IMG/VR virus record: IMGVR_UViG_3300015371_000021
Span: 1 to 64,000 of that record
Direction: 5' to 3' (one strand)
From: a virus
Length of the DNA: 64,000 nt
Shown here: piece after piece, positions 1 to 64,000 of the stretch
Position numbering within the stretch: position 1 is the first letter of the stretch
Layout of the letters: every line of letters starts with the position of its first letter
Program-made: the position numbers and the translations under genes
Notes under the pieces: generated by a model
Database searches by the model: none
Seen by the model: the letters and a program-made list of their open reading frames with translations, nothing else
Told to the model about the DNA's origin: nothing

Positions 1-1707
1 CCATACAGAGAAGGAATGCAGAGTAAAGGCATTTACGTTGGAGGTCCCCCACATAATTCGGCAGTGCTGCAGATCGATAATCGATCCAGGAGAGTTGTTC
101 GCCTGACCCGGCGTGCTGCCGCCTCCATACAAGTTATAGCGGTGGCGCTGCGGAATGATCTCGATGTCATCGAAAAACATCGTTATGTAACCCTGCGTAG
201 TCGAGGTTGCCGGCACCCAGAGCCCAGCGTACTTATGCGGCTGATTGATGTTGGTGCCGGGCGGCAGATTGCATGTGCCGCTCTCGCCGGCAGTCAGCGC
301 GCTGTAGTCTTGACCCGCGCCATACCAATGGTGCCATCCTGAGTCGAACTCTGAGTTATCGCCGTCACGTTGAAACTCAAAAAAATCCCACTCTAGATTT
401 TGGTTATTATTCAGCTGCCCTAACCCAAAATTGCCATTGCTTTCGGCGGCATTTGTCCAGTACGCCGGCCAGCCATTGGAATGCGCCACAGTACCGGCGA
501 TCGATATTACCGCCTCAAAATACCCGCCACCGCCAAACGCCACGCCGGTATTTCCGGCGCACGTGTTCAGCTCGTCGTTGAACGGACTGGTGCCGCCGGG
601 AATCCGGATCGTGCCGTCGCCATTCTGCACGATGTTGCCGCCGGCACCTGGAGTTCGGAACACGTTGACTCCCAGCGTCACATTCGGTCCCGCCGTTCGC
701 CTGGTAAAGCCAACCGCAGCCGCCACAGCCGGCACCCCCGGCGGTGGAGGCGGCGGCGGAGGCGCCGTCGCACTAACCGGCACGTTGATTACCGTACTAT
801 TCGGCCCCTGCCCCGTCGTGTTAGTGGCAAAGCCCTGCACATTGTACGTCCCGGTGCTCAGCCCAGAAATGACGATCCCAGGCGTCACCAAGGGCGAGGT
901 CGTGCCAATGCTGGTCCAATTCAACGTTCCGGTAATCGTTCCTGTCAACGACCACACGTACCACGTGCCGCCAATATTCACGTGATACAGGTTGTTGCCG
1001 ACCAGCAGCGCCTGCCCGAGATTCCAGGCCCCGGTCCAGACGCCGTTCGCCATCAGCGCATTGACCTGCCCGCCCGCGCTCGGCACCACCGTGTAAACGT
1101 TACCGAAGCTGTCGGTGAACGACGGCGCGTTCAGCGTGGTGTAGCGCGCCGTCGTCGCGTTCAAATACGTCCCTGACGTGCTCAGCTTATACTGTACCTG
1201 ATAGACCCCGGCGTTCTGTGCACCCCCCGTCGTCGGCACGGTGTAGGCAACCGTGATCGAGTTAGACGTCGTTCCCGCCGAGGCCACCACAGGCGCCCCA
1301 GGCGCTCCAGCGGCAGGCGGAGGCGGTGGTGGAGGCGGCCCAGGCGGCGAAGTGCCACCCGCCAGCCCTGGATGAGAGAACGAAAACCGCGTCGAGGTAA
1401 CCGACGAGCCCGCCGGCAACGGCAGCCATGACCCGGTGTTGTTGTCGCGATATTCCAGGGTCGGCGCCACCGTCATGTTGCCGATCGACCCCGACACCTG
1501 AAACGGCGTGAGGGGCGCCTGGGTACCGATCGTATCGATCGCCAGCGTTTCGCCACCACACGCCGCATAGGCATCCGGGAATAGCAGGCCGCCGATGGTG
1601 CCTAGAAAAGAGTGCTGTATTTGATCGCGAGGACACGCCTCGACCGGGTCAGCGCCCAGGAACACCCCCGCGCCAATCCCGCCCAGCAGTCGCCGCCGCC
1701 TCAACAT
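1..1707 (-). CDS. GH16-like lectin/glycosidase with N-terminal signal, 3' end beyond window
   Basis: Open frame of 569 codons from ATG at 1707 to the left edge with no stop, so the C-terminus is missing. The N-terminus has four arginines (residues 3-6), a hydrophobic stretch and a possible cleavage site near residue 24, resembling a twin-arginine signal. A proline-rich linker near residue 125 leads to a fibronectin-like segment. A second Pro/Gly linker precedes a concanavalin-like C-terminal half containing E439-W-D441-F-F-E444. That matches the ExDxxE catalytic motif of family GH16 (beta-glucanases, carrageenases, agarases). Aromatic and FDD-containing strands follow, as in GH16. Inferred role: surface polysaccharide binding or cleavage. 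Its start lies 90 bases from the next gene of the leftward operon. Family call moderately sure; substrate unknown. Confidence 0.65.
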   Translation of the reverse strand, partial: MLRRRRLLGGIGAGVFLGADPVEACPRDQIQHSFLGTIGGLLFPDAYAACGGETLAIDTIGTQAPLTPFQVSGSIGNMTVAPTLEYRDNNTGSWLPLPAGSSVTSTRFSFSHPGLAGGTSPPGPPPPPPPPAAGAPGAPVVASAGTTSNSITVAYTVPTTGGAQNAGVYQVQYKLSTSGTYLNATTARYTTLNAPSFTDSFGNVYTVVPSAGGQVNALMANGVWTGAWNLGQALLVGNNLYHVNIGGTWYVWSLTGTITGTLNWTSIGTTSPLVTPGIVISGLSTGTYNVQGFATNTTGQGPNSTVINVPVSATAPPPPPPPPGVPAVAAAVGFTRRTAGPNVTLGVNVFRTPGAGGNIVQNGDGTIRIPGGTSPFNDELNTCAGNTGVAFGGGGYFEAVISIAGTVAHSNGWPAYWTNAAESNGNFGLGQLNNNQNLEWDFFEFQRDGDNSEFDSGWHHWYGAGQDYSALTAGESGTCNLPPGTNINQPHKYAGLWVPATSTTQGYITMFFDDIEIIPQRHRYNLYGGGSTPGQANNSPGSIIDLQHCRIMWGTSNVNAFTLHSFSVW

Positions 1708-1797
1708 TGCGCCCAAAGTCCCCGTATCTCAGGGACCCCATGCCACAATCAGGGGACGTTTCGCTACCCGTAGACGCTAAATGTGGGGGAGGGGCGG

Positions 1798-2004
1798 TTA
1801 GGGGGCGTTATCGTTCACCGCCGCGTCGATCATCGCCTGCCACATCGCCACAATCAGATCGCGATTGCCGATCCATGACGCTACCGCGTCGATCATCACC
1901 GGATCAGGCTCGCGCGCCGCCTGCAGCGCCTCCCGCGCGCACTGCCGATAGTCACCCCAGTCCGCATCCTCGATCGCCGCCGCTACGCGCGCTAAGAGCT
2001 TCAC
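1798..2004 (-). CDS. small hypothetical protein (68 aa)
   Basis: GTG start at 2004 overlaps the stop of the upstream lysozyme-like gene by GTGA, which indicates translational coupling and decides the start. The product is helical and Ala-rich, with tryptophans, and ends in NDNAP. I do not recognise a family. A longer reading from 2100 would overlap its neighbour by 100 bases and is less likely. Confidence 0.6.
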   Translation of the reverse strand: MKLLARVAAAIEDADWGDYRQCAREALQAAREPDPVMIDAVASWIGNRDLIVAMWQAMIDAAVNDNAP

Positions 2005-2606
2005 GGCACGTCCGACGGCGCTGGCGGGACCCCTAGCCCCTCCAAGCCCAAAGATGGGGGCGGGGGCGCCAACGAGTGCACAAACTGTGGCGCAGGCCAA
2101 ATGCTAGGCGCTGCGGCCACCGGTGCCGGCGGTGACGCCGGCGCGGGCTTAACCACGCCCACCGCCTTCTGATAGTTCCCCGGCCAGTCCGCCGGACGCC
2201 GCTTTCCTGGCTTCCACAGCCGCAGGTAATACTCCCATGCCGCGTCCTGCTCGCCGATCGCCGGCAGCGGGTCAGGGTCGCTCCACAGCAGCAGCCGACC
2301 AAATGCGCACGCCACCGGGTCGTGATATTGCAGTGCAGCAAAGGCTGAGGCCACGGGTATGTCGTTGGTGTCCAGCACCTGCCGCGCCAGATGCGGCAGC
2401 TTCTGCATCACCTCCGCCACTCCAATCCGCTCGAATTGCAAGTAGCTCAGCGCCGTGCCTTGTCCCAGCTGCTTACGAGCTGCCCAATTGGTCTCCTGCC
2501 CGGCGATCGCCACCAGCATCACCCGCGCCTCATCGCGCGTCATATACCCCGGCAGCAACGCCAGCCCAGGCTCGACGCAGCGCTCTAGGAAGAGGAGGGG
2601 GGTCAT
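2001..2606 (-). CDS. lysozyme-fold protein, candidate cell-wall hydrolase (201 aa)
   Basis: Residues 30-60 read AIAGQETNWAARKQ followed by SYLQFE. This resembles the transglycosylase/lysozyme pattern of a catalytic Glu (E38) followed by a Gly/Gln-Phe turn. The middle contains a LLLWSDPDPLPA segment and a W..Y..LW.PGKR motif that I associate with a conserved phage family. The last 50 residues are Pro/Ala-rich. No signal peptide is seen. It is coupled by ATGA to the tailspike gene upstream and by GTGA to the gene downstream. It could be the endolysin or a virion-associated muramidase. The fold assignment is inference from motif spacing. Confidence 0.5.
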   Translation of the reverse strand: MTPLLFLERCVEPGLALLPGYMTRDEARVMLVAIAGQETNWAARKQLGQGTALSYLQFERIGVAEVMQKLPHLARQVLDTNDIPVASAFAALQYHDPVACAFGRLLLWSDPDPLPAIGEQDAAWEYYLRLWKPGKRRPADWPGNYQKAVGVVKPAPASPPAPVAAAPSIWPAPQFVHSLAPPPPSLGLEGLGVPPAPSDVP

Positions 2607-3700
2607 AGAGAACCACCGCCAATCACATTACCCGAACCCGTATTGATCACCGGGTTTTTGACATCGCTGTAAACATTGGACTGCACATTGTTCCCCTTGG
2701 ACGTGGCCTGCAGCACCACACCAGCCCGCAAAGTGCTGAAGCTATTACCGGTAATAGCTACCCCAGCCCCCGAATTGCTGTAAACCACGACACCATAAGC
2801 GCGCTCAAGTTCATTGAACCCCGAGAAACAGTTCCCCACGACCGCTCCACGATGCGTCTCGATCAGATTCAGTCCAACCGCCTGTCCAGACTTGGGGCCA
2901 GGAATAAATACTACGTTCCCGCTGAAGGTCAGGTCAGGAATGAAGGTGGCCGTATTGACCGCGGCAACCGTGCAGTTGAATTGCGAGGCACTTATGCTCA
3001 GCTGATCCAGCCCAGTTAAGCCGGCTACAGCATCGACCCCCACCATACAGCCAGTGAAATTCCCAGCAGTGATCGACACCCCCTGAACGTAGTCTCCATA
3101 CTCAACACCAGCGTTCAAGTAATTGAATGTGCAGCCGCTTAGGTTATAGACCACCGGCGGAAGAACCTCACTGCCGCGCACCAACAACCCCGTCCCTTGT
3201 GCCAGGGCGTTGCCGGTCACCATTACGTTGCTCAGATTCACATTCGACACATAATGAAGGTCTATACCGTACGACCAGTAGTTCGCTGCAGCTGGGGCAT
3301 CGGTGCCGCTCACCCACACGTTGCTGATGTCCGATAGCTCAGTATTGCCAGGGTTGGGGATGGCATTGGCGGAATTGAACAGCTTGATAGCCGCGTTGCC
3401 TGTGCCAGTTGCGCCCCCCAGCACGCTGAAGTCCCTCAGGTGCACCGAATGAAACTGATCCGACACGGTAAACCTAAAACCAGCATTGTCAGGGAACTGA
3501 AAGATCGTGTTGCGCACGCCAGCGCCAAACATGTGTAGGCGTCCGGTCCCGGTGATCGGCGCTGTGCAGACGTAGGTTCCAGACGGAACAAGGAGGGTTT
3601 GGTTATCCTTTAGACACACACGGACTGCCGCCTGAATAGCCACTGTATCGTCGGTCGAGCCGTCTCCCCTGGCCCCAAAGTTACCGACCGTGACGCTCAC
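2603..3700 (-). CDS. right-handed beta-helix tailspike, pectate-lyase superfamily (365 aa)
   Basis: The N-terminus carries the classic pectate-lyase/tailspike entry motif, NFGARGDGSTDDTVAIQAA. Then come many short Asn/Val/Gly-rich beta-helix coils (for example LSNVMVTGNAL, VAITGNSF) up to the C-terminus. This fold is typical of phage depolymerase tailspikes that cleave capsule, LPS or exopolysaccharide. GTG at 3700 overlaps the stop of the hydroxylase gene by GTGA and is preferred over an in-frame ATG at 3730. No head-binding domain is visible, so attachment may be through another protein. Substrate cannot be read from sequence. Confidence 0.8.
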   Translation of the reverse strand: MSVTVGNFGARGDGSTDDTVAIQAAVRVCLKDNQTLLVPSGTYVCTAPITGTGRLHMFGAGVRNTIFQFPDNAGFRFTVSDQFHSVHLRDFSVLGGATGTGNAAIKLFNSANAIPNPGNTELSDISNVWVSGTDAPAAANYWSYGIDLHYVSNVNLSNVMVTGNALAQGTGLLVRGSEVLPPVVYNLSGCTFNYLNAGVEYGDYVQGVSITAGNFTGCMVGVDAVAGLTGLDQLSISASQFNCTVAAVNTATFIPDLTFSGNVVFIPGPKSGQAVGLNLIETHRGAVVGNCFSGFNELERAYGVVVYSNSGAGVAITGNSFSTLRAGVVLQATSKGNNVQSNVYSDVKNPVINTGSGNVIGGGSL

Positions 3701-4245
3701 CGCAGCGGCGCCTCGCCCAAAATCCAACACACCAACGACCAGCGCTCGCCCGACGTCACCGGCAAAGCCCGGTGCAGCATCATCGACGAAAACAGCGCCA
3801 TGTCCCCTCGCCTTAATTCCACCCGATCTCCCCCGACCTCCAGCCCGCCGCCTTCATAACTCTCGGGATCGGTCAGCTCGATAGACACGGAAATCTTCCG
3901 CCGGCTCATCGGCCCCGCGCCGATATCCACATGATTGCGATACTCCTGTCCCACGCCATACCGCGTCAGCTGCCCCGACCGGATCGGCTGAATGTCGTAC
4001 CAATACTTGGCATTGTATTCGTCGACGCGGGCGTTGATCCGATCGAACACCCACCCCGCGCCCTGCTCAGCATACAGCCACCGAATGCCGCTGTCCCTGA
4101 TCTGCTCCCCAGTATGGCGGTGCAGCACCGACCGATGCTCCGGCAGCGCCTCTGCCATCTCCAAGATGGCGCGGCATTCCAGCGCGGAAAACGCACCGTG
4201 CGAAACTTCGGAGTAGAAGAACTGATCCCACTCATGCATCAGCAA
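3697..4245 (-). CDS. 2-oxoglutarate/Fe(II)-dependent hydroxylase (PKHD type, 182 aa)
   Basis: The C-terminal double-stranded beta-helix core shows the iron ligands H105-x-D107 and distal H158, plus R168 for 2-oxoglutarate. The spacing and flanks (RKISVSIELTDPESYEGGGL, then LHRALPVTSGERWSL) match prolyl-4-hydroxylase/PKHD-type oxygenases. The target is unknown: a virion protein, a host protein or a nucleotide base. It lies between the tailspike gene (coupled by GTGA) and a membrane protein, inside the leftward late-type operon. ATG at 4245 and ATG at 4239 both overlap the upstream stop; either is possible. Confidence 0.85.
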   Translation of the reverse strand: MLMHEWDQFFYSEVSHGAFSALECRAILEMAEALPEHRSVLHRHTGEQIRDSGIRWLYAEQGAGWVFDRINARVDEYNAKYWYDIQPIRSGQLTRYGVGQEYRNHVDIGAGPMSRRKISVSIELTDPESYEGGGLEVGGDRVELRRGDMALFSSMMLHRALPVTSGERWSLVCWILGEAPLR

Positions 4246-4438
4246 TCATCCCCATCACGAAACCAACCGCCCCAACCACAGTCACAGGAATGATCACCAC
4301 AGCAATCAGCCACGGGCTAACGCCCAGCCGAAACTGCGCATAGACGCAGCACATCGCCAGCAACATACTCATCGCATACAGCGCACAAAACATGACGACG
4401 AACCGCAGCAAAACCGCCACCGTGTCCCATTCGTTCAT
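4232..4438 (-). CDS. small two-helix membrane protein (68 aa)
   Basis: Two long hydrophobic segments (about residues 8-32 and 42-66) joined by a short QFRLG loop. It overlaps the downstream hydroxylase gene. Size and topology would suit a holin or other membrane-active lysis protein, since a lysozyme-fold gene lies in the same operon. No specific family is recognised. Confidence 0.6.
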   Translation of the reverse strand: MNEWDTVAVLLRFVVMFCALYAMSMLLAMCCVYAQFRLGVSPWLIAVVIIPVTVVGAVGFVMGMIADA

Positions 4439-4480
4439 TTGTAGCCCCCAGAGGGGCCTAGCCGATGCGCCCGCGTCGGA

Positions 4481-4711
4481 TCAAGTCAGGCGGTCAGGCG
4501 TAGGGCATGTGCCCAACCATGCTGCCACATGCTGGTGCCCCGCAGTGCCCAGCGATCCTGCCACATGCTGGTGCCCCGCAGTGCCCAGCGATCCTGCCGC
4601 ATGGGAATAGTCCCCCATGTATTGCTGCTGCCCCGCATACATCTCCCGCCACCACAGCGGCCCCCGGTCTTCCTGCCAACCGTCCGGTTTGGTCGTATTT
4701 TCATCGGTCAT
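4481..4711 (-). CDS. small hypothetical protein with a duplicated 12-residue segment (76 aa)
   Basis: ATG at 4711 has AGGA nine bases upstream, so it is preferred to an in-frame GTG at 4744. The N-terminal half has a WWREMYAGQQQYMGDY segment. The C-terminal half repeats AGSLGTAGHQHV twice, encoded by an exact 36-bp tandem duplication. Function unknown. Confidence 0.6.
   Translation of the reverse strand: MTDENTTKPDGWQEDRGPLWWREMYAGQQQYMGDYSHAAGSLGTAGHQHVAGSLGTAGHQHVAAWLGTCPTPDRLT
4525..4596. repeat. exact 36-bp tandem duplication
   Basis: Two identical 36-bp units lie head to tail (4525-4560 and 4561-4596), each beginning CCACATGCTGG. They encode the repeated AGSLGTAGHQHV segment in frame, so the duplication lengthens the product by 12 residues without breaking it. 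The perfect identity suggests a recent slippage event. Confidence 0.95.
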
Positions 4712-4895
4712 GCTGATTGTCCTGCGAAGTGTAGTATCCGCCACGAAGGGCGGCGATTGCTTCTGATGCAGCTTCTAGGAAGTCAGACCACTCTGGGTTC
4801 GGCGGAAGGTTCGCAGCAATTGCACGAGCTACGCGATCAATCTCCGCAGCGTCCAATTCGGCCTCCGTCCAGCGGGTCGTCTGCTCATTAGCCAT
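4701..4895 (-). CDS. small hypothetical protein (64 aa)
   Basis: ATG at 4895 lies inside the end of the upstream gene (8-base overlap). The product is acidic and helical (TEAELDAAEIDRVARAI). No family is recognised. It is part of the leftward operon. Confidence 0.65.
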   Translation of the reverse strand: MANEQTTRWTEAELDAAEIDRVARAIAANLPPNPEWSDFLEAASEAIAALRGGYYTSQDNQHDR

Positions 4896-5067
4896 CCTGA
4901 TCCTCCACCAGCGGAACCGTCACCCATATTAGCCGCCCATCGCGGTCGCGAATGCGTTGCTGAAGCCGAGGCCAGCGTTCAGGGCCAATCCAGCGCAGAG
5001 CCCCCTCTCTTTGCAGGATTCGGTCCATACTCTCCAGCAGCCCCTCGGTCGTTTCGTTATTCGCCAT
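4888..5067 (-). CDS. small hypothetical protein (59 aa)
   Basis: ATG at 5067 is preceded by a strong GGGAGGAA ribosome-binding site seven bases upstream. The product (MANNETTEGLLESMDRIL...) has an ERWPRLQQRIRDRDGR segment. Function unknown. Confidence 0.7.
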   Translation of the reverse strand: MANNETTEGLLESMDRILQREGALRWIGPERWPRLQQRIRDRDGRLIWVTVPLVEDQDG

Positions 5068-5194
5068 TTAGATGTTCCTCCCGCTTGCCAAACCTCATCC
5101 ACAGCCAAAATACCGGAATATCAGGCGAACCTGGTTGTTTGCCCGCTCCACTTCGAGGCGAGGTGGGGTCGTTTGGGATGTGGGTTTCTGATCG

Positions 5195-5428
5195 TCACTC
5201 ACCGACCACCTCCATCGCCTGCTCGATAGCTTCAAGCTGATCGGCTGCATCCAACACTTCAGTCAACGCCTCCTCGCAATACTTCAACTCACCGTCGAAC
5301 TCCGCCATGAGACGCGAGAGGTGCTTGGCAGCCATGAGAGTGCGGGAGCGTGCCTTCGAGAGAGCGCGCTCAGCTTCGGCGGCCCACTCCGGGGTGCCGG
5401 GAGTAAGTGTCGTTTGCTTATCCCCCAT
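5195..5428 (-). CDS. small coiled-coil hypothetical protein (77 aa)
   Basis: ATG at 5428 follows a GGAGGAT ribosome-binding site and overlaps the end of the upstream regulator gene. The sequence is strongly helical with heptad-like leucines, rich in Ala and Glu. No family is recognised. About 125 bases without a gene separate it from the next gene downstream. Confidence 0.65.
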   Translation of the reverse strand: MGDKQTTLTPGTPEWAAEAERALSKARSRTLMAAKHLSRLMAEFDGELKYCEEALTEVLDAADQLEAIEQAMEVVGE

Positions 5429-5621
5429 GCTGATCCTCCAGTCTCGTGCGTCGCCGAATGAACTGTGCCCTGCTGAGACCCACAGCACGCGCTCCAGCCC
5501 CAGTTCCCAGCGTCATAAACTTGCGTATCTTGTCGTCAGATACCGTCACCGGCCGACCAGGAAGGCGACCCTTTTTGGCAGCCTTACGCATGCCATCCAA
5601 CGTTTTCTTGCTGCGCGACAT
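5418..5621 (-). CDS. small helix-turn-helix DNA-binding protein (67 aa)
   Basis: The basic N-terminus (RKAAKKGRLPGRP) followed by a helix-turn-helix-like stretch (GARAVGLSRAQFIRRR) resembles the C-terminal DNA-binding arm of Hin-type serine recombinases, without any catalytic domain. It is the first gene after the leftward promoter at 5657-5685, so it is well placed to act as a local regulator of the divergent promoter pair. ATG at 5621 is chosen over an in-frame GTG at 5636. Confidence 0.6.
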   Translation of the reverse strand: MSRSKKTLDGMRKAAKKGRLPGRPVTVSDDKIRKFMTLGTGAGARAVGLSRAQFIRRRTRLEDQHGG

Positions 5622-5651
5622 CGCTGATTTATACACTCCGCAAACTAAGCG

Positions 5652-5680
5652 TTGACAGGGTATAGTAAAGGTCTCATATT
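5652..5680 (+). promoter_or_regulatory. rightward sigma70-like promoter
   Basis: TTGACA (5652-5657), 17-base spacer, CATATT (5675-5680). It points at the gene starting at 5721. It shares nearly all its bases with a leftward promoter, so the two probably exclude each other. Confidence 0.6.
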
Positions 5681-5685
5681 GTCAA
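5657..5685 (-). promoter_or_regulatory. leftward sigma70-like promoter overlapping the rightward one
   Basis: On the minus strand TTGACA is at 5685-5680, with TACCCT 17 bases on (5662-5657) or TATACC 15 bases on (5664-5659). It would transcribe the leftward block starting with the helix-turn-helix gene at 5621. Confidence 0.5.
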
Positions 5686-5720
5686 TCAGGAAGGCTAGTA
5701 GGAAACCCCGGATAGAAGCC

Positions 5721-5897
5721 ATGGACCCCTTTGAGACAATTTCCGAAGTCTTCATTGAGACGCGGCGTATTGCCCTAGAACAGGCTATTGCGGCCTGTGA
5801 AAAAGAGCGCGTATCTGACCCGGATAACGCAGATGACGATACGTATAACCGAGCTATCGGTCATTGCGTGGATGCCATACGCGGACTGATGGCCTAA
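5721..5897 (+). CDS. small acidic hypothetical protein (58 aa)
   Basis: ATG at 5721, preceded by GATAGAAG, follows the rightward promoter at 5652. The product is helical (ISEVFIETRRIALEQAIAACEKE) and unassigned. The leader phrase AACCCCGGATAG recurs before the gene at 6124. Confidence 0.65.
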   Translation: MDPFETISEVFIETRRIALEQAIAACEKERVSDPDNADDDTYNRAIGHCVDAIRGLMA

Positions 5898-5910
5898 ACC
5901 CCAATTTGCG

Positions 5911-6027
5911 ATGAGCGCGCGTGAGCATCGCAGATCGTGGCCGGAGCGTAGTCCGGCAATTGGCGGGGCGTCAGCGCACGCAGGCGTCCCGCCACATGAA
6001 AGCAAACCCCCGAAAGGAAGCCGGTGA
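5911..6027 (+). CDS. possible small basic protein (38 aa)
   Basis: Short frame from ATG 5911 whose stop overlaps the next GTG start as GTGA, the coupling pattern used throughout this genome. No ribosome-binding site is obvious and the sequence (Arg/Pro/Ser/His-rich) has no recognisable family. It may be untranslated. Confidence 0.3.
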   Translation: MSAREHRRSWPERSPAIGGASAHAGVPPHESKPPKGSR

Positions 6028-6104
6028 AAGACATAGTGTTCATAATGGCGTTGCTAAGTCTTCTGTTTCTCGGCTACCTCGGCGGCGCCGGATACATTCA
6101 CTAA
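6024..6104 (+). CDS. tiny membrane peptide (26 aa)
   Basis: GTG at 6024 follows AAAGGAAG. The whole product is one hydrophobic helix (IVFIMALLSLLFLGYLGG). A single-span phage microprotein is likely; role unknown. Confidence 0.45.
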   Translation: MKDIVFIMALLSLLFLGYLGGAGYIH

Positions 6105-6123
6105 ACCCCGGATAGGAACAGAG

Positions 6124-7041
6124 ATGAATATCATAACTTGGCCATATGTCCTGCGTCGCGGTCATAACGACAACCCAGCTGGTGGCGCGTGTGCAATGGA
6201 TGCAGTGAACTGGCTAGTGCACGGTAAACATGGTGATACACCAGAATGCGCCTGCCCCGTCATTACATCTTATGTCATTCGCGGAAACGACGCGATGCCA
6301 GATGACGTACGGCAAAACCTATTGCCGTACTTGCACCGAATCGCGGGTAGTCGCAGCAAGACGCATCAAGTTGCGCGAACACGCATTCTTGCTCTCGGCG
6401 CATTGCGTGTATGTGCCCCACGTGCATTGGACTTGGCTGGCTTACACGATCATGCAGCCACGCTACGGAGTTTGCCTGACAACGTAGACATAACGGCGGC
6501 AGTGGTAAAATGCCTAGCGGCCGTCAGGCCGGCGCGAAGAAGGGCAAAGGCGACGGCAAAGACGAATACAGAAGCAGCAGCAGCGCGCATAAGGGCCGAG
6601 ACGACGGCATGGATGGTAACGAAGACAGCAGCGGCGGCATGGGCAGAGGCGGCGCGGACAATGACGGAGGCAGAAGAAACGAAGGCGTGGACGATGACGA
6701 TGACAACAGCAGAGGCGGCGGATGCAGCGAAGGCGACGGCAGAGACAATAACAGATATAGCAGCATGGACAGCATTGAAAGCGGCGGAAATAGCAGCAAC
6801 AATGGTGGATACAGTGGTGGATGCAGTGGTGGATGCAGCGGCATGGGAGATGGAGGCGTGGGGCGACTACTTCGTTATCCTAAACGCGGTGCTTAATGCT
6901 GGCCCCCAAGGCGAGCCGTGGAGCGCTGATCAGATCGAAATAGGCAGCGCCCTATACCGATCCGCCAATGGCGCCGCCAACATTGGCTCAATGCTCAGTC
7001 TCGGCGATGCTACCCGCCCACACGACGGACAAATCTTCTAA
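6124..7041 (+). CDS. CAMxAVNWL-family protein, copy 1, with low-complexity middle (305 aa)
   Basis: The first 75 residues match the 269-residue product at 20865 closely: NPAGGACAMDAVNWLVHGKH, then CACPV, NDAM, and LLPYLHRIAGSRS. The end matches too (DYFVILNAVLNAGPQGEPWSAD). The conserved cysteines (GGAC, CAC) suggest a metal- or redox-active fold, but I cannot name the family's function. The middle (about residues 140-240) is Ala/Thr/Glu low complexity, encoded by a run of ACRGCG-like trinucleotides. The last 54 bases run into the convergent gene at 6988, and the C-terminus is about 15 residues longer than copy 2, as if an earlier stop was lost. Confidence 0.75.
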   Translation: MNIITWPYVLRRGHNDNPAGGACAMDAVNWLVHGKHGDTPECACPVITSYVIRGNDAMPDDVRQNLLPYLHRIAGSRSKTHQVARTRILALGALRVCAPRALDLAGLHDHAATLRSLPDNVDITAAVVKCLAAVRPARRRAKATAKTNTEAAAARIRAETTAWMVTKTAAAAWAEAARTMTEAEETKAWTMTMTTAEAADAAKATAETITDIAAWTALKAAEIAATMVDTVVDAVVDAAAWEMEAWGDYFVILNAVLNAGPQGEPWSADQIEIGSALYRSANGAANIGSMLSLGDATRPHDGQIF

Positions 7042-7236
7042 CTGCTCCAGCAAAATCTCAAGTATCTGCGCCGTGTATGGCTCAAAGTCGCTCCCATAGC
7101 CCGCCTTCAGCCCAGCCACTAACAACGTAGCCAACGCAGCCACCACGTCATCCCATGACTGGCCACAACATAGCTCATTCAGCCTCATGCCCAGCTCTAC
7201 AATCTCGCCGACCTCTAGAGGAATATCGTCAGCCAC
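6988..7236 (-). CDS. hypothetical acidic protein (82 aa)
   Basis: Helical, Leu-rich acidic product (LEVGEIVELGMRLNEL...LEILLEQLEDL). It is the last gene of the leftward 7.0-9.7 kb operon and converges with the rightward gene ending at 7041. No family is recognised. Confidence 0.65.
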   Translation of the reverse strand: MADDIPLEVGEIVELGMRLNELCCGQSWDDVVAALATLLVAGLKAGYGSDFEPYTAQILEILLEQLEDLSVVWAGSIAETEH

Positions 7237-7426
7237 CGCCGTCCAAACCCTCTATCGCAATCTCCAGCATATCGGCACAGTCGCGAATGGACTCGTCGCC
7301 TTGCTCGTCAGCGCACTTGCGCATCGCCGCAATGGCCGTCCGATACCCATTGTAAAAACTCATGTGCACCATCGGCTGAATACAACACTCCCAGTGCTCG
7401 CTTAGGTCTGGCTTGTGCCAAGCCAT
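7229..7426 (-). CDS. hypothetical protein (65 aa)
   Basis: ATG at 7426 overlaps the preceding stop (TGATG). The product is rich in Trp, Cys and His (MAWHKPDLSEHWECC...) and then helical (YRTAIAAMRKCADEQGDESIRDCADMLE would form an amphipathic helix). No family is recognised. Confidence 0.65.
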   Translation of the reverse strand: MAWHKPDLSEHWECCIQPMVHMSFYNGYRTAIAAMRKCADEQGDESIRDCADMLEIAIEGLDGGG

Positions 7427-7926
7427 CACGACCCGATCGCCCGCCGCAATGCGTCCCCGGCGTCTGCCCGATCCAAGCCCTCACGCAAGCGCTGGCGATT
7501 AGGTCGCGATACCGTCTGCTCGCTCAGGTCTTTCAGCACGCGCTCGATCGCCTGGCCGCCGTCCTTGTCCTCAGAGTCGGCCACCAAAAGCAGCTGGGCT
7601 TCCATATTGCCGACCTGCTGCCGACGTATTTCAAGCTCCGCCTCTAGCGCCAAGATGCGCCGGTTGGCCAACTCGTTCTGCGCCGACGCGGTGACCAGCG
7701 CGGTGTTCAGGTCGCCGATCGTGTTATCACGCCGGCAGATGATGTGCTCTTGGTGCGCGACCAAGCGCTTCATCGCATCCAGGGTGTTGGCCTCAACCTG
7801 CTCGGGATTATAGGTGAATTGATTCGCCTGCTCCGCGTCCCATACAGTGTCGGTGCGCCCAGGCTCGACTCGGACGTCCTCGATAATCAGCGTCCTACCG
7901 TGCTCGTCCTCTTTATAAGTCGTCAT
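7426..7926 (-). CDS. coiled-coil hypothetical protein (166 aa)
   Basis: N-terminal 40 polar residues, then a long predicted coiled coil (about residues 45-130) rich in Leu, Glu, Gln and Arg. ATGA links it to the gene upstream. It could be a structural or scaffolding accessory protein. No family is recognised. Confidence 0.7.
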   Translation of the reverse strand: MTTYKEDEHGRTLIIEDVRVEPGRTDTVWDAEQANQFTYNPEQVEANTLDAMKRLVAHQEHIICRRDNTIGDLNTALVTASAQNELANRRILALEAELEIRRQQVGNMEAQLLLVADSEDKDGGQAIERVLKDLSEQTVSRPNRQRLREGLDRADAGDALRRAIGS

Positions 7927-8075
7927 TCCTTCCCCCCCTCCGCCAGATGCTCACGCAGCTCGCGAATACGCTCCTCGATCGCTTCATGCACATAGGTGCC
8001 GGCGGCGGTCTGCCGCAACGCTATCAGCAACGTCAGCAGCGTTCGCATAAGCAACGCGACCTCCGCAGGTGTCAT
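7923..8075 (-). CDS. small helical protein (50 aa)
   Basis: ATG at 8075 with AGGGA nine bases upstream. The N-terminal half is a hydrophobic helix (EVALLMRTLLTLLIAL), the rest amphipathic (EAIEERIRELREHL). It could be membrane-associated. Function unknown. Confidence 0.6.
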   Translation of the reverse strand: MTPAEVALLMRTLLTLLIALRQTAAGTYVHEAIEERIRELREHLAEGGKE

Positions 8076-8136
8076 TTGTTCGTTCCCTGTTCTACGTCCG
8101 ATAAGTGACCATTTTCGGACCCTTGCGGTGCAGCGT

Positions 8137-8715
8137 TCACGCCAGCGCCACGAACCCGAACGCCCCAGCATCATCCGCCCGGCCAGCGAGGCCGCCGGCA
8201 AACAGGACCATAGACGTCCAACCAGGATAATGCACCGACAGATCAGGTCGCGCCCAGATGCCCACGCCGTAGCGTGCAGCACACTCCTTTGCGGTCGCGC
8301 ATATCCCCGAATGCAACTCAGCATCGAGCGCGCGGCTCTCCCGTGGCCATAGATTATATGGATGCGCGATAATCAGAGTGTTCTTGAACGAACTCGGGCC
8401 GCGCGCGCCAAGCTGCCGATAGTGCTTCCAATGGTCCAACAGATCATGGTGATTGCCGGCAATGAACTCGCGATAGTATCCGCGCCTCACATAAAGGCCG
8501 CGCCCAGTTTCCCGCCACTCACCACCGAGAATGCGCGGCAGCATCTCTCGCGCATAGCAATTGCGGACACACTTCTCACTCTCGAGGTTAGCCTCGCATG
8601 CCTCACGATAAGCGCGGCGCGATACAGGGTCCGTAGGATGGGGCGCCGCCTGCAGCGCCTTAAAAGCCACCTCGCGACGCTCCATCGCGCCGTCGAGGGC
8701 GGAGTATTGCGTCAC
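8137..8715 (-). CDS. hypothetical protein (192 aa)
   Basis: Mixed alpha/beta soluble-looking protein with several Cys, Trp and His residues (ESEKCVRNCYAREMLPRI; NHHDLLDHWKHYRQL). It is coupled by ATGA to the winged-helix gene upstream. I do not recognise the family. Confidence 0.7.
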   Translation of the reverse strand: MTQYSALDGAMERREVAFKALQAAPHPTDPVSRRAYREACEANLESEKCVRNCYAREMLPRILGGEWRETGRGLYVRRGYYREFIAGNHHDLLDHWKHYRQLGARGPSSFKNTLIIAHPYNLWPRESRALDAELHSGICATAKECAARYGVGIWARPDLSVHYPGWTSMVLFAGGLAGRADDAGAFGFVALA

Positions 8716-8936
8716 CGCGCTCTAGCCGTATGCAGGAGTACATACCGCGCCCAACGCTTGTCGGGGCTTTTTTCCCAATGCGTGATGATGTGGTGCCCAG
8801 CCTTACGCAGTTCATAAATCCGCGCGGCTAGGCGAAAGCAGTCAAAGCGACGCAGTGCAAGTTGCGGAGTGATTGCCCGCCCTTCCTGTAACGCGGCGAG
8901 AATCCTGCGGTTTTGTGAGTCGGTGGCAGCACTCAT
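8712..8936 (-). CDS. winged helix-turn-helix protein (74 aa)
   Basis: The pattern NRRILAALQEGRAITPQLAL, then RLAARIYELRKAGHHI, then a YVLL beta-hairpin is that of small phage winged-helix proteins in which helix 3 (RLAARIYELR) reads DNA. It may regulate its own leftward operon. It sits directly behind the TatA-like gene (ATGA overlap). Confidence 0.75.
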   Translation of the reverse strand: MSAATDSQNRRILAALQEGRAITPQLALRRFDCFRLAARIYELRKAGHHIITHWEKSPDKRWARYVLLHTARAR

Positions 8937-9139
8937 CGCACAACACGCTCCGGCATCGGCGTCACCTTCGGATGATCGGTCGCGATCTGTGCCGGCTCGT
9001 CATCTTCGTTCACCGCCTTGCGAAACGTCTTGAGTCCGTGGCCGAAATCGGCCATCAGCTTGCTGACCTTGTTGCCACCGAACAGCAACAGCACGACAGC
9101 CAGCACGATCGCCCAGTGTGCGAGAGACATCGCGCCCAT
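8933..9139 (-). CDS. tatA: TatA-like twin-arginine translocase subunit (68 aa)
   Basis: The layout is that of TatA/E: a short N-terminus (MGAMSLAHW), one membrane helix (about residues 7-20), the invariant F20-G21 pair, then an amphipathic helix with Lys and the LKTFRKAV segment, an acidic NEDDEP patch and a charged tail. In bacteria TatA forms the pore that passes folded RR-signal proteins across the inner membrane together with TatBC. No tatB or tatC is present here, so it would have to join the host complex. GGGAG seven bases before ATG 9139 decides the start over GTG 9142. A membrane-permeabilising (holin-like) role is the main alternative. Confidence 0.85.
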   Translation of the reverse strand: MGAMSLAHWAIVLAVVLLLFGGNKVSKLMADFGHGLKTFRKAVNEDDEPAQIATDHPKVTPMPERVVR

Positions 9140-9261
9140 CACTCAGCTCCCAAAGCACAGAGTATAAGGACAACGGTACCAACTAGCCCAAGGCCGGACA
9201 CCAGCCCGACAAAAGCGTCACCCGTTACCTGCCACACGGCCAGGATGGCGTTGGTGCCCAT
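9139..9261 (-). CDS. single-span membrane peptide (40 aa)
   Basis: ATG 9261 to TGA 9139, with the stop overlapping the TatA-like start as TGATG. The product is almost wholly one hydrophobic helix (FVGLVSGLGLVGTVVLIL). Tight coupling suggests that it works with the TatA-like protein or in the membrane beside it. Confidence 0.6.
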   Translation of the reverse strand: MGTNAILAVWQVTGDAFVGLVSGLGLVGTVVLILCALGAE

Positions 9262-9277
9262 TGGATCGCTCCCAGGC

Positions 9278-9661
9278 TCACATGCCCATGGCTTTTTTGA
9301 GCAATATCAAAAGTGCCCGCTGCTGGTCATCCGTCAGGTTGTCCGCGTTCAAGGTGCGCGGCTCCTCGTGAATCACATCCGGTTTGCCGACGCCTCTATC
9401 CATGACAGCTTGCGCTGCCATGAGGCCAACACGCGTGTCAGAGTCCTCCATCAGCTCCACCAAGCGCGCAGCGGCGCGCGGCGAGGCTTCCCGGCAGATT
9501 CTCTGGCACTCCAGATAAGCCCCTGATTTTCCTGAAGGATTTCCGCGCTGGCCCTTTTTCCACGGAGGCGCAATACGACCACCATGCGGCTGCGGCAGCA
9601 GTTCCCTTCCGCTAGCCGAATTTCCGGTAGCCGATCCGCTTGATGTAGCGGTTTCGCTCAT
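9278..9661 (-). CDS. DUF5681-like protein, possible small terminase (127 aa)
   Basis: The core WKKGQRGNPSGKSG is the hallmark of DUF5681-type phage/prophage proteins. It is followed by a helical region (ARLVELMEDSDTRVGLMAAQAVMDRGVGKP) seen in proteins often annotated near terminases. ATG at 9661 is preferred to GTG at 9670. It is the first gene of the leftward 9.7-7.0 kb operon. Small-terminase function is only a possibility, since the gene lies far from the portal in this linear view. Confidence 0.55.
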   Translation of the reverse strand: MSETATSSGSATGNSASGRELLPQPHGGRIAPPWKKGQRGNPSGKSGAYLECQRICREASPRAAARLVELMEDSDTRVGLMAAQAVMDRGVGKPDVIHEEPRTLNADNLTDDQQRALLILLKKAMGM

Positions 9662-9724
9662 TTCCCGCACTTACCACGACTTACAAGAATTCCGCTACCT
9701 CACGAACACGTGATACACAGAACA

Positions 9725-9736
9725 GGGATATTTCCC
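9725..9736. promoter_or_regulatory. operator-like near-palindrome GGGATATTTCCC
   Basis: It lies between the divergent genes starting at 9661 (left) and 9893 (right), directly before the TTGACT -35 box. It is one of three related sites in the window (14597 and 15257 are the others). Confidence 0.6.
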
Positions 9737-9765
9737 TTGACTGTCTCGCTGTTCCTGACTATCTC
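9737..9765 (+). promoter_or_regulatory. rightward sigma70-like promoter
   Basis: TTGACT (9737-9742), 17-base spacer, TATCTC (9760-9765). It would give a leader of about 115 bases before the gene at 9893. Confidence 0.5.
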
Positions 9766-9778
9766 AGATGCGAGACAG
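9741..9778. promoter_or_regulatory. 9-bp inverted repeat enclosing the -10 box
   Basis: CTGTCTCGC (9741-9749) and GCGAGACAG (9770-9778) are perfect inverted copies separated by 20 bases that contain the TATCTC box. This looks like an operator pair or an RNA leader hairpin. Confidence 0.5.
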
Positions 9779-9892
9779 AACCCAACACCGAGGCTAAGGG
9801 AATACAGCAAGAGGCGAAGCGGCGGAACAGTCGATAGTGCTCTTGGGGAAGTCCCGAGTTGGTTGAAAAGCCTCAGAAGAACGGAGGGAACA

Positions 9893-10201
9893 ATGAATAA
9901 GCCATACATCGAACAGGACTGCACCATCACACACGAAGGCAAGTCCTACACTTCTGGTGGAGCAGCTGTCACAGCAGATTACATCATCGCCTATCCGCTG
10001 AAGAATGGTGTCCTTGGAGACTGGCACGGTCGACCAATCGGCACATGGCGATCAGTTTCGACATGGCGCGTCAATTCGTGGATCAGCAGCCACATGCACC
10101 AAATCGAGGCCATCGTTAACAGTGTAACTTATACAGGACGCGGCTTCGGCGAAGGCATGGTCTATCGCGGCAAGCGCAAGGTATCGCGCTACGGCGGCTA
10201 A
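9893..10201 (+). CDS. hypothetical protein (102 aa)
   Basis: ATG 9893 has a GGAGGG ribosome-binding site. The product looks like a small beta-rich protein (YIEQDCTITHEGKSYTSGGA; WRSVSTWRVNSWISSHMHQI). No family is recognised. It is the first gene behind the 9737 promoter. Confidence 0.7.
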   Translation: MNKPYIEQDCTITHEGKSYTSGGAAVTADYIIAYPLKNGVLGDWHGRPIGTWRSVSTWRVNSWISSHMHQIEAIVNSVTYTGRGFGEGMVYRGKRKVSRYGG

Positions 10202-10211
10202 CCCAGACACC

Positions 10212-10232
10212 GGGCAGCGTGGGGCGCTGCCC
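10212..10232. other. GC-rich hairpin between genes
   Basis: GGGCAGCG, a 5-base loop, then CGCTGCCC form a perfect 8-bp stem just after the stop of the gene ending at 10201. There is no U-run, so it is more likely an mRNA end-protecting hairpin than an intrinsic terminator. Confidence 0.5.
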
Positions 10233-10284
10233 TAGCCTGGAGTAGCCGAAGCTAGCAGGAACGAAAATAACCGGGGACAAACCA

Positions 10285-10512
10285 ATGAACGACAACGACC
10301 TTCGCTATGAAACTCAGCCCTCCGAACTCGACATCCGCGTGATGGGCATGCTGATCGACACCTACTCGGTGCCGCAGCTGTTAGAGCTCGTCGTGGACCA
10401 CTGCGCGGAACGCGCAGACCGCGCGAAAGCGGCGGGATGCAGCGCCAAAGCCGCAGTATGGAACCGCTACGTTAACCGAATCGAGGCGGCAATCACCACG
10501 ATTGCCGCGTAA
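10285..10512 (+). CDS. small helical hypothetical protein (75 aa)
   Basis: The acidic N-terminus is followed by helices (MLIDTYSVPQLLELVVDHCAERADRAKAAG). No family is recognised. It is separated from the previous gene by a hairpin-bearing gap and followed closely by the lipoprotein gene. Confidence 0.7.
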   Translation: MNDNDLRYETQPSELDIRVMGMLIDTYSVPQLLELVVDHCAERADRAKAAGCSAKAAVWNRYVNRIEAAITTIAA

Positions 10513-10529
10513 GCAACGGAGACGGAGGA

Positions 10530-10733
10530 ATGAAACGCGCGGCGCTAATGGCGCTCCTATGCCTCGCTTTGGGCGGCTGCGTTGACCGGCACGCCCAATT
10601 CCAGGACGCGAACGGGCACTGGGTCGGGGGCTGCAGCGCCACCGGCTGGGGGATCATCGGGGCGATCGTCGCGGCCTCGAACTACAACACGTGCATGGAG
10701 CGGGCGCAGGAGAAAGGTCTGCGACCGATCTAG
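10530..10733 (+). CDS. small lipoprotein (67 aa)
   Basis: A type II signal peptide (basic MKR, hydrophobic core) ends in the lipobox L14-G-G-C17. Signal peptidase II would leave a lipidated 51-residue peptide with three further cysteines and a Gly/Ile-rich stretch. Phage-encoded lipoproteins of this size are known to block superinfection by masking receptors or closing DNA entry; that role here is inference. GACGGAGG is the ribosome-binding site. Confidence 0.75.
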   Translation: MKRAALMALLCLALGGCVDRHAQFQDANGHWVGGCSATGWGIIGAIVAASNYNTCMERAQEKGLRPI

Positions 10734-10752
10734 CTCGAGCAAGGAGGAAACA

Positions 10753-11070
10753 ATGACAGAAGAACCACACTGGCGCATCCGCCGGACGGCGGCGGGCTTT
10801 GTCGAACTACGCGACGAAGACTTCCTTGGCCGCGAGTGGCGGCGGCAATTCTGGGTGCCGCAGGAGGGTGGCGTCATCCGGGAGAGCAATGACGGGCGAT
10901 GGGGATACGACCACGAGGTGTGCGAGTTGCTGGCCCACGGCGGGAGGCCGCTGCAGGCGACGCAGTCCACCCTACTGGACGTAATCCGCCGCGAATACCG
11001 CCGTGCCGTCGCCCAGGAGCGCCGCCAGGGCGTTCTGGACTACAAGGGCACCCTACCCACCGGCCCATAG
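10753..11070 (+). CDS. hypothetical protein (105 aa)
   Basis: ATG 10753 sits behind AAGGAGGAAA. The product has a small beta-rich start (HWRIRRTAAGFVELRDEDFLGREWRRQFW) and a basic helical end (IRREYRRAVAQERRQ). No family is recognised. Confidence 0.7.
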   Translation: MTEEPHWRIRRTAAGFVELRDEDFLGREWRRQFWVPQEGGVIRESNDGRWGYDHEVCELLAHGGRPLQATQSTLLDVIRREYRRAVAQERRQGVLDYKGTLPTGP

Positions 11071-11081
11071 CTCCGCCGCCA

Positions 11082-11258
11082 ATGTGGAGGCTTCTCCGGC
11101 CCGTTACGGCCAGCGCGCTCCTCTGGGGCGCGTTGCTGTTATGGGTGCTGGCGTGCTTCGGGATACTGGTGGCGCTGTATTTTGCCGAGAAGCAGCTGGG
11201 GAGCGATCTGCACTACGGCATGATCCCGATACGTTCAGGGGCCGAAGGCAGGGGGTAG
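11082..11258 (+). CDS. small membrane protein (58 aa)
   Basis: One long hydrophobic helix (about residues 9-36) with a short polar tail. It lies 11 bases after the previous stop and shows no clear ribosome-binding site. Its 3' end overlaps a convergent minus-strand membrane frame. Confidence 0.5.
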   Translation: MWRLLRPVTASALLWGALLLWVLACFGILVALYFAEKQLGSDLHYGMIPIRSGAEGRG

Positions 11259-11377
11259 GTTTGGCCCCCACTCGCCTCTACCGCCCCGATCCACAGCAGC
11301 AGGGCCAGGATCAGCACGAGTAGCACGATTAGGCCATAGGCCAGGACGCGGAACAAAGCGGCCGGGTCGAATGGCAT
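11213..11377 (-). CDS. possible small membrane protein (54 aa)
   Basis: ATG 11377; residues 7-33 form a hydrophobic helix, followed by a Pro/Ser-rich tail. It overlaps the convergent frame by 46 bases and has no clear ribosome-binding site. It would be the last gene of the primase operon direction. Confidence 0.4.
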   Translation of the reverse strand: MPFDPAALFRVLAYGLIVLLVLILALLLWIGAVEASGGQTYPLPSAPERIGIMP

Positions 11378-11402
11378 TTACGGAATGCCGCGGACAAAAG
11401 GA

Positions 11403-11418
11403 TTTTGTGTATACAAAA
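11403..11418. promoter_or_regulatory. palindrome TTTTGT-GTAT-ACAAAA
   Basis: Perfect 6-bp arms around GTAT in an AT-rich patch of the noncoding region downstream of the primase-helicase gene. It contains TTGTGTATACA, which also occurs (inverted) at the promoter near 58564. Confidence 0.5.
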
Positions 11419-11442
11419 CGGGGGTTCGTTGCATTTTAGTTC

Positions 11443-11484
11443 GTTTCATTTATCCCGTTCCCGGGGTGAACGGGTAAATGAAAC
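11443..11484. repeat. long imperfect inverted repeat (17-bp stem)
   Basis: GTTTCATTTATCCCGTTC and GAACGGGTAAATGAAAC pair over 17 bp with a single bulged base around a CCGGGGT loop. It lies in the noncoding 11378-11618 region. No U-run follows, so a replication or regulatory role is as likely as termination. Confidence 0.7.
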
Positions 11485-11518
11485 GGGGAACTTTTGCAAG
11501 TAGAAAATAAGGCCTTCT

Positions 11519-11660
11519 GTTTCGCCTGTTTCAGGCTGTTTCAAAACAGCCGAAACAGGCAGATTTCCGCCATTTTTTAGGGTGTAGGGGTCGCTGTTTC
11601 AGCGGTTTTTGTTTCAGCCTAATCTTCGGGGCGCTGTTTCAGCTCGATTTTGCCTGTTTC
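11519..11660. repeat. GTTTC iteron cluster with hairpin, candidate replication origin
   Basis: GTTTC starts at 11519, 11528, 11538, 11596, 11611, 11636 and 11656, with inverted GAAAC at 11552; GTTTC at 11443 and GAAAC at 11480 lie in the neighbouring repeat. Bases 11524-11560 form a hairpin with a 17-bp stem and one bulge (arms GCCTGTTTC.GGCTGTTT and AAACAGCCGAAACAGGC). The cluster abuts and enters the 3' end of the primase-helicase gene. Iterons plus hairpins next to a replication gene suggest an origin. This is inference. Confidence 0.5.
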
Positions 11661-13454
11661 GGTCAGCAGGTATTTGCCGCGAAACACCCGCACCAGCCTG
11701 TCAGTCGTCAGCTGCTGCAGGTGCCGGCGCACCTTGGAAAAATTGGGAATGCCGGCGTCATTGACCCAGCCGGCCTCTCTGGCCAGCTCCCGAAGCGAGA
11801 TATCGGGACGCTGATTGAGCCAATAGAGCACCGCGTTCTCATCCGCGCGGGTTTGTTTGGCCGCATGTGCCGCGGCTTCAGAGCTGATCGGCTCAGCGAC
11901 AACAGTCATAAAGGGCCGGCCATGTTTGTCGAGAAGCCCAGTCGGCACGGGTCGCAGGTCGTAGGTAAGCGGCGCAAAATCAGGACCGCGGATTTTCCCC
12001 TGCCAGTGCATTTCGGTTTTTTCGCGGGCGTCACTCGCCCACAAGGTGAGGTTGGCGTCCATCTCATTGAGAAAGCCGCCACCACCACGGGGTAAGAGGT
12101 TGTCTGCCGCCGCCCGCTTGATCGGATGACACAGTGGGATAACCGCGGGGTGGCCGGTGCATTCTGCGATGAACCGACGGAACGAACGGCCATAGGCACC
12201 CGCCTGCACGTTGTCGTTTTCATCGTCGCCGGGATAGAACGCTGCAGCGGTATCGCCAATAATCGCCGTAATCGGCACGCCTAGGGCGTTGATTTCCGCA
12301 ATCAGCGCGTCAATCTCGCTGTCGCTTAAGGGAAACGAGTGCGGCATCACGTAGGGCATATCTTCGGCACGTAGGCTGAATGCCTGCGCCATTCCGACCA
12401 TCCGCGCCTTGAGGTCTTCGGGGTTCTCGCCGGCCAGGTAGACGACGAAGCCTTTCGTCACTTCCATGTTCACAATCGGCCGGCCGGCCTGGATCATGCA
12501 CGCATTGTAGAGCCACACCGCGGTTTTGCCGTGACCGGTATTGGAGGTGCAGGAATAAAGCCTGCTGCGCTGCACAATGCCATCGATCAGCCAGTCGGGG
12601 ACGACGAGGCTCGACATGAACGTGGCACCCGTGACGATGCGGCTAGGGGGTGGGGCGGCGGGGCCTACTTCAGGCTGGGCTTCCGCCAGCTCGCGCAATT
12701 CCTCGACGTCATGGCCGGCGTCCAGCCAGTCAGACACGTCACCCTTTGGGGGCAGATCGGGCAGCAGCAGGACGCGCACCGAGGCGGCGGTGCCACGCAA
12801 GGCGTTGGCCACTTGGGCCGCGTGCTTTGCGCCGGGTGCGTCATTATCCTGCAGCACCACCACGGGCTTGCCGGCGAAGTGGGACGCGTAGTCAGCCCGC
12901 CACTTTTCCGCGCCACCGATATTGGTGGTGGCGATCAGTCCCTCGCCATGCAGACGATCGGCGTCCTTTTCCCCTTCGCATATCCAGACGGTTTCCGCCC
13001 CGGAGTGAATCAGGCCAGGTAGGCGATAGAGCAGCCGGTCGTGGTTTGGGATATGGGCCACCGACCAACGGCCATCTGGGGCGCGCTGACGAAAGCGCGG
13101 GCTGCCGGACAGCGTGCGAACCACCTGGAGGACCAGGCTTCCGTCCGCGTCGCGGTAATCGTAGAGGCGGGCGATGTCCTGCTCGTGGGGGAGGCGGGGG
13201 CCATGGCCATTAGTGCGCGGACGCGCATCGTTAGCGGGCGGTGGCACCCGGCGCGCCAGCATGTGGAGGTCGCGGTAGCCGCCGCCCTCGTTGGTCTCAT
13301 TGTCAAACCAGACGTTCTTGTCCGTTCGGACGGATTTGCTTTCTTTCGCGCCGAACCGGAGTTCGTTGGGCGCGCGTCTGGTGGGCTGACCCCATAGCTC
13401 GATCGCCAGTTCGACAATTGACGGCCACGATGGGTCAGGCGTGTAGCCGCTCAT
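11619..13454 (-). CDS. TOPRIM primase / RecA-fold helicase (611 aa)
   Basis: Bifunctional replication protein. An N-terminal region of about 100 residues precedes a TOPRIM domain with E160-G-E162 and D203-N-D205, the metal-binding acidic residues. A RepA/AAA_25-type ATPase domain follows, with Walker A SNTGHGK310T311 and Walker B TAIIGD401, then a basic helix-turn-helix-like tail (LRELAREAGWVND). TOPRIM proteins of this type make primers and the ATPase part unwinds DNA. ATG 13454 overlaps the upstream stop as ATGA. No DNA polymerase gene is visible, so host polymerase is probably used. Confidence 0.9.
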   Translation of the reverse strand: MSGYTPDPSWPSIVELAIELWGQPTRRAPNELRFGAKESKSVRTDKNVWFDNETNEGGGYRDLHMLARRVPPPANDARPRTNGHGPRLPHEQDIARLYDYRDADGSLVLQVVRTLSGSPRFRQRAPDGRWSVAHIPNHDRLLYRLPGLIHSGAETVWICEGEKDADRLHGEGLIATTNIGGAEKWRADYASHFAGKPVVVLQDNDAPGAKHAAQVANALRGTAASVRVLLLPDLPPKGDVSDWLDAGHDVEELRELAEAQPEVGPAAPPPSRIVTGATFMSSLVVPDWLIDGIVQRSRLYSCTSNTGHGKTAVWLYNACMIQAGRPIVNMEVTKGFVVYLAGENPEDLKARMVGMAQAFSLRAEDMPYVMPHSFPLSDSEIDALIAEINALGVPITAIIGDTAAAFYPGDDENDNVQAGAYGRSFRRFIAECTGHPAVIPLCHPIKRAAADNLLPRGGGGFLNEMDANLTLWASDAREKTEMHWQGKIRGPDFAPLTYDLRPVPTGLLDKHGRPFMTVVAEPISSEAAAHAAKQTRADENAVLYWLNQRPDISLRELAREAGWVNDAGIPNFSKVRRHLQQLTTDRLVRVFRGKYLLTETGKIELKQRPED

Positions 13455-13636
13455 CGTGCGCACACGGCACGGTGCAGGCGGAATAGGGTGGCGATCTCCA
13501 CACTGACCAAGCAGGCGGCGACGAAAAGCGCCTCAGGCCCTTTTAGGGCGGCTTGGTGCTCCTCTTTTAGGTCGAATGCGCACTCCCAGGCACGCTGCGC
13601 CACGAGTGGCGGAGGCAGCACTGGGATTTTCGGCAT
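13451..13636 (-). CDS. small hypothetical protein (61 aa)
   Basis: ATG 13636 has GGAA eight bases upstream. The product MPKIPVLPPPLVAQRAWE... is helical with a LFVAACLVSVEIATLF segment. It overlaps the zinc-ribbon frame by about 100 bases in another phase and is coupled to the primase gene by ATGA. Confidence 0.6.
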   Translation of the reverse strand: MPKIPVLPPPLVAQRAWECAFDLKEEHQAALKGPEALFVAACLVSVEIATLFRLHRAVCAR

Positions 13637-13859
13637 CGGCACGTTCCTTCCGTTCGGGATCGGACGACCGCAAAGGTTGGGACCCCATAGGGTCGGACCG
13701 CAGAGGTTGAGACCAGCACGAGAGGCACAGCGCGCGGGGCGCCCTGGCGCGCCATTTACCGGGCAGTTCGAAAAGGGAGGTGGCGGGGGCCTCGCCAGGA
13801 TCGACGATATGCAGGTCTGGCGTGCCACAGACGGCGCAGACGAGCCCTGGGAGGATCAT
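13533..13859 (-). CDS. zinc-ribbon-like protein (108 aa)
   Basis: Two Cys pairs (CAVC near residue 8, CLSC near residue 46) could bind one zinc. ATG 13859 overlaps the stop of the tiny upstream frame as ATGA. SQPLRS occurs twice, from an imperfect 24-bp duplication. The last 34 residues overlap the next gene in another frame, so the real end may be less conserved. A replication or DNA-binding role is suggested only by the operon. Confidence 0.5.
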   Translation of the reverse strand: MILPGLVCAVCGTPDLHIVDPGEAPATSLFELPGKWRARAPRALCLSCWSQPLRSDPMGSQPLRSSDPERKERADAENPSAASATRGAACLGVRIRPKRGAPSRPKRA

Positions 13860-13924
13860 AGCGCGACAATGGTCATGGGGCCGCCTGGGAGCCTCACGGG
13901 GGTGGGGCCGTCCGGTAGGATCAC
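13856..13924 (-). CDS. possible 22-residue linker peptide gene
   Basis: GTG 13924 overlaps the nuclease stop (GTGA) and its own TGA overlaps the next ATG (ATGA), so it would form an unbroken coupled chain. The product is Pro/Gly-rich. It may exist only to carry ribosomes from the nuclease to the zinc-ribbon gene. Confidence 0.35.
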   Translation of the reverse strand: MILPDGPTPVRLPGGPMTIVAL

Positions 13925-14556
13925 GGCAACAGGGCGCGCTGGGTAGCAGCAGAGCGGGCGAGCTGGCGCGCTGTAGGGCGGGTGCGCCGGCGGTGGCCTT
14001 TGGTTGGTGGCTCCGGGTCGTTGGCCGGGGCGGGCGGGGCGTTCTCGTCGGCGATGAAGGCCGTCGCGTTCTCTCGCCTTGTCTCCCAGCCGCTACTAGC
14101 ACCACCAGGGCGGTGGCCCTTGGCTGCCTCTTTGGCTTCCTGCCGTCTGACTGCCGCGGCGTAGAGTTCGTCACCGACTTGCGCGACGGTGCGCCAGTTG
14201 GCCCGTAAGGGGACGCTGTGGCGCTCGCACGCCTCGCCGTAGGCCATGACGCTGTCGACCCATGTGGCGGGATGGCCGATAGCCGCGAGGCGGCCCAGTA
14301 TGTGCTCTTGCTGGGAGCCTTCCTGTACCTTGTTCCCTGGCGCCTTCAGCTCGCAGCGGAACGTACGGCCACCGTTCAAGCACAACTCGGTGTCGGGCCA
14401 GCCGGAACGAATGCCGCGAGACGCTTCGTGCAGATGCTCAAGCGCGGAGCGGGCCGCTCCACGATCGTGACAAGCGAATTCATGTTCGACGGCAATTGCC
14501 CGTGCCACAAACCACTTAATGCAGCTTTGCAATGACCATTCGCGATGAACAGCCAT
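13921..14556 (-). CDS. VRR-NUC family nuclease (211 aa)
   Basis: The PD-(D/E)xK core is clear: SGWPD55TEL, then CE69LK71, then an EGSQQEHIL helix with the conserved Gln and HPATWVDSVMAY. VRR-NUC nucleases in phages act in recombination, junction resolution or genome processing. The C-terminal third is a basic, proline-rich, probably disordered tail (GHRRRTRPTARQ). It is the first gene of the leftward replication operon, so the operator at 14597 lies just upstream. Confidence 0.85.
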   Translation of the reverse strand: MAVHREWSLQSCIKWFVARAIAVEHEFACHDRGAARSALEHLHEASRGIRSGWPDTELCLNGGRTFRCELKAPGNKVQEGSQQEHILGRLAAIGHPATWVDSVMAYGEACERHSVPLRANWRTVAQVGDELYAAAVRRQEAKEAAKGHRPGGASSGWETRRENATAFIADENAPPAPANDPEPPTKGHRRRTRPTARQLARSAATQRALLP

Positions 14557-14596
14557 CAGTGTGCGTTACCGAACATAAGGTGACGTTCCCTGGTGT

Positions 14597-14610
14597 GGGG
14601 ATATTTCCCC
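14597..14610. promoter_or_regulatory. operator-like near-palindrome GGGGATATTTCCCC
   Basis: It directly precedes TTGAAG, exactly as the 9725 site precedes TTGACT, and lies about 40 bases upstream of the leftward nuclease-primase operon. It is well placed to control both directions. Confidence 0.65.
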
Positions 14611-14640
14611 TTGAAGTGATGCGGACGATAGGCAAAAAAT
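14611..14640 (+). promoter_or_regulatory. weak rightward promoter
   Basis: TTGAAG (14611-14616) and AAAAAT (14635-14640) are spaced 18 bases. This would give a leader of about 210 bases ahead of the repressor gene. Weak matches; position next to the operator supports it. Confidence 0.35.
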
Positions 14641-14859
14641 ACCGGCCTCAAGCCGGGGGGCGGCATAGAAGCCGGTCAGGCAACTTTGGAGGAAACGCTT
14701 TTAATCAACTCAAGGCGGTAAGTCACATAACTGTCAGACTGGGAGGCCAACCTGTCAAGCCAAAAAAAGGTAGAGGGCTACGATTCGAAGGGAAACATCC
14801 CCGCTCAGCCGCGGCGTGGTGCGCGGCAGAAACAGCCCGAGCATTACAATTTGGAGGCG

Positions 14860-15252
14860 ATGTCGCCGATCGCGCGACAAATCTTTTATCTTGCGATGGC
14901 TACGGGCAGAACGCCCTATCAGCTTTCGCACGAAATCGGCGACAAATACGGGACCTATTTTCGCGACCTGTTCAACGGGACATTCAAAGAGCCACAGGCA
15001 GACAAGCTGCAGCTGATCGCGCGCGCGCTGGACTGTTCGGTGGAAGACCTACTTCCCAGCCTCACGGAGCAACCGCATCGCCTCAGAAATAGCCGCGCGA
15101 ACGACCCGTTCTTTACCCGCCCCAGTCAAACTACGCCAAAAGTCCAGCAACGCAGCCTCCTCGAGCTGCTCCGTCGCGCTCGGCGTATTTGGCGTCGTAC
15201 TGGGGTTCATTGGTCGATTGAACACGACCGGCTGAGAAGCAGAAGTTCTTGA
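14860..15252 (+). CDS. XRE-family repressor-like protein (130 aa)
   Basis: Residues 1-65 form the five-helix Cro/CI fold: RQIFYLAMATGRTPYQLSHEIG, then the recognition region and LFNGTF, and IARALDCSVEDLL. The remaining Arg/Ser-rich residues lie opposite a minus-strand frame and may not be conserved. ATG 14860 is very close (2 bases) to GGAGG, so the exact start is uncertain. It is a candidate binder of the GGGAWATTTCCC sites. Such a repressor hints at control of early genes or a temperate past, but no integrase is seen. Confidence 0.75.
   Translation: MSPIARQIFYLAMATGRTPYQLSHEIGDKYGTYFRDLFNGTFKEPQADKLQLIARALDCSVEDLLPSLTEQPHRLRNSRANDPFFTRPSQTTPKVQQRSLLELLRRARRIWRRTGVHWSIEHDRLRSRSS
15049..15210 (-). 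CDS. small protein antisense to the repressor C-terminus (53 aa)
   Basis: ATG 15210; the Thr/Pro/Ser-rich start is followed by a convincing helical stretch (LEEAALLDFWRSLTGAGKERVV). It lies entirely opposite the 3' part of the repressor gene. The protein-like composition contrasts with the Arg/Ser-rich reading of the plus strand here, so this may be the real coding strand over 15049-15210. Confidence 0.45.
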   Translation of the reverse strand: MNPSTTPNTPSATEQLEEAALLDFWRSLTGAGKERVVRAAISEAMRLLREAGK

Positions 15253-15278
15253 CACAGGGAAATTTCCCCGGTTATGAT
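15249..15278 (+). promoter_or_regulatory. strong rightward sigma70 promoter
   Basis: Perfect TTGACA (15249-15254), 18-base spacer, TATGAT (15273-15278). The spacer is occupied by a perfect palindrome. It is followed after 25 bases by ATG 15304 with an AGAGGAAAC ribosome-binding site. Confidence 0.8.
15257..15268. promoter_or_regulatory. operator: perfect palindrome GGGAAATTTCCC inside promoter spacer
   Basis: This 12-bp perfect palindrome lies between the -35 and -10 boxes, so a bound protein would block RNA polymerase. It is the third member of the GGGAWATTTCCC set, again in a divergent intergenic region (15210 left, 15304 right). Confidence 0.75.
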
Positions 15279-15303
15279 CGTCGCCAACAGAGGAAACATC
15301 ATC

Positions 15304-15663
15304 ATGCACAACGTCACCTGTATCGCGTGTGGCGCGCTGGTGGAAGAAGGAATCGTCAAGGATTGTATGGGCACGGGTCGCGTCGACCTTGACTGCCCTG
15401 GCCATCCAGATCAATGGGCGCTGCGTCATTTTATGGACCCGCACCGGGCCTACAATTTACGGAGCGCCGTCGATCGCATGGCGATACGCGCGGCGATCGA
15501 GCGGCGCATTCGGGCCTGCGGGCAGCATTTCGCCATCCTGCGTGAGGACGATGCCGATCGCATCGTGGTCGGTAGGCGGCGTCAGAGCTACCTCGCGGCA
15601 CTCGACGTGCTCGACCGCTACGAGCCGGTGCGCGTCAACTACGGCAGGACGCTGGAGCCATGA
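15304..15663 (+). CDS. hypothetical protein with N-terminal Cys pair (119 aa)
   Basis: ATG 15304 is chosen for its ribosome-binding site. The start (MHNVTCIACGALVEEGIVKDC) carries CxxC and further Cys and His residues like a small zinc ribbon. A basic helical domain (AAIERRIRACGQHFAILREDDADR) follows. It is the first gene of the operator-controlled rightward operon. Function unknown. Confidence 0.7.
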   Translation: MHNVTCIACGALVEEGIVKDCMGTGRVDLDCPGHPDQWALRHFMDPHRAYNLRSAVDRMAIRAAIERRIRACGQHFAILREDDADRIVVGRRRQSYLAALDVLDRYEPVRVNYGRTLEP

Positions 15664-15848
15664 GCTACGAAAGCGCGCACCAACTCGCCGACGAGTTGTT
15701 CGATTGGCTAATGGATAGTTCTGAGGGTGCGCCAGAGATCATGATGGCGATGACGCTGGTATTCGAAAGGCTGCTTCGGCGGTGCCCACCGCCGATGCAG
15801 AGAAAGACCCTCAAAACGCTGGAGGAGGTATTGGAGATGGAGCCGTGA
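15660..15848 (+). CDS. small acidic protein (62 aa)
   Basis: ATGA overlap with the previous gene. Helical, with Leu/Met-rich stretches (MMAMTLVFERLLRR). No family is recognised. Confidence 0.65.
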   Translation: MSYESAHQLADELFDWLMDSSEGAPEIMMAMTLVFERLLRRCPPPMQRKTLKTLEEVLEMEP

Positions 15849-16102
15849 GCGAGCCACTCTCCACGCAGTTGGAGGAGGCCAAGCGCCTCATAGTAGCGCT
15901 AGCTAAGTACGAGGGGCCGTTCCAGCGTAAACTGATGGTGCTGGCGCAGGCGTTTACCGCCTATGCAGCGCTGGCGCGGCGCTTAGAGGAGCGCAACGAG
16001 AGCTTGGAAATCAGCAACGCCATGCAATACCAGCCACCGGAATACGAACCACCGCGCCACCGTTGGTGGCAGATGGTTAGCGTGACAAGGAAAGACACAT
16101 GA
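15845..16102 (+). CDS. small helical protein (85 aa)
   Basis: GTG 15845 overlaps the previous stop (GTGA). The coiled-coil-like first 60 residues (LEEAKRLIVALAKYEGPFQ; ALARRLEERNESLEI) are followed by a Pro/Tyr-rich tail. No family is recognised. Confidence 0.65.
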   Translation: MSEPLSTQLEEAKRLIVALAKYEGPFQRKLMVLAQAFTAYAALARRLEERNESLEISNAMQYQPPEYEPPRHRWWQMVSVTRKDT

Positions 16103-16323
16103 CCCAAATTCCTCTCACCATCGACCTGGCAAACTGCAGCGAACACGAATTGCAGCTGATTGCCGATCGGCTACCGATGGCCAAGAAGGTGCCAGGCGTG
16201 GTCTGGGAGTTTCGCCCGCGCATCGCCCGGCCGTCGATGTTCAAGCGCTATCTCGAAGATCAGCAAAACGGTGCGGCGGCTGGTGCCGGTACAGAGCCAC
16301 CGGAAGGGCCAGCGGTGCAGTGA
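16099..16323 (+). CDS. small hypothetical protein (74 aa)
   Basis: ATGA overlap with the preceding gene. The N-terminus (LTIDLANCSEHELQLIADRL) is helical; the C-terminus is Gly/Ala/Pro-rich. No family is recognised. Confidence 0.65.
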   Translation: MTQIPLTIDLANCSEHELQLIADRLPMAKKVPGVVWEFRPRIARPSMFKRYLEDQQNGAAAGAGTEPPEGPAVQ

Positions 16324-16571
16324 ACACGAGCTACACCCTCGCGGAGATCGAGGCGCTACGTGGGCATCTGTATCACTACCTACGGTTCAGCCAATCGTAT
16401 TGGCTGGATGACGGTTGGACTAGGGCTATGTACGAACCTCCCGATGAGCTACTTGAAGACCAACTTCGCACCTACATGCTCGCGGGCATCAGACCAGAAG
16501 AAATGCAGCATAGATCGCAGGAAGCCTGCGATCGGTTTTTTGCGGCGGACCCCAAACGCGATGACCAATGA
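16320..16571 (+). CDS. small hypothetical protein (83 aa)
   Basis: GTG 16320 overlaps the previous stop. Aromatic-rich (LRGHLYHYLRFSQSYWLDDGW), then acidic helices. No family is recognised. Confidence 0.65.
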   Translation: MNTSYTLAEIEALRGHLYHYLRFSQSYWLDDGWTRAMYEPPDELLEDQLRTYMLAGIRPEEMQHRSQEACDRFFAADPKRDDQ

Positions 16572-16677
16572 CCCTGATCCGCGGCCCAACCTCCTACTGG
16601 GCAACGACACTGTCATGAAGCGGTGCGCACGCCGCAGGTCCCGGATGTGCCACGGATCGGGCCGGGACCACTACTAA
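16561..16677 (+). CDS. possible 38-residue basic peptide
   Basis: ATG 16561 lies inside the end of the previous gene. The product ends in a Cys/Arg/Gly-rich cluster (CARRRSRMCHGSG). There is no ribosome-binding site, so this is weakly supported. Confidence 0.3.
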   Translation: MTNDPDPRPNLLLGNDTVMKRCARRRSRMCHGSGRDHY

Positions 16678-16735
16678 GGCGCAAGCCCCATAAGAAACTG
16701 AGGGAACACCACCCTTTACTGAACCGAGGAAACAA

Positions 16736-17677
16736 ATGACTGCGCGTACATGGCTTGGCGGACGCGGCAATAATGCCAACGACGCTCGCGACTGGTCACC
16801 TGGCGGGGCGCCGCAGCCCGGCGACACTCTGACAATGAACCGCGGCACGATCAACATCGGCGCCGACAACCCGTTAGGAAGCGACTGGCTAACGGTCACC
16901 GGCAACGCGACACTCAATCTACGCGGCACCACCGGCGATCACTTGAATTTCACCGGCCGCTATGGGCCGGGAAACACGCCGATTAAGGATACCGTTAACC
17001 TAATTAACTCTGACGCGTGGATTACCGGCCATCAGGCCAACGTTACGGTCCGCACGTCGGGCAACAGTCATCTATTCTTGTACCCTGACGTGCCGCGCGG
17101 TTCAGGACTGACCGCGACGATCAAGAATAGCGGGGTGCTGGACGCAAGCTTTAGCGGCTACATGAGCTACCGGATCGACGGTGGCACATTCCAAAACGAG
17201 GGGAGCGGCGGGGGCTTTGATGGCACCACCGCGGTGATCAATGCCGACGTGGTCGGCACCGGCTCATGGCTGGAAACGCCGGATCACGCGTCGTACGGCA
17301 AGCTTGAGTTCATGCAGTCAGTCAGCGCGGGGCAGACCGTGCAGATGATCAATGGCGCAGCCGGCGGCTACAGTTTGCTGCAAATCGACCAGCCGGGACG
17401 GTTCGCCGGGGAGATCAAGTTTAACACATATATGGGGGTAATTGATCTGCCGAAGCTCGCAGCGGATAGCTACTCGTATGACGCGGCGGCAGGAGCTTTG
17501 GATTTCTGGCACGGCAACACGTTGCTCGCGGCTCTGCGATTTTCCACCGCCGAAAATTACACGGTGGCGAAAGGCACATCCACCGGAGGCGCGGGGGTGG
17601 AAATCTTTTCGACCGACACGGGGTGGCGCATCCCGCACGGTGCGCTGTTGGATACGCATTACGTGCCTACCGCATAG
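16736..17677 (+). CDS. beta-rich surface/adhesin-like protein (313 aa)
   Basis: The start (TWLGGRGNNANDARDWSPGGAPQPGDTL) and end (QTVQMINGAAGGYSLLQIDQPGRF, then IDLPKLAADSYSYDA) resemble repeat units of large alphaproteobacterial adhesin or autotransporter proteins: parallel beta strands rich in Asn, Gly and Thr. It has no signal peptide, lies on the rightward (early-type) strand, and is flanked by tiny membrane genes. It could be a captured fragment of a host surface protein used for decoy, immunity or attachment. GAGGAAACAA precedes ATG 16736. Function uncertain. Confidence 0.65.
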   Translation: MTARTWLGGRGNNANDARDWSPGGAPQPGDTLTMNRGTINIGADNPLGSDWLTVTGNATLNLRGTTGDHLNFTGRYGPGNTPIKDTVNLINSDAWITGHQANVTVRTSGNSHLFLYPDVPRGSGLTATIKNSGVLDASFSGYMSYRIDGGTFQNEGSGGGFDGTTAVINADVVGTGSWLETPDHASYGKLEFMQSVSAGQTVQMINGAAGGYSLLQIDQPGRFAGEIKFNTYMGVIDLPKLAADSYSYDAAAGALDFWHGNTLLAALRFSTAENYTVAKGTSTGGAGVEIFSTDTGWRIPHGALLDTHYVPTA

Positions 17678-17687
17678 GGAGATGGCG

Positions 17688-17870
17688 ATGGGATGGGTGT
17701 TCTTGATGGTCTGTCAGATGGGCACCGCGGTGTGTGTGCCTATCTGGTACGGCAATCACGTGCATCAGTTCTCATCGCTGACCTTATGTGCCCAGGCGGC
17801 AGCGTTGCTCACGCCCTCACCGGGGTTTGTGCTGCGCTGCCAGCCGGTGGCGATGGAGGTGGGGCGGTGA
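17688..17870 (+). CDS. small membrane protein (60 aa)
   Basis: ATG 17688 is preceded by AGGGAG six bases upstream (in-frame ATG 17682 is the alternative). Hydrophobic, with several Cys. It is the first of three consecutive small membrane genes joined by GTGA overlaps. Confidence 0.6.
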   Translation: MGWVFLMVCQMGTAVCVPIWYGNHVHQFSSLTLCAQAAALLTPSPGFVLRCQPVAMEVGR

Positions 17871-18016
17871 AGATGATCAGTCCCATCATAGTCGCTACTG
17901 GCGTCGGTTTATTCGCCTTCTCGAATGGCGGACTGTGGGCTCTCGTGCTCGCTGGTGGCTCATTCTTCATCGGCATGGGACAGGGGATGTTTATGGCGAT
18001 GCAGGTGGGGCGGTGA
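17867..18016 (+). CDS. small membrane protein (49 aa)
   Basis: GTG 17867 overlaps the previous stop. Two hydrophobic segments (IIVATGVGLFAF; WALVLAGGSFFIGMG). Function unknown. Confidence 0.6.
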   Translation: MKMISPIIVATGVGLFAFSNGGLWALVLAGGSFFIGMGQGMFMAMQVGR

Positions 18017-18120
18017 GCCCCGCTAGACGTCAGCGCTGCCGGCGTGTCACGCTTTACTTCATCGAATACGTGCTGCTGGTCGGCGGTGGTGCGCTGGCCG
18101 TGCTGGTGTGGAGATTGTAA
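18013..18120 (+). CDS. single-span membrane peptide (35 aa)
   Basis: GTG 18013 overlaps the previous stop. A basic N-terminus (ARRQRCRRV) precedes one helix (YVLLVGGGALAVLVW), a positive-inside anchor arrangement. Its stop overlaps the next ATG (TAATG). Confidence 0.55.
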   Translation: MSPARRQRCRRVTLYFIEYVLLVGGGALAVLVWRL

Positions 18121-18674
18121 TGACGCGTTTTTACGAAACAAGTTTCGGTAGCACGGTAATCAACCTGGAGTTGGTTAGAAAAATCATCGTGAGGCGCATA
18201 AAGCGCCAGAACGATAGGGGAACGATCGCAACATTCTACGGCCCAGACGGTGATGTGATCGGTGAGGATGAGAGGTGGGGCAAGAGCAGCGAGCAACGAT
18301 TTGATGACCTGACCGCACCGCTTATTCCCGCCGTCGCCGGCCAGGAAGTATTACTTCTCGTGCCGAATGTGCTTTATAGCGTTAAGCCAACAGATATTAT
18401 CGTTGAACGCTATGCCGTCGTGGCCTGGCGCATTGAACAGTTTAGCAATGCCCACCCCTATGCTGTTCCAATCGTTGCGTGCGATGTTGGTGATGACCCA
18501 ACTTTTCTGACCCGTCGTCCAGACGGCTGGTATCAAGAGACGGGATTTCAGGGCGAAAGTTGGGAAACCCTCGATGCCGCCAAAGCGAGTGCCCTGGAAA
18601 GGGCACAGGATATCCACGAGCAATACGTTAGCCAAATGAAAGAAAAGAATGAAAGCGCTACTGGAAGAACTTGA
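18120..18674 (+). CDS. hypothetical protein (184 aa)
   Basis: ATG 18120 overlaps the previous TAA. Soluble alpha/beta protein; the first half is beta-rich (STVINLELVRKIIVRRIK; IATFYGPDGDVIGEDERWG), the C-terminal helix is amphipathic (AKASALERAQDIHEQYVSQM). No family is recognised. GC is slightly lower than in its neighbours. Confidence 0.7.
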   Translation: MTRFYETSFGSTVINLELVRKIIVRRIKRQNDRGTIATFYGPDGDVIGEDERWGKSSEQRFDDLTAPLIPAVAGQEVLLLVPNVLYSVKPTDIIVERYAVVAWRIEQFSNAHPYAVPIVACDVGDDPTFLTRRPDGWYQETGFQGESWETLDAAKASALERAQDIHEQYVSQMKEKNESATGRT

Positions 18675-18855
18675 GGCCAACGTCTTGCGCGGCGAGCAGA
18701 TATCTGCCAAGGCGCCGTTGCGGCAATTGTCTGACACCTTGGAAGAAGCGGCGCGCGATCTTGACAGCGGAGGATACCGCCTACAACGAGACGAGAAGCG
18801 CCGGTTAGCGATGCTGTGCGCGACTATGGCCTTGCGGTATATACGCAAGTTGTAG
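18649..18855 (+). CDS. small helical protein (68 aa)
   Basis: ATG 18649 lies within the end of the previous gene (26-base overlap). All-helical and charged (LLEELEANVLRGEQIS; TLEEAARDLDSGG). No family is recognised. Confidence 0.65.
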   Translation: MKALLEELEANVLRGEQISAKAPLRQLSDTLEEAARDLDSGGYRLQRDEKRRLAMLCATMALRYIRKL

Positions 18856-18894
18856 CGAAGGGGAGTTGTGCGCGGGCCTCACGTCTAACAGCGC

Positions 18895-18915
18895 ACATGC
18901 GACATGCGACATGCG
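18895..18915. repeat. three tandem ACATGCG units
   Basis: Three exact 7-bp units lie 17 bases upstream of the SSB-like start and include no gene. They may be a small protein-binding array or a slippage product. Confidence 0.8.
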
Positions 18916-18932
18916 ACAGAAGGAATATAGAC

Positions 18933-19559
18933 ATGGCGTTTGGTCTGATTACTCAACAGCGCTCTAGTGGCGACTTTGCCGATATCGTCAAATACGATGC
19001 GAATGCAGGGAGATTGTTCAGGGTCGACTATGACCCGGCGCTGCGTGAGAAAGAGAGTATTGATATCACGTCACCACCACCTCGGTTTGCCATCGACTTC
19101 GGTTCCCTCGAAATCGGTTTTGTGCATTTTTCGGCTAACGGTCCTGACTTTCTAATGGTACCGGAGGGCTCACCGCCGCCGAAACAGCCGGAAGACGTCG
19201 ATGATAAGGGTCGGCTGAAATATCAAGAGGCGTTTCGAGTCAAGCTGTTTGGTCGGGTGCTTAATGGATTACGGGAGTGGTCGTCGGCTGCTCGCTCGGT
19301 AGTGGATGTTGTCGAGCACATGTATAATGACTACCGCGTCGCTCCAGAGGCGAGAGAAGGTAAGATACCGATCGTCGAGCTGACCAAGACTGTGCCCATT
19401 AACTACGGCTCGCGCACGGTATATGCGCCGCATTTCACTATTGTCGGCTGGACCGCGCGCACGAGTGAGTTTGGTAGGCGCACAGTGCCGGCTCCGGCCG
19501 CCCCCAAGCCGCCTGCCAATGGTGGTGTGGACGCCTTGGAAGACGAAATCCCGTTTTGA
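18933..19559 (+). CDS. single-stranded-DNA-binding-like protein (208 aa)
   Basis: The C-terminus is Pro/Gly-rich and ends DALEDEIPF, nearly the DDDIPF tip by which SSB proteins recruit partners. The body is beta-rich with a FAIDFGSLEIGFVHF strand pair and ends with strands before the linker (APHFTIVGWTARTSEFG). This suits an OB-fold phage SSB, though the fold itself cannot be proved here. GAAGGAATATAGAC precedes ATG 18933. It would protect single strands during replication by the TOPRIM primase-helicase. Confidence 0.65.
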   Translation: MAFGLITQQRSSGDFADIVKYDANAGRLFRVDYDPALREKESIDITSPPPRFAIDFGSLEIGFVHFSANGPDFLMVPEGSPPPKQPEDVDDKGRLKYQEAFRVKLFGRVLNGLREWSSAARSVVDVVEHMYNDYRVAPEAREGKIPIVELTKTVPINYGSRTVYAPHFTIVGWTARTSEFGRRTVPAPAAPKPPANGGVDALEDEIPF

Positions 19560-19569
19560 GGGCACAAAG

Positions 19570-19598
19570 CCCCCGTCAGCATTCGTCGCTGGCGGGGG
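19570..19598 (+). terminator. GC-rich hairpin after the SSB-like gene
   Basis: CCCCCGTCAGC, a 7-base loop, then GCTGGCGGGGG pair with one G-T wobble, 10 bases after the stop codon. No U-run follows, so it may be a partial or Rho-assisted terminator, or mRNA protection. Confidence 0.4.
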
Positions 19599-19611
19599 TG
19601 TGGAGGGACAA

Positions 19612-20208
19612 ATGAGCGATCGTGTGGCGACTCAAGGCGCGAGCTGGCGGCAGCGTGAAATTATCGAACATCTTAAGGGCGGATTTACCATCGACTTCGA
19701 CGGCAGTAAATCGATCGAAGATGCGCGCGTGGTTGCTGGCCTAATCCACCGTCGCTGGCCTGAAGTATCCCATCATCTGATAGAGTTGGAAAACACTGCG
19801 CGGTGGCTGGCGCGGCTGTCAGCGGAATTGGACAAGTGCGAAAGCGCGGCGCAGGTCGATGCGCTCCATGCGCGCGACACTGTGCAGGAGATGTTCAGCA
19901 GCAGGCCAGACGTGGCACACGATATGGAGGAGCTGTTCGAGCGTGCTCGTGCGCGGGTGGGCTACGTGGCGGCCGTTCAGGAAAAAAAGAAGAAGACGAT
20001 CCGCATCATTTTTCCTCGCGATCCGCCAACCTTCGTTTCTGCTCTTGCGGCTTGGGATGCTGAGACACGCGATGCGATCGGCGATAGCGACGAGTGCAAA
20101 GAGTGGCTGAAGACCTTGTCCGACGAGGACTACAAATACATTCAGCAGGCGGTTGCCGACCATGTCGCATTCCATAAGGCGCGACTCAAAGAGCCGGTGG
20201 GTAAGTAA
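19612..20208 (+). CDS. hypothetical protein (198 aa)
   Basis: A GGAGGGACAA ribosome-binding site precedes ATG 19612. Largely helical and charged, with a basic KKKKTIRIIF patch at about residue 125 and acidic helices after it. It lies between the SSB-like and winged-helix genes, so a recombination or replication accessory role is possible. No family is recognised. Confidence 0.7.
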   Translation: MSDRVATQGASWRQREIIEHLKGGFTIDFDGSKSIEDARVVAGLIHRRWPEVSHHLIELENTARWLARLSAELDKCESAAQVDALHARDTVQEMFSSRPDVAHDMEELFERARARVGYVAAVQEKKKKTIRIIFPRDPPTFVSALAAWDAETRDAIGDSDECKEWLKTLSDEDYKYIQQAVADHVAFHKARLKEPVGK

Positions 20209-20243
20209 ACAGGGACTTTGAACCAACAAGAAGGGAGCGAAAA

Positions 20244-20840
20244 ATGAGTACTATAGTTGTATTGGGTGGAACGCGCAGCAAGCTGGAGCTGGTGGTCGAT
20301 TTGCCGGCCTCGCCGCAAGGCACGTGGCTCGACATCGTGCAGGCGGCTGACGGGCGGTGTTTGTGCGTCGGTAAGGTGCCGCAGGAGAAGAAGCCGCCGG
20401 TATTTGTTCCGTTTGAGAAAAAGCCTGACCAGTTTGAGATGGACGGCACTCGGGTCATTCGGGCAAATAAACAACCGGACGACCATGGAGTTCCGGTGGC
20501 AGCAACGGGCACACCATTAGCTCGCGTCCACGACTTCGGACTCAAGGCGGCGCAAGCGCCGGCGGTTAGGACGGCTCCGCCACCGCCAGCCGCCGCCACA
20601 AATGGCGCTGGTCGCGCCAAGCATAGGCGCTACGCAGCCGGCGAGCATCCGCTAGACAAGAAAGCGCTGGCGTTCATGCGCAAAAAGCCGGTAACGGCTG
20701 ACGAGATCGCCAAACATCTTGGTTTAGAGGGTAAGGAAAAGCATAGATACACCTACCGCATCGTGCGCACTTTGGTGCCGTACAAGCTGGTCGGCTCGCG
20801 CGCCAGGGGTAACGAGACGGTGTATTTCGCGAGAGCGTGA
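20244..20840 (+). CDS. protein with C-terminal winged-helix-like domain (198 aa)
   Basis: Beta-rich N-terminus (STIVVLGGTRSKLELVVDL), Pro/Ala linker, then about 65 residues resembling a winged helix (ALAFMRKKPVTADEIAKHLG, then YRIVRTLVPYKLV and ETVYFARA). DNA-binding regulator or replication accessory is likely; exact role unknown. AAGGGAGCGAAAA precedes ATG 20244. Confidence 0.6.
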   Translation: MSTIVVLGGTRSKLELVVDLPASPQGTWLDIVQAADGRCLCVGKVPQEKKPPVFVPFEKKPDQFEMDGTRVIRANKQPDDHGVPVAATGTPLARVHDFGLKAAQAPAVRTAPPPPAAATNGAGRAKHRRYAAGEHPLDKKALAFMRKKPVTADEIAKHLGLEGKEKHRYTYRIVRTLVPYKLVGSRARGNETVYFARA

Positions 20841-20864
20841 CACCGCCATCCGAGAGGGTATGAC

Positions 20865-21674
20865 ATGGAATTCTGGCCTTACAAACTCCGCGCCGGACAT
20901 ACCCGCAATCCGGCGGGTGGTGCTTGCGCCATGGCAGCGGTCAACTGGCTGGTACACGGCAAGCACAGCGATCGGCCGAAATGCGCCTGCCCGGTTGTCG
21001 GTCGCTTCGTCATGGCCGGTAACGACGCGATGGATGACGACGATCGGCAGCGCCTGTTGCCGTATCTGCACCGGATTGCTGGCAGCCGCAGCCCCGAGTA
21101 CGCCCAGTCGCGGGCAGCCATCATCGTGAGCGCTGCACTGCGGATTTGGGCGCCGAAATGGCTGGATGATGCCGGGCTACCGATTCCCGCACGTCAGCTG
21201 CGCGAGTTGCCTGACCACGTGAGCGCCCAAGAAGCCTTCGAGGTCGCGAGGCAGGCTGAGCGTATAGCGCTGAAAAAGGCTATGCGGACGAATACGACAG
21301 CGGAAAGAAAGTTTGGATCGTTGCAGGGTTTCTTAATGAAGACCCTGCAGACAGCTAAGGCAGAGAGGGCCGCCAACGTGGCACGGGGGGCTGGAGAGGC
21401 GATAGTGCTTCTGTCGCAGGTAGAGAATGCAAGCCGGGTGTTGCCCTGGTCGTTGTCACGCTGGCCAGCAGCGCAGGCGATATTGCTGTCGGCGGTGAAT
21501 GAGGCGGTTATGGCGTTGCGTGCGCCGCGGAACTGCTGGGACGATTACTTCGTGGTCCTAGACGACGTGCTCAATGCCGGGCCGCAGGGCGAGCCATGGA
21601 GCGCTGACTTTATCGACCATGGGACGGCGGCGTATCGCGCTAAGGGCGGCAAGGCGGTGCTGACGGAGGCGTAG
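20865..21674 (+). CDS. CAMxAVNWL-family protein, copy 2 (269 aa)
   Basis: Paralogue of the 6124 gene. Shared blocks are NPAGGACAMAAVNWLVHGKH, CACPV, GNDAMDDDDRQRLLPYLHRI, AGSRS and LNAGPQGEPWSADF. DNA identity has eroded at synonymous sites, so the duplication or joint acquisition is old. The middle is an ordinary helical domain (KTLQTAKAERAANVARGAGEA) in place of the low-complexity run of copy 1, which makes this copy the likelier full-function form. The N-terminal motif resembles proteins found in actinobacteria and their phages; function is not known to me. Confidence 0.75.
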   Translation: MEFWPYKLRAGHTRNPAGGACAMAAVNWLVHGKHSDRPKCACPVVGRFVMAGNDAMDDDDRQRLLPYLHRIAGSRSPEYAQSRAAIIVSAALRIWAPKWLDDAGLPIPARQLRELPDHVSAQEAFEVARQAERIALKKAMRTNTTAERKFGSLQGFLMKTLQTAKAERAANVARGAGEAIVLLSQVENASRVLPWSLSRWPAAQAILLSAVNEAVMALRAPRNCWDDYFVVLDDVLNAGPQGEPWSADFIDHGTAAYRAKGGKAVLTEA

Positions 21675-21676
21675 GC

Positions 21677-21871
21677 ATGTGGCCGCGCTGGATGCAGAAG
21701 TCTTTCCTGCTGACCGCGGGGGCGTTGTATCTCTCGTTATGGGTGTTCTGGTGGTGGGTGATGGTAATCCTGTCACTCATCGCCTTCCCAATCGTTCTCC
21801 TTTGCGCGGTGCAGGACGTGCGTCGCCAGCTGGAGGACGAGGCACGACGGGGGGTCAGGGGGCCGGGCTAG
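21677..21871 (+). CDS. small membrane protein (64 aa)
   Basis: ATG 21677 is two bases after the previous stop. A Trp-rich hydrophobic core (LSLWVFWWWVMVILSLIAFPIVLL) is followed by a charged tail. It converges with the holin-like gene (4-base overlap). It could belong to the lysis or exclusion functions. Confidence 0.6.
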   Translation: MWPRWMQKSFLLTAGALYLSLWVFWWWVMVILSLIAFPIVLLCAVQDVRRQLEDEARRGVRGPG

Positions 21872-22086
21872 GGCTTAGGCGGCGGCGTGGTCTTAGCGGT
21901 GTTGTCATCGGGGATCAGGTGGCCGAGCACGTAGACGATTAGTGCCACTATTGCATCCACCTTAGGGTCTCCGGTCACCACGTTGCTGAGCCCAGCTGAC
22001 AGAGCGGTGCCCACGATGGTCAGCGCATGGATAGTGGTCGGCTGGCGCGCCCACGCAGAGAAGGTTTCCCCGCCGAATATTTTCAT
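21868..22086 (-). CDS. holin-like membrane protein (72 aa)
   Basis: The N-terminal ETFSAWARQPTTIHALTIVGTALS, then a second hydrophobic segment (DAIVALIVYVLGHLIPDDN) and a Pro/Lys tail, match the look of small phage holins with two helices. It lies at the end of the leftward late block, next to a membrane-anchored coiled coil and an exported small protein, as in holin-spanin groups. Confidence 0.55.
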   Translation of the reverse strand: MKIFGGETFSAWARQPTTIHALTIVGTALSAGLSNVVTGDPKVDAIVALIVYVLGHLIPDDNTAKTTPPPKP

Positions 22087-22087
22087 C

Positions 22088-22534
22088 TCAGTGTTCCTTG
22101 CCGTTGCTATAGCGGCTCTGATCGAGAAGCCGTCCGGTCATTTCCATGTGCTTTTGGGTGAGCGCTTGTAGGTCGACCACCAGCTTTGCAGTGCCGGCGC
22201 TTTCTCTTTCCAATCCCGCCAAGCGCTGTTGGAAGTTCAGCATTACCTCGCGCTGCGCCGTGTATCCGGTTTCCACCGCACCGACCCGGCGATCGAGGTT
22301 GACCACCTGTTCGTCCTGACGCGCATTGATCAGGCTGCCGCGTTCGATTGCCGTATAGACCCGGTCGTTCAGCACGGTGAGGTGCTGTTCGATGGCGCGA
22401 ATAGCGGCGGTGTCGACCTCGACTTCCCGCTTCATTTGGCCGACGAAGTAGATCGCGCCTCCGAGCGTGGAGATGATCGAGACGAGAAATATGAGGTCTC
22501 GCCGCAACGTGGAAGGAGGACCGACACCGCTCAC
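22088..22534 (-). CDS. membrane-anchored coiled-coil protein, spanin-like (148 aa)
   Basis: A short cytoplasmic start, one membrane helix (about residues 13-31) and a long coiled coil (about 35-140; TAAIRAIEQHLTVLNDRV) to a charged end. This is the topology of an inner-membrane spanin (Rz). Start is GTG 22534 with a distant AGGAG. It lies one base before the holin-like gene. Confidence 0.5.
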   Translation of the reverse strand: MSGVGPPSTLRRDLIFLVSIISTLGGAIYFVGQMKREVEVDTAAIRAIEQHLTVLNDRVYTAIERGSLINARQDEQVVNLDRRVGAVETGYTAQREVMLNFQQRLAGLERESAGTAKLVVDLQALTQKHMEMTGRLLDQSRYSNGKEH

Positions 22535-22551
22535 GCTCGTTGCTCATGCTC

Positions 22552-22794
22552 CTATTTTATGGGGGGAGGCGGCGCGGCGTTTTTGGCTTGCAGCTCAGCA
22601 AGCTGGCGCTGATCAGACGCAACCTGTGCACGCAGGCGGCTGATCAGGCTGAGTAGCTCGGCGCCGGTGTTGTTGCAGGCGGTGATTTCGTCCTGCGGAG
22701 TCGCGCCGCCACTTTGTGCTGGCTGGGCCTGGACAGCGAAGGGGAGTAGTGCTGTCAAGGCAACGATTACTGTCAGCGAAGCGAGTTTTGCCAC
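22552..22794 (-). CDS. exported small protein, possible outer spanin partner (80 aa)
   Basis: GTG 22794 gives a clean Sec signal (AKLASLTVIVALTALLPFAVQAQ; cleavage after QA near residue 23). The mature part has one Cys, a short coiled coil (LLSLISRLRAQVASDQRQL) and a Pro tail. No lipobox is present, so it is not a typical Rz1. It overlaps the GH5-like gene end by 22 bases. Confidence 0.55.
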   Translation of the reverse strand: MAKLASLTVIVALTALLPFAVQAQPAQSGGATPQDEITACNNTGAELLSLISRLRAQVASDQRQLAELQAKNAAPPPPIK

Positions 22795-24707
22795 GGAATA
22801 CCTCTGGTTGTGTTCAGTCCGAAAATGAGCATAGGACGGCCTGGCGTTGCAACCCTTGGTGTAAACAGCAGCTGCTGCCACCAGGACCATTGGCCGGATT
22901 TGACGCTGTTGTCGGCGTTCAGCGTGCCGTTCGGGTTGGAGCCCGGGCGGTTGCCCCAGACGAACCAGTTGGTCGACATCGGCTGATTACGGCCGGGGAA
23001 GGCTGGCCCACCCGAGGCGACGCCGTTGGCGTAGGAGACGAAGGTGGCCATAAAGTTCGAGTCGTTCGGCAGGTTGCCGTTCGAGCCATCGCAGGAGCAG
23101 CCAACCTCAGAGATGAACACCGGCGCGGTGCCGGCGATCTCCAGATAACCGAAGAAGGTGTTCCAGGCGGAGATGGCTGACGCGCCGTTGTCTGGGGTGA
23201 CGCCCCACACGTTGCTGGGATAGAGGTCGACCGAATAGGCCACCTTGTTTGCTGGCGGTCCGTTGGTGACCCCGCCAACCGGAGACTGCGCGACCCCGGT
23301 GAGGTCCATCAGCCCCGCGCCACTATTCAGCGGCTGGCCGTTGAGCAGGGTGGAGGTGCGGTTAACCGGCCCCGGCACGATCATGATGATGTTCGGGTTG
23401 ACCGCGAAAACCAGGTTGCCGAGTTCCTGTGCAATACACATCCAGTCGGTATCGCCTGAGCCACAGTTCCAGCAAATGCCGGGATTGACCCCGCCGCCTG
23501 GCTTGGCTTGGCCGGTAAATGAGCCGGTCACCAGCGGCCGGTGGTGGATTTGGTAGGCAATCACAGTTGGTTCGATAGTGTACCGCTGCATTAGGGCGAC
23601 GGTGTTGTTTTCCCACTGTACCAGCGTAACGTTGGACCCATTGCCGCAGCCGTCGTCGTTGCCGCTGGAGCCGCCGCTGTCATAGGGCAGGCCGTTAGCT
23701 TGCACCGACCAACACGGGCTGGCGGGCGAAGCAGGCAGCTCATTACCCTGATGTGAGAGGATGACCTTGAGGCCTGCGGCCTTGGCGTTCGCGACGCAGG
23801 CGTCGATCTGAGCGAAGGTATTGCAGCCGGTTGCCGGTAGCGTGCCGCCCGAGGATGGTCCGTTGGCCGGCGGCGCGGCGACAGGACCACTGTAGGTCTG
23901 GGTATTGGGGTCGAAAATGTGCCAGGTGCTGTCGCGAGCGTCGGAGATGTAAACTGTGGTCTGGTTGTAGTAGGCCATTTGGAGAGCGTTGTGACCGATG
24001 TCGCTGAAGTTGCCGAGGCTGACTTCCGCGCCACCAGCCGGGGTCCAAAACGCGTTCAGCTCGGTATCCAGTCGGTAACTGTCCCCGGTGACCGTGGTGA
24101 AGCTCTGACCACCGTTGATAAAGATTGTCGCGATGCCAGGAGTCGAGCCGCCGCTTGGCGGACCAGTGGCAGGTGGGGCGGCGACAGGACCGCCGACGCT
24201 AGGGCCGACTGGGTTGAAGATATGCCACGTGCTGTCGCGGATATCTTGGATGTAGACGGTCGTGTTGTTGTAGTACGCCATCGCGAAGGAGTTGAAACCG
24301 ATATCGCTGATTGAGCCGATCGATTGCTCGCTGCCGCCAGAGGGCGTCCAGAACGCGTTGCCTTCGGTGTCCAGGCGATAGGAATTGCCCTGCACGTCGT
24401 TGAATGACTGGCCGGGGCCGATAAAGGTGGTGGGGATGCCAGGGCCGCCGGTGCCGGCGTTGAGCGCCATGTCGCGCCAAGGAATGACGACGCAGTTGAA
24501 CTGCCCGGTGCTGCGGATTGCCGCCATAGTGCCGTCGTTCGGCGAGCCCAAGAACTGGGTGCATGCCAGCCGCTGCTGATTGCCGGCGCTATCGATAAAC
24601 TGGTTGCCGTTGGTCGACAGGAACCCGCTGGCGAGCGGCGAGCCGGTGATCTGCGCCCACGCGGGCTGCGCCACCAGCAGCAGTAGGAAGGCGAGGAACC
24701 GGATCAT
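22773..24707 (-). CDS. exported GH5-like protein with degenerate active site and duplicated insert (644 aa)
   Basis: Sec signal (residues 1-18, ending PAWA). The GH5 (cellulase-family) frame is readable: NQFIDSAGNQQRL and NCVVIPWRDM at the start, AGLKVILSHQGNE near 315, PTVIAYQIHHRP near 387, then a YSVDLYP strand and VFISE534VG, the nucleophile position. The acid/base site that is normally NE reads H389-R390, so hydrolysis is doubtful and glycan binding more likely. Between the first strand and the barrel two repeats of about 100 residues (90-190, 190-290) are inserted, each ending in a PVAAPPAxGP linker. Two alternative roles: host-surface adhesin or virion lectin. Confidence 0.65.
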   Translation of the reverse strand: MIRFLAFLLLLVAQPAWAQITGSPLASGFLSTNGNQFIDSAGNQQRLACTQFLGSPNDGTMAAIRSTGQFNCVVIPWRDMALNAGTGGPGIPTTFIGPGQSFNDVQGNSYRLDTEGNAFWTPSGGSEQSIGSISDIGFNSFAMAYYNNTTVYIQDIRDSTWHIFNPVGPSVGGPVAAPPATGPPSGGSTPGIATIFINGGQSFTTVTGDSYRLDTELNAFWTPAGGAEVSLGNFSDIGHNALQMAYYNQTTVYISDARDSTWHIFDPNTQTYSGPVAAPPANGPSSGGTLPATGCNTFAQIDACVANAKAAGLKVILSHQGNELPASPASPCWSVQANGLPYDSGGSSGNDDGCGNGSNVTLVQWENNTVALMQRYTIEPTVIAYQIHHRPLVTGSFTGQAKPGGGVNPGICWNCGSGDTDWMCIAQELGNLVFAVNPNIIMIVPGPVNRTSTLLNGQPLNSGAGLMDLTGVAQSPVGGVTNGPPANKVAYSVDLYPSNVWGVTPDNGASAISAWNTFFGYLEIAGTAPVFISEVGCSCDGSNGNLPNDSNFMATFVSYANGVASGGPAFPGRNQPMSTNWFVWGNRPGSNPNGTLNADNSVKSGQWSWWQQLLFTPRVATPGRPMLIFGLNTTRGIPWQNSLR

Positions 24708-26489
24708 TCACACCGGCCGCCGGTAGTTTACTTGAATCGCGGTCGATGCTGGGGTGCCGGTGACGCCAGAAATCACCATCGTCACGTGCTGGCCGCTGTT
24801 GACGGTATTGGCCGCGCTGCAAGTGGACGTCGTGCGGCTTGCGGCTGAGACGACGATGGCGTTGCAGCCGGTTACCGGCGTACCGTTGATCTGAATCGAC
24901 ACGGTAAAGGTGCCACCCGTTGTGTAATAGGTGATGGTGTCGATCGTGCCGGCGCCCCAGGGCCATGTGTCGATGACCGGGATCGTGTCATTGCTGACAG
25001 CAACCGTCGCGCCCCACCAGGCGGTGAGGGTGCTGGTCGTGTTGCCGATGGTCAGCACAGCAGCGCCTGACAAAGCGAGCGGCGCGGTCGCGGTCAGCGT
25101 GCCGCCCGAGGCGCCGGCCAGGCAGGTCGGGCAGGTAAAGTTGCCGGTGCCGTTATTGTAGACCAGCGGTGCGGTGGCGCTGAATCCGGTGAGTGACGCG
25201 TATGGCCCTTGGGTAAAGCCATTGAACCGGCCGAACAGCCCCTGCGTGGTGCACCAGATCATGCCGTTGGTGGGAGATGTCGGCGCGGTGCCTTGCGGGC
25301 AGATCAGGTTGGCGCCAACGCCAGTCGAGGCCGCTGTGGTTAATGTGCCGGAGAAGGTGGCAGCGGCGATCGTGGCGGTGCCGCTGATGACTGGATTGGT
25401 CAGTGTTGCTGTGGGAATGGTCAATGCTGTTGGCAGCGTGGTGGCGAACGCTGGCAGAGAGGCGCCATTGCTGACCAGCACGGCGTTGGGGAGTTGCCCC
25501 AGGCACGTTACCGACGTGCCGGACGCCGCGTAGTAAGCCAGCGCTGGCGCACTGCCGCAGTTGCCGACTGTGCCGCCGCCGCCTGACCCGCCGCCGGGAG
25601 GTGCGCCGCCGTCGATCGCCGTGCCGTTTGCCGAGGTGACGATGGCGTTGCCAGGAACGAAGGTACCGGTTGCGGTGAGCAGGCGCGGGCCGTTGCCTTG
25701 ACCGTTGACGGTGCCGCCGAGCGCCACAACTTGGCCGGCGACGTTGATCTGCAGGTTGGACGGATTGGACAACTGCACCCAGGTGCCGGCGTTGTTGCGA
25801 TAGCTGAAGCATCCAGTACCGGCGCCGGCACCTTCCGAGCCGTTGCGGCAATCGCTGGTCCAGACCCACAGGCTGGCGGCGCCCGAGCCGGGCAGCGCAC
25901 CGATCGTGGTGGACAAGAATGACACCGGCCCGCCGAACGACGTGGTGGCGCCGTTATTGGCGATCTGGAAGGTCGGGCCTGTGCTGGTGATCGAGGGCGC
26001 GGTGATTGCGCCGGTGACGCCAAGGGTTGAGCTTAGCGTGGTGGCGCCCGAGACGCCGAGCGTGCCGGTGATCGTGGTGTTGCCGGACGCTAGAGTCCCG
26101 ACCAGCGTGGTGTTGCCGGTGACGCGGAGCGAGGACAGCGTGGTGAGGCCGGCGGGGATGTTCACCGGCGAGCTGAATGTGGTGACACCGGTGACGGAGA
26201 GGCTGCCGCCGATGATGGTATTGCCGGAGGCCGTGATGGTTGAGGCGACGACTGGGAAGCCCGAGCCGACCAGCGTGCCGAGGGTGAACTTGACCGACTG
26301 GTTCGATCGCGTCGGGCCGACCGCCTGCTGGCCGAGCACAATGTCGTTGATCTGCGGATTGACCCCTTCCGCCTGGCAGGCGGTGGAATTCGGCACCGTG
26401 GTGAGGCAGGCGGGCTGCGAGCGGGCGCTGGCGATCGACGCCAGGATCAGGGCTAGGGTGATGAAGAGGGCAGAGAGGTAGCGTCGCAT
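24708..26489 (-). CDS. exported fibre-like repeat protein (593 aa)
   Basis: N-terminal Sec signal (RRYLSALFITLALILASIASA). Then come many Thr/Gly/Val-rich short beta repeats (TTLSSTLGVTGAITAPSITS) like those in phage fibre shafts, a Gly-rich hinge (GGGSGGGG) near the middle and a compact C-terminal domain with four cysteines. It ends directly before the GH5-like gene. A fibre with a secretion signal is unusual, since tails are built in the cytoplasm. Confidence 0.65.
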   Translation of the reverse strand: MRRYLSALFITLALILASIASARSQPACLTTVPNSTACQAEGVNPQINDIVLGQQAVGPTRSNQSVKFTLGTLVGSGFPVVASTITASGNTIIGGSLSVTGVTTFSSPVNIPAGLTTLSSLRVTGNTTLVGTLASGNTTITGTLGVSGATTLSSTLGVTGAITAPSITSTGPTFQIANNGATTSFGGPVSFLSTTIGALPGSGAASLWVWTSDCRNGSEGAGAGTGCFSYRNNAGTWVQLSNPSNLQINVAGQVVALGGTVNGQGNGPRLLTATGTFVPGNAIVTSANGTAIDGGAPPGGGSGGGGTVGNCGSAPALAYYAASGTSVTCLGQLPNAVLVSNGASLPAFATTLPTALTIPTATLTNPVISGTATIAAATFSGTLTTAASTGVGANLICPQGTAPTSPTNGMIWCTTQGLFGRFNGFTQGPYASLTGFSATAPLVYNNGTGNFTCPTCLAGASGGTLTATAPLALSGAAVLTIGNTTSTLTAWWGATVAVSNDTIPVIDTWPWGAGTIDTITYYTTGGTFTVSIQINGTPVTGCNAIVVSAASRTTSTCSAANTVNSGQHVTMVISGVTGTPASTAIQVNYRRPV

Positions 26490-26621
26490 ATCGCGCAGTC
26501 CATCCAGGATGTGCGCTTACGGGACGCCCGAAGCCAGCCACCCTACCGCGCGCGGGTGTCACGGTTCAAGTTGCAGCGTCGTTAGGTTTGGGAGTATGCT
26601 GTGCGCCTGGACCTACCCCTT

Positions 26622-26654
26622 GCGCCGGCCGCGGTAATGGTCGGCGCTTCTTTT
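26622..26654 (+). terminator. hairpin with plus-strand U-rich tail
   Basis: GCGCCGGCC, 8-base loop, GGTCGGCGC, then TTCTTTT on the plus strand. It is oriented to stop rightward readthrough and sits just beyond the 3' end of the leftward 1511-residue gene. The minus-strand side lacks a T-run. Confidence 0.45.
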
Positions 26655-29600
26655 ATGGCGCATGCTCCTGGGCGCGACGGAAACGCTCCTTTACTTCTGG
26701 CGTGCCGGTCTGTTCGATCATCCGCCTAGTCCGCCCTGATATCGTCGGGTTTTGTGTTTGGCGGATGAAGCGCCCGATCTCTCGCGGCTCCATGCCGAGA
26801 CGGCGCAGCTCCACCCAGGCGCCCTCGGTGTCGCCGTTGATGATTTGCTTTCTGATGTCGGGCATCGCCTTTTGCAGCGCGTATTCGTTGCGCTGTCTCT
26901 GGGCAAGGGCCTCGCCCGCGGCCCGCCCGCCCGGCACACCCTGGCTGACCGTGAAGGCCCCGGTCAGCGGGCCCAGCAGCTTCATCGCTGAGACGCCGGG
27001 ATCAGCCTGCGTCTTCTGCCCTAGCGCATACTGCTGGAATAGTTCCTTGCCGCCCTGGAGCATCATCGTCGGCCCCCAGTTGCTGGCCAGGTGCTGGACG
27101 ATGGCGCCAGCGGTATCGAGCCAATCGCCCATGGTTTCTGGGTGCGGCGGTAACTGTGCCCGGCCCAGCGTGTCATAGCCCATGCCTAGTTCAAGGAACG
27201 GACGCACAGGGACCGGCCCGGGCGAGAGCTTGTTCATTAGCATCGGGCCGAAGTGGATTGGCCAATTGATGAACTCCTTGCCGACCTTGCCGGGCGGCAA
27301 GCTCAGGTAAATGCCGCGCCCGTTGCTGTCGACGCCGGCATAGACATGGTCCTGCTTGCCGGGCTCGTTCCAATGCTGCGGCAGCACACCGAAGATGCTG
27401 AGCGGGTTATGCGTGACAGCGTCATGGAGTGAGAAGGCTGCCTGGTCATACCAGTCGTTGAAGACGTTTTGTGCCGTTTCTGGTAGGTTGCTTGCATACG
27501 ACTTCATCTTGGTGACGAGCGGGTCGTCAGACGAACCTCCCACCGGATTGTCGCGCAGCACCTGCAGCCCGGCCTGCACAAGCGCGTTGGCGATGTAGAA
27601 GAAGCCGATGTCCAGCGCGACGGCAGCTCGCGCCTCACGCTTCATATGCTGCTTTGCCGACTTGGCTACATCAGGCCCAGCCATCTCCTCGATCCGGGCG
27701 CGGATATGCGACGGCGCGCCGTTAAACATATCCTTCAGCACGCCAGCGTTGCCCAGCGTGAACGAGCGCGAGAACAGCAGCAGGTTCGCCGCCATGTTGG
27801 CGCCCTTGCTGAGGTGCTCAGGCGGTAGCGCGCCGGCGTAGCGATTGGCAAAGTGCGCCCCTATCGTCGCGGCGACATCGGGAGCGAAACCCTTTTTCTG
27901 AGCCTCTTTCGTCATATGGTTGTAGATGCCGACCTGGAGATCGAAAACCTTGTCCCACAGCAGCCGCTGGTGCACTTGTTCCCAGGCGTGCGGGATAGCC
28001 ATAACCGCACGGCGAAACGCACCCTCAGACACCGGCTCGCGCGCCTCATCAGCAATCGAGGCAAGATCGACCCAACCGCTACGGGCACGGCCAAGTGGGG
28101 CGAGCCCGTGTTGAATTGCCCGATCCATGTAATCGAGGTCCTGCCGTAGTACCCGGCCATCGCGCAGCGCTTGGAGCGTCAGCACGCGCATCGGCATGAC
28201 CGCCAAAGCGCGCCCCATCTCGACGCCTAGATGGATGTAGGGGGAGGCCATAATGACCGACATTAGGCCACTCTTGCCGCTCTGCAGCGTCCTGTACCAC
28301 TGCGGCGACTTCTCGGTGATGACCGCCTTTATGGGTCCTTCAAATCCAACTGGGATGCGGATATCGCGGTAGCCTGTGCCGGTCCATTCGCGAAATGCCG
28401 GATGGTTCGGCATGGTGGTGTAGTCGGCGGGGTTGAGCAGGCCGGGAATATCCCCCCGCACCACTGTCTGCACGCCGGTCTCTTTTCCGACCCTATCGAT
28501 CTTGTCGATCAGATCACGCGCAATGATTGCTCGCTGGATCGAGGATAGGACGTTCGGCAACGCGCGAATGTCACGCACCATCTGCGCCTCAGGCCCGAGC
28601 TTGGCCTGTGCTGCCGCCTCAGTTTCCTCCGGTGTCAGATGCTCACGTCGCATCGGCCCGGCGGTGCTGGACAGATTGCCGCGTTGGTCAATGGTGATCG
28701 ACGCGCCCGTCCCGCCCTGCGGCCGGGTGAAGCCTTGCTCTTCGGACCACATCAACATGCGGCGCGGCATGTAATAGGGCAGACCTTGCGCCTCGGGCGC
28801 CACCATCCCGCGCTCTTGCATCTGATGCCAAAGGTTTTGCGAGATGGCGTCCAGCGCATCGATCATCTGGCGTTGTGGCTCGCTAAGGCCGGTGAGCCCG
28901 GTGTGGCCAGCATCAAACTCGGCGCGCGCCGCATCGCGCATGTCCGGCGGCATCTGCCGCACCTGCTGCTCGAACACAGACTGAGCGTCCATGGCCCGCC
29001 CCATGGCATCACGCTCTTGGCGACCGAACTTGCTTTTGATGCCGCGGTCGATCTCATTGAAGTGGTAGTTGTTCTGCCGCATCAGATTGGCGACGTCGGC
29101 GAGCGATGCTTGAGCGAATGTGTCGCCCTTGCCCATTGGAAAGAGCATGTCGTCGCGGAACGATTTGGCGATTGCGGCCGAGTTGTCTCGGAGACCCCGC
29201 AGGGGCTTTGCCAGCGGGCCGAATGCGCGCTTCCACGCCTCGGGATCGAACAGCGCGCCGGGGAATGAGTAGAGCTGCGCGCCGGGTGACTGGTCCCTGC
29301 GAGCCTCTACCTCCGCCATAAACTGGTCGCGCGTCTTACCCTCAGTCTCGATGCCGTGTTGCGACGCGAGGCGGTCAATTTCGGAATTGGCGAATTTGGC
29401 GCGCTCATAATTGGCGACCGACGCGTCGTCGAGCATCGAGTAGCGCGGCCGATACTTCAGGTCATCGTTCAGCGCGTCGCGAAGATCATTGATCGATGGG
29501 CGCTGATCGCCGAGATCGGGGAAGTAGCCAGCCTCCCAGGCGCGCAGCGCGGCTTCATCCATCGGCAAGCCGGTTTTGCTGATCAGGCCCGGCCGATATT

Positions 29601-31188
29601 TGGCGCCCCCGAGGGTGGAACGGACATCGCCCCCCTCATCGCTTATGCCGCCTTGGCGACGCAGGAATTGCGAAAGCCGTTCCGGCTCCTTGGGAGTTGG
29701 CTCGTAGGGTGTTATCTGCTCTAACGCTGGATTTTCGGCAGATTTGGCAAAATTTTCGGGAGCTTCTGTGGGCGGCGGTTCGCCGAAAGGCGGTTCCTCG
29801 GGGAGCTGGGTTTCGGCTTTCGGTGGGGCGGCTTGCGGCGGGGGCTCCGGCTCCGTCCCAGCCTTACGTTGCAGCGCATCAATCGCGCCTTCTGCCGGCT
29901 CACCAGCGGCGGCCTTCTGCAGATCGGCGACGCCTTCGGCTTCCGGCGCTGCCTCGCGTGCTGCGTTCCGCTCGCGCGCCTGTGCCGCCATCCGATCGAG
30001 CGCGGGGATGCCTGTAGATTGAGCCGCGGGGGGACTTGGCTCTGCAGCAGCCGCGTCCCCCTTTGGAGCGGTGACGTGGACGGTAGGCAGCCCTTGCTCG
30101 ACCTCGGGAACTGCCGCCGTTGGTTCGGCCCGCACCGCAGGACCACGCGCTCCGTGCAGTTCCGGCGCGCCGGTCTGCAGCCAGTCCATCACCTCGCCAA
30201 CGGCTTTCCCCGCGTCTTTGCCGCCAAAGTATTTGGCCGCCTGCGTGGCTGCTTCTGAGCCGGCAGCGATGACGGTATTGATCGCGCCTAGCGGCACGAT
30301 GGGCTGGGTCAGTCCGGCCATGCCATGCTGCGATAGCCACTGGCCAGGTCCCGACTGAGGATTAATCAGCGGTGGCGCCGACGTGTAGCCCTTGGCTGCC
30401 GCCTCATTGACTGCTTCCCCTGCCTCAGCGAGCGCTGCGTGCCGCTGCTGCAATTCCTTTCCGTAGTTGGCCCATGGCATGGATGATGGCGCGGGTGCCG
30501 TGGCGGCATCGTTCGCCAGCTCGCCCTCGGATGGCCCGACGCCGGGCGGTGACTGCGGATGTTCTGCTGAAGTCGGCTGGTCTAGTTCCGCAGGTGGGAG
30601 CCGCCCGGGGCGCGGGTTAAGCCCGAGGTGCTTATAGACCGCGTCGTCGCCGTAGCCGGCCTGGCGTGCTGCCTCGAACTTCGGCCCCCAAGTCTTGGAC
30701 TGGCGTAGGTAGTCGCCGATCTGCTGGTCGTTGAAGCCAGACTTGCGCGCAGTTTCGATCTGCTCACGGATGTTGGGCTGCTGCGGGGCTTCGGCGACCT
30801 GCTCCGGCTCGCGTTCACGCGCTGCTACGCGCCGGGTGTAGTCGGCATGGACCTTCCGTGCGTAGCCCTCGACATCGTCCGTCGCTCTGCCGCCAGGTCC
30901 AGCGTAGTAGGCCATGACCGCAGCCGCTGGGTCCCCGCCAAGTTTATCAGCGTTTTGGCGCAGGTAGCGTGCGGTGCCGTGGATGGCATCCGGCGCCCAG
31001 GTCGGGTTGATACCAAGCTCGCGTGCGGTGCCCGGCATGAACTGGCCGCGCCCTAAGGCTCCGGTTGACGATATCGCGTTGTCGTTGTCACCACCGCTTT
31101 CGACATGGTGCACAGCGCGGATCAGATCGGGGTCGATGCCGTTGGCCCGGCCCGCGTCTTCATAGACGCTGTCGTAAGTCTCGCTCAC
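26653..31188 (-). CDS. giant ejection-type virion protein with N-terminal lytic transglycosylase (1511 aa)
   Basis: Residues 5-110 are a soluble-lytic-transglycosylase domain: LIRAVHHVE30SGG (catalytic Glu), AISSTGALGRGQFMPGT, and MAYYAG. About 350 Pro/Ala/Glu-rich residues follow, then long helical regions with no membrane protein look. Internal virion proteins of podoviruses (T7 gp16 type) use such a domain to open the murein during DNA entry. GTG 31188 overlaps the preceding stop (GTGA). The middle has a GLPYYMPRRM segment I associate with large phage ejection proteins. Function is inferred from domain, size and neighbour. Confidence 0.8.
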   Translation of the reverse strand: MSETYDSVYEDAGRANGIDPDLIRAVHHVESGGDNDNAISSTGALGRGQFMPGTARELGINPTWAPDAIHGTARYLRQNADKLGGDPAAAVMAYYAGPGGRATDDVEGYARKVHADYTRRVAAREREPEQVAEAPQQPNIREQIETARKSGFNDQQIGDYLRQSKTWGPKFEAARQAGYGDDAVYKHLGLNPRPGRLPPAELDQPTSAEHPQSPPGVGPSEGELANDAATAPAPSSMPWANYGKELQQRHAALAEAGEAVNEAAAKGYTSAPPLINPQSGPGQWLSQHGMAGLTQPIVPLGAINTVIAAGSEAATQAAKYFGGKDAGKAVGEVMDWLQTGAPELHGARGPAVRAEPTAAVPEVEQGLPTVHVTAPKGDAAAAEPSPPAAQSTGIPALDRMAAQARERNAAREAAPEAEGVADLQKAAAGEPAEGAIDALQRKAGTEPEPPPQAAPPKAETQLPEEPPFGEPPPTEAPENFAKSAENPALEQITPYEPTPKEPERLSQFLRRQGGISDEGGDVRSTLGGAKYRPGLISKTGLPMDEAALRAWEAGYFPDLGDQRPSINDLRDALNDDLKYRPRYSMLDDASVANYERAKFANSEIDRLASQHGIETEGKTRDQFMAEVEARRDQSPGAQLYSFPGALFDPEAWKRAFGPLAKPLRGLRDNSAAIAKSFRDDMLFPMGKGDTFAQASLADVANLMRQNNYHFNEIDRGIKSKFGRQERDAMGRAMDAQSVFEQQVRQMPPDMRDAARAEFDAGHTGLTGLSEPQRQMIDALDAISQNLWHQMQERGMVAPEAQGLPYYMPRRMLMWSEEQGFTRPQGGTGASITIDQRGNLSSTAGPMRREHLTPEETEAAAQAKLGPEAQMVRDIRALPNVLSSIQRAIIARDLIDKIDRVGKETGVQTVVRGDIPGLLNPADYTTMPNHPAFREWTGTGYRDIRIPVGFEGPIKAVITEKSPQWYRTLQSGKSGLMSVIMASPYIHLGVEMGRALAVMPMRVLTLQALRDGRVLRQDLDYMDRAIQHGLAPLGRARSGWVDLASIADEAREPVSEGAFRRAVMAIPHAWEQVHQRLLWDKVFDLQVGIYNHMTKEAQKKGFAPDVAATIGAHFANRYAGALPPEHLSKGANMAANLLLFSRSFTLGNAGVLKDMFNGAPSHIRARIEEMAGPDVAKSAKQHMKREARAAVALDIGFFYIANALVQAGLQVLRDNPVGGSSDDPLVTKMKSYASNLPETAQNVFNDWYDQAAFSLHDAVTHNPLSIFGVLPQHWNEPGKQDHVYAGVDSNGRGIYLSLPPGKVGKEFINWPIHFGPMLMNKLSPGPVPVRPFLELGMGYDTLGRAQLPPHPETMGDWLDTAGAIVQHLASNWGPTMMLQGGKELFQQYALGQKTQADPGVSAMKLLGPLTGAFTVSQGVPGGRAAGEALAQRQRNEYALQKAMPDIRKQIINGDTEGAWVELRRLGMEPREIGRFIRQTQNPTISGRTRRMIEQTGTPEVKERFRRAQEHAP

Positions 31189-34100
31189 TGGCCGAAGATG
31201 TTCTCAAGCGATGGGCCGCCTTCCGGCGGAGTGCCGACAGCACCAGTCGCGGGCGGACTAAGTTCCTGCTTGATCTGGCGGTTAATGTTGAGAGCCTTTT
31301 GCTTGGCCTGATCCGGCGTCATCTTGCCGCCCATCAGCATGTCGTTCGTCAGGATTTTGATGGCGTCCGTGGTGAGCTTGGAGACTTCGGTGCTGTAAGC
31401 CTTCTCCTGCGCGCTACCCTTCTGCCAGCCGAACTTTTGACGCGCCAGGTCGAGTGCCTGATCGCGTGTCTGCTGCGCGGCCATCTGCTGCTCGTGACGC
31501 TGCTGCCTCCAATCCTGGAGGTCGGCGTGCTTTTGAGCGTCTTGGTTAAGCTTCGTGCCTCGGTAATCCTTCAGGTCCATAGCTTTGCCAAAATCGAGGC
31601 CGAGGTGTTGCTCGCGAAGGTTCACGCCCTGCTGGCGAATGTCCCTGTCCTGCTGCCGGAGCGGATACAGGGCCTTGAACTCTTCGTCGCGCCGGGTCTC
31701 GCGCTTGTCCTCCATGATCAGCTGCTGGCGGTGCCACTCGACTTCGTTCGCCAGCCGCTCCGCCGCCTGCTGCTCAGTCTCGCGCATGTGCCGCTGCTGC
31801 GAGTATTGCTGCAGCCCGGCCAGCGCACCGCGGCCGATGTTGGTCAGTGCGTTGGGTGATGTGCCGCCCATCGTGCCGAGCCCGGCATATAGCAGCGCTT
31901 CCCATGGATTGCCGGCTGCAGGCTGACGCACTTGTGGGGCGGCCATCTGGGGCGGTCCGGCCAGCATGCCGTTGCCGGGTGGTCCGCCCATCGGCATTCC
32001 GCCACCCATCGGCCCGATCTGCGGCGCGGGTGGTGGCCCCATGCCCATCGGGGGGCGCACGGGCGGTGCCGCCATGCCCTGACGCTGCGGTGGAATCGGT
32101 GGTGTGGGCAGCACCATGTCGCTCGGCGCCCCTTGCGTGCCTGGTATTGGCTGCGAGGGAGCGAATGAACCAGGCACTTGATCATAGAGCGGACGCGGTA
32201 CGTCGACCGCATTAGGCGGCATGGCGGGGGTGAACTGGGGAGGCGCCTGCGGCTTGTCGTAGATTGCCCAGTCCGGCAGCCCGACCGTAGGCTCGTCGTC
32301 CTCCGGCGAGCCGCCGCCTGCCATGCCACCGCGGGCGCGGTTCAGCATCGGCAGCCAGCCGTCCGCTGTCGGATACGGGCCACGATAGTCCGCGCCAGCA
32401 CCTGCCGCTGGATCGATGCCCGGCACCCCAGCGGTATTGGCCTGGGTCAGCGGTGTGTAGTTCATCGACGGCATGGTTGGGCCGGGGCTCGCCTGCGGCG
32501 GGCCACCCATCGGCAGCGAGGCGAACGAACCGGGCAGAGGCGCGTTGGGCACGGGCGTCGGAGTAGTGGGCGGAGCCTGACCCGAGCCGGCCGAAGCAGT
32601 AGCCGGCGGTGGTGCTGCCCCAGGCGGTGGGGCCGGGGGTATAGCGGACGCCCTGACGGCATCCAAGTAATCGTTGACCGCGCCCATGCCGCCTGACCCC
32701 ACGTTCAGGTGCGGCACTCCCGACTGGACGGAAACTGAGACCGGTGCCGCGCCGCCCGAAGCGCGGCCGGGATAGAAGCTTGGGTTGAAGCCACGATAAT
32801 CCGCCGCCGCGACGGCTGCCGGATCGATGCTCTGCACTCCGGCGTTGGCCAGGGTCGACAATGTGTAGCCGATCGGCTGCCCGCTGGGTCCGACTTGCGG
32901 CAGATTGGAGGTGGCAGCAATCCAGCTGGGTGGGATAGGCGCGAACTGGCCGGGCAAAGGTGCACCCGGAGCTGGCGCTGGAGCCGGGGCTGCTGCTGGT
33001 GCGGGAGCTGGCGCGGGTGGTGCAGGTGGAGCGGGCGGCGGTGTGGCCGACGCCTTGGTGCTTGCCAGGTAATCGTTGATCGACCCCATACCGGGGGCTT
33101 CAGTGCGTCCGACGTTTAGCTGCGGGATGCCTGGCGAGCCGGCATACGACCCCGGCTTGATGGTAACCGACACCGGCGCCTCGCCGCCCGAGGCGCGACC
33201 TGGAATGCGCCCGCCGCGTGCGGCCAGGGCCAACGCCCCGCCTATAGCGCCAGCGCCGGCAGCGGCTGCAGGCGCCGCATCAGCGGCGATGGCGGTCATC
33301 AGCGCCGCATCGCCCAGACCGACGCCGCCGTATGCCAGGCTGGCATCGGTAGCGGCAGCGCCAGCGCCCATACCAAGGGCACCTCCCAACCCGCCAGCTC
33401 CAAACAGTCCGGCTTGGTTCGCTAAGGCAGCCCCACCCAATGCGGTCATACCCGCGCCGGCGATCTGCGAGGCCGGCGACGCGCCAGGATACCTGGTCGA
33501 TGACGTGCCGCCCGCCGCGCCGCCCAGGCCTGAGGCGATGCCCGCCTCCCAGCCGGCTGTCTGGTACGGCCAGGACTGCGCCGCGAGCCACTGCTGGTAG
33601 GGGATGTTGAGCGACTGCTGCGCCTGCTGTTGTTCCAGGTTGCCGGCGCCCATCAGCGCGTTTGCGCCGGTCAACGTGTTGTTCAGCGCTTGGTTGCCGA
33701 GCCCGGCCATACCGGCTGCGGCCTGATTGTTTAGCCAGGCGTTAGCCTCGCGCGCCCCCAGCTGCATCTGCGCTTGCTGCGCCGCAGCATTGGCGGCGTT
33801 CTGATACAGTCCACCGGCTGCTTGGCTTCCCTGGATGCCGAGCGGGCCCTGCTGCAGGGCGTTCTGCATCGTCTGGCCATAAAGGCTTCCTTCGAGCCCC
33901 AGCGTCTGATTGCTCAGCCCGGCCTGCTGCAAGGCGTTCTGTGCGCCCTGACTATAGAGGCTGCCCTGTAGCTGCTGGCCCTGGAGACCAAGGCCTGCCT
34001 GTTGCAGTGCTTGCTGTGCTCCCTGGTTGTAGATGTTGCTCTGCAGCTGCTGGCCCTGCAGGCCGAGGCCGGCTTGCTGGAGCGCGTTCTGTGCTGCGTT

Positions 34101-35396
34101 TTGGTAGAGCTGGCCTTGCAATCCGGCACCCTGCAGGCCCTGTCCGGCTTGTTGGAGTGCGTTCTGTGCCGCTTGATTGTAGATGCCGGCCTGCCCCAAC
34201 TGACCCTGTAGTCCGAGCTGGCCTTGCGCCAGGCCGGTCTGGGCCGCTTGACCGTAGAGCCCACCGGCCAGCCCAAGGCTCGATAGCTGCGCCTGTTGGT
34301 TCGCCAGGTGCGCCTGCTGCTGTTGCTGCGCCGTCGCGACCGCCTGCTGGTAGCCCTGGCTTTCCAGTCCGGCGATGACGGGCGCCTGTGCCAGCTGCTG
34401 TTGGTTCGCTAGCGTGCTTTGCGCGATCGCCTCACGGTCGCCGCCAAAGGCGCCGGCCGACACCGCGTTACCCGACAGCTGGTTGGACTGCTGGCGGTTC
34501 TGGTTGTTGAACTGCGCCTGGGTCTTGGCGACGACATTGTCCAGGTAGGGATTGAGGTACTGATTGATCTGCTGCGGACCGAGCTGCTGGAATTGCCCGA
34601 TCGTGTCAGGGGCGATGCCGGCAATGCCGCGCATTCCGCCGACGTCCATGCCGGACTGACCGATCGCACCGCCCGTGATGCCGGGGATGCCACCAGCAGC
34701 CTGCTGCATCGCAGCAACGTTCGCGTTGCTCTGGTTATTATAGCCCTGCAGCATGCCAGGGATGCCGCCTGCTACCCCATACTGCGCACCAATGCCGGCA
34801 TTGCTCTGGCCAAAATAGTTCTGCAGTGCCGGCTGCACCGCATCGGCGATACCATACATCGAGCCGACGGCAGCGTTGTTCTGCCCGAAGTAGTTCTGCA
34901 GCGCCGGCTGCACCGCATCGGCGACGTTCTGCATGCCGCCGACGTACTGATTGCTCTGGCCTAGGTAGTTCTGTAGCGCAGGGTAGGCCGAGCCGGCGAC
35001 AGTATTGATCGCTCCAGCACTGTTATTCGCGTCGGTGAAAGCGTTGGTGAGGTAGCCGCCAATGCCGTTGGCAATGGCCTGCTGCATGCCGATGCTGGTG
35101 TTCTGGTTCTGAAAGTATGGATCGAGGCTGCCGGCTAGCGGCGTGGTCGCCGCGTTGTAGTAGTCGGCGGCAGCATTGATGTAAGGCGCGGAAATGCCCT
35201 GCGCTGACTGGATGTTGCCGATCGCCGCCTGCTGGTCGGGCGACAGCGGCGCCTGGAGATTTCCGCCGTACTGCTGGTAGGGCTGGGCCGCGAGACCCTG
35301 TGCGTTCTGAACCGCGTGGGTATAGGCGTCGAGGAACTGCTGCGGCGGCTGCTGGTTCTGGACTACTGTATTAGTGCCGCCGCCACCCTTGCACAT
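31185..35396 (-). CDS. giant Gln/Ala-rich repeat protein, likely internal virion/ejection protein (1403 aa)
   Basis: The start MCKGGGGTNTVVQNQQPP is found in large podophage internal proteins. Residues of about 100-230 hold repeats of QPALQNYFGQ; about 330-560 hold repeats of about 21 residues, QNALQQAGLGLQGQQLQ. Then a Gly/Ala-rich hydrophobic stretch, two related segments beginning GRASGGxAPVSV and ending NDYL, long Pro-rich linkers and a final coiled coil (about 1190-1380). It overlaps the acetyltransferase gene by 34 bases and is coupled to the transglycosylase protein. Probably injected with it. Confidence 0.7.
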   Translation of the reverse strand: MCKGGGGTNTVVQNQQPPQQFLDAYTHAVQNAQGLAAQPYQQYGGNLQAPLSPDQQAAIGNIQSAQGISAPYINAAADYYNAATTPLAGSLDPYFQNQNTSIGMQQAIANGIGGYLTNAFTDANNSAGAINTVAGSAYPALQNYLGQSNQYVGGMQNVADAVQPALQNYFGQNNAAVGSMYGIADAVQPALQNYFGQSNAGIGAQYGVAGGIPGMLQGYNNQSNANVAAMQQAAGGIPGITGGAIGQSGMDVGGMRGIAGIAPDTIGQFQQLGPQQINQYLNPYLDNVVAKTQAQFNNQNRQQSNQLSGNAVSAGAFGGDREAIAQSTLANQQQLAQAPVIAGLESQGYQQAVATAQQQQQAHLANQQAQLSSLGLAGGLYGQAAQTGLAQGQLGLQGQLGQAGIYNQAAQNALQQAGQGLQGAGLQGQLYQNAAQNALQQAGLGLQGQQLQSNIYNQGAQQALQQAGLGLQGQQLQGSLYSQGAQNALQQAGLSNQTLGLEGSLYGQTMQNALQQGPLGIQGSQAAGGLYQNAANAAAQQAQMQLGAREANAWLNNQAAAGMAGLGNQALNNTLTGANALMGAGNLEQQQAQQSLNIPYQQWLAAQSWPYQTAGWEAGIASGLGGAAGGTSSTRYPGASPASQIAGAGMTALGGAALANQAGLFGAGGLGGALGMGAGAAATDASLAYGGVGLGDAALMTAIAADAAPAAAAGAGAIGGALALAARGGRIPGRASGGEAPVSVTIKPGSYAGSPGIPQLNVGRTEAPGMGSINDYLASTKASATPPPAPPAPPAPAPAPAAAPAPAPAPGAPLPGQFAPIPPSWIAATSNLPQVGPSGQPIGYTLSTLANAGVQSIDPAAVAAADYRGFNPSFYPGRASGGAAPVSVSVQSGVPHLNVGSGGMGAVNDYLDAVRASAIPPAPPPGAAPPPATASAGSGQAPPTTPTPVPNAPLPGSFASLPMGGPPQASPGPTMPSMNYTPLTQANTAGVPGIDPAAGAGADYRGPYPTADGWLPMLNRARGGMAGGGSPEDDEPTVGLPDWAIYDKPQAPPQFTPAMPPNAVDVPRPLYDQVPGSFAPSQPIPGTQGAPSDMVLPTPPIPPQRQGMAAPPVRPPMGMGPPPAPQIGPMGGGMPMGGPPGNGMLAGPPQMAAPQVRQPAAGNPWEALLYAGLGTMGGTSPNALTNIGRGALAGLQQYSQQRHMRETEQQAAERLANEVEWHRQQLIMEDKRETRRDEEFKALYPLRQQDRDIRQQGVNLREQHLGLDFGKAMDLKDYRGTKLNQDAQKHADLQDWRQQRHEQQMAAQQTRDQALDLARQKFGWQKGSAQEKAYSTEVSKLTTDAIKILTNDMLMGGKMTPDQAKQKALNINRQIKQELSPPATGAVGTPPEGGPSLENIFGQ

Positions 35397-35884
35397 GCTG
35401 CCTCATCCTCCATCGGCACTTTGCCGAACAGGTATGAGGCGCCAACACGACGGGCGTAGCGCCCAAACAACGCTTCCTTCGCACCGAGGCGGTCGAACGT
35501 TTCGATCGACATCACCACCGGCGCGCCACAGGGAGCGCCGACGACGTTAGCCCACCACTCAACGAAACGGAATAGTCGGAACGCATGGCGCGACCGCCGG
35601 TGCGCGGGGTGCACGTAGAGAAACCGGTCCGACCAGTAGAGGTCCTCGGAGTACCAGTGCGACCCGAGCATCAGGCAGACCGCGGCCTCGATCCGCTCCG
35701 GCCCGTCGATCAGCCCGATGACCGCGTCAGGATTGCGCCAGCAGGCGCGCTTGAGCACGGCGATAATTTTGTGCGGTGCAATACGAAACGCACCATTGGT
35801 CGCATGGCCGACGAGGCACAGGTCCCAAAGGCGGTCTAGGTCGGCGGGCTCGGCGATGCGGACGCCGCGAGGCGGTTCAGTCAC
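35363..35884 (-). CDS. GNAT-family acetyltransferase 1 (173 aa)
   Basis: Begins VRIAEPADLDRLWDL and has a VHPAHRRSRHAFRLFRFVEWW acetyl-CoA-binding segment (the R/Q-x-x-G/A loop is altered), matching GNAT enzymes common in phage virion regions. GTG 35884 overlaps the stop of a tiny membrane gene; ATG 35920 is an alternative. Substrate unknown: host RNA polymerase, a virion protein or a small molecule. Confidence 0.7.
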   Translation of the reverse strand: MTEPPRGVRIAEPADLDRLWDLCLVGHATNGAFRIAPHKIIAVLKRACWRNPDAVIGLIDGPERIEAAVCLMLGSHWYSEDLYWSDRFLYVHPAHRRSRHAFRLFRFVEWWANVVGAPCGAPVVMSIETFDRLGAKEALFGRYARRVGASYLFGKVPMEDEAACARVAAALIQ

Positions 35885-35970
35885 CGCACCGGGCGACGAC
35901 AGGTGTCGGCGATCATCCACAGCGTGGCGAAGAAGAAGACGAGCACTAGCCCGAGGATTAGTTCCATCAT
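35881..35970 (-). CDS. tiny membrane peptide (29 aa)
   Basis: ATG 35970; one hydrophobic helix (ELILGLVLVFFFATLWMIA) and a basic end. Its stop overlaps the acetyltransferase GTG. Confidence 0.5.
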   Translation of the reverse strand: MMELILGLVLVFFFATLWMIADTCRRPVR

Positions 35971-35983
35971 GCCAGTGGGATAG

Positions 35984-36163
35984 TCACATCCATACCCTCG
36001 CGCCAGGCACGAGATAGGCCAGAATGGTGAGCAGCGCGATCAGCAGGAGTACCAGTCGCGCGACCAATCCGAACGGATCGGGCAACGGCAGATGCTCGAT
36101 GATCACCCACACCACCGCAAAGACGATAATCAGAACGAGCAGCTGGACCAGGACCATAATCAT
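35984..36163 (-). CDS. two-span membrane protein, holin candidate (59 aa)
   Basis: ATG 36163 overlaps the stop of acetyltransferase 2 (TGATG). Two hydrophobic helices (VLVQLLVLIIVFAVVWVII and LVARLVLLLIALLTILAYLV) flank a LPLPDPF turn, a pattern I associate with small phage membrane proteins near internal virion genes. It could be a holin or an entry-related membrane protein. Confidence 0.65.
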   Translation of the reverse strand: MIMVLVQLLVLIIVFAVVWVIIEHLPLPDPFGLVARLVLLLIALLTILAYLVPGARVWM

Positions 36164-36726
36164 GCCGCTTCTCCCTCCAGTGCCGCGGCCACCATTTGAC
36201 CCTGGAAATTGCCCTCCGCGCCAAACGCGTAATACGCGCCGATCTGCGGCACATGCCGCGCGTGTAACGCCATTTTGTTGGTCAGACCGTCGAGCGTGAG
36301 CACATCCCAGCGCATGATGATGCGGTGACCGGCTGCCTGCTGCATGCCGTTATGTGCCCAGCGGGCAAAGCCGAACAGCCGTCGGCCGTAGTGGCGACGC
36401 GGGTGATGCAGGTCGTGTTTGATTTCCTCCGGCAGCTTACGCGCTGCTGGCGACATGCCGCACCAGACGACCGAGATGAATGGTTCGTCGCTCACTTCCG
36501 AGGTCGCGAAGGTCATGCCGATCGAGGCGTCGATCGCGCCATGCTCGCCATCGATGACCCCAGCGATGGCGCCGCTCCTCTGCAGGCAGCAGCGCTCCAC
36601 CAGGTCCTGGATTTTCGGCGCGGACAGCGTCAGCACTTCGCTCTCGACCAGAATTTGCGGCACCAGCTCGAATAGCGGTTCGATGTCGCTTTCCGTCGCG
36701 CGACGGACCCCGTGTGGATTGTTCAT
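36160..36726 (-). CDS. GNAT-family acetyltransferase 2 (188 aa)
   Basis: Starts MNNPHGVRRATESDIEPLFEL, typical of GNAT enzymes. The central VVWCGMSPAARKLPEE and RRHYGRRLFGFARWAHN segments fit the acetyl-CoA region, and a YAFG motif is near the end. ATG 36726 overlaps the previous stop. It shares layout but little identity with acetyltransferase 1, so this is an old pair or two acquisitions. Confidence 0.7.
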   Translation of the reverse strand: MNNPHGVRRATESDIEPLFELVPQILVESEVLTLSAPKIQDLVERCCLQRSGAIAGVIDGEHGAIDASIGMTFATSEVSDEPFISVVWCGMSPAARKLPEEIKHDLHHPRRHYGRRLFGFARWAHNGMQQAAGHRIIMRWDVLTLDGLTNKMALHARHVPQIGAYYAFGAEGNFQGQMVAAALEGEAA

Positions 36727-37679
36727 GCTGCTTTGGCCCCGACCGGTCCCTTCAGTTCCTTGAGTTTCTTGATGTGCCGTTTGCGCAGGATCATGGTGAA
36801 CAGGTCGAGCACCCGTTTGCCGCGCGCCATATCGCCGTCGCCGAATACCCATTGTACCTGCTCGGGCGTGAACGAAAATTCCCCGTGGCTGAGCGCCACT
36901 GGCTGATGTTCGGCGGCCGCGTTGTCGTTGGCGACGCCACCTTCCGCTAGAGCTTCGGGGGCCTGCGGTGCTTCCTGTCCGGTGGGCGGACGCGGGAGAC
37001 CGCGCCCACTCCCGTGCATCGCGGGCAGCGCGATGCCACGCGGGCCAGTTGACAGCATGCGCTGGATGGCGCGCGCGCCATTCAGGCCGTTGCCCTCGCC
37101 AATGTAGGCCACTTCCTCGGACGGCAGGATGTAGCTGTCGGGCATCGCGGTGCCCTTGATCGCGTCGGCCCGTCCGGATGTGTGGCCCTCCAGGTATCCG
37201 GTCATCGGCTTCTCGGGCCCCATCAGGGGCGCGGTCGATGGCATAGCCCCGCCGGCGTCATAGCCCTGGATCGCCCCAGACGGTGGCGCCATGCCGAGCA
37301 TGCCCGGCATCGCTGGGTTGGTCTCGGCCATGCCCATGTTCCGCTGGCGCAGTAGCTGGCGGATGATCCCGCCCTGCGGCGAGGTGCCCGTCCTGACCGC
37401 CAGCTCGCGCAGCTTCTCGGTCGGCAGCTGGGAAAACTTTTGCAGGTTCGCCTGGTAGTTCGGCGACGTGGTCTGTGCCGTCGGCTCGATCGGGCCGTTG
37501 TCGTTCATCATCCCGCCGTCGGCGCGATGCTTCCCGGCCCATTTGTTGGCGACTGCCAGCGCCATCCCTTCATCGCCCGAACTTTTCAGCACGGCGTTGG
37601 CGATGCGCGCGGCGTGCCCCGCTTTCTCACCGTGCAAGGCATGATTATGCGATGCCATGCCCCTTGCGTCCCAAGGCAT
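36723..37679 (-). CDS. virion-region hypothetical protein (318 aa)
   Basis: ATG 37679 (TGATG overlap) gives MPWDARGMASHNHAL...AARIANAVLKSSGDEGMALAVA, a helical start seen in several podophage structural-region proteins. The centre is Pro/Gly/Met-rich and the end basic (ILRKRHIKKLKELKG). Probably a virion or assembly protein. Confidence 0.6.
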   Translation of the reverse strand: MPWDARGMASHNHALHGEKAGHAARIANAVLKSSGDEGMALAVANKWAGKHRADGGMMNDNGPIEPTAQTTSPNYQANLQKFSQLPTEKLRELAVRTGTSPQGGIIRQLLRQRNMGMAETNPAMPGMLGMAPPSGAIQGYDAGGAMPSTAPLMGPEKPMTGYLEGHTSGRADAIKGTAMPDSYILPSEEVAYIGEGNGLNGARAIQRMLSTGPRGIALPAMHGSGRGLPRPPTGQEAPQAPEALAEGGVANDNAAAEHQPVALSHGEFSFTPEQVQWVFGDGDMARGKRVLDLFTMILRKRHIKKLKELKGPVGAKAA

Positions 37680-37981
37680 CAGCGTTTTCCCTTTTTCTGC
37701 GGTGGCTGCAGAAACCAGCGGTCTTCCAGCGCTTCCCACACGTCGATGCCGTCCGCCCGTCGCCGCCTAGCCCCGGTTTTATCGCCTTTGCGGAAATTGT
37801 GGCTCTTCGCCATCGGCGTGCCGTCGATCTCGATGATGACGCTGTTCGCGTCGATCACGCGATCGACCCGGCAGCGCATGATCTCGCCCGGCAGATGCAC
37901 AACGAGGAGCCCACCCACTTTGGGGCGGATCAGCGGATAACCCGACGTAAAACGTTGCAGCACAGGCACGATGATCACCAT
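37679..37981 (-). CDS. hypothetical protein (100 aa)
   Basis: Beta-rich N-terminal half (VGGLLVVHLPGEIMRCRVDRVI, ANSVIIEIDGTP) and a basic C-terminus (KKGKR). Coupled at both ends. No family is recognised, but it looks like a small virion component. Confidence 0.6.
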   Translation of the reverse strand: MVIIVPVLQRFTSGYPLIRPKVGGLLVVHLPGEIMRCRVDRVIDANSVIIEIDGTPMAKSHNFRKGDKTGARRRRADGIDVWEALEDRWFLQPPQKKGKR

Positions 37982-38949
37982 AACACTTGCGGTCGTAGCG
38001 GCGCTACACGCGGACGCCGCACCGTGCCGCGCATGGTAATCGTCTGGTCAGCTTGGGTTTGGATAATCGCGCCATGGTTCGCCACCTGCCCCTGCATGCT
38101 TATTGTTTGGTCGGCTTGCGTTGCGACAATCTGCAGTACTGGCGTGAGCACGCCGCGCATGTCGATCGCCTGGTCGTCCTGCGTTTGAACGATGGCGCCG
38201 GTGGCGGGGCCGATGACTATTACTGGCGTGGGCCAGAAGACCGCCTGCTGTTGGGCGGCACGAAGACCTGCTCGGGCCGGCGGCTGAATCGAAAGCGGTT
38301 GCCACCAGCGGTCTACAGTGGTCGCCTCTGGCCGCGTGGAGACGTGCCAGAAGAAGGTTTGTTGGCTGGCGACTCGCAGACCAGGCTTTGGCGCCGGTGG
38401 CAGTGAGAGTGGCGGCAACCATCGATCGACGGTTGTCCTCTCCGGTACAGATGGCAGGCTCCAGGAGAACGCTAGCTGGTTTGCAGCAGAGAGACCGCGC
38501 TTTGGGGGTGGTGGTGTTGCAAATGGCGCGAACCAGCGGTCGAGGGTTGTGGCCTCGGGCGCTGTGGAAACGTGCCAGGAGAACGCCAGTTGTTCGGCCG
38601 TCGGCAGACCGCGTTTTGGCGCAGGCGGTGTTTGTAGCGGAGCGAACCACCGATCGAGGGTGGTGGTCTCTGGCGCCGTGGAGACGTGCCAGAAGAATGC
38701 TTGCTGCTCTGCCGCGGGAAGGGCGCGCTTGGGAGCCGGTGGTGTAGCGAGTGGGGCGTGCCAGCGATCGAGGGTCGTTGCCTCTGGCGCTGTAGACGGT
38801 GGCGCGGTGAGACCGGAGGCGAGCGCTGCGGCGAGCGCAGAACGACGGACGACGGGAGTGGCAAGCGGCTGGAGCCAGCCAATAGACGTCGTGGTCGTCG
38901 GCGGTGTGAAGACCGGTTCAAAATGCGTGGGGTAAAGAAGTCTAGGCAT
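37975..38949 (-). CDS. repeat protein with five 38-residue units (324 aa)
   Basis: Residues 53-242 consist of five 38-residue repeats starting TAPEATTLDRWFAPLATPP, each closing with a FFWHVS-type end; a worn sixth copy precedes them. A second set of three repeats (TQADQTISMQG) of about 24 residues lies near 250-310. Trp/Pro-rich repeats of this sort suggest an elongated virion connector or surface decoration. No family is recognised. The Arg/Pro tail overlaps the next start. Confidence 0.7.
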   Translation of the reverse strand: MPRLLYPTHFEPVFTPPTTTTSIGWLQPLATPVVRRSALAAALASGLTAPPSTAPEATTLDRWHAPLATPPAPKRALPAAEQQAFFWHVSTAPETTTLDRWFAPLQTPPAPKRGLPTAEQLAFSWHVSTAPEATTLDRWFAPFATPPPPKRGLSAANQLAFSWSLPSVPERTTVDRWLPPLSLPPAPKPGLRVASQQTFFWHVSTRPEATTVDRWWQPLSIQPPARAGLRAAQQQAVFWPTPVIVIGPATGAIVQTQDDQAIDMRGVLTPVLQIVATQADQTISMQGQVANHGAIIQTQADQTITMRGTVRRPRVAPLRPQVLW

Positions 38950-38952
38950 TCA

Positions 38953-39249
38953 TTACCCCTCGTAGGATTTGCGCGTCCGCTCCCTCTCCAGGCCGCGCTC
39001 GATCATCTCAAGCAGCTTTTCTACCGGACGGCAGATATCCTTATCGACGCACGGGCCGCAGATATTTTTGCCGCATGCGCGACAGAACCCACCGATATCG
39101 GCGGCACGCTCACGGGCGTTGACGAAAACCACACCGCTGCAATGCGCGCAGGTAAAGGTGTCGTGCTCGACATCAATCAGACGCCCATGGCGATCACGTG
39201 CGACAATCGGATCATCGCAAATGATCTGCCCATAGCCAGCGCCTCTCAC
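38953..39249 (-). CDS. zinc-finger-like protein (98 aa)
   Basis: Cys pattern CAHC near residue 34, then CRACGKNICGPC and DIC, can coordinate two zinc ions. GTG 39249 overlaps the previous stop. A small zinc-binding protein within the virion gene block; role unknown, perhaps an assembly factor. Confidence 0.65.
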   Translation of the reverse strand: MRGAGYGQIICDDPIVARDRHGRLIDVEHDTFTCAHCSGVVFVNARERAADIGGFCRACGKNICGPCVDKDICRPVEKLLEMIERGLERERTRKSYEG

Positions 39250-39719
39250 TGCTCTTCAAACCAGAACGCAGCAGTCGAGGTCGCCGTGCCGCCAGACACC
39301 GAGCGGGTGCGGAGGCCAAGCCCGTTGAGGTTTGTTGCTGGCCAGACCATCTCGCCACCCGGCGGGCAAACCCAGCGGTAACTCGCGCGCTGGTTCGTGC
39401 CGAGATAGAACAGCGAGCTGGTCGCGGTGACAGTCGGCTCGACCGTGTGATTTGCCGTTCCGACAGTAAATGCCGCGGCATCCGCCGGATCGAGCGCGAG
39501 CGGCGTCACCGCCGTTCCGGTGCCGATCGTGGTGTAGCGAGAGATGTCCCATTCATAGGTCTGATCAGCCGCTGTGCCGATCGTGCCGAAGGTGAAGTCG
39601 TACAGCTTCCCGCGCTTGAGGGAAGTCGTCTGCGCGGTCACTTCCAGCAGCGACTTGTAAGTCGAAGTGATCGCCTGGAGCGTACCGGCGAGACCGTTGT
39701 TGACTGCGAACTTGGCCAT
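39246..39719 (-). CDS. virion-region beta protein (157 aa)
   Basis: Ser/Thr-rich beta protein (LYDFTFGTIGTAADQTYEWDI; TVEPTVTATSSLFYLG), starting MAKFAVNNGLAGTLQAI. Likely minor virion protein. Confidence 0.6.
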   Translation of the reverse strand: MAKFAVNNGLAGTLQAITSTYKSLLEVTAQTTSLKRGKLYDFTFGTIGTAADQTYEWDISRYTTIGTGTAVTPLALDPADAAAFTVGTANHTVEPTVTATSSLFYLGTNQRASYRWVCPPGGEMVWPATNLNGLGLRTRSVSGGTATSTAAFWFEEQ

Positions 39720-39732
39720 GTATCGTCCTTTC

Positions 39733-40569
39733 CTAGTAAGGGATTATTTCCAGGCGACGTGCCGGCGGCGTTTCCAGGAAGGCCGGTGGAGAGTTTATCA
39801 CCATAGCCGCTATATCGATACGTCCAGGGTTATAAAGCGGCGCCAACGGGTCTCCATAAAGCCGCCGGATTTCGGTGAGTTTTAGCGCACGGTTCCAAAT
39901 TGCGACGTTCGCTATGCCGCCCGCGTGCCAGGCATTCGCCAGGCCGTTGTCTCCGAACCTCAGTGATTGCGTTGGCTGCGTGTTGTTGACCGTAGTGACG
40001 GCGGCGGCGGTGGCCCCTTGCTGGCCATTGACGTAAACCGTGACGTTAGCGCCGTCGAACAAGCCGACCACGTGGTTCCACGCATTCTCGATCATTAAGA
40101 CCGAGCTGTCGCTGGTGCTGAAATGTGCGCCGCCGCTGGCGGAGACCCCGAATTTCGGGGCGCCTGTGACATTGTCGCTGTAGGACAGCGCGAACTGATC
40201 AGACGTCGTGGCGGCGTCGTTTAGAGCGGTGACCGGGAAGCTCCAATGTGCTGGCGCGAAATTCGGCCGCAGCCACACCGATACCGTTATTGCGTTGAGC
40301 GGCAGTTTGACTGAGTAATTTGTGTTTATAGAATTGGTCGAACCATTAGACGGGAAGTTGAGAGTGCGGCCCCACTTGCTGCCACCGCGATTGACGGTGC
40401 CGGTCCAGGTTGCCGATGTCTTGCAGCGGCCACAGGTGTCAACAACTTTGGTGCCAACGTTCTCGTTCAAAGGAAAGAAGTGCAGCAGTCCTTTGGCTAG
40501 ACTGTCATTCCAGTCGATCGTGGCGGCGCCACTATCCTGATGGACTGCAAGTCGGTTTATGTGGTCCAT
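39733..40569 (-). CDS. LamG/concanavalin-like lectin protein (278 aa)
   Basis: Residues 25-220 fit the LamG fold: LLHFFPLNENVGTKVVDTCG, NAITVSVWLRP, NAWNHVVGLFDGANVTVYVNGQ, and GGIANVAIWNRALKLTEIRRL. The last is the typical end of LamG domains. It is probably a tail-tip or decoration lectin that binds cell-surface glycans. No signal peptide. Confidence 0.85.
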   Translation of the reverse strand: MDHINRLAVHQDSGAATIDWNDSLAKGLLHFFPLNENVGTKVVDTCGRCKTSATWTGTVNRGGSKWGRTLNFPSNGSTNSINTNYSVKLPLNAITVSVWLRPNFAPAHWSFPVTALNDAATTSDQFALSYSDNVTGAPKFGVSASGGAHFSTSDSSVLMIENAWNHVVGLFDGANVTVYVNGQQGATAAAVTTVNNTQPTQSLRFGDNGLANAWHAGGIANVAIWNRALKLTEIRRLYGDPLAPLYNPGRIDIAAMVINSPPAFLETPPARRLEIIPY

Positions 40570-41058
40570 CTAGATCACCGTGTACGTGACGCCGGTGTAC
40601 GTCTTCTGATGATTGCCCTCCGTGGCGTCGAGCGCCTGCCCTGTAAAGTTCTGTAACACGAAGCCCCACTTTAACGGCAGCACTCCACCAAAGAAACTTG
40701 CGACAGAGATCACCGTTCGGTATGTGACGCTCACAGCTGGACAGCTCAGTACTACCGGCCCCTTCATATTGGACGGGCTGTCTATCGTCACCGAGGCATT
40801 TGTCCCAACCGCTTCCGCCGACGATGCGCTGTAGTTGGTGCCGTCTTCAGACCCGTATATATAAATGTAACATGCCTTATCATTTGCGAGCGCGGATGAG
40901 CTAGTCTTGACCGCTATCGTCAATAAAGCGTCGTCGAATAGATTGCTCGTGTTGTCAACTACGGCGCTACCTTGTCCCACAGTAGACGACGAAGCCTTAG
41001 AGGCCAAAGTACACGAAATGGCCGTGGAAGTTCCAAAAGCAATCTTGACTACTGCCAT
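40570..41058 (-). CDS. virion-region beta protein (162 aa)
   Basis: Beta-rich Ser/Thr/Val protein (MAVVKIAFGTSTAISCTL); the C-terminal half has VTYRTVISVASFFGGVLPLKWGF. It lies immediately before the lectin gene. Probably a minor virion protein. Confidence 0.6.
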   Translation of the reverse strand: MAVVKIAFGTSTAISCTLASKASSSTVGQGSAVVDNTSNLFDDALLTIAVKTSSSALANDKACYIYIYGSEDGTNYSASSAEAVGTNASVTIDSPSNMKGPVVLSCPAVSVTYRTVISVASFFGGVLPLKWGFVLQNFTGQALDATEGNHQKTYTGVTYTVI

Positions 41059-41412
41059 CTACGCCACCGTCACCTGGGTCCACGATGTACCGTCATAGAA
41101 CGAGCCATAACGATTCCACGGGTTTTGGTTGTTAACCGCCTGCTGCAACGTGGTGAATCGCGTCACCAAAGCATTGCTGATCGCAGGAAACCCTGTCCCC
41201 ACCGCGAAAGAAAATTCCTCCACCCTCTCCAGCACCTGCCCGGCCTGCAATGCGGTTAGTTCTCCAGCAGACAGACCGATGACGCGGCTCTTGAATGTCG
41301 CGTCGGCGTTGAACTGTTGACGGGCCGCAGGCACGGTCAGCCAGAAACATACGTTGTACCGCAAATCGCTGGGCAAACCAGGCTGATCAAGAATGATGAT
41401 CTGTCGCGCCAA
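41059..41412 (-). CDS. virion-region hypothetical protein (117 aa)
   Basis: Begins MARQIIILDQPGLPSDLRYNVCFWLTVP and contains NPWNRYGSFYDGTSW near the end; a helical middle (GELTALQAGQVLERVEEF). I know of similar small proteins near phage tail genes but cannot assign a function. Confidence 0.6.
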   Translation of the reverse strand: MARQIIILDQPGLPSDLRYNVCFWLTVPAARQQFNADATFKSRVIGLSAGELTALQAGQVLERVEEFSFAVGTGFPAISNALVTRFTTLQQAVNNQNPWNRYGSFYDGTSWTQVTVA

Positions 41413-41424
41413 GGTGCATCTCCA

Positions 41425-41823
41425 TCAGGCGTTGCCGGCGGTGATCGTGTAGGTGGTGACAGTGACCGCCTGACCCGCGGTGATGGACAGGTTGTCGAGC
41501 GTCAGGTTGCCGCCGCCACCAGTTATCGTGACGTTGCCCTGCTGGTGACAGGTACCGCCGCCGGAATACATGCGCCACGATGCTGCGCTTCCACTTCCTG
41601 ACGCCGCCACAGTCCATGAACCAGCGATCGTGGTGACGCCGCTGGCGCTGGTCATAAACGTCGCGGGCAGTGTGATCGTTGCCAACAGGCCGGACGGATC
41701 GGCCGCCGCGCAATTCACCGGCTCTGTGCCAGAGAATATTTTGACCGTGCCGGAACTACCCACCACAGTCTGGATGGCTGAGGTCTGCGCGTCCCGCAGG
41801 GCAGTCGAATACTGGAGCGCCAC
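41425..41823 (-). CDS. virion-region beta protein (132 aa)
   Basis: Starts MALQYSTALRDAQTSAIQTVV and continues as a Gly/Ser/Thr-rich beta sandwich-like chain with two Cys. A common type of minor virion protein; role unknown. Confidence 0.6.
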   Translation of the reverse strand: MALQYSTALRDAQTSAIQTVVGSSGTVKIFSGTEPVNCAAADPSGLLATITLPATFMTSASGVTTIAGSWTVAASGSGSAASWRMYSGGGTCHQQGNVTITGGGGNLTLDNLSITAGQAVTVTTYTITAGNA

Positions 41824-41834
41824 AGGTCAGGTCC

Positions 41835-42443
41835 TCACGGTGTGCGATTAAAGGCGGTTACGCTCGCGCCGGTCTCGTACTGCGCTGCGCCGAGCCGGAG
41901 GGTGCAGTCCACTGCCGTTCCGTTATCAATGAAGGCGACGCACTGCATATCGACAAAAACGCCACCCACCGGCGTGAGCACGTTGGTGTACGATGTCCGC
42001 ACGAGCGGCCCACTAGCAGGCGTGATGCCAAAGCCCGGGGTAGATGAAGCAAGGTAGGCATTGCCGCTATCCTGCCAGTCGATCTGCATGCCCCATTCAA
42101 GACTGCCGATCGAGCCACTTACCAACGCATAATAAAATGAGTAGGAATACTGAGCGCCCGCGGTGGACGGGGTATCCGAGTCATCCGATATCATGAATAC
42201 CTGGAGATAGCCGTCGGCGTCGGCTGTGCCGTTGAACCGTATGTCACAGGTGGGGAGGCCGTCACGGTCGGTACGGCGGTCAACCAGCGTGACGGTGATG
42301 CCGCCAGGGGTGGCTTGGACAAGCCAAGGAAGCACACTTGGTGCCGACCCGCCTGAGCCAATGACACCGACCACTGCGCTGGCAACCTCAGTTGTCGCAA
42401 TCAGATTGGTGCGCAGCTGATAGCGTCCAGCGCGAGCGAGCAT
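41835..42443 (-). CDS. virion-region beta protein (202 aa)
   Basis: ATG 42443 overlaps the previous stop (TGATG) and is preferred to an upstream in-frame start. Beta-rich with FYYALVSGSIGSLEWGMQI and a LVRTSYTNVLTPVGG segment. Probably a tail-tip or decoration protein. Confidence 0.6.
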   Translation of the reverse strand: MLARAGRYQLRTNLIATTEVASAVVGVIGSGGSAPSVLPWLVQATPGGITVTLVDRRTDRDGLPTCDIRFNGTADADGYLQVFMISDDSDTPSTAGAQYSYSFYYALVSGSIGSLEWGMQIDWQDSGNAYLASSTPGFGITPASGPLVRTSYTNVLTPVGGVFVDMQCVAFIDNGTAVDCTLRLGAAQYETGASVTAFNRTP

Positions 42444-42883
42444 CAGGCAAGGTCCCCGAACACGTACCAGGTGTTCGTCGAATACTGCCAAGCCCAAATG
42501 ATCGAACCAGCGGCGCGCGCGGTGGTCGTCCCTGTGCCCGACACGAGCGTCACACCGCTACCCGCCACGAAGCCTGGACGCCCAGCCGCACCCGAGAGCC
42601 AGACCAGCCCTAGCACGTTGCCGACGGCATAGGCGTTCGAGCTGTTGGGCGGGATGGTGAAGTTGGCGGCCGATGCCGCGTTGAACGGCACGATACAGCC
42701 GCGATCATCGAGGTTCGCGGCGGCCGGTGTGTAGTTGCCCGTCTTCACACCGTTCGGCGAGACACTGATGGAGAACGCGCTTTCCGAAGCGTTGCGGATT
42801 GCTCCCTCATTGATCGCGTTGGTGTTGTTGTCCTGCTGCTCCGTGGAGAGCGCCGAGGGCGCTTTGACGGTTCCGATCGCCAT
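42443..42883 (-). CDS. virion-region beta protein (146 aa)
   Basis: MAIGTVKAPSALSTEQQDNN start, then Asn/Ala/Gly-rich beta strands ending STNTWYVFGDLA, a pattern seen at the ends of phage fibre or decoration domains. Confidence 0.6.
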   Translation of the reverse strand: MAIGTVKAPSALSTEQQDNNTNAINEGAIRNASESAFSISVSPNGVKTGNYTPAAANLDDRGCIVPFNAASAANFTIPPNSSNAYAVGNVLGLVWLSGAAGRPGFVAGSGVTLVSGTGTTTARAAGSIIWAWQYSTNTWYVFGDLA

Positions 42884-42885
42884 AC

Positions 42886-43380
42886 CTATGCCCTCAGTGC
42901 CATCAGGGTGATGCAGCCGTCCGCCAACGTGGGGTCCTCCACGGCGGGGGCGACGCGCTGCAGCACGTCACCTACAATCAGCGACGCGCCAGGACCAGCC
43001 AGGACAGCGGACGTGTTGGTTGCCGGCGTGATAGTCACCGTGCCGATCAGCGTGGTCACCCCGCCGCGGATGCGGTTAAAGGTGAACACCGCGTTCGCTG
43101 TCGGCGGGGTCACGTCATACACCTGAGACCCGGCCAGCACAGCAGGGATCGAGATGCTGGACGCCATTACGATGTGCTGCATCTCGCCGGCTGCCGGCAC
43201 GCCGGTAAATGGAAACGCGATGGGCACCTGCTGCAGCGAGGCCGGCAGCTGTGCATAGCCGATGCTGCCGGTCGCGACGCTGACTCCGCGCAGCACCAAC
43301 GCCAATTCGGCCAGCAGCTGGTTGCCGTTGATCTGCTGAGCAACGATGCTGGACACGTCGGGTGGAAGAAACCCGGACAC
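42886..43380 (-). CDS. virion-region beta protein (164 aa)
   Basis: GTG 43380 touches the previous stop (TAGTG). Residues 55-164 look like a small beta-barrel (VYDVTPPTANAVFTFNRI; AVLAGPGASLIVGDVLQ). Probably minor virion protein. Confidence 0.6.
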   Translation of the reverse strand: MSGFLPPDVSSIVAQQINGNQLLAELALVLRGVSVATGSIGYAQLPASLQQVPIAFPFTGVPAAGEMQHIVMASSISIPAVLAGSQVYDVTPPTANAVFTFNRIRGGVTTLIGTVTITPATNTSAVLAGPGASLIVGDVLQRVAPAVEDPTLADGCITLMALRA

Positions 43381-45437
43381 TAATAACCCCTGCCATCTGC
43401 CGCGACACGATAGCGAAACTTTCCCAGCCGGTTGAAGGAGCCGATGTCGTTGCCCTCCACCAAGATCGCCATCTGACGACCGCGCCCGGCGAACGGCGGG
43501 ATGTACGCCGCGTGCGGCGACCAGGCGAACGGCCCGACGACGCTGTAATCGTCCGACGGTAGGTTGCGAAACAGCAGCGAGATGCGAATTTGCGGCTCGC
43601 CCAAGGTGATGAAGTCCGGAATGAACTGATCGACGAACTCCATGTCCTCGCCCTCGCCGAGGAAGAAGTCCGCGGTCTGCCAGGACCAGGCTATGCCTGT
43701 GCCATTGTCATCGCGCCCAATCTCGTGCTGCAGCATCAGTCCCGACGGATCGGTGCCAAGCGGGATGCCTGGCGCGGAGCCAGCCTGCAGCGTATGGCCG
43801 ACCCAGGCGGTGCGCTGCAGCTGCGGCGAGATCGAGTAATCCCAGGCGTTTTCCACCACGTTGAACTTGACTGAGCCGCGGGTGACGCTGCCCGCAACGT
43901 AGAGGTCTGACGCAGGGTCGATCGGAAAGAACAGCTCGAATTCGTTGTAGGTCGCGTTGACGCCCATGTGAAACAGGCCGGGTTGGTTGAGGTCCCAGTT
44001 GTTGTAGAGGATGTCCCAGACCGAGCACGGCACCGGCTGCGGCGCGCCGCCAGCGATGCTCATCATGTAGAAGCCATGCGGCGATAGCCAGAACACGACC
44101 TGTCCGAGCACCGCAAAGCAGCGCATGCCGAGCAGCCCGCAACGCTGCGCGATCGGCTGAAATCCAAACACGAACGGCAGGCCCATATAGGTCATCGACC
44201 AGGCGCCAAGATCAGTCCAGAGGATGGCACCGAGGCCGGTGGGAAGGCCGCCAACCAGGCGGTTGCCTTGCGGGATGGTAAACGAGCCGGCCTGATTGAA
44301 CTCGGTCGGCACCCAGTCGGTGTAGTCGCCGTTGGTCGACCAGCGCACCAGCATCGGCTGCTGCTGGCCAAACACTTCGGCGCCCAGCGCCACCACCATC
44401 CGGGCCTGCGACATGACGAAGACCGCGGTATTCGCGGTCGGCGCGTCGGGAGAGACAATGGCGGCCGGCACGATGGCCGGTGGGGTCCACTGATAAATTC
44501 CACCGCCGCTCGGGCTGGCGATTAGCACCGCGCCCCAGTTGGTCAGCGACCACTGCCGCATCGGTTGGATCGCCTGCTCGGACGCGAGCGACCCACCATA
44601 GTCTCCGGCGCCGTAGTCGCCGCCGCCATAACCAGAGAGCGCGGTGTCCTGCGCAAAGCCGGTCTGCAGCAGGTAGCGAATTTGCGCCGCACCGCCGTTG
44701 AGCGGCACGGTGGCGCCGCCAGAGGCGGTGTCAGTAACGCTGATGGTAAAGTGCGAACTGTCCGGCACAGTCTCCACGGCATAGAGCCCTTCGACTGTCA
44801 CTCCGGAGAACGTGGTCGGGACCACCGCATTATAGGGCGAGCCGACGGCAAGACCGTGTTGCGGGAATTCCACCGTGATCACCGCGCTGCCGCCGGTCGA
44901 CGTGTAGGTCGGCACCACCCCGCCCGACGTGGTAAACGTCGCGGGTGTCGCTGCCTCGACGGTGTATTCCGTGCCGCCGCCGGCACCCGATACCTGGTAG
45001 ATACCAAACAGGATCAGCCCGTCGATCGAGACCGGTGTGGCGATGCTGATCCAGTCGCCAATCTGCGGCGCGTGGTCCGGGTCATCGATGGTGACCGCGG
45101 TGGACCCACCCTGCGTCGAGAAGGCCGGCAGCGGATTGGTGGTCGCCTGTAAGGGCGTAATGTCATCGATCACGCCGCCGGTGAACACTTCCAGCCGCTG
45201 CTCAGTACCGGCGACGATGTAGGAGTTGCCCTTGAGATCATCGAAGGCATGCAGCCCGCTACAGGTGCCGATCAGACGTTCGGCGGTCAGTTGCTGCCAC
45301 CCGCCACGCTTTTCCGGCAGACCCGAACGGAACCGGATTAGCCGAGATGTATTCAGCTTGGTCTGGTTAGTCGTCGGGGTGTTCTGGACGTCGACCCCTG
45401 GCTCCAGGGTGAGGTCACGGTAAGCCACGGGTGTCAC
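43380..45437 (-). CDS. tail nozzle protein, T7 gp12/P22 gp10-like (685 aa)
   Basis: The start LNTSRLIRFRSGLPEKRGGWQQLT, followed by LHAFDDLKGNSYIVAGTEQRLEVF, is typical of the beta-propeller-bearing nozzle or DNA-stabilising tail proteins of short-tailed phages. Residues about 95-260 are an inserted pair of FCCH-like beta domains (TAVTIDDPDHAPQIGDWISI; AVITVEFPQHGLAVGSPYN). WSTNGDYTDWVPTEFN and WLSPHGFYMM strands follow. GTG start at 45437. It would close the tail channel below the adaptors. Confidence 0.75.
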   Translation of the reverse strand: MTPVAYRDLTLEPGVDVQNTPTTNQTKLNTSRLIRFRSGLPEKRGGWQQLTAERLIGTCSGLHAFDDLKGNSYIVAGTEQRLEVFTGGVIDDITPLQATTNPLPAFSTQGGSTAVTIDDPDHAPQIGDWISIATPVSIDGLILFGIYQVSGAGGGTEYTVEAATPATFTTSGGVVPTYTSTGGSAVITVEFPQHGLAVGSPYNAVVPTTFSGVTVEGLYAVETVPDSSHFTISVTDTASGGATVPLNGGAAQIRYLLQTGFAQDTALSGYGGGDYGAGDYGGSLASEQAIQPMRQWSLTNWGAVLIASPSGGGIYQWTPPAIVPAAIVSPDAPTANTAVFVMSQARMVVALGAEVFGQQQPMLVRWSTNGDYTDWVPTEFNQAGSFTIPQGNRLVGGLPTGLGAILWTDLGAWSMTYMGLPFVFGFQPIAQRCGLLGMRCFAVLGQVVFWLSPHGFYMMSIAGGAPQPVPCSVWDILYNNWDLNQPGLFHMGVNATYNEFELFFPIDPASDLYVAGSVTRGSVKFNVVENAWDYSISPQLQRTAWVGHTLQAGSAPGIPLGTDPSGLMLQHEIGRDDNGTGIAWSWQTADFFLGEGEDMEFVDQFIPDFITLGEPQIRISLLFRNLPSDDYSVVGPFAWSPHAAYIPPFAGRGRQMAILVEGNDIGSFNRLGKFRYRVAADGRGY

Positions 45438-47202
45438 CTGCCGTCGCGGCCTTCAGTTCATCCAGCTCACGCATGACGTGTTGCAGTGCAGCAGTTAGGT
45501 AGGCGACGTCGTGCGCATAGTCGCGCGTCAGGCGATAGCCGCCCGCTACAGTGCCGTCGCTCTCGGCGTATTCGGGGCGCGCGTCCGGCACCGGCACCAG
45601 CGCGGCGCCGCGTCCGTTGATCCATTCCTCTTGGGCGATAAAGCCCGAGGAGTCCTTGCCGCCCTTCCAGGTAAAGGTGACCGGCCTGGCACGGTCGATC
45701 CACTCGCGCGCTCGCGCGGGGGAGATGGTTTCGATGGCTTCCTTGGCGCGGGCATCAGACGTGGTGAAGAAACCCTGGCCGACATAGGAGTTCGATGCGT
45801 TGCAACCGATCGCGACCGGACCCCATGCGCCTGGCGTGGTCGCAACGGATGGTTGGATGACGTAGCAGCCGTTGCCACTGATCGCGGCTGCGCCGCCGAG
45901 AGAGACCAGGCCACTAACATTGAGGGTAGTGCTGACCGATACACTCCCGGTCACGGCGAGGGTCGTCAGGAAGGCCCCGGACGCATTGAGTATGTGCGCG
46001 CCGCTGCCCGCATTGATCGTCGGCGCGGTGACAGTTGGAGCGGTGAGCAAATTCCCCGAGACCGTGCCGGACGCAGTGAGCGATGGGGCGGTGATTGCCG
46101 GGGCGGTGAGGTCCGTCGCGGTGAGCGTAATGCCGCCCGAGGTGTTGACGGTGAACCCGGCGCCCCCGCCGCCATGGTACTGTATATACTGACCGGAGGC
46201 GAAGTTGAGCTGCTGATTACCCGACGCGTTCGGCTCGGCGTAGAACTGCGCACCGGTGCCGAAATTCGTTCGACCGTTGACGGTCAGGTTGCCGGTAATG
46301 GTCTGGCTGCCGTTGACCGTGCCACCCGAATTGGTGGCGGCTGAGCCGGTGATGTTGATCGCGTAAGTGCCGCCGTCGTTCAACACCGGCTGCGCGCCGG
46401 AGACTGTCAGGCCGCCATTACACGCCGTCGTACCGCCCACGATAAGCGCGCCGCCGATCGATGTTCCGGCGTGGGTACCGTCGATCGACACCGCGCCGGT
46501 GCTCATGTTCCAAGAGAACGGCCGGAGACTGTCCCACGACCCGAACGGTTGGCCAGCCGCCGTCTGCATGAAGAACGTGGAGGAGCCGTCGTTATGGATG
46601 AACATGGCGCGCCCGCCACCGATGGCGCGGAATTGAGCGCCGCCTTGGTCGGTGCCCTGTGCGGTGATGCCACCTGACGCGGAGAACATGCCGCCACCCG
46701 AGGCGATAGCCCCGCCGGCGGAGATGTTCGCGGTGACGTTTGCGCTGCCGCCGACGGTCAGATCGCCGGTCGTGGTTTGTCCGCCGACGCCGACGTTCAG
46801 CGACGAGACATTGGTGAAGCCGTCGGTCCAGTAGAGATACCAGAGATTGTCGTTGGGCACGGTCAGCGTTGTCCCGCCGCCAGCAGTCAGGGTCAGTATC
46901 TGCCCACCGGTGGTCGCGTTCCGCACGTAGCCGATTTTCTGCACGTTCGGCATGTGAATATTGCAGGCGCTCGCCAACGTGCCGATGAAAGTCTTCATCC
47001 GATAGCGCCGCTCGTCGGGCACACCATTGCCAACGGTGAGCGTGTAATCGAGCCGGTTGGAGATATCGATTGTCACGAGCCCGTCGAGCGACTGGTCCTC
47101 CAAGGTCGCGTTGGTGCTGTTCGGCGCGCCCCAGGAATTGCGAATCGACGGATCGAACGGCTGCAGCACCGCAAAGCCGTTCGACTGGGTATACGTAGTC
47201 AT
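45415..47202 (-). CDS. tail fibre/spike with C-terminal S74 chaperone domain (595 aa)
   Basis: A short head part, then a long Thr/Gly/Val beta shaft (GGSANVTANISAGGAIASGG) and a C-terminal intramolecular chaperone: FFTTS482DARAK487EAIETI, RPVTFTWKG, SGFIAQE, then DYAHDVAYLTAALQHVMRE. In this family Ser and Lys make the protein cut itself before the Ser once the trimer has folded, releasing the last 114 residues. A receptor-binding fibre is likely. Confidence 0.8.
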   Translation of the reverse strand: MTTYTQSNGFAVLQPFDPSIRNSWGAPNSTNATLEDQSLDGLVTIDISNRLDYTLTVGNGVPDERRYRMKTFIGTLASACNIHMPNVQKIGYVRNATTGGQILTLTAGGGTTLTVPNDNLWYLYWTDGFTNVSSLNVGVGGQTTTGDLTVGGSANVTANISAGGAIASGGGMFSASGGITAQGTDQGGAQFRAIGGGRAMFIHNDGSSTFFMQTAAGQPFGSWDSLRPFSWNMSTGAVSIDGTHAGTSIGGALIVGGTTACNGGLTVSGAQPVLNDGGTYAINITGSAATNSGGTVNGSQTITGNLTVNGRTNFGTGAQFYAEPNASGNQQLNFASGQYIQYHGGGGAGFTVNTSGGITLTATDLTAPAITAPSLTASGTVSGNLLTAPTVTAPTINAGSGAHILNASGAFLTTLAVTGSVSVSTTLNVSGLVSLGGAAAISGNGCYVIQPSVATTPGAWGPVAIGCNASNSYVGQGFFTTSDARAKEAIETISPARAREWIDRARPVTFTWKGGKDSSGFIAQEEWINGRGAALVPVPDARPEYAESDGTVAGGYRLTRDYAHDVAYLTAALQHVMRELDELKAATAGDTRGLP

Positions 47203-47912
47203 GCGGCTCTCCTATCCGCGTCGGACATGCCGCGGCGGCGCATCTCCTCACCCTTGGCCGCGGCTAGGTGTTTCGTGAAGAGCGCTTCCCAGCTGAGCGC
47301 CTGGCCGGTTTCGTCGGCCGCAGCGCCGTAGTTACGATTGAGCGCGCCCGCAAGAAATACGCAGATCGCCGCCTGCAGCAGCTCGGGATACTGACGCGAC
47401 AGATAGGTTGAGGGATTGGTTACGCTCATCGGTGAGGCGGCAAACAACCCACCGAGTCTGACCGTGTAAGCATTGTCCGGCGTTGGTGCGATCACCACGC
47501 TGGTCGCGTCACGCAGCGCCCAATAGCGCCCGCCCTGCCAGGTCAGCGATGGCATCATGGTGGTGAATTCGTTGGGCCAGACGCGATCGATGAAATCGAT
47601 GCTGACCCGATCGAAGGGAATCAGCCCGCCATTGACCACCAGGCGAAGCACTTCCGGCGTAACCAGCGGCAGCGGGGTCGCGGACAGATCGATGACACGC
47701 GATCCCGTGGTGGTCGACGCAGAACTGTCCTCGACATACGACGCGATGAAAGGAATTTCATGGTAGATGCGCGTCTCGGCGGTACTTACGGCAATCGGGA
47801 ACTGGGCGAGGAACAGCGTGTCGTAGACCGGTGTGGTTGGCACAGGCGACGGCAAACGCCCCATTGCAATGGCACAGGATTGCATCAGCGAGGACCAGGT
47901 TTGCTCAGCCAT
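47199..47912 (-). CDS. tail adaptor-like protein (237 aa)
   Basis: Helix-rich start (WSSLMQSCAIAMGRL; ETRIYHEIPF), a beta domain (VVNGGLIPFDRVSIDFIDRVW; VVIAPTPDNAYTVRLGG) and a C-terminal helix (LLQAAICVFLAGALNRN). This order resembles the tail-tube/adaptor proteins (T7 gp11 type) of podoviruses. It is near the nozzle gene, as expected. Confidence 0.6.
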   Translation of the reverse strand: MAEQTWSSLMQSCAIAMGRLPSPVPTTPVYDTLFLAQFPIAVSTAETRIYHEIPFIASYVEDSSASTTTGSRVIDLSATPLPLVTPEVLRLVVNGGLIPFDRVSIDFIDRVWPNEFTTMMPSLTWQGGRYWALRDATSVVIAPTPDNAYTVRLGGLFAASPMSVTNPSTYLSRQYPELLQAAICVFLAGALNRNYGAAADETGQALSWEALFTKHLAAAKGEEMRRRGMSDADRRAA

Positions 47913-47924
47913 CGTGGATGTCCA

Positions 47925-48122
47925 TCAACGCGCCCGCCAGCCGATTGTCGTCGGACGCACCTGACTGCCGATGTTGAACCCCTGAGTGAATGCGTCGCGC
48001 TTAAACCCGCCAGCCGCACCTCCGCCGGCACCGATCGCGCCCTCTGACCGCCGCGCGCGCCAGGGCAGCAGAAACGCCAACAAAAGTGCGCCTAGCGAAC
48101 GGCGACTAAGTAACGCTCTCAT
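47925..48122 (-). CDS. small exported protein with RR-type signal (65 aa)
   Basis: ATG 48122 overlaps the previous stop (ATGA). The start has S6-R7-R8-S-L-G, a near-exact twin-arginine motif (S/T-R-R-x-F/L-x), followed by the hydrophobic ALLLAFLLPW and a possible processing site before AIGAGG. The remaining 35 residues are Gly-rich and polar. It may be a Tat substrate or a membrane-anchored virion protein. Confidence 0.6.
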   Translation of the reverse strand: MRALLSRRSLGALLLAFLLPWRARRSEGAIGAGGGAAGGFKRDAFTQGFNIGSQVRPTTIGWRAR

Positions 48123-50854
48123 CCGGTGCGTCCGTTGATAAAGGCGGTGATGGTGCCAGTCGTCTTGGTAAAGCAGGTCGTTGCACTGGAAACCACCGCA
48201 GTGATGCCGGTGGAGAACACCTGCGGTGGCCCCGGGGAATAGTCGATCTGTGCGTAGCTCGACGCCGGTAGCGGCACGCACGCGAGTGGCGTGACTGCGC
48301 CATCTGCTGGTGACGTGGTGGAATTCAGCACCAGCAGGAACCCAGCAGTCGATGTCAGGTTGGTCGCGTAGACGCTGTACAGATTGCCAGCGCTGGCCTT
48401 CAGCACGTGATTATTCTCAGCCGCACTGGAAACCACAGAAGTAATACCGGCGGCGGAGGCGGACGTCGGCGCGACGGTGGTCTGCACCGGCGTCATGCCG
48501 GACGAGCCCTGCACCGTCCACGGACCAGACGCCTGAGTGACGGCGCCGATCGTGTTCGAGCCCGGCGGCAACTGGGTATTCACGGTGACCAGCGTGTTGC
48601 CGCCGCTGTCACACTGCACCGGCGAAGAGCGGGTGGAGGTAATAGCGGTCGGCGCGGTGTTGAACTGACAGCCGGTGAGAATGGCGTTGGCCGGGGACAC
48701 CGCGTTCTGCCCGGCAAAGTCCAGCACCGCCCCACCATTGCCGAGCAGGTTCACCGTCGCCTTCAGATTAGCCGCAGTCGCCTGCGCCACGGTGGCATTC
48801 AGGTTGGCCGCGGTGGATTGGCTGACTACGAGCGCCGTGCCGTTGGCACCGGTGTTGGCGAGCGACACCTGCAGGGGAGTGGTGGACGTGCCGACCTCGG
48901 TGCCGGAGGCGTCACGCAGGTTGGAAAACAGCGCCCGCTGCGCCGTCACCTGAAACGCACCCTGCTGCCCGGTAGTGAGTGCGTTGGAGGTGGCGGTGGT
49001 CTGGAAAAAGCCGCCCACCAGGGTCTGCGGCGAGGTGCTGGCGGTGAAGGTACTCTTGTCCGCCGCTGTCGTGGTCGTGCAGCCGCTGTCGCAGACGATG
49101 TGCAGATTGGTGCCGGTGGCCTGGGACACCGTCGCATTCAAGTTCGACGCCGTCGACTGGCTTACCTGGATCGGCGTCATTGAGGCGATGCCCTGGACTG
49201 TCATCACGCCGGTGTCTGACGTCCCGGCAGTGCCTGCTCCCGTCGCCTGCGTCTTTAGGTTCGACGCGGTGGCCTGGCTGACATTGGCATTGAGGTTCGC
49301 CGCCGTGCTCTGCACCACAGTCGCGTTCAAGTTGGCCGCTGTGCTCTGCGCCGCCGTCACCAGCACCGCCGTGCCATTGGCTGCCGTGTTAGCCAGTGAG
49401 ACCTGTACCGGCGTGGTCGAAGTGCCGATTTCCGTGCCCGACGCGTTGCGCAGGTTGGTGAACAGCGCGCGATTCGCGGTGACCTGAAACGCGCCCATCT
49501 GGCCGGTGGTCAGCGCGTTGTTTGTCGCGGTGGTCTGAAACACGCCACCGATTGGCGTCTGCGAGGTGGTGCTGAATGTAAAGGTCGACGCGTCGGCCGG
49601 TGCGGTCGAGGACGAGCAACCGCTGTCGCAGGAAACATGCAGGCTGGCGCCAGACGACTGTGCCACGGTGACCGCCGTCCCCGAGGCGATGCCCTGGATG
49701 GTCTGCACGCCGGTGTCAGGCGTGCCTGCAGTACCCGCGCCGGTGACCTTAGCGTTCAGGTTCGCTGCGGTACTCTGCACCACGGTCGCGTTAAGATTCC
49801 CGGCCGTCGCCTGCGACACCTGCACCGGCGTCATTGACGCGATGCCTTGGACCGTCAGCACGCCCGCGTTGGCCGTGCCGGCGGTGCCGGCACCGATAAC
49901 GGTCGCGTTCAGATTGGCCGCCGCGGCCTGACTGACGGTGACCGGTGTGGCGTTGGAAGCAGTGTTGGCAAGCGAGACCTGCAGCGGCACAGCAGCGACC
50001 CCGGCCTCAGCCCCCGTTGCGTTGCGCAGGTTGACATGCAGTGCGCGGTTAATCGTCGCTTGCACCGCGCCCATCTGACCCGAGGTCAATGGATTGGACG
50101 TCGCCGTCGTCTGATATACCGCGCCGATCGGCGTCTGCGATGACGAGCCGAAGGTAAATGCCCCCTGATCGGCCGGCGCTCCGGTAGCCGAGCAGCCACT
50201 ATCGCAGACCATGTGCAAATTGGACCCGGTGCCTTGGACAGCGGTGACCGTGCCGGATACCGTCGCCAGCAAATTGCCGGCGCTGGCATTGTTGACGATC
50301 AGCGGGGTCATCCCCGAGATGCCTTGCACCGTCTGCACCCCGGTGTCAGCGGTGCCTGCGGTGCCGGCGCCAGTCGCCTGCGTCTTCAAATTCGCCGCGG
50401 TGGATTGGATTGCCGTCACAGACCCGCCGGCTTGCACCGAGACAGAGACCGGGGTCATGCCCGCGATACCCTGGACGGTCATCACGCCAGCATTCGCCGT
50501 ACCCGCTGCCCCAGCACCGACCACGGTCGCGTTCAGATTTGCCGCCGTCGCGTTGTTGACGATCACCGGCGTCATCGACGCGATGCCCTGAATCGTCAGC
50601 ACGCCAGCGTCAGCAGTTCCTGCGGTACCCTTACCGGTCGCGAGCACAGAGAGTCCAAGCGTCGCAGAAACCGGCGCGCAGGTGTTCGGATCAGTCGCGT
50701 CGCAGGTAATACCGCGGTTAGAGAACTGGCCGCCGATATTGGCCTTCACGTTCATCTGCTGATTGGCGCCGTCGGCGTCTTTGATCTTCAGTCCGTCGGC
50801 GTGCGCCGGGACCGATACCAAGAGCAGGAGAAGAGCAACGATCCATCGCGCCAT
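48119..50854 (-). CDS. exported modular repeat fibre protein (911 aa)
   Basis: ATG 50854 (TGATG) gives a clear Sec signal (MARWIVALLLLLVSVPAHA, cleavage after AHA). Then short repeats (GTAGTADTGVQTVQGIASMTP; STAANLNATV) alternate with three copies of a larger module. Each copy starts NLHxxCDSGC, continues QTPIGGVFQTTAT and RALFTNLRNASGTE, and ends QVSLANT. The paired Cys suggest a periplasmic or extracellular disulphide. The C-terminal domain holds further Cys residues. Likely a fibre or surface-displayed adhesin. Confidence 0.7.
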   Translation of the reverse strand: MARWIVALLLLLVSVPAHADGLKIKDADGANQQMNVKANIGGQFSNRGITCDATDPNTCAPVSATLGLSVLATGKGTAGTADAGVLTIQGIASMTPVIVNNATAANLNATVVGAGAAGTANAGVMTVQGIAGMTPVSVSVQAGGSVTAIQSTAANLKTQATGAGTAGTADTGVQTVQGISGMTPLIVNNASAGNLLATVSGTVTAVQGTGSNLHMVCDSGCSATGAPADQGAFTFGSSSQTPIGAVYQTTATSNPLTSGQMGAVQATINRALHVNLRNATGAEAGVAAVPLQVSLANTASNATPVTVSQAAAANLNATVIGAGTAGTANAGVLTVQGIASMTPVQVSQATAGNLNATVVQSTAANLNAKVTGAGTAGTPDTGVQTIQGIASGTAVTVAQSSGASLHVSCDSGCSSSTAPADASTFTFSTTSQTPIGGVFQTTATNNALTTGQMGAFQVTANRALFTNLRNASGTEIGTSTTPVQVSLANTAANGTAVLVTAAQSTAANLNATVVQSTAANLNANVSQATASNLKTQATGAGTAGTSDTGVMTVQGIASMTPIQVSQSTASNLNATVSQATGTNLHIVCDSGCTTTTAADKSTFTASTSPQTLVGGFFQTTATSNALTTGQQGAFQVTAQRALFSNLRDASGTEVGTSTTPLQVSLANTGANGTALVVSQSTAANLNATVAQATAANLKATVNLLGNGGAVLDFAGQNAVSPANAILTGCQFNTAPTAITSTRSSPVQCDSGGNTLVTVNTQLPPGSNTIGAVTQASGPWTVQGSSGMTPVQTTVAPTSASAAGITSVVSSAAENNHVLKASAGNLYSVYATNLTSTAGFLLVLNSTTSPADGAVTPLACVPLPASSYAQIDYSPGPPQVFSTGITAVVSSATTCFTKTTGTITAFINGRTG

Positions 50855-51471
50855 CACGAGATCACCGGTAGGTATTGCGTATTGTCTGGGTCGGAGAAAT
50901 CCAACTGCCCTTGCTGCCCACCCGGAGGCACCGGCGTCGTTCCAGGTCCCGCGTCGACCATGATCGGGACGCCCTGATCGTCGGTGATGATGTTGCCCTG
51001 ATCGTCGGTGAGATACGCGAACAGCTCAGCCGGCGGTGGTGGCGGGGGTGGTGGTGGCGCCGCCTGTCCCCGGTCAAGCATGATCGGCTTGCCGAGATCA
51101 TCGGTGATGACGTTCCCCAGGTCGTCGGTCAGGAAGTCAAACAGCGGTTCGACGAACGGCGGCACCGCCTCGAATGGCTCGAATGGGAAGAACGGCGGCG
51201 GCGCGGGGCCTGCCTGCTGCGTCACATAACCAGGGCGCGGGTGCTTCAGTGGCCGCGGATCAGGCGGGATGACGATCGGTCGTAGGTGATGGTGCGGCCG
51301 GTCCTCACAGGTCCCGCACACCAGAATGCGCAGATTAGCCAATTGCGGGCCGCGAAAGTCGTGCTGCCAGCGCAGATCACCGAGCCAATAGCGATGGTTG
51401 CAGCGGTCGCAGTAGCCGATCGGCTGCGGCTTATTGAGGTCAGCATAGTTGCGGGTGAGGCCCTTACCCAT
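50854..51471 (-). CDS. zinc-ribbon virion-region protein (205 aa)
   Basis: GKGLTRNYADLNKPQPIGYCDRC, then ILVCGTC, is a conserved start of a phage protein family that lies among head-tail genes; the four Cys can bind zinc. A Pro-rich linker leads to two copies of LTDDxGNxITDDxGxPIM. ATG 51471 overlaps the previous gene by eight bases. Confidence 0.7.
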   Translation of the reverse strand: MGKGLTRNYADLNKPQPIGYCDRCNHRYWLGDLRWQHDFRGPQLANLRILVCGTCEDRPHHHLRPIVIPPDPRPLKHPRPGYVTQQAGPAPPPFFPFEPFEAVPPFVEPLFDFLTDDLGNVITDDLGKPIMLDRGQAAPPPPPPPPPAELFAYLTDDQGNIITDDQGVPIMVDAGPGTTPVPPGGQQGQLDFSDPDNTQYLPVIS

Positions 51472-52672
51472 AGTAGGCCGCAAAATCTGGCACGATGTAG
51501 GTCGATACCCGTTCGCGGTCCTCGCCCGCCACCTCTTGCCATTTCATGCCCGCATAGGCCGTCAGCGGCACCGCGCGGTCGGGTGCAAACTTGGTCGCCA
51601 GCATGGCGGCCAGCTCCGCGGTGTAGGCCTCCAGAAACCGGAACGGCGCCTGCAGCTGCAGGCCGTTGATGATATCGGCGTCCTGGATTTGCCGCGAGCG
51701 GCGATAGCGCAGCTCGAACGGTCCGGTGTTGTCCGGCGCTGGCCAGACGTTGATCACCGGCACGACCTGCCGATCGATCCAAAACGAGGTCGGCCGTGCC
51801 TGCTGGGATTTATTCGGAATCGCCATGTATTCGTCGCGACTAATTGCCCATAGCAATAGATCAGTCGGATTGGATGCGAACCCGATCCCAGCCACCTGCG
51901 ACGACAAGAGCGTCTTGCCGCCGTTCTCGGCCAGATTGGTGTTAAACCCCGCCTTAAACGAAGCGAGGATTTGGAACGTGGAGCCGGTCAGGCTGGTCGG
52001 CTGCACGGTATAGGGGCCGAACAGCTGACCACCGCCGATCGCCGTTGGCCGCTCGACGGTGAACGTCTGTCCCGCCAACTTGCCGTGATTGGCGAAGGTG
52101 ACGGTGACAACGTTCGAGGCCTGCGTCATAGCAAACACCGGCACCGAGCCGCCTGGCGTCGAGATGCTGATAGTCGCCGGCTTGCCGGCATTGATCACCG
52201 CATAGCCCGAAGACGGCACAGACTGCACCTGATAGGTGCCGCTAATGATCAGGCCACCAACCGAAACCTGCACCCCGACATTGATGTAGCTGCCGACCGT
52301 CGGGGTGACCGGGAACCCGCCGATGGCGACATTGGCTGAACCGAGATTGGTGGCAAACGCCGGGGTCACCGAGGTCGGCGCGCCCATCATGTATTGGCGC
52401 ATGGTGACCGAGGCCGGCAGGATATCAACGCAGGACGCGTCGTCGAAATACTGCGTCACCCCTTGCGGCATCGGCTGCACAACCTCTTGCACCGTCCAGA
52501 GGTTGATGCCGCGATTGCTCCAGCTCGACAGCACGAAATTCATCGAGCGGCGCACCGAGGTCGTGCGCTCGTTATTCAGCGAGGTCGCTGGCAACCCGCA
52601 CCGCTCAAGCGCGTCGATCGCTATCTCGCTCAGAGCGGGCGCGAAGGCGTAGGTGCCCGTCGTGCCGCTCAT
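51464..52672 (-). CDS. head-tail adaptor/tail accessory protein with FCCH-like insert (402 aa)
   Basis: The helical start (SEIAIDALERCGLPATSLNNERTTSVRRSMNFVLSSW) and end (FRFLEAYTAELAAMLATKFAPD; VSTYIVPDFAAYYG) match a podophage adaptor/stabilisation protein layout (P22 gp4-like). Residues about 120-250 are an inserted beta domain (AIGGFPVTPTVGSYINVGV) of the same kind as in the nozzle protein. Likely links portal and tail. Confidence 0.65.
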   Translation of the reverse strand: MSGTTGTYAFAPALSEIAIDALERCGLPATSLNNERTTSVRRSMNFVLSSWSNRGINLWTVQEVVQPMPQGVTQYFDDASCVDILPASVTMRQYMMGAPTSVTPAFATNLGSANVAIGGFPVTPTVGSYINVGVQVSVGGLIISGTYQVQSVPSSGYAVINAGKPATISISTPGGSVPVFAMTQASNVVTVTFANHGKLAGQTFTVERPTAIGGGQLFGPYTVQPTSLTGSTFQILASFKAGFNTNLAENGGKTLLSSQVAGIGFASNPTDLLLWAISRDEYMAIPNKSQQARPTSFWIDRQVVPVINVWPAPDNTGPFELRYRRSRQIQDADIINGLQLQAPFRFLEAYTAELAAMLATKFAPDRAVPLTAYAGMKWQEVAGEDRERVSTYIVPDFAAYYG

Positions 52673-52681
52673 GGCCCAGGA

Positions 52682-52909
52682 CTACCCCTTGCCGATGTCG
52701 GGATACTTCCGATGCACTGCGGCGCGCACCCGAGCCTTTTCCGACGATGAGCCGTGCTGGCTAACGCGCGCCAATGCGTTAGCCGCGTGGCTTCGGTCTG
52801 GAATAGGATAGCTCCCGGCGCCCGCACCTTTCGGTCCTTTCCCGTGGCCAGGTAAGGCAAAGCTCGACTTCGGCATCGTCTGCCGCTGCTTCGCGGTCAG
52901 CCGGCTCAT
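52682..52909 (-). CDS. small basic protein (75 aa)
   Basis: ATG 52909 overlaps the stop of the preceding gene (ATGA). MSRLTAKQRQTMPKSSFALPG, then GKGAGSYPIPD-type residues and a C-terminal ARVRAAVHRKYPDIG motif, which I have seen in small phage proteins near capsid genes. Possibly virion-associated. Confidence 0.65.
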   Translation of the reverse strand: MSRLTAKQRQTMPKSSFALPGHGKGPKGAGAGSYPIPDRSHAANALARVSQHGSSSEKARVRAAVHRKYPDIGKG

Positions 52910-53223
52910 ACCGTCGGCGCCTGCTCGCCCGGACCGCAGCTGCTGTTCTTGCCCTTGGGCGCGGTCGCAGAGCGGTCCGCCGAGTATGGCGAGCTGGAGC
53001 CGCCACGCGCCCGGCCCTTGCGGATCGCACCGCCACGCGCACGCCCCATGTGATGCTTGCCGCCTTCGCCTTCGACCGCGCCGCCATCGGCCCGACATTT
53101 GCTGCCGCCGCGCTTGAAGCCCTCGCTCTTGGCATCGATGTTCTCCGCCGCTGGCGAGCCCTTCGCGTTGTAGAGGTTCATCGAGCCGCCTGACTTGCGC
53201 GACCGCCGGTTTTTGTATGCCAT
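52906..53223 (-). CDS. basic Gly/Arg-rich protein with GKHHMGRARGG motif (105 aa)
   Basis: Rich in Lys, Arg, Gly and Ser. EGEGGKHHMGRARGG near residue 56 is nearly the same as a segment of the 221-residue product near 61 kb. Low-complexity basic chains like this can bind DNA or packed capsid interiors. No fold is recognised. Confidence 0.6.
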   Translation of the reverse strand: MAYKNRRSRKSGGSMNLYNAKGSPAAENIDAKSEGFKRGGSKCRADGGAVEGEGGKHHMGRARGGAIRKGRARGGSSSPYSADRSATAPKGKNSSCGPGEQAPTV

Positions 53224-53244
53224 TCGGATAGCTCCTGCCTTCCG

Positions 53245-53895
53245 TTAGCGGTTAGTGATGCCGGCCTGGACCACCTGCGCGGTGAGCGTGCCGGTGCCGG
53301 CGGTAATCGTAAGACGCACGCCGGTGATGGGGTTGGTAAGCGCCGTGACACCGGCGGCGCTCCCCGAGGCGATCGGTGTCGCCACGTTGATCGTCGAGGT
53401 GACGTTCAGCGTCGGGCCGGACGGCGCTGACCAGAAGTCGTCGCAGGTGCTCTCGCCCTGATAGGTCACAGACCCACTCAACTGGGTCGAGACATTAACT
53501 GCGAACGGCGTCAGGTTGGTGTTGCACCGCCCCCACCGGGTCGAGCCGGTGGTGGTAGTGCCGATGCTGATCGTCGTGGCGATCGCCCCGTCCACCCCGA
53601 CCCTGGTGACCGTTTTGTAGTCCAGCACCGAGTTGGCGGTGCCGGCGCTGGTCAGCTGCACAGTCTCGGAGATGATCGCCCCGTCGTCGTTGGTGCCGAC
53701 CACCGTCGCGCGGCGCGCGCTGTCATTGCCGCCCGACGTAAGCGCCAGCCGGCGCTGGGTGGTAAACGTCGCCACCCCGCCAGAGACTGACCCGCCATTC
53801 AGGGTCAGATTGCCGGCCGCCGCGAGCGCCCCAGCGTTAACGACCGCGGTTGCGGACGCCGCGGTCATCACCTTGGTCAGGTTAACCGGGATCAT
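53245..53895 (-). CDS. virion beta protein (216 aa)
   Basis: Thr/Ala/Gly-rich beta protein (TVVGTNDDGAIISETVQLTS), with WGRCNTNLTPF in the middle. ATGA overlap. Likely a capsid decoration or minor virion protein. Confidence 0.6.
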   Translation of the reverse strand: MIPVNLTKVMTAASATAVVNAGALAAAGNLTLNGGSVSGGVATFTTQRRLALTSGGNDSARRATVVGTNDDGAIISETVQLTSAGTANSVLDYKTVTRVGVDGAIATTISIGTTTTGSTRWGRCNTNLTPFAVNVSTQLSGSVTYQGESTCDDFWSAPSGPTLNVTSTINVATPIASGSAAGVTALTNPITGVRLTITAGTGTLTAQVVQAGITNR

Positions 53896-54350
53896 GAGAC
53901 CCCGAGTGTGGTCTGCACCGTCTGCAGGTAGACGACAGTCACGATAGTCGTGCCCGCCGAAGTCGCGCCCGACGGTGTCGCGGTGATGTAGAGCGTTGCG
54001 GTCGGCGTCGTGGTGCCGACGTTAGACATCGCGTTCAGCTGTGCCGCCGTCCAGGCCGGACGTTGTCGCGCCGTCGCGCTCTTCAGATCGACCGATCCCC
54101 CATACTGCGTGCCGGCAGCTGCGGTACCGATACTCAGCGTGGCCGAGGTGCCGCTGTTCCACGCGACAGTGCTATCGGAGATGATGTCGATGATCGCCGA
54201 TCCGCCAGGCACCACGATCGTATTGGTGACCGCCGTGGTGCTGTTCTGAACGAGCGTGGTTTGCTGCGCGAGAACGACACCGCCGAAGTCGGTGCCGATC
54301 TTACTGCCGACCTGTAGAGGACCGTTGAATGAAGTGCCAGGGCCGGGCAT
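53892..54350 (-). CDS. virion beta protein (152 aa)
   Basis: MPGPGTSFNGPLQVGSKIGTD start, then TTAVTNTIVVPGGSAIIDII and repeated Thr/Ala strands. It lies directly downstream of the capsid gene, so likely a head decoration or completion protein. Confidence 0.6.
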   Translation of the reverse strand: MPGPGTSFNGPLQVGSKIGTDFGGVVLAQQTTLVQNSTTAVTNTIVVPGGSAIIDIISDSTVAWNSGTSATLSIGTAAAGTQYGGSVDLKSATARQRPAWTAAQLNAMSNVGTTTPTATLYITATPSGATSAGTTIVTVVYLQTVQTTLGVS

Positions 54351-54361
54351 CTAGGTTCTCC

Positions 54362-55270
54362 CTACGAAGTCGGAGTGCTGCCGAACACCGCACGTGGATT
54401 GGTGTAGGCAGTTCCATACCTCTCGTAGCCGACGCACAGCAGGTTGCCGGTCGTCGCATCCACCTGAATGTCCATTTCGTATGGCACGCGATCGAATACC
54501 CGCAGCCCCTTCACGTTGGTCATCACGAACCAAGCGAACTGGCTAGTCAGGAACTCGCTCACCACATAGCTCTCAGGCACCGCGCCCGAGGTGATGATCG
54601 CGCTCACATCGTTGTTCGCAGTGTTGGTGCGCAGTTCGGTTTTGAACAGACGCTCCGCAGCCCATGACAGGCCCACAGGCACCACGATCTTGCGCGCGCG
54701 CACCATAGCGAGCAGCCCAGCTTGGTCGGGCCACAAGCGAATAGTGTTCAGCGCACTTTCGACGCTCGCTTCGTTGAAGCCAAGCTGCGTGGTGAACGTG
54801 TTGGCATAGGTGCCGTTGTCGATCGGATGCGCCGTCGACAGCAACGCCACGCCATCCGCAACGATGCTGGAGTTGTATGTGGTCGCAGTGTTCAAGAGGT
54901 TGTGGACGTAGACCTCTTTGAACTGGCTGAAGGCTTCAGCCAAGCCCATGCTCGTCGGGCCGAACTGCTCTTTGTAGAGATTGTCATCCAGCAGTTCACG
55001 GGTCATCGCGAAGCCGAGACCCACGTTGATCATGTTGGCGACGTAGGTAAAGCGCTGGCCGGACGCGTTGTCGAAGGTGGTTGCCGCACCTTCGCCCTTC
55101 AGCTGCGGCAGGCCGATGTAGCGCATCTCGTCGATACGCTCCATTGCCATCTTCGACGTACTGACCGCCGCCCATTCCTTATAGCGCGTGGGCAGTTGTG
55201 GATACTTGCCCTCGATGTCCGCCAGACCAGGAAGTAGACCGTCGCGGAAACTTGCTCTGTTGATCGGCAT
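54362..55270 (-). CDS. major capsid protein, HK97-type (302 aa)
   Basis: The order of segments (MPINRASFRDGLLPGL; TRYKEWAAVSTSKMAMERIDEM; GFAMTRELLDDNLY; HPIDNGTYANTF; LVPVGLSWAAERLF-type; ASVESALNTIRLWPDQ; WFVMTNVKGLRVFDR) fits Mu-like/HK97-fold head subunits. GGGGAG precedes ATG 55270 by eight bases. It lies between a decoration protein gene and minor virion genes. Length is usual for the family. Confidence 0.8.
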   Translation of the reverse strand: MPINRASFRDGLLPGLADIEGKYPQLPTRYKEWAAVSTSKMAMERIDEMRYIGLPQLKGEGAATTFDNASGQRFTYVANMINVGLGFAMTRELLDDNLYKEQFGPTSMGLAEAFSQFKEVYVHNLLNTATTYNSSIVADGVALLSTAHPIDNGTYANTFTTQLGFNEASVESALNTIRLWPDQAGLLAMVRARKIVVPVGLSWAAERLFKTELRTNTANNDVSAIITSGAVPESYVVSEFLTSQFAWFVMTNVKGLRVFDRVPYEMDIQVDATTGNLLCVGYERYGTAYTNPRAVFGSTPTS

Positions 55271-55285
55271 TGCCCCCGCTCCCCG

Positions 55286-55921
55286 TTATGCCTGACCGAC
55301 GCGAGTGCGCAGGTCGTGCGTGTTCATCACCACCGCGAGCCACTGGTTGTCGTTGGTCGCGACGTAACCAGGCGCGATGCAGGGGGCGTTGGCCGAGAAT
55401 CCAGGGGTCAGACCGACGATGCCGACCAGACGGAACGGCAGCGTCGACGTGGTTGAGCCGCTGGCGGCATCGAGCGCGCAGACACTGAGCCCAGAGCCGG
55501 TGACGGGCGCGCCGGAGGTGCCGGTGTAGATATCGAAGTTCTTGCCGATCGAGGAAACGGTCAGCGCAGTGCCACGTCCTTGGACGTAGAACACCGCCTG
55601 CGGGTCGGCGATCACCTTGACCTCGACGATCGTGGCGGAGTTTAGCCCCGACGGTTGCAGCCACGCCGGCCGGTAGCGGCCCGACATAATGTTATTCGGG
55701 TCGAAATATTCGACGCCGAGAGCAATGCCATCGATCGAGGTGCCGCCGTTGGCGACGGTTTTCACGTAGCCGTCGGTCGACAGGTACACCGGATCGCCGA
55801 AAGCGACGTTGGAGGCGTAGTTGTAGGTGAGTTGCCGGTATTCCAGCGCGTAGTTCGGAGGACTGGACCCCCACTGACGCGTATGATGGAACCCGCTGGG
55901 TGCTAGGGTGTTAGCGGCCAC
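55286..55921 (-). CDS. capsid decoration/stabilisation protein (211 aa)
   Basis: GTG 55921 has AAGGAG ten bases upstream and is favoured over a longer in-frame reading. Beta-rich (YASNVAFGDPVYLSTDGYVKTV; AVFYVQGRGTALTVSSIG), placed directly upstream of the capsid gene as many head decoration (DUF2190-like) proteins are. Confidence 0.65.
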   Translation of the reverse strand: MAANTLAPSGFHHTRQWGSSPPNYALEYRQLTYNYASNVAFGDPVYLSTDGYVKTVANGGTSIDGIALGVEYFDPNNIMSGRYRPAWLQPSGLNSATIVEVKVIADPQAVFYVQGRGTALTVSSIGKNFDIYTGTSGAPVTGSGLSVCALDAASGSTTSTLPFRLVGIVGLTPGFSANAPCIAPGYVATNDNQWLAVVMNTHDLRTRVGQA

Positions 55922-56426
55922 GGGCGCGCCACTCCTTGCTTCGCAGCACCCCGGCCGGAGCACAGTTCTCCCGGCCGGGGACGCACGGTTTCAGGGATGG
56001 CTGGGACGCCCAGCTGCAGACCGACGACGGGCCGGCCTGGTCTCCTTGCCTGCGCTCTACGTCAGGACGTCCAACGGAGCGCGCGACAACGGCCCGGACG
56101 TTAGGCGCGAGTAATGGCCCGCGTCAATGTGCAGAAGCGCACAGCTGGGGCACGGCTCGATGCTTCGAGAAATCTACAAATCTGGAGCCGCGGGAAATAT
56201 GTCAGGGTAAATTAGCCGTCGTTCACCAGAAGTTCGGCTTTTCCCGGGCAGCGGCTCCTGATAATGAAGCCATGCTGCCCGGCCGGTTCCTACCGGGTAG
56301 TGATAGCGAAACTTGGCCGGCGCTGACGTCGTGTGAAGCGAAGCCCCGAACGCCTTAGCGCCGGCCGCCCTTTTATGCCCATGTTTGCTACAAGACAAAC
56401 GATACCTGCACGCGATAGAAGCGCGC
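55922..56426. other. 505-base gap with three strong inverted repeats
   Basis: Divergent region between the capsid block (left) and the glycosyltransferase gene (right). Perfect arms: CCCCGGCCGG (55949-55958) with CCGGCCGGGG (55971-55980); CCGGGCAGC (56244-56252) with GCTGCCCGG (56274-56282), carrying an inner GGCT/AGCC pair; GGCCGGCGCT (56315-56324) with AGCGCCGGCC (56357-56366), followed by CCCTTTT. Frames through it lack start signals. I see no gene. Confidence 0.6.
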
Positions 56427-57134
56427 ATGTCAGATGACCTCATTCCGCTAACCGATCAGGGCCGCAACAACGCCGAGCTGGGCGAAACCGTGCGGCGCCT
56501 ATCCGAACAGGCGACCTGGAAGGACAGCCGTACTGTCATTGTCAGCCCCTGCGGCACGTCCGTGCCAATGCGGACGGTAGCCGCCTGGACCTCGTTGCAG
56601 AGACCGCCCAACTCGGCCTGCGCGCGGCTGTTCACCCAGAATCTGGAGGTCGGCCAAGCTTACACCCAGATGGTCGAGGACATCCTGGGCAGTCCAACGC
56701 TACGTGATCTGCCGTTCATGTGCACCGCCGAGCACGACAACCTGCCACCGCCGCGCGGGCTAATCGATCTGATCGGCCAGCTGCACAACCACCCAGAGTT
56801 ATCCGCAGTCTCCGGACTATACTTTCTCAAGAGCAGGGATGGATTTGCGCACATCTACGGCGAGCCAGGCCAGGACCATCTCCGCCCAATGCTGCCAGAC
56901 CCGAACGGCGGACTGGTCGAATGCCGCGCCATTGCCATGGGGTTTGCCGTTTTCCGGCTCGATATGTTCCGTGACGACCGGCTACGGCGCCCATGGTTTC
57001 TCAGCGGACAGCACCCAGTCGGCACCCAAGACCTATATTTCTGGGACGACGCAGCAAGGTTCGGCTACCGCTGCGCGGTCGACTGCAGTGTCCGGGTTGG
57101 GCACTTAGATGTGGACAGCGGGATAGTTTGGTAA
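56427..57134 (+). CDS. GT-A fold glycosyltransferase (235 aa)
   Basis: TVIVSPCGTSVPMRTVAAW is the nucleotide-sugar strand, LPFMCTAEHDNLPPP a DxD-like metal site, and AMGFAVFRL plus GTQDLYFWDDAARFGYRCAVD the acceptor-side motifs usual in GT2-type enzymes. ATG 56427 is preferred to TTG 56385. Paired with the methyltransferase gene 16 bases downstream, it may modify phage DNA, or it may glycosylate a virion or host surface molecule. Confidence 0.7.
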   Translation: MSDDLIPLTDQGRNNAELGETVRRLSEQATWKDSRTVIVSPCGTSVPMRTVAAWTSLQRPPNSACARLFTQNLEVGQAYTQMVEDILGSPTLRDLPFMCTAEHDNLPPPRGLIDLIGQLHNHPELSAVSGLYFLKSRDGFAHIYGEPGQDHLRPMLPDPNGGLVECRAIAMGFAVFRLDMFRDDRLRRPWFLSGQHPVGTQDLYFWDDAARFGYRCAVDCSVRVGHLDVDSGIVW

Positions 57135-57150
57135 TGATGATCCGCGTAAC

Positions 57151-58521
57151 ATGATCAGCGTTCTGCACGGTGACTGCCGCGATCTGCTGCCGACGATGGA
57201 GGCGGACACCTTCGACGCTATCGTAACTGATCCGCCCTACCATCTAAACAGCATTGTTAAGCGGTTTGGCAGTACCACTAGCGAAACGCCTGGAAAGGTA
57301 GTTGAACGAATTAACGCCCGAGCAGACGGCTATGCCCGTGTTGCTCGTGGCTTCATGGGTAAACAATGGGACGGTGGCGACGTAGCCTTCCGTCCCGAGA
57401 CATGGGCCGAGGTGTTTCGTGTTCTTAAGCCCGGCGGCTATCTCGTAGCATGCGGTGGCACACGCACGTATCACCGCATGGTCTGCGCAATTGAGGACGC
57501 CGGTTTCATAATCCACCCAATGCTGGTCTGGGCCTTTGGGCAGGGATTCCCGAAAGCTACGAATTTGTCAAAAATGTTCGACCGAGTGGCTGGTGCTGAG
57601 CGGGAAGTTGTTGGGCAGCGTGATCGCTACCTAGACGGCAAAGTTCGGAAGAACTTGGGGCCAGCCAATAATTGGCATGGTGGTGCGACATTCAGCACGA
57701 ATGGTGTTGCCGATATAACCGCCCCAGCCACGCCAGAGGCCCAGCAATGGGACGGCTGGTTCTACGGGGGTCAGGCGCTTAAGCCGAGCTTGGAGCCAAT
57801 TTGCGTAGCACAGCGTCGGCCTGAGGGCCGTATGGTTGATAATGTGCGGAAGTATGGTACTGGGGCGATCAACATTGCGGCGTGTCGGGTTGCTGCGCCC
57901 GATGCCCCAGAGGAAGCACGAATCAGCCATGGCGCCGGTAGTCGCTATGTTGGTGTGCTGAACGGCGGCGCTGTCAGCGAAGCCGAGCCGCGCACAACCA
58001 CCGCAAGCCAAGCCGGCCGTTGGCCGCCTAATTTATTGCACGACGGCAGCAAGGAACTGGAAGCGGCGTTCGCGGCGTTTGGGGAGAGGCCCGGCGCTGT
58101 TAGCAACGGGCGCAAAACTGGCGGCGACGAATATTTCAGCGGCAAAGGTCCGCAGCCGCAGACTCCCGGACGTGCCGACTCCGGTAGCGCATCCCGATTC
58201 TTCCAACGCTGCGAGTTCACGCCCGACGAATTGCGTATGTTCTACTCGCCTAAGGCTGGTGGCGCAGATCGTGCCGACAGCAAGCACCCCACAATCAAGC
58301 CTGTGTCGCTACTGCGCTGGTTGGTGCGGCTGATCACGCCGCCCGGCGGCCACATACTAGATCCATTCGCCGGCAGCGGCACGACCGCCGAGGCAGCCAT
58401 GCTCGAAGGTTTCGGCTGCACGCTGATCGAGCGTGAGGCTGAGCATGTCGCTGACATTCAGCATCGCATAAAGCGCTGGCGTGGCGATGACATGCCGCTA
58501 TTCACTGCCGAAGGCTTATGA
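57151..58521 (+). CDS. DNA methyltransferase, N6-adenine/N4-cytosine type (456 aa)
   Basis: Catalytic motif D27-P-P-Y30 comes first and the AdoMet-binding D404-PFAGSGTT412 last, the beta-class order. HPTIKPVSLLRWLVRL comes before it. About 180 residues between the motifs hold the target-recognition region. Such phage enzymes protect the genome from host restriction or mark it. No restriction nuclease is beside it, so it is an orphan methyltransferase. Confidence 0.9.
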   Translation: MISVLHGDCRDLLPTMEADTFDAIVTDPPYHLNSIVKRFGSTTSETPGKVVERINARADGYARVARGFMGKQWDGGDVAFRPETWAEVFRVLKPGGYLVACGGTRTYHRMVCAIEDAGFIIHPMLVWAFGQGFPKATNLSKMFDRVAGAEREVVGQRDRYLDGKVRKNLGPANNWHGGATFSTNGVADITAPATPEAQQWDGWFYGGQALKPSLEPICVAQRRPEGRMVDNVRKYGTGAINIAACRVAAPDAPEEARISHGAGSRYVGVLNGGAVSEAEPRTTTASQAGRWPPNLLHDGSKELEAAFAAFGERPGAVSNGRKTGGDEYFSGKGPQPQTPGRADSGSASRFFQRCEFTPDELRMFYSPKAGGADRADSKHPTIKPVSLLRWLVRLITPPGGHILDPFAGSGTTAEAAMLEGFGCTLIEREAEHVADIQHRIKRWRGDDMPLFTAEGL

Positions 58522-58541
58522 TTATATACGCGTGTCATGGC

Positions 58542-58571
58542 TTGACTAATGCCACACTTTCGCTGTATACA
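58542..58571 (+). promoter_or_regulatory. rightward sigma70-like promoter
   Basis: TTGACT (58542-58547), 18-base spacer, TATACA (58566-58571). Any transcript would begin about 58578, right at an ATG (58580), so would be leaderless, and would run antisense to the gene at 58678-58938. The -10 overlaps TGTATACACAA. Confidence 0.5.
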
Positions 58572-58579
58572 CAATCGCC

Positions 58580-58846
58580 ATGATAGATGATGACCTGACC
58601 GTCACCGAGCGGCTAACCGCGCGCATGACTGAGTTCGCTGCACTGTTCCGCCGCAAGCCAGAGATCGATGAGCAATCCTATGTGGCGGCGTCGGGTTCCT
58701 CGGGGGGTGCGTCGCCAGCAGCCGCCTGTAGCGCCTTAAGGATACGATGCAACTGGCGACACACTTCGTCCTGCTCCAATAGACTACGCCGGCCCGGCTG
58801 CTCCAGCCGATCAATCTCAGCGACGATCTGGTCGCGTAGCGCCTGA
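58580..58846 (+). CDS. doubtful frame after the 58.5 kb promoter (88 aa)
   Basis: The first 33 residues (MIDDDLTVTERLTARMTEF) look like protein. After about 58680 the frame is the opposite strand of a better-supported gene and turns Arg/Ser-rich. It may be the remains of a gene cut off by the convergent one, or a noncoding RNA. Confidence 0.3.
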   Translation: MIDDDLTVTERLTARMTEFAALFRRKPEIDEQSYVAASGSSGGASPAAACSALRIRCNWRHTSSCSNRLRRPGCSSRSISATIWSRSA

Positions 58847-58938
58847 CTGCCCCGCATGGCCGCGATCGCCCGCTCGCGCCGGTTGGCCACCCAATCCGCT
58901 ATCAGCGCGTTAAGGCCAGGACTGCTACTGCCGGTCAT
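58678..58938 (-). CDS. small helical protein (86 aa)
   Basis: Helical and charged (ADWVANRRERAIAAMRGSQAL; IDRLEQPGRRSLLEQDEV), with an acidic end. It is the last gene of the scaffold-portal leftward block. No family is recognised. Confidence 0.6.
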   Translation of the reverse strand: MTGSSSPGLNALIADWVANRRERAIAAMRGSQALRDQIVAEIDRLEQPGRRSLLEQDEVCRQLHRILKALQAAAGDAPPEEPDAAT

Positions 58939-58946
58939 TCAACCCA

Positions 58947-59432
58947 TCATCCTTCGACCACATCGTCATTGGCCGCCACGGTGACCGGACTACGCTCGCG
59001 CCTGACACCACCACGGCGCCCGCCAAGATGCCGGGCCTCCAGGCCGAGCCGCGCGATCTGGCTCTCTAGCGGGTCCATCGCAGCGTGCCGGTCCAACGCC
59101 AACATCTGCTGATACCATTCAGTGGGTATTTGCATGAGCATCTGATCGCCACGGATGATCGGCGCGCTCGCTTCCTCTTTGGCGCGGCGCTGACCTACCA
59201 ATTCAGGATGACGACCGGACGGCACCGGCTCCCAGCCGTTCAGTTCGGCCTGCACGATGGCCTCCGTCCACTCCATGCCGGCAACCTTCAGCACCTTCCA
59301 CTCATAAGTATAGCCCGGCGGCTTTTTGCTCTCGTCGAGATCAAAGCGGCTAAGCGCATTGAATATCTTCTGTCGCTGGGGTAGCCGCTGCTCCTGCCGC
59401 TGCTGACCCAAGCGAACGTTGTTATCTGCCAT
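58947..59432 (-). CDS. head-region hypothetical protein (161 aa)
   Basis: The segment YTYEWKVLKVAGMEWTEAI, then LNGWEPVPSGRHPELVG, is a conserved pattern in small proteins between portal and capsid genes of phages. Its ATG overlaps the scaffold stop (TAATG). Function unknown; a basic GGRRGGVRRERS patch precedes the end. Confidence 0.7.
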   Translation of the reverse strand: MADNNVRLGQQRQEQRLPQRQKIFNALSRFDLDESKKPPGYTYEWKVLKVAGMEWTEAIVQAELNGWEPVPSGRHPELVGQRRAKEEASAPIIRGDQMLMQIPTEWYQQMLALDRHAAMDPLESQIARLGLEARHLGGRRGGVRRERSPVTVAANDDVVEG

Positions 59433-60325
59433 TATATCCTCCCCGCTGCGCGCATCGCTTCTTTGTTCTTGAAGTAGTGCTCATAGCGCTCGGCCGGGTT
59501 TTGGATGTAGTTGATCGCCGTATTGGGATCACCGTACATCGCATCAGCGATCTCGCGCTCTGTGGCCGTCAGTTCGACCCGCCCCCTCCCGGCCGGCGCG
59601 GCTCCTGGTGCTGAGCGTCGCGTCGGCGCCAGGTCGGCAGACGGGCGGCGGGCCGGTGGCTCGTCTGCATCATAACCGTTACCGGATTGGCTCTGAGACG
59701 CCTGACGAGTCTCGCCCATGATCTCCTCGATGCGGCGGAGATATCCTTCTGAGCCACGCTCGTGATCCATGTTTGCTATCGAGGAGGCGCGAATGACGCG
59801 CTCGCGATAACTCGGGTCAGTACGAAACCGTGGCCGGCTCGCGACCCACTCGCGTTCGCTCGGCAGCAGCTGCGCGTCGATATCATCCGATGGACGCTGC
59901 TGCGGTGCAGCAAATTGCGGCTTGTTGCTCTCCAGATACGCCTTACGTTGCTGCCACTGCGTCTCTGCTGCGGCAGCACGCGTCAACATCACGTGAGCTT
60001 CGGCTGCCCTGGCGTGCTCGCCCTGCTCCATGGCGTTTTGATACGCCGCCTTAGCCGCGCCGATCGTGTCAGTCAGCGACGATAGCTGCGAATTAGCCGC
60101 AGCCAACTCAGCGTTGTAGCGCTGCTCCGCCTCACTGACGACGCGGATTTGTGCTTCATCGCGCTCTCGCTCAGCAGATCGAAAACGGCTCCGGTAGTCG
60201 TCGCGTTCGCGTTCCAGGCTGGTGTTGCGGCTGCGTGACTCAGCCAACATACGAGCCAGGTCCTCTTGAGTAACCTGACCGTCATCCACTGGCTCAGAGA
60301 CGTTCTGAGCCGGAAGATCAGACAT
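59432..60325 (-). CDS. scaffolding-like coiled-coil protein (297 aa)
   Basis: Acidic start, then a coiled coil (about residues 20-130; RNTSLERERDDYRSRFRSAE), a middle with few hydrophobic residues, an Arg/Pro-rich linker and a compact helical end (TATEREIADAMYGDPNTAI, YEHYFKNKEAM). It is the usual composition, size and place (between portal and capsid) of a scaffold protein, though no conserved motif proves it. Confidence 0.7.
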   Translation of the reverse strand: MSDLPAQNVSEPVDDGQVTQEDLARMLAESRSRNTSLERERDDYRSRFRSAERERDEAQIRVVSEAEQRYNAELAAANSQLSSLTDTIGAAKAAYQNAMEQGEHARAAEAHVMLTRAAAAETQWQQRKAYLESNKPQFAAPQQRPSDDIDAQLLPSEREWVASRPRFRTDPSYRERVIRASSIANMDHERGSEGYLRRIEEIMGETRQASQSQSGNGYDADEPPARRPSADLAPTRRSAPGAAPAGRGRVELTATEREIADAMYGDPNTAINYIQNPAERYEHYFKNKEAMRAAGRI

Positions 60326-60357
60326 TTTTCACTCCCCTACCGGGACGCCCGGTGCGG

Positions 60358-60795
60358 TTACCAAATCGCGTCAAAGGTTTCGTCGGGCACGATTGCCTCG
60401 ACGTAGATGTCCTGTACGAAGCGCGCACGTCGCCCTCCAGGCAGGTCGAACGGCGATGTGTTGTTGGTCTCAAACATCACCCAGTCGAACAGCTTAGGGA
60501 GCTTGTCGCCCCAATGGTGATTGTCATCGTCTTGGAACGCCAAAGGCCCCTTGGCCACAAGCAACCCAACGCGGCCTTGCCATTTATCCTCTCCCAACAC
60601 GCCCGTCCGCACGTCCGGCACAATGATGCCACCAGCCGTGCGGGCGTCTTCTTTGTCCTTCTGCTTACCGCGCTCGTAGACCACCACCAGGATGCGAGCA
60701 CCCATCGGCTGGAAACCATCGAGCAGGTCTTTAACGTCATCCCAGATGACGTCCTTGGGATTGTCCGTGTGTAGAACGCGAATAGGGGTGGGCAT
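60358..60795 (-). CDS. GroES-like cochaperonin (145 aa)
   Basis: Residues 30-145 follow the Cpn10 plan: PMGARILVVVYE first strand, a loop with TAGGIIVP (residues 54-60, the GroEL-binding IVL-type tripeptide position), WQGRVGLLVAKG, then a GD-like WGDKLPKLFDWVMFE barrel and a QDIYVEAIV end. About 30 residues longer at the N-terminus than bacterial GroES. Phage cochaperonins replace GroES so that GroEL can fold the capsid protein, and this gene lies in the head assembly block. Confidence 0.7.
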   Translation of the reverse strand: MPTPIRVLHTDNPKDVIWDDVKDLLDGFQPMGARILVVVYERGKQKDKEDARTAGGIIVPDVRTGVLGEDKWQGRVGLLVAKGPLAFQDDDNHHWGDKLPKLFDWVMFETNNTSPFDLPGGRRARFVQDIYVEAIVPDETFDAIW

Positions 60796-60989
60796 CAGGC
60801 GGCCTCTTGTGGCTGTGGCTTATCGAATTCTGCGATAACCCAATCGAACGCCGTAATGTAACCCCTAAGATAATGCAAAGCCTCCAGGTTGTTCGCCCGT
60901 AACAGCCCGGCATACGCGTCGGCTCTTTGCTGCTCGATCGCCCGTCGCACCTCCCGCAACTCATCAGTGCCGATGATATGCAGCGTCAT
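60795..60989 (-). CDS. small helical protein (64 aa)
   Basis: TGATG overlap with the cochaperonin gene. Contains REVRRAIEQQRADAYAGLL and a LHYLRGYITAFDWVIAEF helix. A small phage protein of unknown role, often seen beside portal-region genes. Confidence 0.65.
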   Translation of the reverse strand: MTLHIIGTDELREVRRAIEQQRADAYAGLLRANNLEALHYLRGYITAFDWVIAEFDKPQPQEAA

Positions 60990-61651
60990 GCGATACGCTT
61001 CCGCTTGGGCTTGAAGCCGCCCTCGCCATATTCCTCCATCTTCTCAAGGCGCCCCGGCCCCGAGCCAGCACCGCCCTCCATCTTAACTATCCCGCCACCC
61101 CGCGCCCGCATCATCCCCGGCGGCGCGGCCCCAGGCGGCAACATCGGCGGCCGTTGCAAAGCCGCGGGCGGGGGGCCAGCCATCGGCCCGCCCGGAGGCA
61201 TCGGCCCCCCAGGCGGTAGTCCGGGCGGGCCAGCACCAGGGGGCATCCCACCCATCGGGCTAGCCCCAGGCGGCATACCGCCAGGAGGCGCCCCAGGCGC
61301 CATCGGCGGCCGCGGCGCTCCCATCATCGGTGGCCGAACAGGCATCGGCGGCGCACCGCCTCCACCCTGTGGAGCGACGATCACGTTGACCTTGGTATGA
61401 CGCGGCCCGCGCGACTTGGCCTTGCCGCCGCGGGCGCGACCAACGTGGTGCTTGCCAGACTCACCATCGACCATACCGCCCGAGGCAAGCTTGGTTTTCG
61501 GCTCGCCTTTGTGCAGGTGGCTTTCGTGCTTGTGCACCGCCATCCCGCCGATGGCACCACCACGAGCAAATCCCGCGTTGCCGGTGCGCGAGATCAGCGA
61601 ACTCGCCTTACCACGACGGTCGCTGCACTCAGATGCATAGGGATGTGCCAT
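60986..61651 (-). CDS. Gly/Pro/Met-rich protein with GKHHVGRARGG motif (221 aa)
   Basis: The N-terminal 90 residues are basic and carry FARGGAIGG, LASGGMVDGESGKHHVGRARGG and GPRHTKVNVIV segments. The centre is a long Pro/Gly/Met run and the end basic (FKPKRKRIA). The KHH motif recurs in the 105-residue protein at 52.9 kb. Probably disordered, virion-associated or DNA-binding. Confidence 0.6.
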   Translation of the reverse strand: MAHPYASECSDRRGKASSLISRTGNAGFARGGAIGGMAVHKHESHLHKGEPKTKLASGGMVDGESGKHHVGRARGGKAKSRGPRHTKVNVIVAPQGGGGAPPMPVRPPMMGAPRPPMAPGAPPGGMPPGASPMGGMPPGAGPPGLPPGGPMPPGGPMAGPPPAALQRPPMLPPGAAPPGMMRARGGGIVKMEGGAGSGPGRLEKMEEYGEGGFKPKRKRIA

Positions 61652-61827
61652 TACAACAAATCCTTCTCGACGTTGTTCTTCGTCTCACGCGGCGCGGGGG
61701 GCTCTTTGACTGGCATCTTCGGCGCGTGGTCCTTCACGTCGCTGACCTTTCCGTAGCCCGTCCGTCGCACCACTGCCTCCGCCTCAGATTGGCGCTTAGC
61801 GTGGCTATCGAGATATGGATGGGTCAT
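61651..61827 (-). CDS. small charged protein (58 aa)
   Basis: ATG 61827 overlaps the previous stop (ATGA), and its TAA touches the next ATG. MTHPYLDSHAKRQSEAEAVVR is followed by a Lys/Pro-rich tail. The N-terminal MxHPY echoes the next gene (MAHPYASE), perhaps a split or duplicated start. Confidence 0.6.
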   Translation of the reverse strand: MTHPYLDSHAKRQSEAEAVVRRTGYGKVSDVKDHAPKMPVKEPPAPRETKNNVEKDLL

Positions 61828-61982
61828 TGGAGTTGCTGCCTCATCGCTGCATTCTGTTCGGTAAGCTGTTGCGCCGTGGCTTTCTCGGGCAACTGAGGCG
61901 GCAGGGACAGGCCACGTCCCGTCATCTGCATGCGCAGAAAGTAGTTCTCTTTCTGCAGCCGCCGCTCCTCGGTCTCTGACAT
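61824..61982 (-). CDS. small coiled-coil peptide (52 aa)
   Basis: ATG 61982 is two bases after the portal stop. Helical and Gln/Glu-rich (ERRLQKENYFLRMQM; AQQLTEQNAAMRQQL). Possibly an assembly factor. Confidence 0.6.
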   Translation of the reverse strand: MSETEERRLQKENYFLRMQMTGRGLSLPPQLPEKATAQQLTEQNAAMRQQLQ

Positions 61983-61984
61983 CG

Positions 61985-64000
61985 CTAAATCCCCTCTCCG
62001 CCAAACGAGCGCCGCTGCCCGCCTTGGCCGCCGCCTTGCCCAGGGGGCAGCCGCTGCGCTGCCATCTGCTGGTCGTGCGCCATGCGGGTGTGCTCTAGCG
62101 CCTGGTTCGCCTGCATCTCCTGGGCATGCAGCTGGTGATCCATCTGCGCCTGCTGGACGTCGTGCACGTGCTGCCGCTCGGCGAGCTGCTGATCGTGCGC
62201 CAGCTTCAGCGTCTCGATCTGCATCTTCTGCGCGCCGAGGGCCATCTTGTTCTGCCGCTCCGCCGCATCGTTGGCCGCCTTACGTTGGCTATCGCGCTCA
62301 CGCTGTTGCATGTCCGCCAGCTGCGACGCGGCCTTGCGCTGGCTGTCCTGGGTCTTCTGCTGGTTGGTCATCTCGGTCGTCTTGATCTTGGCTGCCGCCG
62401 CCGCCGCCCCGGGATCAGTCCCCGGTGCCTGTGGCGGCGGCTGTACCACGATCTTGTCGGCATCCGAGATACCGACCATCCGCATGATACGCTTCAAGAT
62501 ATCGTCCATATCGAGACGCGGCATGAACTGCGGCATCGAACTCAGGGTCGCGAGCGCAGTGGCCAGCATAGTGCGATGCACCTGGGATGGCACGTTGGGA
62601 TCGGACGCCGGCACCAGGTTCAGATTGGCGAACTCGGACGCTGCCGCCCAGGCTCGCTTAGGGTTGTCCAGCACCTCAGGAAACGACTTTGGGTCCTCCA
62701 TAAACAGCTCGCGGAGCATTACCAGCTCCTGCCGCATCGCTTCGTGCAAGCGCTTATGGATCGCGCTCATCACCATGGTCTTTTCTTCGAGCATGGCCAT
62801 AATCGTACCAACTGGAGTGTTGGCCCGCCCTTCACCAACCTCCAACTGGGCCGCCGCGCCAACACGCTGTGCCGCTTGTTGGATCAGCTCGTAAAACTGG
62901 ATAGCGACCGGGGATAGGTCCTTATACGGCAGCGCCATCACCGCATCGCGCAGGTTGGTGATAGTGGCCGGAACCGCGACGTCGACGAACTCGCCCGGCC
63001 CTGGATTTAGATCATTACGCTCGGTGCGAGCGTCCTTGATCTTCAGCCCGCCCGGAAACGTCGCGAACAGCATGCAATCGGTCAGCTGCCGCACGATACC
63101 GGTCAGTGTCGCGACGTTATTGCCCTGTAGGTGCAAAAAGCCATACGCCAGAAAGCCGAAGCCAGGTACCATTTGATAGTGAACGCAGCGGCGCTTACGG
63201 GCGAATTTTTTGTCACCCTGCTTCCAGAACCGCTCAATACGCAAAATCTCCCGGCTCGACCTTTCCAACGTCACCCGATAGGGCAACGGCAGGCCACGCT
63301 TGGCGCCCTTCTCACGCAGCCCATACATCGCTAGATCGAGGTCGGTCACCGTCGCATAGACCTCGAATGGCTGGTCCTGCGGGCGCTGCCCGTGCGGCGT
63401 GATGCCGGCTGTCTGGTCTAGCTTGGCCCTAGCCGGGTCGGTGGACGGCAATGGAATGCCCAGAGCGCAATCGCGCCACAACCCATAATGCTGCCGCCGC
63501 CGCATCTCCACGGGAGAAACGATGCTGCGCATAGTCCAGCGCGTGGCGGTCTCCAGGCTAGTCGCTTCCTCGGAGACAATCAGGTCCTCGACCCCCACCG
63601 TATCGACCCGGGGCCGGCGCCTGACCGGACAGTGGTAGCCGTAGCGAAACAGATTCCCGCTATAAAACAGCGAAAACAGCCCCCGATCGAGATCAGGGAC
63701 GTATTCCGGCATTCCTTGAGTGAGAGCCAGGTTGAAGTCCTGTTCGAAGTCGGCGGCCAGCTGGTCATCGGCTTCCGCCGACCCTGCCACTTCCTGAACT
63801 TTAGCGGGGCCGCCAGCCGGCAGCAGCTCGCCACGCGCCTGTGCCTGCGCCTTGACCACCGACTCTAACATCGTCGTGTCTTTTAGCTGACTGACCTTGC
63901 GGCCGGTCGTCGCGGCCTTGCTGTCGCCAGAGTGGCCGGGCCACTCAGTACTCAAACCCAGCGCGTCGATGCCGGCGCGGTAGTTGTCGATGAACCCCTG
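61985..64000 (-). CDS. portal protein, 5' end beyond window (672 codons visible)
   Basis: The frame is open to the right edge (QGFIDNYRAGIDALG before the first internal TTG), so the start is outside. The body has the portal layout: LFSLFYSGNLFRYGYHC, TRWTMRSIVSPVEM, a central EILRIERFWKQGD part, LRDAVMALPYKDLSPVAIQFYELIQ, and TPVGTIMAMLEEKTMVMSAIHKRLH. A Gln/Ala-rich coiled-coil barrel region of about 140 residues follows. Podovirus portals such as P22's share this long C-terminal helix. The large terminase gene is expected just upstream. Confidence 0.8.
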   Translation of the reverse strand, partial: QGFIDNYRAGIDALGLSTEWPGHSGDSKAATTGRKVSQLKDTTMLESVVKAQAQARGELLPAGGPAKVQEVAGSAEADDQLAADFEQDFNLALTQGMPEYVPDLDRGLFSLFYSGNLFRYGYHCPVRRRPRVDTVGVEDLIVSEEATSLETATRWTMRSIVSPVEMRRRQHYGLWRDCALGIPLPSTDPARAKLDQTAGITPHGQRPQDQPFEVYATVTDLDLAMYGLREKGAKRGLPLPYRVTLERSSREILRIERFWKQGDKKFARKRRCVHYQMVPGFGFLAYGFLHLQGNNVATLTGIVRQLTDCMLFATFPGGLKIKDARTERNDLNPGPGEFVDVAVPATITNLRDAVMALPYKDLSPVAIQFYELIQQAAQRVGAAAQLEVGEGRANTPVGTIMAMLEEKTMVMSAIHKRLHEAMRQELVMLRELFMEDPKSFPEVLDNPKRAWAAASEFANLNLVPASDPNVPSQVHRTMLATALATLSSMPQFMPRLDMDDILKRIMRMVGISDADKIVVQPPPQAPGTDPGAAAAAAKIKTTEMTNQQKTQDSQRKAASQLADMQQRERDSQRKAANDAAERQNKMALGAQKMQIETLKLAHDQQLAERQHVHDVQQAQMDHQLHAQEMQANQALEHTRMAHDQQMAAQRLPPGQGGGQGGQRRSFGGEGI

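Follow-up and report, generated by a model that had tools for sequence, protein, structure and literature searches.

Host TatA enables folded proteins to pass through the membrane, a task that TatA and TatE carry out jointly with TatC (and TatB). In alphaproteobacteria such as Xanthobacter and Bradyrhizobium, the tatA gene lies in scpA-scpB-tatA-tatB-tatC loci. Phages are known to carry chaperonins, metabolic genes and holins, the last permeabilising the membrane at a set time. Both the TatA family and a viral PHROGs family of TatA type (phrog_29532) are already known. The holin TpeE has been proposed to act by a TatA-like mechanism, although it was found to be unrelated to TatA in sequence (PMC9527704). 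Neither a phage-encoded TatA nor one accompanied by a substrate from the same phage turned up in a full-text literature search, outside which lay most subscription papers and all preprints.

The gene described here lies on a virus contig in IMG/VR that is 72,189 bases long and of which positions 1 to 64,000 constitute the window. Its product resembles the alphaproteobacterial TatAs in length class, hinge, amphipathic helix and acidic patch, whereas its C-terminal tail is shorter and its gene is set in a phage operon with no adjoining tatB or tatC. The members of phrog_29532 are TatA-like as is the phage protein; the family has no described function. The features of the locus are given in Table 1.

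Table 1. Features of the phage genome discussed in the text (window coordinates).
Feature	Coordinates	Strand	Evidence
tatA, TatA-family protein, 68 aa	8933..9139	minus	PF02416, TIGR01411, PDB TatA matches, invariant residues
Single-span membrane peptide, 40 aa, stop overlapping tatA start (TGATG)	9139..9261	minus	ORF, junction, hydropathy
Gene heading the tatA operon, 130 aa, kept in G004	9278..9670	minus	weak DUF5681/terminase-small-like match
Winged helix-turn-helix protein, 74 aa, start overlapping tatA stop (ATGA)	8712..8936	minus	HTH_39, phrog_4973
Next operon gene, 192 aa, no assigned function (GTGA overlap with 8712..8936)	8137..8715	minus	ORF, junction
Candidate Tat substrate, twin-arginine signal on GH16-like protein, 588 aa in total	1..1716, running across contig junction	minus	RR signal, motif
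Likely endolysin, 201 aa, no signal	2001..2606	minus	phrog_3108
Holin-like membrane protein, 72 aa, kept in G004 behind tail-fibre genes	21868..22086	minus	G004 comparison, hydropathy
Second holin candidate, 68 aa, two hydrophobic stretches	4232..4438	minus	hydropathy

The TatA-family gene and its operon

The reading frame extends from an ATG at 9139 to a stop at 8933 and encodes MGAMSLAHWAIVLAVVLLLFGGNKVSKLMADFGHGLKTFRKAVNEDDEPAQIATDHPKVTPMPERVVR. The original prediction had called this product TatA-like from its layout and had proposed a profile search and structure prediction as checks. The layout was found in full, with a short N-terminus, a single hydrophobic span, F20-G21, a second helix and an acidic EDDE patch in TatA order. 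In the profile searches, Pfam PF02416 (TatA_B_E) matched with E 7e-10 and 38.4 bits (curated cut-off 21 bits) and NCBIfam TIGR01411 (tatAE) with 57.5 bits (curated cut-off 53.9), scores that are far beyond chance. Narrower equivalog models matched below their cut-offs, as is expected of a divergent member. A PDB sequence search retrieved TatA chain 9e07 at E 5e-8, together with 2mn7 and 2lzr. TatB was considered as an alternative identity and rejected, since models of TatA/E type alone were at or near cut-off and the solved TatB chain matched merely at E 0.71.

Structure prediction was carried out with AlphaFold2, with cellular homologues in the alignment, and gave two helices, residues 3-20 and residues 25-45, that are separated by a break at the FG hinge in the L shape of TatA/TatE, at moderate confidence (pLDDT 69.5, pTM 0.30). 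A PDB fold search with this model as query returned no match, so the fold is taken from the model together with the sequence. Further hallmarks of TatA in the phage protein are the polar H8 ahead of the span and F39 in the amphipathic helix. In an alignment with 17 alphaproteobacterial TatAs, all 14 invariant columns are kept in the phage copy (including H8, F20, G21, K24, D31, F39 and K41), and it deviates at four columns that are at least 90% conserved among cellular TatAs. This residue pattern, seen in one sequence, is as would be expected if selection for Tat function had continued. With both family models above cut-off, solved TatA chains matched and the invariant residues kept, the product was confirmed, at the level of sequence, as a bona fide TatA.

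The single-span membrane peptide that the original prediction had coupled to tatA is present as an open reading frame with the TGATG overlap. It has no family match in Pfam or PHROGs, so that this overlap is the one indication that it is a gene. The G+C content of tatA by codon position is within the range of the phage's other genes.

The phage genome and relatives of its TatA

The contig ends in an exact 123-bp direct repeat (window 1-123 and genome 72,067-72,189), which makes it very likely that the genome is complete, at about 72,066 bp; despite this repeat, IMG/VR gives no completeness figure for the record. Relatives of the phage were found via the major capsid protein in IMG/VR and INPHARED. 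The sister phage G004 (67,331 bp; likewise probably complete, given the 105-bp repeat at its ends) has the virion gene cluster in common with it, including capsid (89% identity), portal-like and terminase-like genes; the remaining IMG/VR relatives are fragments. The common virion genes and the terminal repeat bear out the phage origin that had been assumed for the DNA. Contamination with host DNA was rejected, as tatA overlaps its neighbours and lies inside a ~72-kb phage genome that is probably complete.

In the whole phage genome neither TatC nor a second TatA/B was found, the gene described here being its one TatA-family member. The genome being probably complete, the absence of TatC is likely real, and any Tat work would therefore need host TatBC. 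TatA-family genes are absent from G004 and from 11 phage records of more distant relationship, so either this lineage gained tatA or the others lost it. The gene at the head of the operon is kept in G004 (15236-15607, 42% identity), where it is followed by differing genes, first those for small proteins and an HNH-like endonuclease (read off the sequence), next that for a GH108-like endolysin.

Among one-per-species genomes, the nearest relatives of the phage TatA were found in Xanthobacter, Bradyrhizobium and other alphaproteobacteria. The best 80 cellular relatives have TatC nearby in 79 cases and scpB in 78, as in ordinary chromosomal tat loci. Overall identity to the aligned cellular TatAs is 36-57%, so the phage protein was not copied recently from any of the hosts sampled. 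In a PHROGs search it matched phrog_29532 with E 1.6e-6; the profile of this family also matches in Tat-bearing cellular genomes, which identifies it as a TatA-like viral family. No close relative was found in IMG/VR with single sequence or profile (within the peptide patterns used), nor among INPHARED phages. One candidate in a phage record, Acinetobacter phage MD-2021a (L127, CAKLQH020000005.1), was rejected: its tatABC lies beside metX, metW, rdgB and phoX in what is apparently misfiled chromosomal DNA, and the record yields false phage TatA matches. Salmonella matches in INPHARED were likewise set aside, being TatE from records that are very small or carry the name of a host; TatA-type matches there also include unannotated Listeria and Staphylococcus records.

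With tatA in this one genome and absent from G004 and the 11 wider relatives, it could be a captured host gene carried as passing cargo, with no selected function in the phage. We consider this distinctly improbable, as the protein is merely 36-57% identical to cellular TatAs yet intact with its invariant residues, and the gene is fitted into an operon by overlapping start and stop codons.

Other genes of the same genome include a 2OG-Fe(II) oxygenase (3697-4245, minus) and a second protein resembling one by sequence (L002 5313-5858, minus). The plus-strand proteins 6124-7041 and 20865-21674 have an N-terminal domain in common (RxGHxxNPAGGACAMxAVNWLVHGKH...) and look like duplicates that have diverged, 6124-7041 having acquired an Ala/Thr-rich insertion.

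Twin-arginine proteins of the phage and its sister

A candidate Tat substrate was found by listing frames open at the window edge and reading them across the repeated contig ends. The encoded protein begins with MLRRRRLLGGIGAGVFLGADPVEA-C (in longer form, MGAMLRRRRLLGGIGAGVFLGADPVEA-C) and has an RR motif, an uncharged h-region and an AxA-type cleavage site (RRRRLLGGIGAGVFLGADPVEA-C), the site itself reading VEA, not AXA. Its gene is more than 7 kb away from tatA. G004 has two neighbouring ORFs at the matching site, ahead of its terminase gene, and these start with the RR segments IARRSLLAGAAAALPGMAYA-D and IGRRALLGGGAAIIAGPAVA-E. All three proteins share an N-terminal cassette consisting of RRxLL, a cysteine past the signal and a P[DEQ]AYA motif, and they differ in their downstream domains. 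A strict RR-signal pattern, expected from shuffling of N-termini to match 0.02-0.03 times per genome in the phage and G004, recovered the RR protein and one membrane-anchor-like match in the phage, both RR proteins in G004, and a single poor match across the 11 wider relatives. Beyond G004 and a near-identical fragment of it, no other viruses with the RR protein were found. Searches of Bradyrhizobium-order genomes with the RR protein (3 genomes), a sister RR protein (150) and the capsid (61) gave no matches.

None of the RR proteins of phage or G004 has a Pfam match, GH16 included. The phage protein contains an ExDxxE-like stretch, EWDFFE. The next two genes (genome 67,664-71,985; L002 7665-8858 and 8870-11986, minus) carry EYDMAE and EYDASE, and all three of these consecutive genes have similar C-terminal domains, with the RR signal on the first alone. 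These stretches agree with the ExDxxE motif known from GH16 glycosidases. The GH16-like label is accordingly used as a lead and not as a family assignment; if it holds, the RR protein would be a glycosidase acting on the envelope or on extracellular polysaccharide.

Sec-type signal peptides were observed at the start of three proteins of the virion/tail-fibre cluster (22773-24707, 24708-26489 and 48119-50857, minus), the last of which is 68% identical to a G004 counterpart whose signal differs in sequence. Going by these signals, several proteins encoded by the phage clade seem to be exported.

Export, host and lysis functions

The occurrence of an RR protein in a tatA-bearing genome supports a role in export. 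We consider it fairly probable that the phage TatA is functional, joins host TatBC and raises or re-tunes export, including that of the phage's own RR-tagged protein. The protein would derive from an alphaproteobacterial host and would enter the TatBC complex of the host during infection; the Tat capacity raised or re-tuned in this way would serve the export of folded substrates, with the twin-arginine-tagged GH16-like protein as part of the cargo. We infer its expression, its partnership with host TatBC and improved export of the RR protein from the family scores, the kept residues, the overlapping neighbours, the lack of a phage TatC and the RR signals in both phage and sister. On the other side stand the occurrence of TatA in one genome only, the distance of more than 7 kb between tatA and the gene of the RR protein, and the short motif from which the enzyme class of this protein is read. 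G004 has RR proteins and no TatA, which shows that TatA is not required for them and would make it an enhancer rather than a requirement. The suggestion of the original prediction that TatA aids the host machinery in exporting phage RR products is supported as far as such products are encoded (one here, two in the sister), and is weakened by the sister that lacks TatA. A two-part strategy, in which the N-terminal RR cassette is reused on different enzymes and one lineage adds TatA to boost or re-tune host Tat, is possible, if somewhat short of probable.

That G004 handles its RR products without TatA could also mean that the phage TatA serves the infected cell, maintaining or altering export of host Tat substrates (respiratory and envelope enzymes) or occupying host TatC, perhaps blocking its other use. 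The lack of a phage TatC and the retention of residues thought important for Tat function agree with such a role, which we nevertheless regard as unlikely, given that the RR-tagged phage protein in the same genome is the simpler substrate.

The original prediction had also raised a function in lysis, with TatA turned into a membrane-permeabilising protein. In such a holin- or pinholin-like role it would, perhaps with the 40-aa peptide, release or trigger the signal-less endolysin. The coupling of tatA to a second single-span peptide, the likely endolysin downstream on the same strand, the G004 operon leading into a GH108-like endolysin, and the TatA-like mechanism proposed for an unrelated holin all speak in its favour. 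The TpeE/BhlA-type holins (PMC9527704) resemble the phage TatA in having a short single span and, after it, an amphipathic helix, whereas the phage protein lacks both the charged N-terminus and the T-Q-G motif of TpeE. In Achromobacter phage Mano and Burkholderia phage AH2, homologues of the likely endolysin, a phrog_3108 protein, belong to holin-endolysin-spanin cassettes; a structure model of the endolysin computed without alignment was useless (pLDDT 42). In the present genome, however, tatA lies 6.3 kb from the likely endolysin and so outside a lysis cassette, better holin candidates exist elsewhere (Table 1), and neither TatA nor the 40-aa peptide matches a holin family in Pfam or PHROGs. 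Moreover, every residue invariant in cellular TatAs is kept, beyond the needs of a mere pore former. On these grounds a lysis function is less favoured, and we regard it as quite unlikely.

If the export reading is true, the phage exports folded proteins via the host Tat pathway during infection, and phages would have a new route for acting on the envelope of the cell or on polysaccharide around it, either ahead of lysis or when it occurs. It would also provide a natural test of whether Tat flux is limited by the supply of TatA. What would be new, going by the literature searched, is a phage that supplies a translocase subunit together with a matching substrate.

Follow-up and report, generated by a model that had tools for sequence, protein, structure and literature searches.

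The GH5 proteins of phages have been known so far as active cellulases, tied to host cellulose as a receptor. Erwinia phage S6, for which the cellulose of the host is the first receptor, encodes such an active enzyme, the GH5 cellulase gp95 (PMC9544554). Both S6 gp95 and gp75 of Henunavirus SNUABM_01 are encoded near late structural genes with a GH48 gene as neighbour, have the full set of catalytic residues and N-terminal accessory domains, and carry no signal peptide. Loss of catalytic residues within GH5 has been described in bacteria, in subfamily GH5_30 and in a Xanthomonas subgroup arising from GH5_1; in turn, Rsi24C-GH5, from the RsgI24C protein of C. thermocellum, has lost the acid/base residue, and still binds crystalline cellulose (PMC3526467). 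The bacterial non-catalytic modules are set in other architectures (anti-sigma sensor, expansin fusion).

The protein described in this work unites a phage gene with a largely dismantled GH5 site. It is encoded in a virus record of 72,189 bases (72 kb; IMGVR_UViG_3300015371_000021), the first 64,000 nucleotides of which constitute the window analysed. The gene resides, as those of S6 gp95 and SNUABM_01 gp75, near late structural genes. Yet, identity to these enzymes is about 25%, the catalytic site is incomplete, and the Ig-type domains preceding GH5 in S6 gp95 are missing. A GH48 search gave no match on the record, but this absence shows little, since the control genomes were likewise without a match. 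Lost catalytic residues are the feature shared with RsgI24C, GH5_30 and the Xanthomonas GH5_1 subgroup, a likeness drawn by description and not by sequence. The change from enzyme to binder is itself known from bacteria; what is new in the collections searched is the setting in a phage, together with the architecture. Literature searches for depolymerases of phages that have become pseudoenzymes, and for signal peptides on phage proteins, brought up nothing close. The features of the locus are the following.

22773-24707, minus strand: GH5-like protein of 644 aa, intact open reading frame, with Pfam Cellulase, phmmer and Foldseek matches
24654-24707, minus strand: Sec signal peptide pattern, residues 1-18 (MIRFLAFLLLLVAQPAWA), from the sequence pattern and a heuristic scan
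24450-24629, minus strand: residues 27-86, N-terminal hairpin made of barrel strands beta1 and beta2, from alignments and model
24486-24488: V74, replacing the Arg of beta2, from alignments
24150-24428, minus strand: first module of the insert (residues 94-186), sharing 68% identity with module 2, missing in the sister phage
23847-24128, minus strand: insert module 2, residues 194-287, 68% identical to module 1, all-beta in the model
22848-23837, minus strand: residues 291-620, remainder of the barrel from alpha2 through beta8, from phmmer alignment and model
23538-23543, minus strand: His389-Arg390 at the Asn-Glu (acid/base) position, R390 being CGG at 23538-23540, from alignments
23106-23108, minus strand: Glu534, at the nucleophile position, from alignments
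24708-26489, minus strand: fibre-like protein of 593 aa, starting with a signal peptide pattern, stop codon directly adjoining the GH5-like start; the sister protein is 62% identical

The relation of the 644-aa protein to GH5 is beyond chance. The Pfam Cellulase (GH5) model matches at 5e-5, with 23.4 bits against a curated cut-off of 23.5, hence 0.1 bit below it. A phmmer search among sequences of solved structures matches endocellulase E1 of Acidothermus (1ECE; 6.5e-11) and, at 1.5e-9, CelE2 (8FC0), an endoglucanase of GH5. An AlphaFold model made from nine sequences shows a barrel of moderate confidence (mean pLDDT 60, pTM 0.59), most barrel strands and helices scoring 70-90; beta2 is placed at residues 72-77, alpha2 at 298-310, beta4 at 382-386 and beta7 at 530-535. 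Searched with Foldseek, the model ranks GH5_1-type endoglucanases on top (8FC0 2.7e-16, 1ECE 4.6e-14). By sequence and by fold, the protein is a homologue of GH5 barrels, and the GH5_1 endoglucanases are its nearest relatives. The earlier note, which had read GH5 barrel motifs from the letters and proposed structure prediction and comparison with GH5 enzymes, is borne out on this point.

Signal pattern and genomic neighbourhood

The N-terminus carries a signal pattern of textbook type (Arg, hydrophobic core, AWA site), recognized by heuristic scan, and a hydrophobic leader is likewise present in the sister ortholog described below. The GH5 hairpin begins soon after the signal pattern, and no virion-anchor domain is therefore apparent. 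The gene lies at the end of the structural genes, between the fibre-like gene, the product of which has a short match to cyanophage fibre proteins, and lysis-type genes. The latter are small, encode signal-like or membrane segments, and resemble spanin or holin genes by appearance only.

According to one view, the protein could be a virion part, a tail-borne receptor-binding protein following the pattern of S6 gp95, with a hydrophobic N-terminus not meant for export. The location next to the fibre-like gene at the end of the structural genes, where S6-type phage GH5s also reside, would fit, but the signal pattern directly precedes the GH5 hairpin, nothing resembles the anchor provided by the N-terminal Ig-type domains of S6 gp95, and phage tails are assembled in the cytoplasm. 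We regard a virion location as unlikely.

In the same heuristic scan, signal peptide patterns were found at the start of a 912-aa protein (48119-50857, minus strand) and of the 593-aa protein, both fibre-like, besides the GH5-like protein, and the patterns are conserved in the sister (L021:1495-4287, L004:5983-7785 and L004:7796-9781). The portal protein is related to portals of phages of Pelagibacter, Roseobacter, Caulobacter and others; several late proteins examined in two phages with related portals have no such N-termini. Assembly of virion proteins takes place in the cytoplasm, which makes signal patterns on fibre-like proteins puzzling.

Other genes on the record deserve mention. Candidate receptor binders are a tail fibre with a gp34-type trimerisation domain and an S74 chaperone (45415-47202, minus strand), and a LamG-type lectin-like protein (39733-40569, minus strand). 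A 1511-aa protein of internal-virion or lytic tail type (26653-31188, minus strand), which carries an N-terminal SLT transglycosylase domain (2.9e-11), is 63% identical to its sister counterpart. A tailspike-type protein of 375 aa (2603-3730, minus strand), pectate-lyase-like by its PF12708 match (1.1e-13), has no counterpart in the sister contig by matching, and could have taken over depolymerase work in this phage. A DNA methyltransferase gene (57151-58521, plus strand; PHROG 67, 3.2e-55) lies on the strand opposite to the surrounding late genes.

The catalytic site

Nine canonical GH5 loci were retrieved from viral contigs using the Erwinia phage enzymes as query, and the seven distinct ones were aligned with the GH5-like protein and its sister ortholog. 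The signature positions of GH5 are, in E1 numbering, R62, H116, N161, E162, H238, Y240, E282 and W319. In the phmmer alignment H160-N161-E162-P of E1 corresponds to H388-H389-R390-P391, and E282 to E534; an independent profile, built from the GH5 domains of eight canonical phage enzymes, likewise pairs HHRP with HNEP. The eight signature residues, among them the Asn-Glu pair and the nucleophile Glu, are present in every one of the seven aligned canonical enzymes. Five of the eight are replaced in the GH5-like protein: the Arg of beta2 by V74, the His of beta3 by Q320, the Asn by H389, the acid/base Glu (E162 of E1) by R390, and the His of beta6 by D494. Retained are Y496 in beta6, E534 at the nucleophile position after beta7, and W584 in beta8; leaving aside the Asn and the two Glu positions, three of the remaining five are thus replaced. 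In the model, R390 lies directly past beta4 and E534 at the end of beta7. The earlier note had reported that Glu534 is kept and that the usual Asn-Glu pair reads His389-Arg390. Both observations hold, though the extent of the loss had been understated.

Read from the alignments, the GH5 catalytic site is largely dismantled. The barrel, the nucleophile Glu, the Tyr and the Trp are common to E1, CelE2 and the phage protein, which differs from the two endo-beta-1,4-glucanases in having lost the acid/base Glu and four further signature residues, and in having gained two modules in the beta2-alpha2 loop. An incomplete catalytic machinery is what defines non-catalytic GH5s of the GH5_30 and Rsi24C type (PMC3526467), and on its aligned residues the phage protein would fall among them.

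Retention of E534, Y496 and W584 leaves some room for a protein which is still an enzyme but works by a changed mechanism, E534 acting as nucleophile along with a surrogate acid, or on an activated substrate needing no acid. Myrosinase, a GH1 enzyme, works in the latter manner. For a surrogate acid, the sequence points first to E323, a residue of the beta3 loop that is conserved in both orthologs, and the GH5 survey leaves room for alternate mechanisms in proteins of this kind (PMC3526467). Yet, the Arg, both His and the Asn serving the nucleophile and the -1 subsite have been replaced as well, and the change of the acid into Arg is a strong change of charge. A changed mechanism seems to us decidedly improbable.

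The sister ortholog and the duplicated insert

The fibre-like neighbour gene led to a sister contig, IMGVR_UViG_3300005563_000004, which carries an ortholog of 661 aa (L004:7796-9781) in the same genomic place. The two phages are alike in gene order and signal pattern, and the orthologs are 68% identical over residues 290-620, the main GH5 part. In the sister, V takes the place of the Arg of beta2, R that of the His of beta3, H that of the Asn and D that of the His of beta6; the same four positions are therefore replaced in both proteins. In contrast, the acid/base Glu is kept in the sister (HHEP, codon GAG), and is Arg in the protein under study (HHRP, codon CGG). Two bases differ between the codons, which argues against a single base-calling error. 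Scans of the viral_contigs and genome_contigs collections, in which the full protein, the insert, sub-region alignments, two neighbouring genes and canonical phage GH5s were used as queries, yielded no close GH5 relative beyond the one contig, along with a second sister contig ending short of the gene and the nine canonical phage GH5 loci. Such scans rely on exact short peptide matches, and more distant orthologs may be missed.

Replacement of four further signature residues in the sister suggests that most of the site probably changed before the acid/base Glu. At least six of the seven canonical enzymes agree in 121 alignment columns; both orthologs have lost 64 of these, and only 10 differ between the two in what is kept. 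Relative-rate counts with seven outgroups revealed no excess in the lineage of the GH5-like protein (chi-square at most 2.3). Over the GH5 part we obtained a dN of about 0.27 and a dS, near saturation, of about 1.38. The ratio dN/dS is about 0.2, far below one; together with the lack of a rate excess, this indicates that the protein has been maintained despite the broken site. In the simplest reading of these comparisons, most catalytic positions would have been altered in a common ancestor, selection would have continued, and the acid/base Glu would have been lost later in this lineage. Hence, even if the record is metagenomic and the comparison involves one ortholog only, an error of sequencing or assembly in the Arg codon, or decay of the gene into a pseudogene, is very hard to believe, given the two-base codon difference, the frame intact over 644 codons, the four replacements common to both phages, the low dN/dS and the relative rates.

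The orthologs differ also in their accessory modules. Two similar domains inserted after the first barrel strands had been noticed earlier, and are confirmed at residues 94-186 and 194-287, past beta2. Each module is about 94 aa long and is followed by a Pro/Gly-rich stretch. The model places the insert in the beta2-alpha2 loop; in the sister, the beta2 loop continues directly into the CNTFAQID helix. The beta2-alpha2 loop is on the active-site face in GH5 barrels, and the modules would consequently sit at the rim of the cleft. A single module modelled alone forms eight strands, is all-beta, and has a pLDDT of 74.6. No significant relatives of the module were found by structure or sequence, and searches of plasmids and phages for the origin of the insert, in part run with a module consensus, gave no match. 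The fold search returned non-significant matches only, which included mannose-type lectins and, at TMt 0.66 and E 0.55, a two-blade fragment of the Pizza beta-propeller (5chb), and no fold name was assigned. With no relative found for the insert, the role given to it below is a guess. The sister has in turn an additional C-terminal module of about 190-200 residues, where the GH5-like protein has a short tail.

L004:9056-9781, sister contig: C-terminal module, related to phrog_10080 (match at 1.7e-7)

Accessory modules seem to have been exchanged between the orthologs.

Proposed role

The residue losses, the signal pattern and the purifying selection give good support to the view that an enzyme has changed in the direction of a non-catalytic protein which is exported. 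To this extent the proposal of the earlier note, that an enzyme became an exported glycan-binding protein, stands; its glycan-binding part would follow from fold, precedent and added modules. In the account that we consider probable, this phage protein descends from a GH5_1-type endo-beta-1,4-glucanase and is now a GH5 pseudoenzyme that is exported and binds a glucan-like polysaccharide of the host or of the matrix. The product would no longer be a retaining glycosidase. The gene, preceded by the fibre-like gene and followed by those of lysis type, is probably expressed late, and its product would be exported through Sec, to act outside the cytoplasm. Binding of the polysaccharide would probably involve the barrel cleft, where Glu534, Tyr496 and Trp584 are still in place, as well as the pair of beta modules on its edge. 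Conservation of the nucleophile Glu speaks against such a binder, which need not keep this residue.

A broader scenario can be imagined, in which the phage lineage exports fibre-like proteins along with the GH5 pseudoenzyme via the host Sec system, and these glycan-binders act on the surface of the infected cell or in the matrix before lysis, and not on the virion. We hold it to be a long shot. If true, the pre-lysis surface or matrix proteins may mask receptors, or free the progeny from the matrix. The dismantled site, and a sister in which the acid/base Glu is still in place, provide a natural series to follow when a depolymerase becomes a pure glycan binder, and the signal patterns on the GH5-like and the two fibre-like proteins raise the question of phage proteins acting outside the infected cell.
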